The notes under the pieces are model-generated. The model worked only from the letters and a program-made list of their open reading frames with translations, did no database searches and had not been told where the DNA came from. From a virus: a DNA stretch of 43,856 bases. Of this stretch, positions 1-43,856 are shown in pieces (positions within the stretch are counted from its first letter, which is position 1; the number at the start of each line of letters is the position of its first letter). Location: IMG/VR virus record IMGVR_UViG_3300007345_000078, positions 1 to 43,856 of that record. One strand, 5' to 3'. The position numbers were made by a program, and so were the translations under genes.

Positions 1-609
1 ACTATAATCACAGAGTCTGAATATGCTAAAGCAGTTAATTGTGTTATGGCTCTTAGATCTGATAAGCATACTGGTAAATATTGTCAAAAGAAATCTAATG
101 ACCCTAAAATACTAATCATAGATAAACATGTAATTATGTTTGAACATGAAGGTTTAGAATTTAAAGGTGAGATAGATAGAATTATAGTTAATCATAAAGA
201 AAAAACTATAACTCCAATTGACTTTAAAACTACTAGTAAGTCTGTTCTTAACTTTGAAAATAGTTTCTGGCATTTTAGATATGACTTTCAAGCAGCTGTA
301 TATATGTTAGGCTTGACTAAAGATAAATCAGAAAGACTTAAAAGTTATTATGAAGAAGGATATAGTTTTAAACCTATGTTGTATATTGTAGTAGAGACTT
401 TCTTGAAAAATCCACCAATGGTATTTGAAATAAGTACAACAGCTATTAACACAGGTTTATACGGCAATGTAGATAAAGTTCCTAAGATTAAAGAAAACTT
501 AGAAGGTTTTTATCAAGCAATTAAGCGATTTAAATATGCTACTGAATATAATGCTTGGGATTATCCAATGGAATATGATACTAAAGGAAAAACTATAATA
601 CAAGTATAA
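1..609 (+). CDS. PD-(D/E)XK (RecB/Cas4-like) nuclease, 5'-truncated
   Basis: The frame is open to the left edge, so the true start lies outside the window. The first ATG seen is at 46, with 15 further in-frame codons before it. Counting from that ATG, the PD-(D/E)XK signature is visible: GEID with D44, then PIDFKT with D59 and K61, then the RecB-type motif Q82-x3-Y86 in YDFQAAVYMLG. Families with this layout cut or resect DNA using a divalent metal, and crAss-like phages commonly carry such a nuclease in the replication block. The gene ends with TAA placed directly before the ATG of the next gene (TAAATG), so the two are probably co-translated. A role in phage replication or recombination is inferred from family and strand; the substrate is not visible. 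Confidence 0.8.
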   Translation, partial: TIITESEYAKAVNCVMALRSDKHTGKYCQKKSNDPKILIIDKHVIMFEHEGLEFKGEIDRIIVNHKEKTITPIDFKTTSKSVLNFENSFWHFRYDFQAAVYMLGLTKDKSERLKSYYEEGYSFKPMLYIVVETFLKNPPMVFEISTTAINTGLYGNVDKVPKIKENLEGFYQAIKRFKYATEYNAWDYPMEYDTKGKTIIQV

Positions 610-1221
610 ATGAAATTTACAAAAACTGCAACATTTTTGTTTCCGCTGCTAAACGTACCAAAGTCTTTGTTTGATTGTCATATACTAGATAGCTGGGGTC
701 GACTTAAATATAAGTCTAGATTCCACAATGCTTATCTAGCTAATACTACAATCAGTAAATACGAAGAAGAAAATTATATATACGTTTTAGCAAGAGGCTA
801 TCGAGATACAGATTTTGATAAATTTTATACTACTATACAAGCATTTCCAAATTTCGTAGATGATTACGATATTAAAGATTGCTGTGTGTTTATATTTAGC
901 GTACCTACAGATTTTGCTGCGGATTATGATCTGATAGTAAATGGTAAGTATTCAGAAATAACTGCCAATAGTAAAAAGCTGATACTAGCTAATCACTATT
1001 TTTCAGGTAAATCTTATACTTTACCTTTAATTCTTAATAAAGCTATTGTTTTAAAAGATAGTTGGGAAGAAAGACTAAGTAATCCTGGGTCACCTGCTTT
1101 CTTATATGATCAAGAAGTATGGCCTATTATTAATAATACTGCAGAAATACTAACACATAAAGTAGTTGATAGCTATTCCACAAACAAAAAACTAAAACCA
1201 ACAGGGGACTTCTTTGAGTAG
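610..1221 (+). CDS. Unknown phage protein, 203 aa
   Basis: I do not recognise this protein. The start ATG follows the stop of the upstream nuclease with no gap, which suggests translational coupling and perhaps a shared role in DNA metabolism. It is a mixed-composition soluble protein without signal peptide or membrane segment. It has many aromatic residues and a conserved-looking stretch in its second half (TLPLILNKAIVLKDSWEERL, then PAFLYDQEVWPI). There is no obvious catalytic motif; two adjacent cysteines (DCCVF) occur near residue 110. The stop is TAG and lies inside a perfect 8-bp hairpin (1203-1227), so the mRNA end is structured. The coding call is firm from length, neighbours and composition; the function is unknown. 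Confidence 0.75.
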   Translation: MKFTKTATFLFPLLNVPKSLFDCHILDSWGRLKYKSRFHNAYLANTTISKYEEENYIYVLARGYRDTDFDKFYTTIQAFPNFVDDYDIKDCCVFIFSVPTDFAADYDLIVNGKYSEITANSKKLILANHYFSGKSYTLPLILNKAIVLKDSWEERLSNPGSPAFLYDQEVWPIINNTAEILTHKVVDSYSTNKKLKPTGDFFE

Positions 1222-1227
1222 TCCCCT
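1203..1227 (+). other. Perfect 8-bp RNA hairpin across a stop codon
   Basis: AGGGGACT at 1203-1210 pairs exactly with AGTCCCCT at 1220-1227 around a 9-base loop. The stop TAG (1219-1221) of the 203-aa gene lies at the loop/stem border. The T-run that follows is only two bases long, so this is not a classic terminator by itself. It may protect the transcript 3' end or act with the two hairpins downstream. Confidence 0.6.
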
Positions 1228-1260
1228 TGATTGGGATGCAGTTTAGATTATATTAATCTG

Positions 1261-1287
1261 AGGGCTCTAGAAATAGGGCCCTTTTTT
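1261..1287 (+). terminator. Intrinsic terminator or attenuator
   Basis: AGGGCTCT (1261-1268) pairs with AGGGCCCT (1275-1282), with one G-U pair and a 6-base loop, followed directly by a run of T at 1282-1287. This is a textbook rho-independent terminator. The next gene starts only 10 bases after the T-run, which is unusual and suggests controlled readthrough. A smaller hairpin, AGATTA (1245-1250) with TAATCT (1254-1259), precedes it. Confidence 0.8.
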
Positions 1288-1297
1288 ATTTAAAAAA

Positions 1298-2161
1298 ATG
1301 ACAAAACTTATAAAAAAAATTAAAAGAAAATCTATGTTGATCCGTCCCTCGGGGAGGTCCACAGATTTTATTAGTCCTAGTTTTGGCTATGGTTGTTTAT
1401 ACAATTGTAGTTACTGTTATATGAAAAGACATAAACCTAAAGGACTAGATGTAGCTGAGAATATAGGAGACATTCTTACTGCTATAAATAACCATGTTTA
1501 CTTTACTCCTGTTGACAAACCTAACCAAACGCATGCTGTGTTGACTACTTATGACATTAGTTGTAATGAAGATTTTGCTTTACATGCTAAGTTCTATGAC
1601 TGGCGTAAGATATTTGATTTCTTTAAAAAGCATCCGCTAGCAATGGGTTCATTTGCTACAAAGTATGTAAATCCTGATCTTATAGATTACGATGCTAATA
1701 AAAAGATTAGAATTAGATTTAGCTTAATGCCTCAAAAATTATCTGATATACATGAACCAGGTACTTCTACGATCATTAGTAGAATAAAAGCTATTGACGC
1801 ATTCATTGACGCAGGTTATGATGTGCATATAAACTTTAGTCCTGTTATTGTTTATAAAGGTTGGAGAGCTGATTATAAAGAGTTATTTGAGATGGTTAAT
1901 GATTATGTCGACTATAAAGATGAAGTACTCGCAGAAGTAATCTTTTTGACCCATAATCATAAAAAGCATATAGCTAATCTTAAAAACCATTCAGAGGCAG
2001 AAAAAGTATTATGGATGCCTGAAATACAAGAAAATAAAATATCACAATATGGTGGTGAAAATGTAAGATATAAACTATCTTTAAAGAAGAAATTCATTGA
2101 GCAGTTTATAGCTCTTCACGACGAAATAATACCGTGGAATAAAATTAGATATATCTTTTAA
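1298..2161 (+). CDS. Spore photoproduct lyase-like radical SAM protein
   Basis: The N-terminal segment has GCLYNCSYCYM with C33, C37 and C40 in the C-x3-C-x2-C arrangement that binds the 4Fe-4S cluster of radical SAM enzymes. The residues around it resemble the spore photoproduct lyase (SPL) family, whose founding member splits a UV-induced thymine dimer. C89, in the context DISCNED, sits about where SPL has its hydrogen-donor cysteine (47-52 residues after the cluster). At 287 residues it is slightly shorter than bacterial SPL. The start ATG at 1298 has an A-rich leader and lies 10 bases after an intrinsic terminator. DNA photolesion repair is a reasonable inference, but phage and bacterial relatives may act on other substrates. 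Confidence 0.8.
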   Translation: MTKLIKKIKRKSMLIRPSGRSTDFISPSFGYGCLYNCSYCYMKRHKPKGLDVAENIGDILTAINNHVYFTPVDKPNQTHAVLTTYDISCNEDFALHAKFYDWRKIFDFFKKHPLAMGSFATKYVNPDLIDYDANKKIRIRFSLMPQKLSDIHEPGTSTIISRIKAIDAFIDAGYDVHINFSPVIVYKGWRADYKELFEMVNDYVDYKDEVLAEVIFLTHNHKKHIANLKNHSEAEKVLWMPEIQENKISQYGGENVRYKLSLKKKFIEQFIALHDEIIPWNKIRYIF

Positions 2162-2174
2162 AAAAAATTAAATC

Positions 2175-2465
2175 ATGCAAGAAAACAAAAATGTTGACGA
2201 CACTAATATTGACTTAGTAATTAAAGGAGAGCATCATGCTCAAGATTTCAGTAAAGAAAAAATGTTTAATATTAAAAGCAAGCAAATAAGCAATATAAAA
2301 GATATAAAAGCAGAAATAGTTGCTTTAAAATCTAAACTTACTGGTGATCTTTTTAAAGATGCAGAGACTCATAACGAGATATATGCTCTTAAATTAATAA
2401 TGAATCCTGAAATTAAAAACAATCCATCGTTAGATGACGATGAATGTCTAGCATGCGGCTCTTAA
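2175..2465 (+). CDS. Small unknown protein with C-terminal CxxC
   Basis: This 96-residue protein starts 13 bases after the radical SAM gene, with an A-rich leader, so the two are likely one transcript. It is charged and predicted largely helical (residues about 30-75, rich in K, E, I, L), with no membrane segment. It ends in DDDECLACGS, a single CxxC pair after an acidic patch. This could bind metal as a dimer or hold a redox pair, but one pair alone is weak evidence. The gene is last in the plus block and is followed at once by the bidirectional terminator. Function unknown. Confidence 0.65.
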   Translation: MQENKNVDDTNIDLVIKGEHHAQDFSKEKMFNIKSKQISNIKDIKAEIVALKSKLTGDLFKDAETHNEIYALKLIMNPEIKNNPSLDDDECLACGS

Positions 2466-2471
2466 AACAAA

Positions 2472-2520
2472 AAAACCTTCTTGCTTCAAAGAGTTTGAAG
2501 GTTTTAACTATCTTTTTTTT
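2472..2520. terminator. Bidirectional intrinsic terminator between convergent blocks
   Basis: AAAACCTTC (2472-2480) pairs perfectly with GAAGGTTTT (2497-2505). On the plus strand the stem ends in T4, with a further T8 run at 2513-2520. On the minus strand the A-rich bases at 2467-2475 supply the T-run. It lies exactly between the converging plus block and the ~41-kb minus block and should stop transcription from both sides. Confidence 0.8.
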
Positions 2521-3409
2521 ATAATGGAAATTTACAAGAATCTACTTGTCTATCATACCTATCTGTTTTATCTCCTCTTATTCTTTTGTAATCTATAGTA
2601 AGAATTCTACCTCCTACAGGTTTAATAGGGGCACCTCTTTCAACATGCCAACCTTTTCCACCAGTGCCATATTCCTCTTTGTACGTGCCTGTCAGCATCA
2701 TGTGAAGTTGTTTTTGCACATTCCTATATTTATTACTTCCTTGAGTACAAACATCTCTTGCATCATTTCTTGCTGCATTCTCATGAATATGTCCCATAGT
2801 AAATACATCAAAGTCTTCATACATTTCTAAAGCTCTAGTAAGATTTAGTGCTCCTTTGGTTACTACACCACCTCCACCTGATCCGTGAAAGTATTTTATT
2901 TTAATAGATCTTGTAGAATGAGCGCCAGTGGGTTTTTCTCTAACTGCTTGATTTACTATAAACCATCCACCATATCCACCAGTTTGAACATTAGTGTGAT
3001 TTTTAATATTTAAAAGTTTTACAAATCTAGCTAGTATATCAGTTTCTTGCCATTTAATAATAGCAGTCTCATGATTACCATATCCTATAACTGTAAGAAG
3101 ATGAGCATAAGGACTCCACCATTCTACTGCTGTTTCTACAATGCTATCTAAATATTTAGCATTGTTATGTTCTGGTCTAATATCAGATTTGTTTCTACGA
3201 TTATCACCTCTACCTTGCATTAAACAAAACATATCTCCATTTATATGAATGGGTATAGAATTATCTAAGCAAAAGTCTAAATCATTTTTTAATTGGTTCC
3301 AATCACATTTTGGGTTGTCCCAGTGAATATCTGACAGCATTGCAATCTTTGCTCTTGATCCTGTAAGTTTTAGCTCATGAATGTTTTCAGAGTGTTTTAT
3401 AAGTTTCAT
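2519..3409 (-). CDS. Calcineurin-like metallophosphoesterase
   Basis: All metal and phosphate ligands of the calcineurin-like fold are visible in order: SDIHWD (D27, H29), INGDMF (D59), GYGNHE (N112, H113), YFHG (H175) and MGHIHE (H207, H209). The protein is therefore probably an active dimetal phosphoesterase. Relatives hydrolyse phosphodiesters in nucleic acids, cyclic nucleotides or proteins, and the substrate cannot be read from sequence. No signal peptide or membrane segment is seen. It is the last gene of the minus-strand virion block, 7 bases after the 1506-aa gene, and its stop lies next to the bidirectional terminator. Late co-expression with virion proteins is inferred from this position. 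The 296-residue length is ordinary for a single-domain enzyme. Confidence 0.9.
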   Translation of the reverse strand: MKLIKHSENIHELKLTGSRAKIAMLSDIHWDNPKCDWNQLKNDLDFCLDNSIPIHINGDMFCLMQGRGDNRRNKSDIRPEHNNAKYLDSIVETAVEWWSPYAHLLTVIGYGNHETAIIKWQETDILARFVKLLNIKNHTNVQTGGYGGWFIVNQAVREKPTGAHSTRSIKIKYFHGSGGGGVVTKGALNLTRALEMYEDFDVFTMGHIHENAARNDARDVCTQGSNKYRNVQKQLHMMLTGTYKEEYGTGGKGWHVERGAPIKPVGGRILTIDYKRIRGDKTDRYDRQVDSCKFPL

Positions 3410-3416
3410 ATTGATT

Positions 3417-6400
3417 TTAATTAAAACTGTTATCTTTGTTTCTTTCTTCGGAGAGAGCGTCTACAGCAGCATCATAATTTTCTCTAGATATTTTTGAATC
3501 TTCTGTTATATCTACATTATTTATAAAGAAATTATAAAAGTATTTTCCTAAATCAAACTTTTCATCGTCTTCATTATATAATATCCCTGATCCTCTAATT
3601 TGCTTCATAGCATCTAGTTTTTCTTTAGGATACTGTAATTCATATATATTTCTTGAACCAAAAGGAAGTAATTTAATTAATAATCTTGTTCTTTTAGTTT
3701 TACCTTCGTACATTCCTTTTTCGTAAGGGTCGTTATTAAATATTGATTCGTACACACTTAATATTTCTTTAGTTACTCGTACTCCTACTACAGGTTCTTT
3801 TAACATATTTTGAAGTTCTCCAATATTTGCAACAACTCCTGTTTCTAATGCCCACCTAGTACCTACTAATGCTATAAAATTTAACGTTTCATTATCTTCA
3901 TCATCATCTGCTGCTTTTAATAACATACTTGAAAGTAAACCAGCAACTACCATGTAAGCAAAATCCATAAGAGTTCTTGCTACACCTCTTCTTTTAGCAG
4001 GGCTTAGTTTATCCCAAGCTTCAAAAGCTCCCATAAGATTTCCTTTCTTAAATATCTCAGCTCCTATATCTGCTAAATAACCATTCCTTCCAAACGTAGC
4101 TATATAATCTCCTATTTCTTCTTCTTCAGTTAAAAAATTAACTTGTGACCCTCCTTTATATCCTTTAAACTTTTTATCAACTAAATTAAAAAAGAATCCT
4201 CTGTGCATAGTAAGAAATCCTCCATAAGCAGTTCTAGATAAAGATCCTTTATCTGTTTCGCTCATAGTACCGTCTAAAAGAGTAGTCATATATTCAACTT
4301 TACCCCTAACACTATTAAGTAAATCTTCAGTTACGTATTTTTTAAACTCATCTTTAACTATTAATTGCCCATCTTCTTGAGTATAAGCTTCATATAAACT
4401 TTTTGATTTTAAATCTTTCCATTCTTCAGTTACTTCTTTTTGAAGAGCTTTATCTTTTTTTCTTGATTCTCCATAAGGAACTCCTTTTTCTGCAGCTTTA
4501 GCTCGATAAAATTGCTCTCTAGTTAAAAACCCTCCTTTATATAATCTATAATTATCATAAATAGATAATGTTGTGTTTCCTTTAAGTTGGTAATCTCCTA
4601 TAGCATATCCTGCATACATAGGATTGTTATTTACTAAGCTTCTTGTAAGAGGATTTCTTCCTGATTCACCTATTGTTTTTTCTAACTGTACTACTTGATT
4701 ATCTTGTAAAAGTAAATGAACTTTATTAGTTTGTTTTAATCTACCTGTTTGTGATAATATTTGAGGTAAATTTTTAGCCATTTCTACTCTTGCCCATATA
4801 GCAGATTCATTAGTAGTATACGTTCCTAATTGTTCTGTAATAAACTTATCTCCTGTAGCTGTTACATATCCTGTTAATATTGTAGGAAGGTTAAAAGCTA
4901 AGTTATTATTACGTATGTAAGTTTGAAATTGTTTAGCAATTTTAGTTATAGAAATAGTTTTACCAGTTAAATCTACTTTTCCTCCTGTTATAAATTTCAT
5001 ACCTCTAGTAAGATAACTATCTTTTGTTAAAGTTTTTTTAGTTATGTCTTCTTTTATTTCTTGGCCGTAAACATAATGTTCTAGTAAATTTTTAATTGTA
5101 GCATAATCTGTAGATTGAGTTCCTGCTATAGGACCCTGTCTTTTATTTTTAATATATTTTCTATCCCCTACTGCTCTTTGTAAATTTTGTATTTCTGGAG
5201 CAACTTTATTCATGTTTCTAAAGTTCTCAGCCATTTCTGAAAACATAACTATTGATCTACCTACATCAAAAGATAATCTATCTGCAGGTAAAGGTCTAGT
5301 AAAATGTATAGGAACTACTTGAGAATTAAAAGCATCTAATTGTCCGAACTCAATATCATCTGCATCTACAAATAAAGCTTCGTCTCCCATATTTTTTAGC
5401 TTAGTCAAAAAACTAGTATTGTCTCCTTCTTGAGCATAAAATTTGTCTAAGGTACTTTTTAGAATAGCAGGCAACATATATACTACTCTATCTGTTCTAT
5501 ATTTTAAAGGCAATTTAGCAACAGCTTCTTTCTTTTTTTCTATTACGTTATTATAATGTGCAGAAAAAATAGGATCTTGCATTTTTGCATTAAAATCAGT
5601 ATTTAAATATTGTCTGCCAGGAACTGTTTTTTGAACATTAAAAACTTTCCAACCTAACTTTGCTTCAGATTCTATAGCCGATTCTTTTATAAATTTAGTA
5701 GTAGATCCTTTTTTAACTTTATAAAAAGTTTCTAATTTACCTGTTTCTTTATTTACTTTTTGCTGAGTTACAGGCTGTTTTTCTTTAACACTATTGTTTT
5801 TAAAAAACTGCTGCCATATTTCATTGTAAATTTTTAATTGATCTGCTGACAATAAATTTTTGTCTAATAAATTTACATCAATATCTCCTTCTTCATTTCT
5901 TATATCTAAAGTCTCAGCAATCTTTTGACGAGTTTTTCCCATTTCTTTATAGTAATCATTGTATTTATATTTACGAATAAAATAACTAGTGGGATTTCCT
6001 TTTTCGTCTTTTTCTACTAAATCAGTTTGTTTATATTTTGTAAGAAATATTTCTTGTGTTTGAAATAAAGATCTTGCTGTTTGTGCAGCAAATCTTTTAG
6101 TAGAAGATACTCCTTCAAAAATAAGTTTATGAGCTAATCTTATTATAGAACTAGCAGCATTTTTAAAATTACCTACAGCTAATCTATATTTATGTGTATC
6201 TGTATGTGATGTTTCAGTAATTTCTTCTGGATTAAAATTAGGATCTATAACTTCTCCATTAGGACCAGTGTTAGCTCTTTCTAAATTTACTTTACTAGCT
6301 AGTACTGCTAAAGCAGTTCCTTTTGTTTTTCCTGAACCAATTAAATCTAATGCATTAGCAATTAAATCTTTAACTTCTTGTTTATCTTTTTCTGAAAAAC

Positions 6401-7937
6401 TAGAATCATTACGAGTAATGTTTTGTATGTTTTTAAATAAATCTTCATACATTTCAACGTAATCATTTGCTTTAGCAATTCCTTCATTAGTAAATTCAAA
6501 ATCAGAATTTGGGTCGAGTGCTTCATCTAATCTTTTAGTAACAATACCTAACTCTTTTACAGCATCTTGTACAAAAGTTGCTACTCCTAAATTAAATTCT
6601 TGTTTTTCTATTTTATTAGATAATTCAGTAATTTGTTCCTGTAAAGGTCCAGTATCTCTACCTGATTGTTCAAATTCTTTTAATCTTCTTGTAAGTTGTA
6701 ATCTAGCTTTTTTTAGAAATTCTTCTTTAGTTTTTATAGCAGCTTCAGGAGTAGTATTTATTTTCTTTTTATACTTTAAAGGTCTTTTATTTATCTGATA
6801 CATGACATCAGTTTCTGTCCAACCCTTCATACCGATACCTGCTTGAACTGCTTCTAAGCCATAATATTCTGTATCTTTACTTAAAAAATCTCCATTTAAA
6901 ATTTTCTTAGCTAAAGGCATGATACTCATTTCTACATCATTCCTTCCAAAAGTATTTATCCCTAAAGCTCCATCTAACCAATTAAAAAAGTCATTTACTG
7001 TTGCTAAGAATTTTTGCCAAAAAGTTTTTGCTTCATTTTGTGTTTTAGCTAGTTTCTCAGTAGTTTGAAATTCTGTAACTATTTCTGCAGCTAATATTTT
7101 AGCAAGAGCTTCTTTTCTAAAATCTATTTCTTTATCATAAACATTTTTGTAATCTTCTTTTACTTCTAAATATGTTTGAGTTTTATGTACATTATTTAAA
7201 GCTTCTCTTATATTCATAGGAGCTCCTAACGGCATAAATTTTAAAATTTCTTCTCTATTGTCCGTATTATATAATAACTCAATAGCAAAATGAGAAATTT
7301 CTTCAGCCATAGTATCTAGTCTTCTATTATCTGCTAGTCCTATTAAACCATTAAAAAAATCAGAAACTCCTAAAGCTTCGTTTTGAAATCTATCTGGAAA
7401 CTTTTTTCTAAGATCTGTTAAAGTTTCTACTTGTATACCGTGTTTTTTAGCCCAATTAGATAAGAGTCTATCTAATTTTTTATTAGCTTGGTCTTCTAGT
7501 TTAGAATTTATTTGTCTAAATATACCATTAGCATATGGAGAATAATAATCATCCATAGTAACAGCTGCATTTTTGTATCCAGCTATATAATAATTGCCAT
7601 TTTGGCTAAGACGTAATTTGTAGTCCTGATCTCCTACTCTTCTAGATATTTCTAAAAGTCTTGAATTTATATTTTGTATTTCTGATTCAGATAAATCTTT
7701 ACCTCTAACTTCATCAAAAAATATTTTTTTAAGATCTGCCTTAACACTTTTAGCTTGGGAAGTTTGATAAAAAATTTCTCGATTTTTAATACCAAGATCC
7801 TTTAGTGTGGGAAAAATTCCAGTATTATTTTCTTCCATCCATATTCCTGCTTTAGCCGCAAGTATTGGTTCTGATAAACCTGATTCTTCTAATAGGTTTA
7901 TAAATTCTGGATGTTTAACATTTATACAAGTTGCCAT
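3417..7937 (-). CDS. Giant virion-type protein, 1506 aa, with degenerate zincin motif
   Basis: This giant protein directly follows the polymerase gene (1-base gap). It is probably one of the crAss-like capsid-cargo proteins that accompany the virion RNA polymerase. Residues 210-218 read MAEEISHFA: a HExxH-like site in which the first histidine is replaced by E212 while E213 and H216 remain, so a zinc protease would be inactive or altered. Residues about 1328-1341 (MVVAGLLSSMLL) form a hydrophobic segment next to an acidic run (DDDEDNE), possibly membrane-active during ejection. Most of the rest is charged and helical with no domain I recognise. A link to transcription or ejection is inferred from position; its own activity is unknown. 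Confidence 0.75.
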   Translation of the reverse strand: MATCINVKHPEFINLLEESGLSEPILAAKAGIWMEENNTGIFPTLKDLGIKNREIFYQTSQAKSVKADLKKIFFDEVRGKDLSESEIQNINSRLLEISRRVGDQDYKLRLSQNGNYYIAGYKNAAVTMDDYYSPYANGIFRQINSKLEDQANKKLDRLLSNWAKKHGIQVETLTDLRKKFPDRFQNEALGVSDFFNGLIGLADNRRLDTMAEEISHFAIELLYNTDNREEILKFMPLGAPMNIREALNNVHKTQTYLEVKEDYKNVYDKEIDFRKEALAKILAAEIVTEFQTTEKLAKTQNEAKTFWQKFLATVNDFFNWLDGALGINTFGRNDVEMSIMPLAKKILNGDFLSKDTEYYGLEAVQAGIGMKGWTETDVMYQINKRPLKYKKKINTTPEAAIKTKEEFLKKARLQLTRRLKEFEQSGRDTGPLQEQITELSNKIEKQEFNLGVATFVQDAVKELGIVTKRLDEALDPNSDFEFTNEGIAKANDYVEMYEDLFKNIQNITRNDSSFSEKDKQEVKDLIANALDLIGSGKTKGTALAVLASKVNLERANTGPNGEVIDPNFNPEEITETSHTDTHKYRLAVGNFKNAASSIIRLAHKLIFEGVSSTKRFAAQTARSLFQTQEIFLTKYKQTDLVEKDEKGNPTSYFIRKYKYNDYYKEMGKTRQKIAETLDIRNEEGDIDVNLLDKNLLSADQLKIYNEIWQQFFKNNSVKEKQPVTQQKVNKETGKLETFYKVKKGSTTKFIKESAIESEAKLGWKVFNVQKTVPGRQYLNTDFNAKMQDPIFSAHYNNVIEKKKEAVAKLPLKYRTDRVVYMLPAILKSTLDKFYAQEGDNTSFLTKLKNMGDEALFVDADDIEFGQLDAFNSQVVPIHFTRPLPADRLSFDVGRSIVMFSEMAENFRNMNKVAPEIQNLQRAVGDRKYIKNKRQGPIAGTQSTDYATIKNLLEHYVYGQEIKEDITKKTLTKDSYLTRGMKFITGGKVDLTGKTISITKIAKQFQTYIRNNNLAFNLPTILTGYVTATGDKFITEQLGTYTTNESAIWARVEMAKNLPQILSQTGRLKQTNKVHLLLQDNQVVQLEKTIGESGRNPLTRSLVNNNPMYAGYAIGDYQLKGNTTLSIYDNYRLYKGGFLTREQFYRAKAAEKGVPYGESRKKDKALQKEVTEEWKDLKSKSLYEAYTQEDGQLIVKDEFKKYVTEDLLNSVRGKVEYMTTLLDGTMSETDKGSLSRTAYGGFLTMHRGFFFNLVDKKFKGYKGGSQVNFLTEEEEIGDYIATFGRNGYLADIGAEIFKKGNLMGAFEAWDKLSPAKRRGVARTLMDFAYMVVAGLLSSMLLKAADDDEDNETLNFIALVGTRWALETGVVANIGELQNMLKEPVVGVRVTKEILSVYESIFNNDPYEKGMYEGKTKRTRLLIKLLPFGSRNIYELQYPKEKLDAMKQIRGSGILYNEDDEKFDLGKYFYNFFINNVDITEDSKISRENYDAAVDALSEERNKDNSFN

Positions 7938-7938
7938 A

Positions 7939-10900
7939 TTATATTCCGTTACAATCTAAATGATATTGTTTTTCTTTTTTACTCATTTTATTCCAATCTT
8001 CTTCACTTATACCAATTCCTTCTATCTCTGTTCTATAAGTATAGTCATAAGGATCTATTGGGCCTTCTTCAAATAAACCACTACTATCTTTTTTAGTCTC
8101 TTTTTTAGGACCCTCTTCAAATAATCCGCCTTCTTTTTTAGATTCTTTTTTAGTACTAACAGGAGGCACTGTAGTTGACTCAGGAGTTTTTGTTTCTTTA
8201 ACATTTTTTTGAGATCTAGTATCAGTAGAATTATTTTCTAAAGTTTTTTCTAAAGAGCTTTTAGGTTTACCTTTATCTAACCAAGATTTAGTTATATCAT
8301 TATTCATATCTAAAACAAGAGCAACATTAGCTATAGATGTCATAGGTATAGGACTATAAGTTAATATAGATGTTGAAGGATTTACATATTCTGTAGCACT
8401 TAATTCGTATAATTGATAAGCTCCTTTCTTTTGAGTTATAGGATCTACTAATCCTCTAATATATCTTCTTATATATTTTAAAGGTTGTTTAGTATCTTCA
8501 TTTAAAAAGTCTTTATTTTTTGCAGTATTGATAAGAACATTTCCTGACATGTCTGAAACTCTTCCTGAATCAACTAATCTTACAAACTCTCTAACATTAC
8601 TGTCTGGAGTTAATTTAGCTTTAATTTTTTGAGCAGCACTTAAAAGTTTTACTTGAGTTGTTTTTACTAGTCCAGGAGATCTACCAAAAGCTTGAACAAA
8701 TTGTTTTTTAAACCTTTCTGCATTTACAGATACTTTAGATTCATCTAAAGTATTATCTTTTAAATCTCTAAATATAGTCTCCATATATTCATTAAAGGTA
8801 GACCCATCAGCATTTAATGTTGCTTGATATTCATCTCCCCAAAAAGATGGAGGAATTAAATCAGCTATACTATAAGGACCGTAACTATAACCATTGCTAA
8901 AGAAACTGTATTTAACTAAGTCTAAAGCAAAGTCTTTAATAACAGGATTAGAAGAATGTAACATTTGTTCCCAAATTACTTCAGTAGTTTGAAAATCTTC
9001 TTTTCCTTTCCCACTGTTGTAATATACAATTCTTTTTTCTAATGGTATTCCTTTTTCTTTACCTTTTATTTCTAATTCATTTAAAAATCTTAAAAAAGCT
9101 TTTCTATTATCAATACCTTCTACGTTATCATTTACTGCTTTACTTAGCTGAGAATTAGGATTTTGAAGTGCTTGTCTTAATTTTCTTAATTTATCTGGAG
9201 TTTTTGTTAATATATCTTTGCTTTGGGAAGCATCAAAGAAAGGATATCCAGTAGCAATATAGTTAATAAATTGTGTATCTATTGATCTAGCTTGCTTTTC
9301 ATTAATAAGTCCACTAGCTTTTAATTCATCAGCTAATTCTTGTTTCATAGTACCTAGAAAAGAATAATCAAATCTTGCATTATTCATATCATAAGTACCA
9401 ACACTAGGAAATATTTTTTCTGTAATATCTGAAGTAGGTAATAATATTCCAAACTCATTAAAACTAGGAATCATTATCTGTGTACGAGATCTTCCTGGAA
9501 CAAATATTTCTGAAAGTCCCTCTATGTAATTACCTTTTTCAGGATCCCTTTCTTTTTCAACAGTTTTCTTTTGTTTCTGAATAATAGTAAAGTTTTCTGA
9601 ATTAGTAGGATTCAATGCTTGTGTATCTACTCTCGCTGCTTGTACTCCTGTTCCTAGTTCTGACCCAATATTATATAAATTTTCAAACAGAGTTAAAGCA
9701 GTTAATTGATTCATTAAATAATCAGTATTCTGCACATTAGGAGCTTTTAAAGTTGCTTCTAATTGTTTTGTATCTAAAGTATTTAATCTCTTTTTTACAG
9801 CATCATATATTTCTTCAAATTTTCTTCCTGAAGATTTTTGAATTTTTTCTACTAAATCTGCTTTTAAATTAAAAATCATTCCTCCAGGATTAAAAGTTCC
9901 TGGGTCATTAAAAAATTCTTTAGTAAGTCTTAATATAATAGGTTGATTAATTAAAGCATAAGTAAAACCTTCAGGTACTCCTAATCTATCAGAAAGTGCT
10001 ACAGCATCTGCAGTAAAATAATTAATATTTAAAAATCCTGCTAAAGGTTCTTTTGCATTATCAACTACAGCTGCATCTTTTACAGCTAAAGTTCTTGATA
10101 CTCTTACATTATTTACTACAGATTGATTTAAATTAATATATTTCTTTTTGTTTATAGTTATAGCTTCTTTTAACTTTAAATTAGTATGCTGTGCTTTTGC
10201 ATGATGACTTGTATGATTAGCAAATATACCTGTAAGATCTCTACCATCCATGTTACGTCTAAACAATTCTAACTGAGTAGATGGGTAGTTAATATTAAAG
10301 TCATTGTCTTCATCCAATTTATCAGCTGCTTCTATTAAAGCTCTTCCTTTAAGTTTAGCTTCTTCTATTCTTCCTGCTCGCAGTAATCTTATTCTAGAAG
10401 CATATGCATGAAGTGTTTCAAAGTTACCAGTTTGAAGAATCATAGGAGTAGTATGCTTATTTTTAAGTATACCTTTCATAATATCTATCTTTTTATTGTC
10501 ACTAGCTTTTTTACTGTTTAGTCTTATAATATTTTGACTAGGCTGTGTGGCTAAGAAAGATTTAATATTATTTACTTCTTTAATTTGTTCTTCAGAATAA
10601 AGAGCTGAATCTATAGGAATTTTACTATCAAATTCTTCAATAAGGTTTTCTTGAGATTTATAAAGAGCACTATCTCTTCCTAAAGAAATTGCAATATCTT
10701 CTCTTTGTTTTACAAGTTCTTCTCTAGTTACAGCTTCTTCTGCACCTATTTTACCAAAATTATAATTTTCAAAATAAAGATCTCTTTGCTCTTTAAAACG
10801 TTTTATTTTAAGATCTTTTTGACTACCTCTTACTCCTATAGTATCTAAGTATCTTATATAAGAAGCTAAACTGCTATATATACTATTAGCTAAATCTTCT

Positions 10901-13900
10901 TGCTCTTCTTCAGTTTCTACTTTATCTACAAATCTATCTATCTTAATTTCTCCATTTTTATAATAAAAATTTTTCATCATGAAGAATAATTTATCAATAT
11001 CAAAGTCAAGACCTGCAATAGTAGTGATTTCTCTAGGAAGTATAATTTGGCCACCCATAGACTGAGGACTAAATCCTACAATCTTAATATTAAATATTGA
11101 ATACTTATCTTCTGTCGGAATTCTGTTAGCAATAATTTCTAAAAGCTCTCGACCTTCTTTAGTTTCTTGTAGCTTTTTTATATCTACATTTCCATTTTCA
11201 TCAGTAGGAAAATACTTGGCAGATGTCCACGGCATAATTGCTTCTAAAGTAATTCCTCCGTTTTCTATAGTCATTTTTAAATCATCAGAAACACCGTAAC
11301 TAGTAAAGTTAACTACTTGTCCACCATTAATTTTTTGTCTAGTAATTCTATTTCTAATTATAGAATTTATTAATGCTTGAGTTTGATAACCAATTTTAGG
11401 ATGGTATAAAGGTAAAAAAGATCTTATTTCTCCTTTAGAATTTTTTACAGGTTTTATAGCTTCTAAATAAGAAGGACCATAGCCTCTATCTTTTGCAGCT
11501 TGACTTAGAATAGGAAGTAAAGCTTCATAATTTAAATCTCCATTAGGTAATAAAAATTCATCTCTTATTTTATTATAATCTCTTTCTAAATCATTAGAAA
11601 CTATTTCTTGAAATAACATTGCTGTATCTTCTCCAGATCTTAAATCTCCGTTACCTAAATCATATTTATTATCTGGATTAGAATCTAAATCTTGAATTAT
11701 AATATTTCTTGTCTGCGTACTAAAATTAGATCTGTCGTCTATAAAGTGAGGCGGAGTTTCTTGCTGTAATCTATAATCTGCTTTATCTACTTGTATAACA
11801 TTAAATCCTTCGTTTATTCTAAATTCACCGTCTACTTCTTGATAAGAATTAAAAGTATATTTATATTTTCCTTTATCGTCAATAGTAACATTATTAGCTA
11901 CCGCTCCTACTTTAACAGCTGACTCAAACATAGCCACATCAAACTTAGGCTGTACCTCTTGTCCTTTTAAATTTTTACCTCCATTAAGATCTAAATACAA
12001 AGCTGCTAGTTTTGGATACTTGTAAGCATCTCCTTCTTTTTGTAAAGCAAATGCAGGAGTAGGAACAAATTCTGCGTTTTTAATTTGTAATGGAACTCGT
12101 GTTCCATTAACATTTCTTATAGTATAAAAGAATGGTTTTGCTGGAGAAGCAAGAGGATTACTATTTACAGTATAAAAATCTTGTAAAGTATCTTCTCCTT
12201 TTTGAATTCTTTTATATGATTCTTCCATATCTGGAGTCCATCTATCTAAATCTTCTAAAATTTCTTTTCGTCTTCTAAGACTTAGTATTGTAGCAGCATC
12301 AGTAATATTATGTTTTCCTTTCCAAATTTCTTTAGTTAATCTTTTCTCTCCATCAGTTAGATTAGAATCTTCTATTATAGAGTTAATAACTTCTAAAGTT
12401 TTTCCTTCTGTTAATTCTTCTATATCATCTAAAATAACTGCGTCCATATTACCTTCACTCATAGTGTATGTACCAGGACTAAACAATTGCTTAAATCTTT
12501 TCTGTGCGTCTACAGTTCCTTTATAAAAAGCAATGTCTCCTCCAAATAAAGTATTAAACTGTGTGTTATAATAAAATTGATTCAGTAAATATGCTTTTAA
12601 AAATTCTGTATTATTTACTTTAGAAGAACTAGTAACTCGAATATCTACAACTCCTGTGTTGAATAATACATCTCCATTGTCTGCAATGTTTTTAATAATA
12701 CCTTTTTCTTTTAGATCTGAAAATTCTTTATTAAAAAATCCTCCTTCTTTTGTTACATCTTCTGTAAGAAACTCTTCTATAGCTTGTCTGATTCCTGCTT
12801 CATTAAATCCATTTTTCATAGTAGCTATACCTACTTCACTATTATTTAAAAAGCTAAGAGTCTGCCATTTTTTACCGTTCTTAATATAATTAGGAATTCT
12901 AAGTAATTCATCTTGTACAGCATCTTCTTTACTATTTGCATAGTTAGTTTCTAAATTCTGAACTTTTAAAATTCTTGAATGTTCTGCTCTAGCTGTTTGA
13001 ACTAATTTATCTATAATAGCTTTTTTGTCTAAAGTAGGAGCATTAATAAAATGTACATTAGGAGAATCAGAAGCTATTCCTAATTTAAAATAAGCAGGTC
13101 TTCCAGTTTTAAATCCTTCAGATTTAAGTTTAGTTTGATTGTTTATAAACATACCTATTTGAGTACCAAACATTTCTTGATCACTCATTCTACTATATAC
13201 AACTCCTTGAGACTTTCTTTCTTCTCGCATTCCGTCAAGAATAGTTAGTCCCATATAGTTACGACCTGCTTCATTCATTTCTGAATCAGGATCCAGCAAT
13301 TCTTGAACAAGAGGCAATTGCTTTACAAAATTATCTAATGTACCTGTTTTTTCTAGAACTTTTTGAAACTCTTCAGGATCTTTCATTTGCTCTAGCATCT
13401 TATTTATTTGGCCAGAATAAATTAAAGCATAAACAGTTTTACCATCCATATTTCTAAATGCAAACAATCCTTCATTAGCTAAACCAGGTTCCATAGCTTC
13501 AGCTAAATCGTTTAATAATCTATTATCTGCAGTATTATCTACTTCTCCTTCAACTGCTTCATCAATTTCTTTAGCTAAAAATGGATTTCTAGGAACATTA
13601 TTAAATTCATATACATAATCAAAAGCTCTAGTTGCTTGGTTTCTAACTCTTTTTAAAGATCCTCCCGATACAACTTTAGCTACTTTTTCTATTTGTAATA
13701 ATAAATTATTTAGTTTATTTAAACTATTTAAAGGGTCTTTTAAATTAGGATTATAAATAGCTTCAACTTGAGCAGGAGTTAAATTTATATTATATTTAGA
13801 AAGAGTATTTGATAAATTTTCAAAATTTAACAATTGTAAATCTTCTGCACGTTTTCTATTTACTTCTGTCTGTCCTTCTTGAAAAAGACTTTTTGGATCT

Positions 13901-16900
13901 TTTTGAATTGTTTGAAATAAATCTAAAACTCTTTTCTTAACATCTTCATCAGTTTGTTTAGCTTTACTTATTATGTCTACTAACATACTTCTAGCAGAAC
14001 TTACATCTTTAAAAAAATCTTGAGCAGCTTCTTCTACAATATTTTCTTTCCAATTTTTACCTGCTTCTGTTTTAAATAAAATATTATCTGTGTTTAAAAA
14101 CTCTGCAAGAATTTTATCTTTTATAATATTGTCTAAAGTATTTCTGTTAGTACCCATTCTTTTAAATACTCCATTCTCTTTTATAATAGTAGAATAGTAT
14201 AAGAAATTTTTATTTCCTATAGAGAGCCATAAGCTACGGCCAATATTTCTAGTATCACTTTTATCATATTTATTTATCTCTTCTAAGATATCTTTTGCCC
14301 AAGATCTATTAATTTTTTCTAGCTTTGCTATCATTTCTTCATAGCTGTAGCTGTTAGAAATCTTTCCTATTAAATGCCCAAAAATTTTATTACCATCTTC
14401 TGGAATAAGTTGATCATGCATGTTATAAACTCGACCACCGTCTTCATTTCTTTTTGGAATTCTATTTAAGAATCTTTTTAAAATTTGACTTACATTTTCT
14501 TTAGGATTTACTTCTATAGAATTAGTCATTGCTACTGCATCACCAGTAGTTTCTTCTTTTAAGAAAGCATCTAATTCATTTTCTGAATTAACTGCAGGAT
14601 TTTCGTTTAAATCAATTTTATCGTTAATAGAAGAATCTCCATTGTAAGTTATATTAAGATTATACCTAGCTTTTAGATCTGCTAAAAAAGATTCTAATAA
14701 AGGAGTAGATTCTTTAAACTGTAATTTACCTTTTACTACTAAAGGTTTGCCTTCTGTTGTTCTAGCTAAAGCTTTGTTATCGTTAGTTAAGACACTTAGT
14801 AAACTAGAATAAGCATCGATCAATTCTTTATTATTAGTATTTTTATATCCTTTACGTAATGATACAACACGGGTTAATATAGAAGACATTAGATTAGCTA
14901 CTCCTATTTTATTTATAACCTGTGCATCAGAAATACTAGTATCTTCTAATCCATTTTCTTTTCTATAAACTTCTAAGTTCTGAAATAATAAACTAGTTAA
15001 AGTTTGTAATGAGGCTTCTAATTCTAAAGGACTATTAAATTTTCTTTGAGGGCTTGTAACTCTTTTAGAAACTTTACTCATCTGTCTTACAGAAGTATCT
15101 AATGCAGTATTTTTAAATTCTATTTTATCTGCATAGTACCCAGTATTAATATCTTCAAATAGATTGTCAATATCTATAGCGCTATTTTGTTTAAAGAATA
15201 CATTAAGCATTCTATTTAGTCCTTTAAAAAATTTAGGAATCTCTTTAAAGTTTTCTTTACCTGCTAAAACATCTTTAGTTTTTTCTTGAGCAGTTCTTGG
15301 ATCAAGCTGAGAGCCAGTAAATTTTTCATTGTTACTAGCATAATCCATGAATTCATCTGCTAAGAATTCTTCTAATTCTAGCCATGTTAATTCTTTTCCT
15401 GATTCTAAAACTTTAGTTTTTAATTGAGGATATTTTAAATATGCTTCATTAAGTATTTTAATTCTATCTTCTATAGGTAATGCAAGATTAAATACAACGT
15501 GAAATGCTTCGTGAAAAGCTACACCTGCAGGAGCATTATGTTTAATTAAAACAGCAGCAGTAGTAAATAAACCAAAAAGCTCACTACCATTTTTATTTGC
15601 TTCTAAAAGCATTTGATAAGTCTTAGCAGGTAAATAGTGTTTAAGAGTTTCAAAGTTCTTAAAAACTCTAACAGTACCGTCTTTACCACTCTTTCTTACA
15701 AAGGCTTCCCCTAATATCTTTTTAAGATTTTCTAATTCTTTTTTCTTATCCCAAGTCTTTTGTTCTTCTAATTTTTCGTTTACTACTCTTTTTTCTCTTA
15801 CATCATTTTCTCCTAATTGATTGCCTGTCTCAGCATCAATCTCGTCCATATCGTCAAAAAGATCACTAGACTCATTTGGTGATTCTGTTTTTTGTTTATT
15901 ATCAACAAGATCTTCTAAATTAGTAACACTGCTAGGATCTATACCCATAGCATCTAATTCTGTGTCTCTAGCTAATTTAGAAATCTCAGCATTTTTTTGT
16001 TTAACTAATTTATCTTTAAAAAATAAATCATCTACTATTTTTGTCTGACCTTCTGTTAAGTCAAACTTACCAATAACTTGATAAGTATTATTAGAGTTTA
16101 CTTTGACTAATTCTCTTTTTCTAATTTCTAATTTTGCATCAAGTCCTACTTCTCCATAAACTCTATAAGTCTTCTTTTTACGAACTACATTTCCATCTTT
16201 ATCTCTTTGTTCTCTTAATGTAATATATCTGACAGCAGTCATTGTTTCTGCGTTGATAGCTTTATCTGCAGACATATCAAATATTCCTTTAGCTTCATCA
16301 GGCTTTTTATTAGAATCTGCTTCAGGATTAGGAACATTATTGTTAGAAGAATTCTGTGTACTATTAGCATTAGAAGATCCAGAAGGTCCTAATGAACTTG
16401 ATAATTGTTTTTTAATTATTAAATCTGCTCTAGGATTTACTACACTATAAGAAAGAATTAAGTTAGATGAATGAAAGAAGTTACCGTCTTCTTGGTATAA
16501 ATCTGTTTTAATTACATTTTTATCTGCAATGTTTTTATTATAATCTCCTTTATTAATACGAGTATAATCTACTCTATAAATACTATCTCCAATATATTGT
16601 TCTATAGTCTTAGTAGTAGTTTCTCCTGTAACATCTGTTATTTGTGCTACATATTTACCTTCGCTATTTTTTTCAAAAGGAATAGAAACTTTTTTAGTAG
16701 TATTGTCTTTCCTATTTTTGACAATCCTTTCTACAATATATTTACCACCTTCGAACTTAACATCATACATGTAAGTAATTCTATTAATGGCTTTTTCAAA
16801 ATCTTGTTTTTCTTTTAAATCTGCTTTTGGATCTTTTAAAAGTTTAAGACCTTTTTGTACACTGTCCCAATCTTTAGTGTCTTGTATTTTATTAGTAAAT

Positions 16901-17472
16901 AATTTAACAGGAAAAGCTCCACTAGTAGAATCTACTATCATAAAAACAGATCCTACTACTTCTGGGTCTAAATTATATAGAGCAGAAAATTGATCAGAAG
17001 ACATACTATTTTTTAAGTCTTGTAAAACTTTATATCCAACACTTCCTTTAGTAGGCTCTTGTTCTAGTAAATTACCATTTACCCATAACCCTTCATTAGT
17101 GGCTACTAACAAAGTAAGTTTTTCATTATATTTTCCTGGTTTCTTTTTTCTAGATTCTTCTAAAACTGTAGCAGGATTTCTTCTAACAGGTATTGAATTA
17201 TAGACAGTATTGCCGTCTGCATCCATACCTTGTTCAGTTTTTCTTTCCGTGTTTAGATTTTTACCTCTTTGAACCTTTCTAAGTATACTCAACTCTAATG
17301 GAATTCTAGTATCAACAGCAGTGTTTTTAATTAAAGATTCGTCTAGAGGAAAATCTTGTTCAAACTCAACTACTCCATCACGTATTAATTGATCTATTAA
17401 TCCGTTTTCTAAAATAGATTTAAATTCTTCTTCTGATCTGAATTCACCGTCATACCAATATCTACAAGCCAT
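7939..17472 (-). CDS. Virion RNA polymerase (crAss-like, DFDID type) with zincin domain, 3177 aa
   Basis: The key feature is GLDFDIDKLFF with D2156, D2158 and D2160. This DFDID motif supplies the catalytic aspartates of the double-psi-barrel RNA polymerase carried in crAss-like virions (biochemically shown for Cellulophaga phage phi14:2 gp66, which is related to the eukaryotic QDE-1 type). In those phages the enzyme enters the cell and transcribes early genes. A second site, HEAFH (H654-H658) with acidic EEFLADEF at 701-708, is a zincin metallopeptidase signature. A low-complexity S/N-rich linker lies near residues 355-395. The C-terminal ~70 residues are charged, with GLFEEGP repeated near 3114 and 3128. 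It is longer than phi14:2 gp66, so extra domains are present. Polymerase assignment strong; zincin role inferred. Confidence 0.9.
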   Translation of the reverse strand: MACRYWYDGEFRSEEEFKSILENGLIDQLIRDGVVEFEQDFPLDESLIKNTAVDTRIPLELSILRKVQRGKNLNTERKTEQGMDADGNTVYNSIPVRRNPATVLEESRKKKPGKYNEKLTLLVATNEGLWVNGNLLEQEPTKGSVGYKVLQDLKNSMSSDQFSALYNLDPEVVGSVFMIVDSTSGAFPVKLFTNKIQDTKDWDSVQKGLKLLKDPKADLKEKQDFEKAINRITYMYDVKFEGGKYIVERIVKNRKDNTTKKVSIPFEKNSEGKYVAQITDVTGETTTKTIEQYIGDSIYRVDYTRINKGDYNKNIADKNVIKTDLYQEDGNFFHSSNLILSYSVVNPRADLIIKKQLSSSLGPSGSSNANSTQNSSNNNVPNPEADSNKKPDEAKGIFDMSADKAINAETMTAVRYITLREQRDKDGNVVRKKKTYRVYGEVGLDAKLEIRKRELVKVNSNNTYQVIGKFDLTEGQTKIVDDLFFKDKLVKQKNAEISKLARDTELDAMGIDPSSVTNLEDLVDNKQKTESPNESSDLFDDMDEIDAETGNQLGENDVREKRVVNEKLEEQKTWDKKKELENLKKILGEAFVRKSGKDGTVRVFKNFETLKHYLPAKTYQMLLEANKNGSELFGLFTTAAVLIKHNAPAGVAFHEAFHVVFNLALPIEDRIKILNEAYLKYPQLKTKVLESGKELTWLELEEFLADEFMDYASNNEKFTGSQLDPRTAQEKTKDVLAGKENFKEIPKFFKGLNRMLNVFFKQNSAIDIDNLFEDINTGYYADKIEFKNTALDTSVRQMSKVSKRVTSPQRKFNSPLELEASLQTLTSLLFQNLEVYRKENGLEDTSISDAQVINKIGVANLMSSILTRVVSLRKGYKNTNNKELIDAYSSLLSVLTNDNKALARTTEGKPLVVKGKLQFKESTPLLESFLADLKARYNLNITYNGDSSINDKIDLNENPAVNSENELDAFLKEETTGDAVAMTNSIEVNPKENVSQILKRFLNRIPKRNEDGGRVYNMHDQLIPEDGNKIFGHLIGKISNSYSYEEMIAKLEKINRSWAKDILEEINKYDKSDTRNIGRSLWLSIGNKNFLYYSTIIKENGVFKRMGTNRNTLDNIIKDKILAEFLNTDNILFKTEAGKNWKENIVEEAAQDFFKDVSSARSMLVDIISKAKQTDEDVKKRVLDLFQTIQKDPKSLFQEGQTEVNRKRAEDLQLLNFENLSNTLSKYNINLTPAQVEAIYNPNLKDPLNSLNKLNNLLLQIEKVAKVVSGGSLKRVRNQATRAFDYVYEFNNVPRNPFLAKEIDEAVEGEVDNTADNRLLNDLAEAMEPGLANEGLFAFRNMDGKTVYALIYSGQINKMLEQMKDPEEFQKVLEKTGTLDNFVKQLPLVQELLDPDSEMNEAGRNYMGLTILDGMREERKSQGVVYSRMSDQEMFGTQIGMFINNQTKLKSEGFKTGRPAYFKLGIASDSPNVHFINAPTLDKKAIIDKLVQTARAEHSRILKVQNLETNYANSKEDAVQDELLRIPNYIKNGKKWQTLSFLNNSEVGIATMKNGFNEAGIRQAIEEFLTEDVTKEGGFFNKEFSDLKEKGIIKNIADNGDVLFNTGVVDIRVTSSSKVNNTEFLKAYLLNQFYYNTQFNTLFGGDIAFYKGTVDAQKRFKQLFSPGTYTMSEGNMDAVILDDIEELTEGKTLEVINSIIEDSNLTDGEKRLTKEIWKGKHNITDAATILSLRRRKEILEDLDRWTPDMEESYKRIQKGEDTLQDFYTVNSNPLASPAKPFFYTIRNVNGTRVPLQIKNAEFVPTPAFALQKEGDAYKYPKLAALYLDLNGGKNLKGQEVQPKFDVAMFESAVKVGAVANNVTIDDKGKYKYTFNSYQEVDGEFRINEGFNVIQVDKADYRLQQETPPHFIDDRSNFSTQTRNIIIQDLDSNPDNKYDLGNGDLRSGEDTAMLFQEIVSNDLERDYNKIRDEFLLPNGDLNYEALLPILSQAAKDRGYGPSYLEAIKPVKNSKGEIRSFLPLYHPKIGYQTQALINSIIRNRITRQKINGGQVVNFTSYGVSDDLKMTIENGGITLEAIMPWTSAKYFPTDENGNVDIKKLQETKEGRELLEIIANRIPTEDKYSIFNIKIVGFSPQSMGGQIILPREITTIAGLDFDIDKLFFMMKNFYYKNGEIKIDRFVDKVETEEEQEDLANSIYSSLASYIRYLDTIGVRGSQKDLKIKRFKEQRDLYFENYNFGKIGAEEAVTREELVKQREDIAISLGRDSALYKSQENLIEEFDSKIPIDSALYSEEQIKEVNNIKSFLATQPSQNIIRLNSKKASDNKKIDIMKGILKNKHTTPMILQTGNFETLHAYASRIRLLRAGRIEEAKLKGRALIEAADKLDEDNDFNINYPSTQLELFRRNMDGRDLTGIFANHTSHHAKAQHTNLKLKEAITINKKKYINLNQSVVNNVRVSRTLAVKDAAVVDNAKEPLAGFLNINYFTADAVALSDRLGVPEGFTYALINQPIILRLTKEFFNDPGTFNPGGMIFNLKADLVEKIQKSSGRKFEEIYDAVKKRLNTLDTKQLEATLKAPNVQNTDYLMNQLTALTLFENLYNIGSELGTGVQAARVDTQALNPTNSENFTIIQKQKKTVEKERDPEKGNYIEGLSEIFVPGRSRTQIMIPSFNEFGILLPTSDITEKIFPSVGTYDMNNARFDYSFLGTMKQELADELKASGLINEKQARSIDTQFINYIATGYPFFDASQSKDILTKTPDKLRKLRQALQNPNSQLSKAVNDNVEGIDNRKAFLRFLNELEIKGKEKGIPLEKRIVYYNSGKGKEDFQTTEVIWEQMLHSSNPVIKDFALDLVKYSFFSNGYSYGPYSIADLIPPSFWGDEYQATLNADGSTFNEYMETIFRDLKDNTLDESKVSVNAERFKKQFVQAFGRSPGLVKTTQVKLLSAAQKIKAKLTPDSNVREFVRLVDSGRVSDMSGNVLINTAKNKDFLNEDTKQPLKYIRRYIRGLVDPITQKKGAYQLYELSATEYVNPSTSILTYSPIPMTSIANVALVLDMNNDITKSWLDKGKPKSSLEKTLENNSTDTRSQKNVKETKTPESTTVPPVSTKKESKKEGGLFEEGPKKETKKDSSGLFEEGPIDPYDYTYRTEIEGIGISEEDWNKMSKKEKQYHLDCNGI

Positions 17473-17480
17473 TATTTAGA

Positions 17481-17506
17481 TTTTATCAAATTTACGGATT
17501 TTTAAT
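17481..17506 (-). promoter_or_regulatory. Candidate promoter before the polymerase gene
   Basis: Read on the minus strand, the 29-base gap contains ATTAAAAATCCGTA, then AATTTG, then ATAAAA. A near copy occurs at 29555-29578 before the 1170-aa gene. It includes TAAATTTG (17487-17494), which fits the Bacteroidota -7 box TAnnTTTG, but I see no well-spaced TTG -33 element. It overlaps the stop of the upstream gene. A phage-specific late promoter is equally possible. Confidence 0.35.
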
Positions 17507-20500
17507 TACATTTCTTTTCGCCAATAGTTCTTTCTATTTCCCCATCCATTTCTTTTAAATTTGGTTCTAATGCAGTTATTTCTATTTGGCCTAAAATATT
17601 TTCAAAATAATTATTAATAGCTATTCTTCTAGCACTTTGTTCTACTTCTGTTTCTGGCGAAATAGTTTGTTTTTCTAAAGCAGCTAGTTCTGAGTCATAT
17701 GCAGCGTTAATTTCTTCTTCTACAGTTGTATTTGATCCAGCAAGCTTTTCAATTTCTCTTCCTTTTGAATTTATATATATCCAAAATCCTGGACTTTTTA
17801 AAGCCTCTTTTGGGTCAGTTTGTTTTCTATCTTTATTTAGTTCTTCAACTTGTCTAGTAGCTTCTTCTTTTGGCATAGGATTATATGACTCCCCTTCTCT
17901 TGGAGGATTCATAGGATCTACGACAACAAAACCACCTTCTATTTCTTCTACTCTAACAAGAAAAGGTTCTTTTGCAATTTTAAAAGATTTTTCTCTTCTT
18001 TTTTCTATTTCAGCTACTACTTCTGTTTTAGGACTAGTAGTTTCTGTTTTATTAAATTTATTATTAAACTTATCAGTATCAATTATTGTAATTAATTCTT
18101 TTCCAGCGGTAACTGTTTTAAGTAATCCATCTTTTTCAAAAGATTCCCAAATTTCATTACCTTCAACAACTCCATCAGGCATTAAAGTAGCACCTTGCTT
18201 TATAAGTTTTTTAATAGCAGCTATATATATTTGTTTTCCAAAACCTTGACCTCTATTGTCTTTTTTAAGTATATTTATTTGAAGACTATATACAGGTTGA
18301 CCCTCTTCTGTTTTTATCTTCATATTATATATTTCAGCAAATCCTGTATTATTTCCTAAACTAAATTCACCGTCTTCATATTCTTTGAATTGAAGAGGTT
18401 CCCCATTTACTATAGTTTCTGTTTCTCCTCTTCTCCAAACAGCAAACGGAGCTTTATTATTTCCTACTTCAGGAGCATCAGTAGTCCTGTCTCTAATATA
18501 ATCTCTAATAGATTGCATTTCATTTGCTAGAAACGCATAATTTCCAGAAATAAATATCACAACTTCTTCTGCTGTCATCTTGCCATTAAGAACATTTTGT
18601 ATAAGAGCTTCAATTTTTTCTTCTTCTATTTTTGCTTCTTCTCCTTGTAGTACTTTATTTGCATTATCTCCTGGTACACGTGTTTTTATTGCTATACCAT
18701 ATCCTTCAGGTAGATTTCCTCTTCTTGCATTTTCTTTAGCTATATCTATATCTTTTCTATTCTGTTTCCAAGCTTCCAAATTCTTGTCAGAAACAGAACC
18801 ATCTTCGTCTCTAAATGTTTTATCTTTTGCTTCTAATTCTTCAACTTTTTCTTCTAAAGCTATTTGTGCCGCAGGTTTAGTTTCTGTAGTAGTTTCTGTT
18901 TTAGGAGCAATAGTGGCTTCGTATCCTTTAAAATCTGTTTCAGTAGTAGCTATTTCTAAAAAGCCTGTATCAGGATTTACTTCGGCTTTTGCTATAGACT
19001 CTCTAAGATTAATTAATTTTTGAGATATTCCTTTTTTGAAAGCATAAGATTGTTCTCCTGTTTTAGGATCTGTTATTATTTCTTGATAAGCAGGAATTCT
19101 TCCATAAAAAGTTTCAGCGCCTGTTTTAGAATCAACATATACAATATCAATACTTCTATAACCTGAAGGATACTCAGCAGTTCCAAATTCATTTTGAGAA
19201 TATCTTAATTTTACTACAGGCTTTTGTTCTCTTATTTGTTCTAATGTTAAGGTATTTGGGTCATTAACTGCAGACTTATCTAAAGGCTGGTCAGTTTCCA
19301 TATCTTTAAACTTACCGTCTGAATTTCTAACAGCAGGTCCTTTACCTTGAAACTCTTTATCATTAGTGATAGATATCATGAAGCTATCTGTAGCTACTCC
19401 CTCTCCTTCTACATCGTCAAATATATTTAGAAGATCTGTTTGATTTACTTCACTTGCTTGGTTAGGAGCAAAAGCATTGTTTATATTAATTTGCTCTGGT
19501 GCTGCATTATTAAGATTTGGATCGGGTCCAGGAATTTTACTTTGGTAATCTGAAATAATATCAAATAAAGTTTCTGCTAATATTTGCTCTATACTAGCTC
19601 CATCAAAGAAATTTTCTGACTCTAGATGTTTTAAACTTGGTACACTATCTATATCTTGTAATCCAGGTATTGCTCCTTTTAAACGATCTTTAATTAATTG
19701 AAAAGCATTTGGAAACTTTTCTAAAATTTTCATTACTGCTTCGCTATCTAAATCACTGTAACTTATAGTACCTTCTTTAGATGTAGTTAATTCGTCTAAA
19801 GCTTTTATTACACTATCTAATTCTTTAGTTTGCTTTTCACTAATTTTATTTCTTAACTCTTGACTAGCTGCTGATCTATTTTGATTATTAAGATCGTTAG
19901 CAGTATTGTTTACATTACTAGTAGTAGTAGAGCTTTTTGCTGAATTCATTTGCTCTTCCTGTAAAGCTATAGCTGCTTCTACAGCTTCTTGAGCCATAAT
20001 TTCTTTTTGACTTTCTAAGTAAGCAGTAAATTCTTGTGCTCCTTTTTCAGTCATTAACATATTATAAAAAGCAGCTGCTTTAGCTTTCTTATCTTTTAAT
20101 TTAAAAAGATCAGTAACTACTTCTTTAATTTGTCTTCTAGCAAAATTATATTGATCAGGATTTTTTGCTTTAATATCTGCAAGTATTTGTGATACTGCAA
20201 AGTTTACTTTGTCTTTTGTATTTGCAAATTTAGGGTCAGTAGACTTAACCTCAGTACCATCTTCTAAAGTTATAGTAGTAGTCTCTTGGCCAATAACAAA
20301 TCTTATAAAATTTTTGTCACTTAAAAAAGCAGATAAACCACTGTCTCCTACTAAACCTCTTAATTGATCCGTTAATTCTTTTTCTCTTTTTTCTATATTT
20401 TCTGCAGAAGAAGTTAAGAATGCTAATTGATTTCTCAATTGCATTTTTAATCTTTCTTTTAAAATATATTGTTCTTGTTCAGAAGCATCTTCAAATTCTT

Positions 20501-22886
20501 TTTGTACAAAAGATTCTAATTTACTATCAATATTTCCTTTACCGCTTAATAAACCTTTATCTGCATTTACAGCCCTTCTAAGAGGAGTATCGTAAGATAC
20601 TGATCCTAAAAAGTTTTTATTAAATACTTTATCTACAAAACGTCTTTCATAATTTAATAATTCGTCAGTTTTTTCTGTAGCTTTAATTATACTCTTAGTA
20701 TTATTTCTAGCTGTCTCAATTATTTTCTTTTTTTGTGCTGCATTATATTGAAACTCTTGATCTTTGTGAGCATAAGTTTTATTAAACTCTTCTAGACTCA
20801 TTTCGTCTAATGCATCTAAATCTTGAAAAATAGTATCTGCAATTCCTGTTTCTAATCTAGTAGCAACAAAATTATAAAATGCTTCGTGCTCTTTATTTTT
20901 GTAATTAAAAATATCTCCTTTTTCTAGAGCTTTGTCCATCTCTGCTTGAATACCTACTCCTTTAAGCATATTATCAAGACTTTTCTGTAAAGCCACATTA
21001 GTACTTACAGTATTATAAATGTCAGCTTGATTTTGTGCTTGTTCCATTTTAGAACCTACATCCTGCCATCCTTCATAAAAACCACCGTACCATGTGAATC
21101 CCATTCTCCATTTTCCTGCAGCTCTTTCTTGTGCACTTCTTACTCTAACACCAGGTATACCTAACATACCCATAAGACCTCCTATAGCAATACTATCTTG
21201 TCCTTCTACAGATTTAAAATATTCTTTTGCAGACTGAGCCATAGTAGGTAAAAACTCATTAAGTGTTTCTCTTGAAGGATCAGTAAACTGTGCAGAATAA
21301 TAATTAGAGTATCCTTCTTCAAAAACTCCTTGACTAAATTCTTCAAAACTTTCTCCTAATCCTCTAGCAGCAGTAGGTAATATTACTCTACCAAAAGTTT
21401 TAGCAGCAAAGCCTCTTTCAGCGCCTCTTGCTACCATTTTTCCTCCAACCATTTTAGTTCCTGTTAGAGGATTTATTTTTTGCCCTGCTTTCTTTAATAA
21501 GCCTTGGCCTAATCTATAACTAGAATTAAATATTCTAGGAAATTGCATCATATTAGAAAATCCTACTAAAGGAACATTAGAAAACCATGCTAACTCTCCA
21601 GCGTTTTCAGCATTGTTTTGTATTTTAATTCTATCTTTTTTTGGAATATCTTTTTCTAACTCAGTAAGTATCTCAGTCTCAGTAATACTTAAATTACCAA
21701 ACTCATCCATATTATCTCGTATAATATTTTCATACTTTTGCTTTAATCCTCTTTTAACTCCTACATCTGAATTAATGTAATTACGAATTGATTTATCTTT
21801 AGTACTTTGATAAGTGTCTCTAGCTATTAAGCTAGACTCATATCCTGCAGTACGTACCATAGTAGTAGCTGTACCTATTCCTTTCTGAAACTTAGCAGTT
21901 AAACTTGCAATCTTTTGCATGTTATACATATCAGCAACTGTATCTAATCCTCTAGCCACTCTAAGCCCTTTAGAAAAAGTTCTTGTTCCATAAGCAGCTA
22001 GTCTAGCAGTATTAGCTGCTAAAGATGCCCCACCAGTAGGTGCAGCTAATAGTCCTGCTACTGTTTCTGTAAGTATAGCTCCTGCAATAAACGAAGCTGC
22101 GGGAATAACATCATTGTTTATAGACTTCATAGGATTATCTGCCATCCTTGCAAAGAAATCTTTTTGTTTTCCATCTTCACCAGGTTGGGTATAATCGTAT
22201 CCTCCATATACTACATAATGCTCGTCTGTCCATTTGTCCATTTTATCCCATTGGTCAAACAAAGTATTATTAAATATATTTTCAGCATTCCAAGTAACAA
22301 GTCCTTTTGCTAACCCATATACTAAAGGAATTAAACTTGAAACAGCAACACCAGTTTTTCCTAAAAATTTTTGAAAAGTATTTCCTGCTGCATCAAAAAA
22401 TCCTTGATCATTATCTAATTTATCTACAAACTTCTTTAACTGAACATTATAATTTTGTTGTCTAAAATTATAAAGATCTTTTAACTCATCTGCAAAAGTT
22501 ATTCCTTGAACATCTTCATTAAGAAGCTTTACCATTTTAGAACCGTGCTGTCTAATATATTCCGCACGTTCATTAGGATCAGGAATTGCTTTAGCTAAAT
22601 CAAAAGGAACATATGCTTGGTCTATTGCTTCACTAACTTCTTTACTAAAAGTAAAATCTGTACCTCTAATAGTAGGACTTTTTTGAGAAGAAAGAGCAGC
22701 AGCATTTAATCCTGATAAAGTCTCATCTCTTTTACTTTTTGGTAAAACAAAAGAATCTGAGGACTTTATATCATCTTTAGAGGATTCAATTATAGGATTA
22801 CTATCTGGTTCTCCATTACCATCAGGTGTGCCTTCAGGATTAGCTGTATCTATTCCTTTTAAATCTAATTCTTTTTCGTCAGCCAT
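17502..22886 (-). CDS. Giant virion/cargo protein, 1794 aa, with GNAT-like domain
   Basis: The N-terminus is acidic and disordered-looking (residues 1-60). Two hydrophobic, alanine/glycine-rich stretches follow, near residues 172-193 and 255-295, of the sort seen in phage ejection proteins that reach the membrane. The middle is long helical, charged sequence (about 600-1050) with S/N/Q-rich linkers. Near the C-terminus, residues about 1500-1575 look like a GNAT acetyltransferase: RGQGFG at 1545-1550 fits the acetyl-CoA motif R/Q-x2-G-x-G/A and is followed by a helix. The gene lies between the 1045-aa and polymerase genes with gaps of 5 and 29 bases. Virion cargo is inferred from position and size; acetylation of a host or phage target is speculative. 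Confidence 0.8.
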   Translation of the reverse strand: MADEKELDLKGIDTANPEGTPDGNGEPDSNPIIESSKDDIKSSDSFVLPKSKRDETLSGLNAAALSSQKSPTIRGTDFTFSKEVSEAIDQAYVPFDLAKAIPDPNERAEYIRQHGSKMVKLLNEDVQGITFADELKDLYNFRQQNYNVQLKKFVDKLDNDQGFFDAAGNTFQKFLGKTGVAVSSLIPLVYGLAKGLVTWNAENIFNNTLFDQWDKMDKWTDEHYVVYGGYDYTQPGEDGKQKDFFARMADNPMKSINNDVIPAASFIAGAILTETVAGLLAAPTGGASLAANTARLAAYGTRTFSKGLRVARGLDTVADMYNMQKIASLTAKFQKGIGTATTMVRTAGYESSLIARDTYQSTKDKSIRNYINSDVGVKRGLKQKYENIIRDNMDEFGNLSITETEILTELEKDIPKKDRIKIQNNAENAGELAWFSNVPLVGFSNMMQFPRIFNSSYRLGQGLLKKAGQKINPLTGTKMVGGKMVARGAERGFAAKTFGRVILPTAARGLGESFEEFSQGVFEEGYSNYYSAQFTDPSRETLNEFLPTMAQSAKEYFKSVEGQDSIAIGGLMGMLGIPGVRVRSAQERAAGKWRMGFTWYGGFYEGWQDVGSKMEQAQNQADIYNTVSTNVALQKSLDNMLKGVGIQAEMDKALEKGDIFNYKNKEHEAFYNFVATRLETGIADTIFQDLDALDEMSLEEFNKTYAHKDQEFQYNAAQKKKIIETARNNTKSIIKATEKTDELLNYERRFVDKVFNKNFLGSVSYDTPLRRAVNADKGLLSGKGNIDSKLESFVQKEFEDASEQEQYILKERLKMQLRNQLAFLTSSAENIEKREKELTDQLRGLVGDSGLSAFLSDKNFIRFVIGQETTTITLEDGTEVKSTDPKFANTKDKVNFAVSQILADIKAKNPDQYNFARRQIKEVVTDLFKLKDKKAKAAAFYNMLMTEKGAQEFTAYLESQKEIMAQEAVEAAIALQEEQMNSAKSSTTTSNVNNTANDLNNQNRSAASQELRNKISEKQTKELDSVIKALDELTTSKEGTISYSDLDSEAVMKILEKFPNAFQLIKDRLKGAIPGLQDIDSVPSLKHLESENFFDGASIEQILAETLFDIISDYQSKIPGPDPNLNNAAPEQININNAFAPNQASEVNQTDLLNIFDDVEGEGVATDSFMISITNDKEFQGKGPAVRNSDGKFKDMETDQPLDKSAVNDPNTLTLEQIREQKPVVKLRYSQNEFGTAEYPSGYRSIDIVYVDSKTGAETFYGRIPAYQEIITDPKTGEQSYAFKKGISQKLINLRESIAKAEVNPDTGFLEIATTETDFKGYEATIAPKTETTTETKPAAQIALEEKVEELEAKDKTFRDEDGSVSDKNLEAWKQNRKDIDIAKENARRGNLPEGYGIAIKTRVPGDNANKVLQGEEAKIEEEKIEALIQNVLNGKMTAEEVVIFISGNYAFLANEMQSIRDYIRDRTTDAPEVGNNKAPFAVWRRGETETIVNGEPLQFKEYEDGEFSLGNNTGFAEIYNMKIKTEEGQPVYSLQINILKKDNRGQGFGKQIYIAAIKKLIKQGATLMPDGVVEGNEIWESFEKDGLLKTVTAGKELITIIDTDKFNNKFNKTETTSPKTEVVAEIEKRREKSFKIAKEPFLVRVEEIEGGFVVVDPMNPPREGESYNPMPKEEATRQVEELNKDRKQTDPKEALKSPGFWIYINSKGREIEKLAGSNTTVEEEINAAYDSELAALEKQTISPETEVEQSARRIAINNYFENILGQIEITALEPNLKEMDGEIERTIGEKKCN

Positions 22887-22891
22887 AATCT

Positions 22892-25800
22892 TTATTTAGA
22901 TATATTATCCATAGCCTGAATATTAGTATTAGGATCTTCAAAAACAAATCCTTGTTCAAATGCTATAATAAACGGAATATCATAACCATTTCTTCTTACA
23001 GTTACTAAATCATCTTCATCACCTGTTCCAAAAGTCATATCCATTTTTAATAATGTAAGAGGTAAATTTTGTCCCATAGTAATATTAGTAGAAGGTAATT
23101 CTATTTTTTCTAAGATTTCATCAGCAACTCCTTTTTCATTAGAAGGAATTCTAGTTGTCTTAGTTACTTGAGCAATTATTTTATTATCAGTAGTTGTTTT
23201 ATAAACTATGCCATAATCTGTAAATGAACCGTCTCCATTATCTTGAGTATGGGCAGGTCCTTGAAATGATTCTCCTTTAATTCCTTTTTGAGCTCTTTCT
23301 GATAATGTTTTAGCCATTTTAGAATATTTAAGAGATCTTTCTTTTTTATTTATTAAATGTAAAGGAGCATAATTATTTCTTTGTTGTTCTACAATCTCAA
23401 TTCCTTCAGAAGTATTTCCACTATTTAATCCTGCTACTACAAGATCAATATAATTATTTTCTGCATTTAATATTGGGTCTACCGTTAAATTTCTAGTGCT
23501 AACATACAATTCATTAGGATTATTTTTTTCAAACATTTCTACATCATCAGAATCAAACCTAGCTAAATAATCTTCTGGATCTTGTACTCTATCACTGCTA
23601 GTTTTACCATTAATAATATCTTTAAAATATTGTTTAGTTCCACTATTAGCTTTTCTATATTGAGGCTTCTTTTCGTATTTTAAAATAAGTCTATTTTGTT
23701 CATCTCTTCCTACAATAGTAGGATTTTCACTATACATTTGGATGTCATAAGTTTCTCCTTCAAAATCTTTTTTAGCTAATGAAGAAGTTTTATTTACAGG
23801 GTCATAATCTAATCTAGGAAAATTACTTGGATTATTTATTACAAGATTTTTTATTTCTTCCATTGCTCCATCAGTATATGCATTTAATCCTTCAGTATAA
23901 TTTACGCTTGGAATTTGCACATATCCTTCTGACCCTAAAGTTTTAGAAAGCTTGAACTGATCAAAAATAGATCTAATAATTAGTGAAGAAGGATCTGTAG
24001 ATTGAAACATTTCGTTTGTAAACTTAACTCCTATTTCTTTATCATCTCCTTCTCCAGAAGCAGATAATTCTACACTCATTTGAATATTATCTTCACTAAT
24101 TTTTTGAAGTTCTGATAAGAATCCTGTACTATTACTTTCATTATTTGACCAAGCTGCGGCAACTTGTGCAAGTTCTTTCATGAACTTCTTTTTACCTGTT
24201 TCACTTTTATTGTCGTATCTATTTTGAAGTTCTTTGGCAAATCCAGAAAACTGATTAAATCCATTCATTTTACTTAAATTCTCTAAAGAACTTTGTAATT
24301 TTTCAAAACTAAAATCTTTAGTTCCTAAACCTGCATTTTGTAAAGAAATAAATAACTCATTAATATTATAATCTAAATCTTTTAATTGTTTAGTTTTTGC
24401 TAAAATATTCTGATTTCTATCATTATAAATATTTACAATCTTGCTACTAACTTCTCTATATTCTGCAGAGTTAGGAGATAACTCATTTAATTGAGTATTT
24501 AGATCTACAAGTTCTCCGTCTAATTCATCAACTTTTTCATCATATTTTTTATTAAAGAAATCTAATGCAGCTACATCAGCTCCATTTTGATAAATATCAG
24601 GAAGAACATAGTTACCATCTTCATCTTTAATTTTATAAGTATCTGGATCTTTTCTATCCCATTCTTGTTTAGTCCAAGGATTTCTTACTCTTGTAATAGT
24701 TTCAGAAGCAAGACTATTTGCTTTTACATTTTCGTTTTCTCTAAATAATTCATTTAAATTATTAGGCTCATCTTTACCAAATACTTCTTGATTACTTTCT
24801 TCTATATAAGTACTAGAAATTCCTTCTGAAACTTTAGGAGTACTTGTAGAAGTAACCTCATCTATACTAATTACTATATCTCCTACTGCATCTATTTTCT
24901 TTTTAGCATCAGAAGATACTCCTCCACCGCCACCTATTCCAGAAATATCTCTATGAACAAAGTCTACTAAATCAGCAGTACTACTAGATAAATCATCTAT
25001 ATAACCTACTGCATCTGCTTTATAAAAAGCTTCTGCTAAATCTTCAGTTAATTGTGTATCAGTACCTGAGATTCCTAAATTAACGTCTTCTATAGTTCCG
25101 CTTAATTCTTCTAAATCTTTTTCTAAATACTCTCTCTGTGCATCAGTAAGATTATCTTGAGCTAAAACAGTTTCTAAAGTTTTTTTACGAGCATCTAATC
25201 CTGGTAAACTACTTTTTAATATTTCTTTTGAAAAAGATAAAGGATCTTCTTGACTATAAAAAGCTTCTCTTTTTTTACTTTCATTTTGATTATAAAAATT
25301 AATTTCTGCTTCGTTAGATAGATAATCTGAATACTTAGGAATTTTCTTTAATACGTTTGCTATTTCAACAGCAACCTTATCTTTATTTCTTTCTTCTAAA
25401 GAAATTTTTGCAAGTCTCGCAGCTTCTTCTCCAGAAACTCCTAAATTTACCATTCTTGTTATATAAGCATCTTTAGTTTCTTGAGTCATTTTAGCCATAG
25501 TTCTGGCTTCTTCCATCATCTCTTTTCTAACATCAGGACCTGTAACTCGAAAGTTTCCTGTATTATATGCTCCAGTTTCTTTATCGTAATTAGTACCTCC
25601 AAAATTACCTTTTGCCCAATTCTCCCAATTTTTTAATTGAGTAGCAGTAATTTTGTCTTTTTGTCTTAACTTGTCCATTTCTGCCCAAGCTGTTTTATAT
25701 GCAGTATGATTACTTTTAATAGCAGCTAACTCTGGATTTTTATTATAATACTTATTTAATTTACCTAATCTATTTGCTACTTCTCTAAAATTACCTGTAT

Positions 25801-26029
25801 TAACAAGTGCTTCTGATAAATCTGCTGTAGTTTGATTAAGATCTCCCATCAATTGTTTAGTGCGTTCATCATCACCTTTTAAATGATCTAAAGAATATTC
25901 AGTCTTATTTAATTGTTCTTGAGTAAGATCAAACTTTTTTTGAAGTTGTGATAGTGGAACAGCAAAAGCTTCTAATCCAAGAGGCTTATATTCTGTAGTA
26001 ATAGGTGTAGATAACGGAGTAATTGCCAT
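22892..26029 (-). CDS. Large virion-type helical protein, 1045 aa
   Basis: I do not recognise a catalytic domain. Residues about 25-140 are strongly helical, with heptad-like leucines that suggest a coiled coil. A run of five glycines near residue 365 may separate the helical half from a more mixed second half. There is no signal peptide and no clear membrane segment. The start ATG lies 2 bases after the stop of the 1170-aa gene, and the stop lies 5 bases before the 1794-aa start, so all three are translated from one mRNA. In crAss-like phages this position, between tail proteins and polymerase, holds structural or cargo proteins. That is the best guess; the function is unknown. Confidence 0.75.
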   Translation of the reverse strand: MAITPLSTPITTEYKPLGLEAFAVPLSQLQKKFDLTQEQLNKTEYSLDHLKGDDERTKQLMGDLNQTTADLSEALVNTGNFREVANRLGKLNKYYNKNPELAAIKSNHTAYKTAWAEMDKLRQKDKITATQLKNWENWAKGNFGGTNYDKETGAYNTGNFRVTGPDVRKEMMEEARTMAKMTQETKDAYITRMVNLGVSGEEAARLAKISLEERNKDKVAVEIANVLKKIPKYSDYLSNEAEINFYNQNESKKREAFYSQEDPLSFSKEILKSSLPGLDARKKTLETVLAQDNLTDAQREYLEKDLEELSGTIEDVNLGISGTDTQLTEDLAEAFYKADAVGYIDDLSSSTADLVDFVHRDISGIGGGGGVSSDAKKKIDAVGDIVISIDEVTSTSTPKVSEGISSTYIEESNQEVFGKDEPNNLNELFRENENVKANSLASETITRVRNPWTKQEWDRKDPDTYKIKDEDGNYVLPDIYQNGADVAALDFFNKKYDEKVDELDGELVDLNTQLNELSPNSAEYREVSSKIVNIYNDRNQNILAKTKQLKDLDYNINELFISLQNAGLGTKDFSFEKLQSSLENLSKMNGFNQFSGFAKELQNRYDNKSETGKKKFMKELAQVAAAWSNNESNSTGFLSELQKISEDNIQMSVELSASGEGDDKEIGVKFTNEMFQSTDPSSLIIRSIFDQFKLSKTLGSEGYVQIPSVNYTEGLNAYTDGAMEEIKNLVINNPSNFPRLDYDPVNKTSSLAKKDFEGETYDIQMYSENPTIVGRDEQNRLILKYEKKPQYRKANSGTKQYFKDIINGKTSSDRVQDPEDYLARFDSDDVEMFEKNNPNELYVSTRNLTVDPILNAENNYIDLVVAGLNSGNTSEGIEIVEQQRNNYAPLHLINKKERSLKYSKMAKTLSERAQKGIKGESFQGPAHTQDNGDGSFTDYGIVYKTTTDNKIIAQVTKTTRIPSNEKGVADEILEKIELPSTNITMGQNLPLTLLKMDMTFGTGDEDDLVTVRRNGYDIPFIIAFEQGFVFEDPNTNIQAMDNISK

Positions 26030-26031
26030 TA

Positions 26032-29000
26032 TTATTGGTTTTTATCATTTTTATTCATTCTTTCTAATAATCCTTTTAAAAAAGGAGTATACTCGAATGT
26101 TCCTAAATTAGGAGCAGACAGTGCATTGTACTGAGCAGCTAGATAATTAGCAGAATCTGTTTCTTGTATTTTACCCATCTGTTTAATACCTTCTTGAATA
26201 GACTTTCTTTTAGCTTCATCAAAAGACATTTCTAATTGTTTCTTATATTTTTCTAAATCTTGTTTTTGTTTAGTATTATATTGATTGCCTCTAAGATCCA
26301 TTTCTTTTTGGAGCTTATCGTAAGTCATTAATGTTTCATTTTCTAATCTAGAACCTGATTGAGCTAATGCTAAAAGATTAGAAGGATTAGCTCCGACTTT
26401 ATTTAAACTTTTTCTTAAACCTGATACTTGTCTTTTAACATTATTTATTGCTTGAGTAGGATCAAATTTAGGAACTTCTAAAGGAACAAAATCTGGTGTA
26501 TAATCTTTTTGTTTACTAAATAGTCCTGAACCTATATTATATAAAGGAGCAGCATATTTAGCAGCAAACTGAGGAAAAGATTCTTTATAATTAAAATCAA
26601 ACTTAGCATCTGATATATCGTTAGCATCTGGCATATCAGGATCTTTTTTCTCTTCTTCTTGTTCTGTACTTTTATCTTTAGGAGTTTCTTCTTCTGTAGG
26701 TTCTACAACAGCTAACGGATTAACATCTTCTTTTGTATCTACAACTTCAGTATTAAATACAGGATTTTCTGAATCTATTGCTCTTTCTAAATTTCTAGAT
26801 GCTTCTAATTCTGCTAATTTATCAGGAGTTATTTCTAATTGATTTCTTGTATTTTGTAATATCATTTGCTGTCTTGGGTCCATTTCTGCAAAAGCAATTT
26901 CTTCTTCACTTAAAGGACTTTGTGCTTCCATATCGTCCATTCTTGTATAAATAGGATCTGGAGTAGGAATGTTTTCTAATAAACTTCTTTGATAAGGAAC
27001 AGAAGAATCTTTAAATTTATCAGCAAATAATTCTTTTACATTCTCTTCTCCTCCATATTTATTTACAATTTCTTTATCTGCTAAAAGTTGTTGTAAAGAA
27101 TTGTAAGTAACACTTTTATTAATTGTAGTTCCATCTGGTTGAGCTATTTGTTTCATTAAAGTAAGCTTACCTCCGTCATCAAAAGTATTAGCAGAATATT
27201 GATTTAAACTTCCGCCTGTATTATACAAATGTCCACCCATAGCATTTTGACTGTTCTTTAAATCTTCAGCTGTCGGAGCTCCTTTGCTACCTGGCTTTCT
27301 CATACTTTCTCCTGAACCTGCAGCTATTCTTGCTCTTTTAGCATGTATGTTAGCCCAAAGACCCCCGCCTTTTCTATAAAGATTACCTCCATACTTAGCC
27401 ATATTTGGTAGTTCAATTTCTGGAGCAGTTTCTATTACAGAATCAGTTACTTCTCCCATTGTATTTTCTGCACCTTTTCCTACTTTACCACCTGCTATAG
27501 ATCCAGCAACTCCCATTGCTTGATTAGCTATATTAAATAAAGTACTTCCTTTTCCTCTATCTTGTTCTTTTGCTAAAGCGGCTTCATATTCTTCTATTGA
27601 ATATTTTTCTGGATTATTTATAATATCTTGATGAGCTGCTTCTCTTTCTTCGTATTTACTAGTAGTAAGAGCATCAACTCCTTGTCCTCCTAAATTAGTT
27701 AATGTAGAACCTGCAAATCCTAAAGCACCTGATCCTGCTCCTTTTCCTGCTTGTAAAGCCATATCTCCATAATCTATTCCTCTCCAATCAACACTACCAT
27801 CATCTGAAGTACGAGCATTTTCTGCTAAAGATCCTGTTACTCCTGAAAGAGCTCCTAATCCTGCTCCTACAGCTTGTCCTACAATAGGAATGTTTCCTAA
27901 TACACTGGCTCCTGTTCCTAAAAAATTAGAATATAAATCTAAAAATTTACCATACTTAGCTTGATTCGGTTGTACTTTATTTATGCGACCTCCGTAAGCA
28001 TGCATCTTACCACCACATCCATAACATAGTTTTCCTCCTTTACGCATTTGAGAACCTAAACCTTGCATAACATCAATACCTTGTCCTTGAAGACCTCCGT
28101 CTAACATACCTCCCATATTAAAAGCCTGATTCATTCCTTGCATAGGATTTATTCCAGCTTCTTGTCCAGACTGCATTAAGTTGCCTCCAAATTTATTAGC
28201 TTTTATTTTTCTACTTTGAAATAGTTTAGGACCATATCTTTTTTTACCAGCTCTTCTATCACCACTAGTATGATGACTCCACCATGTCCATTTATTTGAA
28301 GTATCAATTGGATATCTAGTTCCTCTTCTAGGGCCTTTGACTTTAACATTACTACTAGAATCTTTTACATTTCCTGTTGCATCGCCTCCTGTGCCATCTC
28401 CTCCTCCTGTACTGCTTCCATCACCACCGCCATCTGTTGTTCCTGAACCTCCTGTTCCATATGCAGGATCTCCACTAGTAGCAGCGGCTCCATAATTACT
28501 TAACATATGTTGACGAAGTTCTTGCATTACTCTGTCGTCTGCAAAACCTGCTTCTTCTGTAGAAGATAAATGCGGACTAAATTGGATACCGCCTATCATA
28601 GAATTTGCATCAAGACCTTTTGCTTGAGGACGAGAAACATTTTCTGTAGTAATTCCTGCAGGAGTTGGTTCAGGAGTACATGGGGGGCATCCTGGAGTAT
28701 CACACGGACAAGGATCAGCCATTCCCATAGCTCCTGTATTCATCATACCTGTATTAGCCATATTCATTCCCATAAAACCGCCTAGATTATATGAACGAGT
28801 AGTATAACCACCGTTACGCATCATACCTTCTTGTTGGCCCATAGCCATATCTTGCTGCTGTTGCATCATAGCCATTTCTTCAGGAGATGGTTGTCCTCCG
28901 CCTGCTTGTTGTTCAGCCATCATTTGTTGTTCCATCATAGCTTGCTCATCCATAGGAGCTTCTTGCATTTGGCCTCCCATAGCTGGATCGCCTTGAGGAC

Positions 29001-29544
29001 CGCCTTGAGGTTGTCCTTGTCCCATTAAAGCAGGAAGAGCGTTAGGATCTAACTCGGCTATTTCTTGTAGCTTTTCTTCTATTCGTGCTTGTTTGAAAGC
29101 TTCTTGTGCTTCCATAAGATTCATTAAATCTTTTTCATTAGCTGCCATTTCTATAGCATCTCCTTCTCTTTTAGATTTTTTACGACCTGCCATTTTACTA
29201 GCATCTGCAAAAGTTTTACCTACCATTTTAGGATTAAGATTAAAAGCTTCTGCTAATTCTTTATCTACTTTTAATGAATCAGAATAAATATAATTTTCAG
29301 CATCAAATTTAGTTTCTCCCTCTTCTACTAAATTCATTTGCCCTTCAGGATTCATTCCTTGTGGAATACCTCCTAAACCATTTTCTTCGTGACGACCTCC
29401 TTCATCAAACTCAGTTAACTGTTCCATAGGCATAGCTCCTCCAGCTGCGTACTTTTTTCCGCCATATTTCATGTTAGATAAAATATTATTTTGAACACTT
29501 GAGGGTAGTGCTCTAAATCCTGGATTATTAATTCCTTTTTTCAT
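26032..29544 (-). CDS. Virion structural protein with GG-motif repeats, 1170 aa
   Basis: The N-terminal ~110 residues contain EGGRHEENGLGGIPQGMNP, then NLVEEGETKF and YIYSDSL, a signature I associate with structural proteins of Bacteroidota phages. After it comes a Met/Gln/Gly-rich low-complexity stretch (about 170-250) and a cysteine cluster CPCDTPGCPPC (C279, C281, C286, C289). A second pair is CYGC (C507, C510). Short elements such as KYGGKKY, KFGGNLM, YGGRIN, KYGGNLY and MGGHLYN recur at least eight times between residues 26 and 790. The central part (about 535-620) has glycine/alanine-rich hydrophobic segments. The C-terminal third is acidic, then helical. It starts after a 39-base gap that carries a candidate promoter. 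Role in virion inferred. Confidence 0.8.
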   Translation of the reverse strand: MKKGINNPGFRALPSSVQNNILSNMKYGGKKYAAGGAMPMEQLTEFDEGGRHEENGLGGIPQGMNPEGQMNLVEEGETKFDAENYIYSDSLKVDKELAEAFNLNPKMVGKTFADASKMAGRKKSKREGDAIEMAANEKDLMNLMEAQEAFKQARIEEKLQEIAELDPNALPALMGQGQPQGGPQGDPAMGGQMQEAPMDEQAMMEQQMMAEQQAGGGQPSPEEMAMMQQQQDMAMGQQEGMMRNGGYTTRSYNLGGFMGMNMANTGMMNTGAMGMADPCPCDTPGCPPCTPEPTPAGITTENVSRPQAKGLDANSMIGGIQFSPHLSSTEEAGFADDRVMQELRQHMLSNYGAAATSGDPAYGTGGSGTTDGGGDGSSTGGGDGTGGDATGNVKDSSSNVKVKGPRRGTRYPIDTSNKWTWWSHHTSGDRRAGKKRYGPKLFQSRKIKANKFGGNLMQSGQEAGINPMQGMNQAFNMGGMLDGGLQGQGIDVMQGLGSQMRKGGKLCYGCGGKMHAYGGRINKVQPNQAKYGKFLDLYSNFLGTGASVLGNIPIVGQAVGAGLGALSGVTGSLAENARTSDDGSVDWRGIDYGDMALQAGKGAGSGALGFAGSTLTNLGGQGVDALTTSKYEEREAAHQDIINNPEKYSIEEYEAALAKEQDRGKGSTLFNIANQAMGVAGSIAGGKVGKGAENTMGEVTDSVIETAPEIELPNMAKYGGNLYRKGGGLWANIHAKRARIAAGSGESMRKPGSKGAPTAEDLKNSQNAMGGHLYNTGGSLNQYSANTFDDGGKLTLMKQIAQPDGTTINKSVTYNSLQQLLADKEIVNKYGGEENVKELFADKFKDSSVPYQRSLLENIPTPDPIYTRMDDMEAQSPLSEEEIAFAEMDPRQQMILQNTRNQLEITPDKLAELEASRNLERAIDSENPVFNTEVVDTKEDVNPLAVVEPTEEETPKDKSTEQEEEKKDPDMPDANDISDAKFDFNYKESFPQFAAKYAAPLYNIGSGLFSKQKDYTPDFVPLEVPKFDPTQAINNVKRQVSGLRKSLNKVGANPSNLLALAQSGSRLENETLMTYDKLQKEMDLRGNQYNTKQKQDLEKYKKQLEMSFDEAKRKSIQEGIKQMGKIQETDSANYLAAQYNALSAPNLGTFEYTPFLKGLLERMNKNDKNQ

Positions 29545-29554
29545 TTGGTAAAAT

Positions 29555-29578
29555 TTTTATGAAGATACGGTTTTTAAT
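29555..29578 (-). promoter_or_regulatory. Candidate promoter before the 1170-aa gene
   Basis: On the minus strand this reads ATTAAAAACCGTATC, then TTCATAAAA, and closely matches the element at 17481-17506: both have ATTAAAAA, CCGTA, TT and ATAAAA in the same order and nearly the same spacing. These are the two longest gaps in the giant-gene block. It does not fit the host -7 box as well as its partner, which favours a phage-specific signal if it is real. Confidence 0.35.
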
Positions 29579-29583
29579 TTTAT

Positions 29584-32500
29584 TTAAGCCATTCCTTCGC
29601 TATCATCAATATTATTAGTTTTATTTTCAGATATATTATTCAACATCCATATAATTTCTTCATCGCTAAAAGTATCTTGAAGCTGCTTCATAGGATTATA
29701 TCCTTGTTTATAACGATCTTTAGTTTTAAGTTTAAGTTTTTTTAATTTTTGATAATATAAATCAGAAGAAACTCCTTCAGTAAAAGGATCATATATTCCT
29801 TGTTCTTGTGCTAACTTTCTTATTGTATTTAATCTAGCCCTAGTTTCAGTATCTTCTGCTACATAATTTGAAAAATTTAAAAATTCTTCTTGTGCTTGTC
29901 TAAAAGCTTCTGGATCATTTTTAATCAAATCATCATAATATTGCTTATAATTAAAATATTCTCTACTGTCTCCTAATACATCTGCTTTTCTTTTATCTAT
30001 ATATTTACTATCTGATTTAGGTATAATTCTTTGTTCACCGTCTTCCCAACCTGGATAAAAATATACAGGCCTATCAGTAGAATGACTCAACTCATGAGTT
30101 GCTGTTCCAGTTTCAAAACCTTCAGGAAAAACTTCTATTTGTCCACTATCTGTATGAGATAATCCAGCAAGACCTCGTTCTTCTTGAGGAAGTATTTTTA
30201 AAGGAGGAATATTCTTTAAATTTTGCTCCCTACGTTTTCTTAAAATACTTGCTTGCATATCTCCTACACCTCCTTTAGGATAAGAACTTCTTGTCATTTC
30301 ATAATACTTAGGAGAATTATGATAATTTTTAAACCATTCATTTGCGTTAAAATAATTTTCATTTTCTTTTTTAACATCTTCTATATTAAAACCTGAATTA
30401 TTTTTTTCCCAAGTTTCGTATGAAACACATGCTTGAGAAGTTTCGTCATAAATTTGACCTGAAGGACAAGGAGAACTTCCTAAACTTCCTCCAGTTGCAT
30501 AAGGTCTATTTCTAAATCTTTTTAAAAATTCAGAAGGAAGTTCTTTTGAACTAGTGTAATTAGTAGAAATATTTTCTATTGGTTTAATATTAAGTCTTGA
30601 AATAGGCATGCTGTCAAATGCATCCATTTCTCTTTTTGCAGCATCTGTTGCTATATTTTGAAACATTTTATTATCACCCTTATATCTCATAGTAGCAGTT
30701 CCTGGATAAGTAGGGGAGTTTGGATCTACTTTACCTACAAAATCATAACGACCCCCACCAGGATTATCTGTTCTTGTAAGTTTAGTGTTATCTGCGCTAT
30801 AATCGCCTATATAGTATGCTGGTGTTTCAGAGTATTTTTTACCTATATAATCTGATACTTCTTGATTTAAATAAGGCCCTATAGTTTGAGCATGATTAGA
30901 ATTTCCAGGAAGACCGTATACAAATTTACCGTTAGTAAATACAGGACTGCCATCAGGTTTTTTCTTTCTTCGCCAATAACCTGTATCTGTATTTCCTCTT
31001 TGAATATTATTAAAATCATTAGGTATCCACTCTTTTTCTTCAAAACCATGTAGGACTTGAATATCTCCAGGTTGAGGAAGAACACCTGGTTTTTGCATTT
31101 CCATACCAAAATTCTTATATCGACTAGCAAAACTTTGATTTCCTGTAACAACAGGTATAGGCCCTCCAGGAATTCCTCCTTTAGGAGCCGCATTTTGTTC
31201 TGCTACAGAAGGACTTACTCCTACTTTTTGTCTTCCTGTTTTTGTATAAGGTTTATTAGGAATCCAATTGCCTTTTTTGTCTTGTATATAATAAGGAACT
31301 CTAGCTAAATTTTCTACTTCAGGTTCATCAGAATCTCCTGGAGTAGGAGATAAATTACAACTAGACCCTGTTATACATCTTGCTCCTCCTATACTATTTA
31401 AAAAATTTTTAAAAGGCGACCCTTGTTCCCATGTATACTTTCCTAAATTACGAATAGATCTTTCAGCTATTTGATTTTGAGCTCCTTTTGTTCTTTCTTC
31501 AGATAATTTTGCTAAATAATTTGCTTTTTCTGCTCTAGCAGCAGCGGCTTCAAAACTTTCATCATCTTGCTCATATATATCAGATACATGACTCATCATA
31601 CCACTAAAATCTCCTTCATAGGGAGTATTACTTACTTCGTATTTTCCTGTATCAAAATTGTATGTTTTTATATTATCTGTTTCTGGATCAACCATAAACT
31701 TCATAGGATCATCAGGACCTCCTAGTTTAAGTTTTCTACTAGGGTATATATTACCTCCATATTTCTTTTTATTTGCTCCAAACAATTGTCCTTGTCCAAA
31801 CATAGACCCTTGTCCAAACTGAGGAATAGCTGAATTTTTCATAATAGATTCAGACAGCATTTTTGTATAAGCTTCTTGTTGTTTTAACTCTTTTTTAGAA
31901 AAATTTTGAACATTAGAATTTATAAACTTTGTTTCTGGTGAACTTAAATTTGGAGGTATAGTATTTACTGATTCAGGTATATTTACAGCTAAAGGAGAAA
32001 TATCATTATCAGAATTTAATTGTGGATCATCTATATCAGCATTATAAGAGTTTCCTATTTTAGGCATTTCTGGAATAGGCCTACTAGAAGAAGTTGATTC
32101 AACTTCTGTTTTTTGTTGTTCTAAATCTGCTGCTAATTCTTGAGAATCTACTTCAAATTCATCTTGCCATCTTTCTTCATCAGGTTGTACATATTTTTTT
32201 TCATATTTTTTAGAAGCAGTTAATCTATCAGTAAATGTTTTTTGTTTTGGTATTTTACCAAATCCTGCATTAGCACTTGTTAATATAAAATTAGCATCTT
32301 CAATATTATCTATGTTATTAAAATCTACATAGTTCCCAAATCTTTTTTTATACCTATTGTACTTTTTAGTTAAATAAGGTAATTCTTTAGCTAATCTATT
32401 ATATAAAAATTTAACAGCAGCTTTTGCTTGTATATCAGGATCTGTTTCTAATAATTCAGGATTGTTTACTAAGTCAACTCCTAATTCTTCTCCTAATTTT

Positions 32501-32979
32501 TTATAAGCTCCTTTACCTGTTATTTGATTAGGTCCTCTTCCTCTATACCTATAACCATCTGTTCCTCCTTCATTTCCTGAAACATTTGCATAAACAAAAT
32601 TTCCAAGTGCTTGAGGATTTCTTAAATATTTACCACTTTTAGCTAATTCATTAGCATATTTGCTACCTTCACCTTCAGGAGCTCTTACTATTTTTCCTCT
32701 AGAATTTTTATAAGTCGAAAATACACTAAAAACTTCTGCAAGTCTGCCAGGAGTTTTGTAATACATATCTTCTGCTATTCCTTTAAAACCTCCTTCATTA
32801 ACAATAATTCCCATCATAGCAGCTTTAACATAATCATTAGTTATGCCATAATCTTCCATATATTTTATAATAAGATCTTCTTGAAGATCTTCTTTAGTTT
32901 TTTTAGGAGGGTCAGGAGTAACATTAGCTATTTGCTCATTTACTATTTCATCATCAAATATGTCTAGTAGATCTTTCAT
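29584..32979 (-). CDS. Virion cell-wall hydrolase: GH19 + CHAP/NlpC-like + HExxH peptidase
   Basis: I place the start at the ATG at 32979 (1131 aa), just after the upstream stop with an A-rich leader; an in-frame ATG at 33009 would add 10 residues and overlap the upstream gene by 23 bases. Numbering here uses the longer form. Residues about 45-270 match GH19 lysozyme/chitinase-like enzymes (NEGG with E72; GYRYRGRGPNQITGKGAY). Residues about 540-780 resemble a CHAP/NlpC cysteine peptidase: ARCITG (C545), PQPGDIQ (D649) and NSNHAQTIG (H706). Residues 972-976 are HELSH, followed by STD, a zinc-protease signature. GG motifs occur at KYGGNIY (417) and TGGSL, next to a small cysteine motif CPSG...ACV. 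Likely a tail or portal-associated lysin that opens peptidoglycan during DNA entry; inferred. Confidence 0.85.
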   Translation of the reverse strand: MKDLLDIFDDEIVNEQIANVTPDPPKKTKEDLQEDLIIKYMEDYGITNDYVKAAMMGIIVNEGGFKGIAEDMYYKTPGRLAEVFSVFSTYKNSRGKIVRAPEGEGSKYANELAKSGKYLRNPQALGNFVYANVSGNEGGTDGYRYRGRGPNQITGKGAYKKLGEELGVDLVNNPELLETDPDIQAKAAVKFLYNRLAKELPYLTKKYNRYKKRFGNYVDFNNIDNIEDANFILTSANAGFGKIPKQKTFTDRLTASKKYEKKYVQPDEERWQDEFEVDSQELAADLEQQKTEVESTSSSRPIPEMPKIGNSYNADIDDPQLNSDNDISPLAVNIPESVNTIPPNLSSPETKFINSNVQNFSKKELKQQEAYTKMLSESIMKNSAIPQFGQGSMFGQGQLFGANKKKYGGNIYPSRKLKLGGPDDPMKFMVDPETDNIKTYNFDTGKYEVSNTPYEGDFSGMMSHVSDIYEQDDESFEAAAARAEKANYLAKLSEERTKGAQNQIAERSIRNLGKYTWEQGSPFKNFLNSIGGARCITGSSCNLSPTPGDSDEPEVENLARVPYYIQDKKGNWIPNKPYTKTGRQKVGVSPSVAEQNAAPKGGIPGGPIPVVTGNQSFASRYKNFGMEMQKPGVLPQPGDIQVLHGFEEKEWIPNDFNNIQRGNTDTGYWRRKKKPDGSPVFTNGKFVYGLPGNSNHAQTIGPYLNQEVSDYIGKKYSETPAYYIGDYSADNTKLTRTDNPGGGRYDFVGKVDPNSPTYPGTATMRYKGDNKMFQNIATDAAKREMDAFDSMPISRLNIKPIENISTNYTSSKELPSEFLKRFRNRPYATGGSLGSSPCPSGQIYDETSQACVSYETWEKNNSGFNIEDVKKENENYFNANEWFKNYHNSPKYYEMTRSSYPKGGVGDMQASILRKRREQNLKNIPPLKILPQEERGLAGLSHTDSGQIEVFPEGFETGTATHELSHSTDRPVYFYPGWEDGEQRIIPKSDSKYIDKRKADVLGDSREYFNYKQYYDDLIKNDPEAFRQAQEEFLNFSNYVAEDTETRARLNTIRKLAQEQGIYDPFTEGVSSDLYYQKLKKLKLKTKDRYKQGYNPMKQLQDTFSDEEIIWMLNNISENKTNNIDDSEGMA

Positions 32980-32986
32980 AATTTTT

Positions 32987-35683
32987 TTAATCGTCGTTTG
33001 TTGTAGCATCTAATACTGCTTGTTCTCCTTTATTAATTTTACCTAACTTACTAGAACTTTTACTTAAATAATCAAAAAATTTTTTACCTTGTTTTAATGC
33101 TTGTCTTTTTCCGAATCCATATGTACCACTAAATTCATTTAACAAACTGTAATCAGGTTTCCATTTTGCAGCATCATATGCTTTTATATCACTAAAAAGT
33201 TTTTTAGAAAGGTTAAGCTCGTCTGTATTAGCAGGAGCTTTTGCTACTAGTTCTGCCATTTCATCAGTATATCCAGGAAGCTCCCAATATTTATCTGGAT
33301 TTTTTAGTACTGTTTTAAATAATTCTCTTTTTGCTGGATCTTGTATTTTATTCACATAAGATATCATTCTTGGATCATTAAAAGGAGCTATACTTCTACT
33401 TGAAGCTATTACATCTAAAGGATTGTCTTTTATAGTTCCAGTAAGTCTATTTTGTATATTTCCTACATTATATCGACTAGCTCTAGCATCACTTAAAATT
33501 AAATCTGTAACTTTATCAGAACCTGGTTTATATTTATCTATATCTTCTGCACTTGCTTTTTGATACCAAAGTCTATCTTTTGAAGAACCTGCTTGACCTG
33601 GTTTAGTGAATCTAGAATATTTTTGAGTAGTAAGTAAATCTTTAAATTTTGCTTCTCCTTTTAAAACTTGTCCCATTCCTGGTACAAAATCTCTAACTTG
33701 TGGAATTCTTCTTACTGCATTAACTCCTCCTGCAATATTTCCATAACCTGCTCTTAATATTTCTGATCCTACAGGAAGTGCAGATAATCCACTCATAGCT
33801 ACATTAAATGCTGCATCTCCAAAAGATCCTTTTCCTTGTTGATAATCTTTTATAGATTGTCTTGTCATAGAAGTAGGATCTGTAAATTGATCTACTCCAT
33901 AAATACCTCCTGCAACGTCAAGCAATTGCATAGGATTTAGCATATATTTAGAAAACTTTGGAGCTGTATTTGTTAATAAAGGTTGTTTTAATACTTGTTT
34001 AGCTGCTTGAACACTTTGTTTTTTTGCTAATTGTTTTAACCCTTGTTTAGCTCCTTGTCTAATTAAACTACCTGCTCCAAAACCATAAATCATTCCTGGT
34101 AAATTCCATATAGGACTATCTTGTACTACTCTTGTATTTTCTTGAAGCATTGCTTTTCTATATGCTTCTTCTTCAGCGTCAGTCATATAAACATCTCGAT
34201 TGCCATAATTATATAAATCTACAGGATCTCCAGTGAGTCTTTTTTGCATACCTGTTTGATCGTTAAAAATTACATTACCTTCGTCATCTTTATAAACATC
34301 TTCTGCAAAAATAGGATAAGATCCCATATGCCCTCTCCAAGCATCGCTTTTATCTAAATGAACTAAATGCCTTTTGTTTATATAATCTGTTAAATCTTTA
34401 TGAGCAACTTTTTGTTCTTTTTTATATCTTTTATCATAAAAATTAGGATCCTTCATTTCTCCTTCTACTCCTTCTAAAGTATAATTTAAATAAGGATCAT
34501 CTAAACTTTTAGTATCTACTACTCTAGATTGGCCTGCTTCTCCTAAACCTGACAATTTTATCAATTGTCCAGTAGCAGGATTAAAACCGTGGGTTCCTTT
34601 TAATAATGCTCTTTTAATTTGATCATTATATTTTTCATTAACATTTCCTGGAGATATTAAATTAAAATTAGCAATGCTGTTTATAAAATCAGAATCTTGA
34701 GCATATGAAAGAATCATATTAGGAGCCTCTTTATCACTTTCTATATTATAAAGTTTTTTCCTTTCTCCAGCTTCCATAGGACCTAACCATTCTCCTTTGC
34801 TCTTTAATTGCTTATCATATTCTTCTTGTCGTTGAGCTAAATGTTGAGGAGTTCCTATATAACTAGTATCATCGCCCCAAGCTAAAGCTTTTGCAGCTGA
34901 TAAAGAATTTTCATTTCCTTTAGTTTCTAAATCTATCCAATTATCTGCTCCTTGTTTTTTAGTATAATAATGAGGTATTCCAGATTCGTTATATGTTTTT
35001 TTATAATCCCAACCATATTGTCTAGTTAATTCATCTGATCTTGAAGGAATAGGAGCATTAACTGCTTTTTTTAATTCTAAAAAATTAGTGGTGCCTTCTT
35101 TTAATGGATCTTTAAATCCACCATTTACATATTTTCTAGAATTTCTAATATGGTTTTTTAAAGACTTAATAAATCCTCCTTCTTTAAAAGGTAAAGCAGT
35201 AGTGTCTTTGACAAATGTTTTTTCAGATGGATAGTCCCAAGTAGGAATAATAGGAGCCATTGCGCCTCCATTTTTAAAATTATATTTTATATTAAGCCTA
35301 GGATCTCTTTTTCTTTTATCTTTTGAAAAATTTACTGAAGCTCCTATATTAAAATTTCCTAGTTTTTTTGAAACTTGTCCTGTTAAGCTGCCTTTATAGT
35401 CAGGATTATTTTCTAGTGGTTTAATTCCTACAAGAGTCAAATCAATTCCTTTTCTAGGAAATCCTAATCCTGCTACTCCTAATAAATCATTACTTGGCAT
35501 TCTTTGTGCAAATGCATATTTACTAACTTTAGGAGTATAACTGTAAGGATAAACTCTAGCACTAGGATTTACATTAGACTTTTGCCAAGGATGGATTTTT
35601 AAGAGAGTATCTTTTGTCTTAGATCTTTTATAATCTTTAAAAGAACTAACAGGTAAATTATATTTAGGCGGAGTTCCTGGCAT
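32987..35683 (-). CDS. Virion-type protein, 898 aa, with beta-rich N-terminus and GG motifs
   Basis: The start ATG follows directly on the stop of the muzzle gene (TAAATG), a strong sign of coupled translation. The N-terminal ~65 residues are Pro/Tyr/Lys-rich. Residues about 79-137 show alternating beta-strand patterns with tight turns (GIDLTLVGIKPL, GSLTGQVSKKL, FNIGASVNF, LNIKYNF), rather like strands of small outer-membrane beta-barrels. Elements FKNGG, FKEGGF and YVNGGF follow, matching the motif of the next two genes. The region around 530-560 is glycine/lysine-rich and amphipathic (IYGFGAGSLIRQGAKQGLKQ), and about 600-670 is hydrophobic. I recognise no enzyme. A tail or ejection role is inferred from the neighbours only. 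Confidence 0.75.
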   Translation of the reverse strand: MPGTPPKYNLPVSSFKDYKRSKTKDTLLKIHPWQKSNVNPSARVYPYSYTPKVSKYAFAQRMPSNDLLGVAGLGFPRKGIDLTLVGIKPLENNPDYKGSLTGQVSKKLGNFNIGASVNFSKDKRKRDPRLNIKYNFKNGGAMAPIIPTWDYPSEKTFVKDTTALPFKEGGFIKSLKNHIRNSRKYVNGGFKDPLKEGTTNFLELKKAVNAPIPSRSDELTRQYGWDYKKTYNESGIPHYYTKKQGADNWIDLETKGNENSLSAAKALAWGDDTSYIGTPQHLAQRQEEYDKQLKSKGEWLGPMEAGERKKLYNIESDKEAPNMILSYAQDSDFINSIANFNLISPGNVNEKYNDQIKRALLKGTHGFNPATGQLIKLSGLGEAGQSRVVDTKSLDDPYLNYTLEGVEGEMKDPNFYDKRYKKEQKVAHKDLTDYINKRHLVHLDKSDAWRGHMGSYPIFAEDVYKDDEGNVIFNDQTGMQKRLTGDPVDLYNYGNRDVYMTDAEEEAYRKAMLQENTRVVQDSPIWNLPGMIYGFGAGSLIRQGAKQGLKQLAKKQSVQAAKQVLKQPLLTNTAPKFSKYMLNPMQLLDVAGGIYGVDQFTDPTSMTRQSIKDYQQGKGSFGDAAFNVAMSGLSALPVGSEILRAGYGNIAGGVNAVRRIPQVRDFVPGMGQVLKGEAKFKDLLTTQKYSRFTKPGQAGSSKDRLWYQKASAEDIDKYKPGSDKVTDLILSDARASRYNVGNIQNRLTGTIKDNPLDVIASSRSIAPFNDPRMISYVNKIQDPAKRELFKTVLKNPDKYWELPGYTDEMAELVAKAPANTDELNLSKKLFSDIKAYDAAKWKPDYSLLNEFSGTYGFGKRQALKQGKKFFDYLSKSSSKLGKINKGEQAVLDATTNDD

Positions 35684-38600
35684 TTAAAATATTTGTGCGT
35701 CATAATAAGAAACTAATCTATTCATAATTAATTCTTTATTATTATCGTTGTCGAAATATAAAGTTAATAAAAAATGAGTAGATCTAAAACGTCCTTTTTT
35801 ACTAGTAGAATTATTATCTCTAGGAAGTTTAATTCTCCATTTATCAAAACGTCTTTTTATTCTTCCTGCACTGTAAGGAATTACTCCAGAATCTTGTGTC
35901 TCTGTAGCAATTTTAAATCCTGTAATAGTTTTAGTTCTGTCTATTACTTTATTATCGTTTCTAACTATACTATTAAATTCTAAAAATCTAAGAACTTTAT
36001 TTATATCTGCTTTAGGATTAATAACTAAAGTTAAATTACATCCTACTTTATTATCATAAAACTCTCCCCAATTTCCTATGTTATGAACATAAAAATCATT
36101 TTCTTTATTTACAAAAGGATTGCTGCTTAATAAAGTATTTCCATTATTAATCCACATTTTAGGATTAATTGATAATCTTGTAGAAAATTGATTAGCTATT
36201 TCATCAAATACTATTGTATTAATGTCTCCTTTTTCTGAATCAGTAGTTGATAAAAAAGTAAAAATAATTTCGTCATTTATTTCATCTATTCCAATATGAG
36301 ATCCTTTTAATAAAATAGGATTATCTCCTCCATCCTGTTTTCTTAAAAATACATCTTCTCCTAAAAATTGTAAGTAAGAATGCATGCCTTTTAATTCTGA
36401 TAAAGGACTAGTTTGTAGACCTCCTTTACCTTGACCTAATTGATATATTTTTCTGTGAATAGCATCAAAGAAATAAATAGCATTATTAGTTGTAGCTATT
36501 GCCCATTGATGTATTGAACCTACTTCTTTAGAATAATACTGATGTTTACCCCAACCTTTTGCTGTACCTAATTCTGTAGGTACACCATCATCTGTTGTAG
36601 TAATTGCTTCTCTATTAATACTGTAAACTCCTGTTCCTTGATCTTGTAAAAAATAAACATTGTCTTTAAAGTTTATAATTTTATTTATAGGACCGTGATC
36701 ATCTACATCATAATAATCATTGATAGCAAATTTTGTCCAAGAATCTATAGCCTCTCCGTTGACTTTTACTGAAGATAAATAAGCTCTTACATCATTTGTT
36801 AAAGATAAATCTATAACACTATTTGGCTGTACAAAAAATTGTACTTCTTTATCTAATTGAGAAAAAACAGGATTATAACTATAAGTTTTATATTTATCTA
36901 AACCTGGGTCAAATTTTCCATAATTAGAAAAAGTATTATTATCTTCTTGTCTATAATACACACTTTCTAGTCCTCCAGATGTTTCTCCTTCAAATTGAAA
37001 TTTAATTCCTCTAGTAGTATTAGCACTATTATTTAGATTTAAATTAATAGTACTTTCTGTTACCATTAAATCTGTTCTTGTAAAAACATTATCATAATCA
37101 TCACTATTTGATTCATAAAATTTACTATTAAATTCTATCATTGCTTTTTGTAGACTAAACATAGATATAAAAATATCTCCTCCATAAACTATAGGAGAAT
37201 AATCTAAATTTCCTGACGTTGTTTTAATTATAGGAGAAGCAGGAATAAAACTATTTGATTCTAAAGCATTAGTTGAAAATCCTCCATATATTTCATTCTT
37301 AGGTATAACAAGATCTACAATAGGAATTGCTTCGTTTTTATTAATAGTAGTAAGTCCCCCTGAACCATCAGGAACAGGTAATGGTGCTATTTGAGGATTA
37401 CTAGGAACAGGTGTATGAATAGTATTTCCTGCTATTTGAAAATAATCTCTCCAAGGTTTATCTGTTCCTGGAGTAGTGTAACTAGTATTACTGTTTAAAG
37501 GGTCTAAAGAAAAAGTATCTAATAATACAGTTAAATTAGTTCCTGCTCTAGCTACTCCTCCCGATCTATTTGAAAGACTATTTCTTGGATTATTTAATCC
37601 CCAATCTTGAGCAACAATAGGATTATCTGCTCTAGTACCTATATAAGCAAAATAATTTCTAACATAAGTATCTCCTCTACCTAAATCAGGAGATTTACAA
37701 TTTGAATAATTGGCAGTGAGCACGTCTCTTCTAGGCATTTGAGGCGTTGTATTAATAGTAAAATTTGCTCTTTGATTATCTTGAGGAAACAGTATAACTT
37801 TAGTATCAAGAAAAACATTAGTACTGTCTCTCATATCAAAGTATGTAGACCTTTCAATTTTTCTAATATTTTCAATACTATTAAAAGTTATAGGCCCTAC
37901 TCGTCTAAATTTAAAACCTCGATCCCATATATCTAAATTATTATTATTTCCTAAATTTTGAGCTGCAGGTCCAGTACCTGATTGAGTAGTTTCTTCTCTA
38001 TAATCTCCTGCACTAGGAGGAGAAGGAGAACCTCCTACTGTAGCAGTATAACATCCTGTCATTAAAAGTGAAGCATTGTTAGCAGCATTAAGTGCTAAAT
38101 CAGGAGTGTTATTAAAATTGTAAGATATTTCAGGAGAATAAAAAGCTAGATATTGAGACTTAATAGTTGTATTAACAATTGCGTCTGCACTTCCTGGAGT
38201 TTGAGGAAAAATATTATTATAATCTGTATAAGGATTGGCAGATAGATCATTATCTTGATCGTCTATAAAATATTTAAGACTATCATTTTGAATATCTGGA
38301 CTAGTTTGTGGGCTAGTATCTACTATTACACCTCCGTTTCCTTGTTGATATTTCCAAACTACAGGAGTATTAAATTGATGTAAAACTTTTTCATCTTCAT
38401 TAACTCTAAAATCATAATCTGGATTACTAGGAGTATCTCCCATTCTAATATGAGCATAAGGACTTACAATACCTTGAGATAATCTTCTTTTATCAGTATT
38501 TTCTCTATCTACTCTAACTATTTGAAAACCTTCTATTTTATCTAATAAACTTGGACAAGAATTAAAATCTATATTAAATTTTATCCCTAAATTTAAACCT

Positions 38601-40285
38601 ACTGTAATAGGTTTTCCTGTTTTACCTATAGTACCTGTTGAATCATCGTAAACAGTGCTTAATGGCCAATAAGGAGATCCGCCAGTATTATTTACTCCAT
38701 TTGCTTCTGATATATCTGGAAACTTAATATCTCCAATATATTCTACATAAGTAGCTTCTCCTTTTAATGTATAAAATATAATACCAAATCTATAAGTTTC
38801 TCCTCTTTTATATCCTCGTAGTAAACTAGAAACTATAGGAGAAGCTGCGTTAGGTATACTTCCATCTGGATTAGGACGAACTCCGTATCCATCATTTAAA
38901 TCATGGTTGTCTATTCCGTAATGAATATTTGCAGCAACATTATGAAATTTAGATTGATACTCTACATCTACAGTCATAGGTTCTAAATGGAAAGAATAAG
39001 AAATATTATCTCCTGTAATTGGAGTAGGATTTCCTCCTCCTAAAGTACTTCCATCTATTTGATATTTAAATTGATTTGCAGGAAGCTGCCAATCTTTATC
39101 CCAATGTTTATCTTTATTAAATTCTGCATTAAATGCTTTGTCTAAAATAGTTCCTGGAGTAGCAACAGATGAATTATTATATCTTTTAGTCTTTGATTCA
39201 AAAGTTTCTCCAGGAGCTAATAAATCATTTATATTAATTGTAGAAGACTTTATGTTAGCTCCTATTAGATAATTATCTTTTTGAGTAACACTTTTAAAAG
39301 TTTTAAATGCAAAGTTCTTACTAGCAAAAGTAAATAATTCTATATCAAATATTGAATCTTCTGTTCCAGTATAAGTTATTGTTGTAATATCTGAAATAAT
39401 ATCTTTAGTTTCAATTGAGGAAGCTACTGGAGTTGCAATTGAACTTTCATAATATAAACTAAAAAATTCTATTCTTTCAAATAGTCCTACGTAAGCACTA
39501 GTATCTACTAATAGTTTTATAGATTTAAATGAATTTATTTTTTCAGGCTCTCCTACATATTCTGCTACAGTATTATATTCAGAAGCAGAAACTATATGAA
39601 TCATATTACTTGGAGGAGATATTAAAGTTTCTTTTCCGTCAGATGTAAGTAATCTATAAGCTATTTGGTACATTCCTGAATTTAATTCTCCACCTCCGCT
39701 TATATTATCTACAATTGGTTGAGTAAATTCTACATTTGGATATATATCAATATTATCAACATTAAAAGTATTTAAATTTGGATCTGCTACATTTATAGTT
39801 CTAAATATATTATTGTAATCTGTCCAATAAATTCTTTGTATACTTTCATTTTCATAACGACCTAATGCTTCTATTGGCCATTCTTTCTTAAAAAATAAAT
39901 TAGGATTATAATATAATAATGTAGCAGCTCCTCCTGTTATTTCACGAGTTGCGGGATTATACTCTACTTGATAAATCCATCCTTTTGTTCCACTATTATC
40001 TGCTACAAATAAAATAATTTTATCTCTAATTGTGCCGTAACCAATAGCTTCAGGAACATCGGCACTCCAAGAAATAGGAGTATTTGGAGGATCATTATCA
40101 AATGTTCCTGATGTAGGAATAGTAAAAGATAATTTATTTCCTTTTATATTTGTAAAGGCTCCTTGAGATTCTCCTACAGTAGTAGTTATTCTAACATCTA
40201 AAGCATCGATATACATATTCTGCTTAATCGTATCATAAGCAGTATCTTTATCCATTCCGCCATATGTATTAACGTGTCCTTCCAT
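35684..40285 (-). CDS. Tail stabilization / muzzle protein (P22 gp10-like), 1533 aa
   Basis: The N-terminus (NTYGGMDKDTAYDTIKQNMY, then ALDVRITTTVGESQGAFTNI) and the segment SGGGELNSGMYQIAYRLLT near residue 195 fit the large stabilization proteins of crAss-like phages, which are distantly related to P22 gp10 and form the muzzle below the connector rings in the phicrAss001 structure. Composition is beta-rich with many Asn, Ser, Thr and Tyr, as expected for repeated beta-propeller or barrel domains, and there is no membrane segment. It follows the gp4-like protein by 9 bases, the conserved order in this phage order. Its role is to close the DNA exit channel and probably to carry receptor-binding or cargo-release parts. 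I cannot assign internal domain borders reliably. Confidence 0.85.
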   Translation of the reverse strand: MEGHVNTYGGMDKDTAYDTIKQNMYIDALDVRITTTVGESQGAFTNIKGNKLSFTIPTSGTFDNDPPNTPISWSADVPEAIGYGTIRDKIILFVADNSGTKGWIYQVEYNPATREITGGAATLLYYNPNLFFKKEWPIEALGRYENESIQRIYWTDYNNIFRTINVADPNLNTFNVDNIDIYPNVEFTQPIVDNISGGGELNSGMYQIAYRLLTSDGKETLISPPSNMIHIVSASEYNTVAEYVGEPEKINSFKSIKLLVDTSAYVGLFERIEFFSLYYESSIATPVASSIETKDIISDITTITYTGTEDSIFDIELFTFASKNFAFKTFKSVTQKDNYLIGANIKSSTININDLLAPGETFESKTKRYNNSSVATPGTILDKAFNAEFNKDKHWDKDWQLPANQFKYQIDGSTLGGGNPTPITGDNISYSFHLEPMTVDVEYQSKFHNVAANIHYGIDNHDLNDGYGVRPNPDGSIPNAASPIVSSLLRGYKRGETYRFGIIFYTLKGEATYVEYIGDIKFPDISEANGVNNTGGSPYWPLSTVYDDSTGTIGKTGKPITVGLNLGIKFNIDFNSCPSLLDKIEGFQIVRVDRENTDKRRLSQGIVSPYAHIRMGDTPSNPDYDFRVNEDEKVLHQFNTPVVWKYQQGNGGVIVDTSPQTSPDIQNDSLKYFIDDQDNDLSANPYTDYNNIFPQTPGSADAIVNTTIKSQYLAFYSPEISYNFNNTPDLALNAANNASLLMTGCYTATVGGSPSPPSAGDYREETTQSGTGPAAQNLGNNNNLDIWDRGFKFRRVGPITFNSIENIRKIERSTYFDMRDSTNVFLDTKVILFPQDNQRANFTINTTPQMPRRDVLTANYSNCKSPDLGRGDTYVRNYFAYIGTRADNPIVAQDWGLNNPRNSLSNRSGGVARAGTNLTVLLDTFSLDPLNSNTSYTTPGTDKPWRDYFQIAGNTIHTPVPSNPQIAPLPVPDGSGGLTTINKNEAIPIVDLVIPKNEIYGGFSTNALESNSFIPASPIIKTTSGNLDYSPIVYGGDIFISMFSLQKAMIEFNSKFYESNSDDYDNVFTRTDLMVTESTINLNLNNSANTTRGIKFQFEGETSGGLESVYYRQEDNNTFSNYGKFDPGLDKYKTYSYNPVFSQLDKEVQFFVQPNSVIDLSLTNDVRAYLSSVKVNGEAIDSWTKFAINDYYDVDDHGPINKIINFKDNVYFLQDQGTGVYSINREAITTTDDGVPTELGTAKGWGKHQYYSKEVGSIHQWAIATTNNAIYFFDAIHRKIYQLGQGKGGLQTSPLSELKGMHSYLQFLGEDVFLRKQDGGDNPILLKGSHIGIDEINDEIIFTFLSTTDSEKGDINTIVFDEIANQFSTRLSINPKMWINNGNTLLSSNPFVNKENDFYVHNIGNWGEFYDNKVGCNLTLVINPKADINKVLRFLEFNSIVRNDNKVIDRTKTITGFKIATETQDSGVIPYSAGRIKRRFDKWRIKLPRDNNSTSKKGRFRSTHFLLTLYFDNDNNKELIMNRLVSYYDAQIF

Positions 40286-40294
40286 GAATTAGTT

Positions 40295-41110
40295 TTAAGA
40301 TGTTGCTGGATTAACGCCTGCGCTTACTATAGATATATTAGTATTAGATCTAGCTCCTGATACGGGTCTAAAATTACGTTGTTCAGGCAATTGCATATTA
40401 GCAAAAAAGCTTGCGTGCGCTTGTACGTCTGGTATAGTTCTAAGAGTTGCGTTTTGCATACTTTCTGCTTCATCTACACCGTTCCATTGTTTAGCATGAT
40501 TTACTGCTTGTGCAAAATACCAATCTCTATCTCTTTCTATAACTTGATATACATCAGGACGAAGATGCCCTTGCATCCACAGCTTTTTAGCTATTTTTAA
40601 CGCTATATAATGAGAAGCTGCTTCTAACCATTGCTGCTCTGCAGGCACTGTAGGATATCCATGTTCATCTGTAGGAATAGCATTGTAACTCATTGCTATA
40701 AAACCATTGTTAAAAGATGTGAAAATGAATCCTCCTTCAACAGTATATGTTTGATCTGATTCAGAAGTGTAATCTCTTCTATCTATGTGATATCTTTTGT
40801 GGAAATAATCTGTTGCCCATCGCATGGGAAACATACGTCCTTTTCCGCATTCAGCTTCTTCTATATTGTTAACGGAAGTTAAATGTGATACTTGTCCTAT
40901 TTTATGAAGATCAAAAGGTAATTCTGCTCTACCGTCACATATTTTAATATAAGCAATATTATTTTCTAAAGTCATAGGCACATTAGTGTGGGCCATAAAT
41001 TCAGCCAACCATTCTACACCTTCTTCTTCATGAACGTCGTAATTAAATCCAAAGTCTCTAATTACTTTATCTAAAATTGCTTTATATGAAACAGTTTTAC
41101 CAGCAAACAT
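40295..41110 (-). CDS. Head-tail connector (tail tubular, P22 gp4-like) protein, 271 aa
   Basis: The N-terminal helices (residues about 6-40: KAILDKVIRDFGFNYDV..GVEWLAEFM), the strand-rich core with ELPFDLHKIGQVSHL, and FIFTSFNNGFIAMSYNAIPT match the crAss-like tail tubular family, related to P22 gp4. Such proteins form a ring between portal and muzzle. The C-terminal ~40 residues (RPVSGARSNTN...) look like a flexible arm. Its start overlaps the stop of the 94-aa gene by one base (TAATG). Context is decisive: IHF-like, small protein, this gene, muzzle. Crassvirales heads have several ring proteins, so which ring this forms is not certain. Confidence 0.75.
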   Translation of the reverse strand: MFAGKTVSYKAILDKVIRDFGFNYDVHEEEGVEWLAEFMAHTNVPMTLENNIAYIKICDGRAELPFDLHKIGQVSHLTSVNNIEEAECGKGRMFPMRWATDYFHKRYHIDRRDYTSESDQTYTVEGGFIFTSFNNGFIAMSYNAIPTDEHGYPTVPAEQQWLEAASHYIALKIAKKLWMQGHLRPDVYQVIERDRDWYFAQAVNHAKQWNGVDEAESMQNATLRTIPDVQAHASFFANMQLPEQRNFRPVSGARSNTNISIVSAGVNPATS

Positions 41111-41394
41111 TATCCTAGATTTTTAAGTACTTTTTCTAATCTATCTGCAATTCCTTCTGAAGAATTATTTTTAAGAGGGTCTTCTGTTGTTACAGATTTA
41201 TCATCTTTATAAACCCATTCTCCGTCTACTTTTTTACGAGTACATACAGTTTTAATATAACCTCCGTCGACTTCTTCTACACGAATTTCTTCGTAACCTC
41301 CGTCTTCAAATTCTTTACGGTTAATTCTTACTGTTGTTTCTACTTCTGTAGATGATCCTGTTGAATCATCCATTGGCATTTCCATTTTATCCAT
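41110..41394 (-). CDS. Small acidic unknown protein, 94 aa
   Basis: The protein starts inside the end of the IHF-like gene (8-base overlap) and its stop overlaps the next start by one base, so it is a tightly coupled member of the connector operon. The first ~20 residues are Met/Ser/Thr/Asp-rich and probably disordered. Residues about 20-70 look like a small beta sheet (TTVRINRKEFEDGGYEEIRV, then GGYIKTVCTRKKVDGEWVY). The last ~15 residues (GIADRLEKVLKNLG) form a likely amphipathic helix. I do not recognise the family. A minor connector or assembly factor is a guess from position only. Confidence 0.7.
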   Translation of the reverse strand: MDKMEMPMDDSTGSSTEVETTVRINRKEFEDGGYEEIRVEEVDGGYIKTVCTRKKVDGEWVYKDDKSVTTEDPLKNNSSEGIADRLEKVLKNLG

Positions 41395-41908
41395 AATAAA
41401 AAACTTTTCTGTTTGGGTCTTTAACTACCTTAGCAATTAATCTTGAATATTGCCTAGAAGGTTTAAAGACATAAAAACTTTTATACTTTAAAACATTAGT
41501 TAATTTATCCCAATAATGCTCATAAAACTCACCGCTGCTATGATCATTTTGATGATAAATAACTTTCTTATTTTTTAATTCAACTATCTCTTCTTTAGAT
41601 AAACCAGGATGTTTAGCTTTCCAAAAATCCCAAGTACTTTTCCAATCTACTTTTAAACTTTTAGATCTATTACCATTTTTATCAAAGAAGTTTAATTTTT
41701 TACTCCTTATTCTTAATTTACCTACTTTATTTATTTTTAGTTCTAGGCCTGTTTCCACAATAGCTTTACTAAAAGCAGTAAGTAATTCTTTTATAAAAGC
41801 ACTATATAAAGATTTACTAATTATTTCTTCTTTAGCGTTTTCTTTATAATGCTTATAAAACTCATTCCTTTTTACATTACCTTTTGTTTTACCTTCTCCT
41901 CTTATCAT
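41387..41908 (-). CDS. IHF/HU-like protein of the crAss-like structural module, 173 aa
   Basis: Residues about 30-85 show the HU/IHF pattern: a helical part (SLYSAFIKELLTAFSKAIVE) followed by TGLELKINKVGKLRIRSKK, which corresponds to the conserved beta segment of HU/IHF subunits. A C-terminal extension of about 85 residues, rich in Lys, Trp and Tyr, replaces the usual short end; it is much longer than a ~95-aa HU protein. Genes annotated as IHF subunits next to the tail tubular and stabilization genes are a hallmark of crAss-like phages, and that is the case here. The start overlaps the preceding stop (ATGA). Whether it binds packaged DNA or has become a ring protein cannot be told from sequence. 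Confidence 0.75.
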   Translation of the reverse strand: MIRGEGKTKGNVKRNEFYKHYKENAKEEIISKSLYSAFIKELLTAFSKAIVETGLELKINKVGKLRIRSKKLNFFDKNGNRSKSLKVDWKSTWDFWKAKHPGLSKEEIVELKNKKVIYHQNDHSSGEFYEHYWDKLTNVLKYKSFYVFKPSRQYSRLIAKVVKDPNRKVFYYG

Positions 41909-42639
41909 TGTTGAGGTTGTTGTTGTTGTTGTGCAGGAGCTGCTTGTCTCATACCTTGAGTTCTAGCATCTTGTGCATCATTCATATCGTCAAATGGTGC
42001 TGCGCTTTTTTGCATCAACTGCTGTAAAATAATAGGTTTAATATATGTCCACATCCATTGATTAATTGGATATGGTTTATTAGTAGACCAACATGTAGTT
42101 CCATCTACGCAATCTACATAATTAAGCAAACTAGTAGGATCTTCAAATATTCCTCGTAAAGTCATATACTTAATGTTTTTAACATTAGGGTCTTTACTTA
42201 TAACATACATATACTCATCATATAAAAATGTATAAATAGCTGTTCTAGTAGTTCTGCCGTGTCCTATAAAAGGAACTCTAGAATAATCTATTACGACAAA
42301 TCTAGGCTTAGTTATATCAGCAGGTCCTACAGCTGCTATACCTTTTTTAAAATATAATTCTATTGTATTAGGAATTTTCTTTTTAGTTCTAAGAACTTTA
42401 CATGCATCTGGCACTGTGATGCAACAATCTATAGGATTAACTAGTTCTAATTCTAAACAATTAAGATTTTGAAGTACATATGGATCTATTCGACGATTTT
42501 TATTATATTCGTTTCTTAGCCATAAGGACCTTTGTTCATTAATTAAATCTGTATAGAAATCATAAGAATACGAAGATTCTATGGAGTTAATCGCAAGTGA
42601 TTCATCTATTTGTGCCTGAAGATCTTCTAAAGTTAGCAT
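41905..42639 (-). CDS. Connector/ring-type structural protein, 244 aa
   Basis: This protein has a clear family look for crAss-like structural modules: an N-terminal helix (LEDLQAQIDESL), then YDFYTDLINEQRSLWLRNEYN, the segment NCLELELVNPIDCC with VPDACKVLR, and FEDPTSLLNYVD. The C-terminus is Gln/Ala-rich (QQQQQPQQ), probably flexible. No enzyme motif is visible. It lies between lysis genes and the IHF-like gene, in the region where crAss-like phages encode the rings joining portal and muzzle. I therefore infer a ring or head-completion protein but cannot say which. The stop is TGA and overlaps the IHF-like start (ATGA). A possible host-type -7 box lies just before the start. Confidence 0.7.
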   Translation of the reverse strand: MLTLEDLQAQIDESLAINSIESSYSYDFYTDLINEQRSLWLRNEYNKNRRIDPYVLQNLNCLELELVNPIDCCITVPDACKVLRTKKKIPNTIELYFKKGIAAVGPADITKPRFVVIDYSRVPFIGHGRTTRTAIYTFLYDEYMYVISKDPNVKNIKYMTLRGIFEDPTSLLNYVDCVDGTTCWSTNKPYPINQWMWTYIKPIILQQLMQKSAAPFDDMNDAQDARTQGMRQAAPAQQQQQPQQ

Positions 42640-42644
42640 AGTAA

Positions 42645-42652
42645 CAAATATA
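42645..42652 (-). promoter_or_regulatory. Possible Bacteroidota -7 box
   Basis: On the minus strand TATATTTG fits the Bacteroidota -7 consensus TAnnTTTG. It lies 5 bases before the ATG of the 244-aa gene, which would give an almost leaderless mRNA. No suitably spaced TTG -33 element is seen. In DNA this A+T-rich a chance match is likely. Confidence 0.2.
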
Positions 42653-42669
42653 TGATTTATTTTCGACTT

Positions 42670-42801
42670 TTATCTGCCTTGTCCTCTATATTTCTTTTTA
42701 TAGTTCTTAGACGTTTTTAGATTAGAAGTCTTTGATTTAGCGTGAATTAAAGGTCTTTTAATTTTAGCTGTTTGTTTTTGATTATCTATTAATCTAGCCA
42801 T
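42670..42801 (-). CDS. Very small basic protein, 43 aa
   Basis: An ATG at 42801 overlaps the end of the amidase gene by 8 bases (AATGGCTAG) and opens a 43-codon frame ending in TAA. The product starts MARLIDNQKQTAKIKRP and ends SKNYKKKYRGQGR. It is very basic (many Lys and Arg, almost no acidic residues) and has no hydrophobic segment. The overlap, the full use of an otherwise empty gap, and the protein-like composition support a real gene. Basic peptides of this kind can bind nucleic acid or act as minor virion proteins. Function unknown. Confidence 0.6.
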   Translation of the reverse strand: MARLIDNQKQTAKIKRPLIHAKSKTSNLKTSKNYKKKYRGQGR

Positions 42802-43480
42802 TTTCTAATTGTTGTATCATTTCAAAGTGCATCTTAGCTACCCTGTCTCTTCCTGATTCACTCATAAGTATCTCGTGACACTCTCTATAATTAGTCATAA
42901 AAAAGTTTTCTGATAATATAGCAGGCATAGTAGTATTTACAAGAACATAAAAATTAGATTCCTTATCAGGATCTCCGTCTCCCATTGATGTTCTCATTTT
43001 TCTTTCAGGAAACTCGGCTTTAGCTTTTTCATAAAGAACAGTGGCTATTTCATCAGATTTAGTTTTTCCTGGAGATGTAAAAACTTCCCAACCATTTGCT
43101 GACTCATCACTGAATCCGTTTGCATGTATGCTTACATATATACAAGGTTTTTCAGAAGACTTAGCTAATCTATTAGCAGTATCTACTCTTTCTTTTAAGC
43201 TAATATCTTTAGGAGTAGCTACTAGATTAATATAATCAATATTGTTAGCTTCACACATCTTAACTAGTCTGTCGACAATAGCTCTATTGAATTCTCCTTC
43301 GTATAAAACCTCACCGTCTGGCCATACAGGAGATCTTTTACCAGGTGTTTGATATACTCCACTTATCATACCACCGTGACCATTGTCTAATATCCATAAG
43401 TATTTAGACTCTTCAGTATGTGGTTTAATAGACATATCAAACTCAGTATTGCAATTTGGACAAGTTATAATTTTTTCCAT
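42794..43480 (-). CDS. N-acetylmuramoyl-L-alanine amidase (Amidase_3), endolysin
   Basis: The zinc-binding residues of the Amidase_3 family are in place: DNGHGG (H35), EGEFN (E63) and SIHANG (H119), with the catalytic glutamate in ILSENFF (E191). The enzyme cleaves the bond between N-acetylmuramic acid and the peptide stem of peptidoglycan. The N-terminus adds a short CPNCNTEFD segment (C7, C10), half of a zinc-ribbon pattern and not needed for catalysis. There is no signal peptide, so release to the periplasm would depend on the holin-like protein encoded just upstream. At 228 residues it is a normal single-domain phage endolysin. The stop is TAG. Confidence 0.92.
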   Translation of the reverse strand: MEKIITCPNCNTEFDMSIKPHTEESKYLWILDNGHGGMISGVYQTPGKRSPVWPDGEVLYEGEFNRAIVDRLVKMCEANNIDYINLVATPKDISLKERVDTANRLAKSSEKPCIYVSIHANGFSDESANGWEVFTSPGKTKSDEIATVLYEKAKAEFPERKMRTSMGDGDPDKESNFYVLVNTTMPAILSENFFMTNYRECHEILMSESGRDRVAKMHFEMIQQLENG

Positions 43481-43555
43481 AGGTATCTTATTATTGCGGG
43501 TATAGCATATATTAAAAAGAAAGTTAAATATACTAAGATTGCACTTACCCCATTG

Positions 43556-43789
43556 TTATTTCTTTTTAAATATTCTTGATAATTTGTCTATTGAAGTTAA
43601 CCCTAATGCACCAAATGCAAATAAAGCTACAGCATCTACAAGATACTCTGCAGGTCTTATATCTCCATGAGTGAAGGTATTAGCTACTAGTGATACTACA
43701 AGTGCTAAGACGCAAAGTAAACCACCTAATCTTTTTGATGAATAGTTTCCTGATTCATCACTTAATAATTCTTTAAAAAACGTTTTCAT
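43556..43789 (-). CDS. Holin-like small membrane protein, 77 aa
   Basis: The protein has a short charged N-terminus (KTFFKELLSDESGNYSSKRL) and two hydrophobic segments: residues about 22-38 (GGLLCVLALVVSLVANT) and about 48-62 (YLVDAVALFAFGALG). It ends in a basic tail (RIFKKK). This size and layout, one gene before an amidase endolysin, fit a class II holin that permeabilises the inner membrane at lysis. Its start overlaps the stop of the preceding gene (ATGA). The 75-base gap to the amidase holds a hydrophobic open frame without a start codon. Holin is inferred from topology and context; another small membrane protein is possible. Confidence 0.7.
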   Translation of the reverse strand: MKTFFKELLSDESGNYSSKRLGGLLCVLALVVSLVANTFTHGDIRPAEYLVDAVALFAFGALGLTSIDKLSRIFKKK

Positions 43790-43856
43790 AGTAATCTTTT
43801 TTTTAAAAATAAAAACAGTCTATATACTCCATAGAGTATTACTGCTATGATTAACC
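43786..43856 (-). CDS. 3' end of a membrane protein, cut by the window edge
   Basis: A frame entering from the right edge encodes 22 residues, LIIAVILYGVYRLFLFLKKR then LL, and ends in TGA that overlaps the next ATG by the 4-base ATGA. One hydrophobic helix followed by a basic end suggests a small membrane protein with its C-terminus in the cytoplasm. Coupling to the holin-like gene suggests a lysis-related role. Only the end is visible, so the call is tentative. Confidence 0.5.
   Translation of the reverse strand, partial: LIIAVILYGVYRLFLFLKKRLL

Follow-up and report, generated by a model that had tools for sequence, protein, structure and literature searches.

Crassviruses are very abundant phages of Bacteroidota, and how they pass through the peptidoglycan of the host is an open question. 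The locus described here bears on it, and raises the question of whether several hydrolytic enzymes are combined in one protein that enters the host with the phage. The stretch of DNA analysed (the window) comes from a virus record and is 43,856 bases long, and in it a first-pass annotation had claimed three hydrolase sites within a single protein, referred to here as the three-site protein. The window belongs to the genome of a crAss-like phage, with Pfam matches to the muzzle protein, rings 1 and 2, and cargo protein 1, and its host belongs to the Bacteroidota. The three-site gene is placed between the muzzle and cargo protein 1 genes, after an ORF of 898 aa, in the following context:

42794..43480 (-): stand-alone Amidase_3 (PF01520, E=3.6e-24), likely the lysis endolysin
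41905-42639: ring 2, from Pfam
40295-41110: ring 1, from Pfam
35684..40285 (-): crassvirus muzzle protein (Pfam PF25731, E=6.6e-141)
32987..35683 (-): 898-aa ORF between muzzle and the three-site gene, no function assigned
29584..33009 (-): whole ORF of the three-site protein, 1141 aa from the first ATG
26032..29544 (-): crassvirus cargo protein 1 (PF25725, E=1.9e-26)

The amidase that had been reported in addition to the three-site protein is thus present. In crAss001, DAC15, phi14:2, and the bajarodcaudo virus, cargo protein 1 comes directly after the muzzle gene, and none of the cultured crassviruses inspected (crAss001, DAC15, and phi14:2) has a gene between the two, which indicates that the three-site gene is accessory rather than core. 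The crAss_CARG1 domain (PF25725) is absent from the three-site protein in Pfam searches and present in the next gene. We also considered Gly-Gly motifs as a cargo-targeting signal; x-Gly-Gly motifs (e.g., KYGG) are enriched in the cargo protein 1 of the window (15, compared with 7.1 in shuffles), and Gly-Gly motifs lie above shuffles in cargo protein 1 and the muzzle but not in the three-site protein, and this candidate was rejected.

Two further observations concern neighboring proteins. The 898-aa ORF seems to be modular, as its homologue in L036 (L036:4098-7670; L-numbers denote viral loci) contains a degenerate B-type Cys domain, CIGAVC, which the window copy lacks. In addition, a HEAFH zinc motif is located at residue 655 of a giant window protein (7939-17472, minus strand) downstream of the cargo proteins, and it is also found in the giant protein of L078, L079, L084, L093, L094, L096, L097, L104, and L107. 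This recurrence suggests a second, predicted zincin in the RNA-polymerase-associated cargo of crassviruses.

The sites and domains of the three-site protein, with residues numbered in the 1141-aa form, are as follows (all on the minus strand):

32392..32883 (-): GH19 glycoside hydrolase domain, residues 43-206, from Pfam, PHROG, and PDB matches
32794-32796 (-): catalytic Glu72, from alignment with phage GH19 enzymes
32770-32772 (-): catalytic Glu80, from the same alignment
32524..32556 (-): GH19 signature GYRYRGRGPNQ, residues 152-162
31753..31818 (-): conserved linker FGQGSMFGQGQLFGANKKKYGG, residues 398-419, recognisable in relatives headed by GH19 or GH73
30508..31659 (-): swapped Cys module of type A, residues about 451-834, catalysis putative
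31375-31377 (-): C545
31063-31065 (-): D649
30892-30894 (-): H706
30427..30468 (-): conserved two-cysteine loop C848-C861 (CPSGQIYDETSQAC), which in close relatives immediately precedes the zincin
29587..30426 (-): predicted zincin-like metallopeptidase domain, residues 862-1141, from alignments and hhalign to phi14:2 cargo protein 1
30082..30096 (-): zinc-binding HELSH motif, residues 972-976; Asp979 follows at the third position after it
29845..29847 (-): Glu1055, probable third zinc ligand, within YVAEDTETRARLNTIR

A second ATG at position 32979 corresponds to Met11 and gives a form of 1131 aa. Translation probably starts there, because the L002 orthologue begins at this residue (MKDIL) and a start at 33009 overlaps the upstream ORF. 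C545, D649, H706, and HELSH at 972-976 are all present as first described, but their numbers fit only the 1141-aa form and not a protein that starts at 32979.

The GH19 signature noticed at residues 152-162 was borne out by the profile searches. The domain matches Pfam PF00182 above its cut-off (E=2.7e-9, 37.6 bits vs 25.5), phrog_181 (PHROG 181, named endolysin; E=4.4e-25), and endolysins in the PDB, of which the best is 9ms6 (E=3.4e-19). Glu72, Glu80, and YRGRG are intact in alignments with phage GH19 enzymes including phi14:2 g077, and the 8-residue gap between the two Glu is also found in phi14:2 g077 and FLC6. Membership in the GH19 family and the integrity of the catalytic residues are confirmed computationally, and enzymatic activity is predicted. 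The best matches among phage records are domains in giant proteins of jumbo phages, at ~36-38% identity.

HELSH is the sole HExxH motif in the three-site protein, and the region surrounding it (residues 862-1141) has relatives in ten viral loci. In the near relatives, HELSH, Asp979, and the motif T-E-x-R-A-R-L-N-x-I-R are all invariant, while in the far relatives (L038, L039, L050, L051, and phi14:2 cargo protein 1) HExxH and the Glu in a similar motif persist and the remainder diverges, down to ~20% identity. The combination of HExxH (972-976) with a third-ligand Glu (Glu1055) is that of the gluzincin type. Searches of Pfam, NCBIfam, and PDB sequences returned no match to this domain, PDB sequence searches with the zincin and Cys-module profiles gave chance matches only, and no zincin relatives were found in bacterial genomes; AlphaFold models from seven sequences were of low confidence (mean pLDDT 47.6). 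The hhalign comparison with phi14:2 cargo protein 1, which is annotated from MS/MS virion proteomics, was significant (probability 89%, E=2.5e-6). The phi14:2 protein (L020:13776-15557) contains two HExxH motifs, HEFTH and HEFIH, of which only the second lies in a region with a significant match to the window zincin profile. The zinc motif of the first-pass annotation holds up, and the prediction of a zincin metallopeptidase is well supported by its signature. The three-site protein combines at least two distinct predicted enzyme domains, GH19 by profile and the zincin by signature.

We compared 80 loci retrieved with cargo protein 1. In the closer kin of the window, muzzle and cargo protein 1 are separated by one or two large ORFs, whereas most of the more distant readable loci have none there. 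Across relatives, GH19, GH73, GH24, Amidase_2, LysM, ART, and zincin modules are found at this position. For example, GH19 is present in L040, GH73 glucosaminidase in L031, L032, L036, and L038, HExxH/zincin in L038, L039, and L050, GH73 with ART-PolyVal in L037, and ART, LysM, GH24, and GH73 together in L065, while in L012 a single protein of ~2100 aa carries GH24, a zincin, Amidase_2, and another HExxH. The same kinds of enzymes are also joined to cargo protein 1 itself: GH19 is fused directly to it in L052/L054, where it is 49.8% identical to the window GH19 over 227 aa, and a tail lysozyme is fused to it in the bajarodcaudo virus. No description of an enzyme locus between muzzle and cargo protein 1 was found in the literature searched, in which subscription journals were sparsely covered.

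The ADP-ribosyltransferase (ART-PolyVal) stands beside peptidoglycan hydrolases in the ORF after muzzle at L037:4032-9083 and L065:4349-8146. Eleven loci (L053, L055, L057, L060, L061, L063, L073, L086, L100, L101, and L103) have a muzzle or cargo-1 frame that is fragmented under table 11, a pattern that stop codon reassignment in those phages would produce.

Taken together, it is probable that the three-site protein is a mosaic, cargo-type polyvalent entry protein of a crAss-like phage, which is packaged together with cargo protein 1 and is ejected when the phage infects. We infer its location in the virion from gene context and by analogy, and ejection appears most likely given the gene position, the GH19 fusion in L052, and the phi14:2 proteomics. 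In phi-crAss001, cargo proteins are kept in the capsid and tail and are modeled as being ejected before the DNA; peptidoglycan, hydrolases, and proteases are nowhere mentioned in its structural atlas (PMC10172136). The three-site protein would be packed in the particle alongside cargo protein 1 and then ejected, and its GH19 domain would open a way for the ejection channel by cleaving glycan strands in the peptidoglycan of the host. Protein would be the target of the C-terminal zincin: most likely it would process the three-site protein or a further cargo polypeptide, and it might also act on a protein of the host envelope. The middle Cys module would be an exchangeable domain with putative catalysis, distantly related to papain-like-looking domains of sister phages.

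A special case of this packaged entry protein, and compatible with it, is that the zincin acts as a self-processing (maturation) protease and the polyprotein is cut into GH19 and other fragments around ejection. Zincins are repeatedly found either between other enzyme modules or on their C-terminal side, and phage P1 DdrB, which has such a domain, is processed before packaging (PMC5512222). When the window protein was compared with its nearest relative (L002) in steps of 50 residues, identity was 48-82% over residues 51-300, mostly 10-32% over residues 451-850, and 80-92% from residue 851 to the end. The Cys region was therefore replaced as a module, and the zincin was retained while the module adjoining it changed, which agrees with self-processing. 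However, the virion RNA polymerase of N4, with the same domain, is packaged unprocessed (PMC5512222), and no cleavage site was identified in the three-site protein. Self-processing is a tentative reading, with the balance somewhat against it, and the polyvalent-protein precedent makes processing of the phage's own polypeptide as likely a role for the zincin as attack on a host protein (PMC5512222).

Whether all three sites are active, with a CHAP/NlpC-like cysteine hydrolase (C545/H706) joined to GH19 and a zinc protease within a single entry protein, depends on the Cys module. Two types of this module occur at the same place. Type A (window, L031, and L036) has C-[IM]-x-G-[ST]-S, and type B (L002, L032, L040, and the degenerate domain carried by the 898-aa ORF homologue of L036) has C-[QI]-G-x-x-C in a papain-like order of motifs, PYTC-x11-G followed by QxGD and a YHN-type His. 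By profile comparison the two types are distantly related (hhalign E=0.0035 when run locally, against 0.025 or worse for unrelated alignments run in the same way; E=7e-5 in global mode). In the three type A homologues, which share 28-40% identity, C545, G648, and H706 are invariant. These observations favor an active site, and H706 is aligned opposite the type B His. However, the type B Cys is opposite Lys589, with C545 upstream of that position, and D649, in a "GD" turn, is replaced by Gln in L036, so that C545/H706 is only a candidate active site; invariance of two given residues in three sequences also carries little weight. No CHAP or NlpC profile was matched at E<=1 in Pfam or NCBIfam, either by the three-site protein or in two sister records. 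Of the three sites originally proposed, GH19 and HELSH stand, and the Cys/His residues exist as a candidate site. We regard it as unlikely that all three are active.

AlphaFold on the Cys region (three sequences) gave a mean pLDDT of 31.7, which is low confidence. Searches of the phage collection by tblastn with residues 221-1141, or with the Cys region alone, gave no match, and viral scans with the Cys-module alignments found no loci beyond the known related set. DUF2272 (in L077) was considered as a relative of type B from "KAG" and "xxGD", which are suggestive by eye, and was rejected at an hhalign E of 0.37; CBM_14 and other sub-threshold Pfam matches were treated as chance.

A broader version of this idea, in which a clade of crAss-like phages maintains a site between muzzle and cargo-1 that exchanges peptidoglycan hydrolases, cysteine hydrolases, zincins, and ARTs to suit the host envelope, three active enzymes of the window phage work sequentially at entry, and C545 is a papain-like nucleophile that has moved, is decidedly improbable. 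A second endolysin acting at lysis rather than entry is very improbable: GH19 is indeed a stand-alone endolysin in phi14:2 (g077) and PHROG 181 carries that name, but the three-site protein has 1131-1141 aa with extra modules, has its gene in the block of virion genes, after muzzle and before cargo protein 1, and has GH19 relatives fused to cargo protein 1 in L052/L054, and the stand-alone amidase can serve lysis.

The packaged entry protein can be compared with several known systems. The GH19 endolysins 9ms6 and 4ok7 in the PDB and phi14:2 g077 have the signature and the catalytic Glu pair in common with the window domain, but they are stand-alone lysis enzymes of ~190-220 aa, whereas the window GH19 is part of a large protein. 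The GH19 domains of Pseudomonas phage EL, Klebsiella phage Miami, and Burkholderia phage FLC6 likewise lie within proteins of ~2000 aa or more, in phages whose virion architecture differs from that of the window phage.

Crassvirus cargo protein 1, known as gp45 in phi-crAss001 (PMC10172136) and with a counterpart in phi14:2, is encoded next to the three-site gene. The cargo protein 1 of phi14:2 carries a zincin homologous to that of the window, and that of L052/L054 includes the GH19 that is encoded by a separate gene in the window. Unlike cargo protein 1, the three-site protein is without crAss_CARG1 and is absent from the cultured crassviruses inspected. An enzyme locus that swaps modules beside cargo protein 1, and a zincin in the MS-confirmed phi14:2 cargo, provide named, testable domains.

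The first-pass annotation had recognized neither the crAss-like identity of the phage, nor the neighboring cargo protein 1, nor the module swap. The combination that it described as an unusual entry tool is supported for GH19 and the zincin, but a mix of lysozyme with zincin-like metallopeptidase domains is already known from phage polyvalent proteins (Iyer et al. 2017, PMC5512222). The three-site protein differs from these in that GH19 replaces lysozyme, in its swapped Cys module, and in its gene position between muzzle and cargo 1. In both, several enzyme domains are joined in one large polypeptide, and ART and lysozyme modules of polyvalent proteins also occur in relatives of the three-site protein. 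The polyvalent metallopeptidases have, by their described pattern, HExxH and a later Glu like the window zincin, and the Asp three residues after HExxH is shared by one widespread phage-type set and the window zincin with its near relatives (PMC5512222). The three-site protein is thus probably an elaborated form of a type of virus entry protein that is already known.
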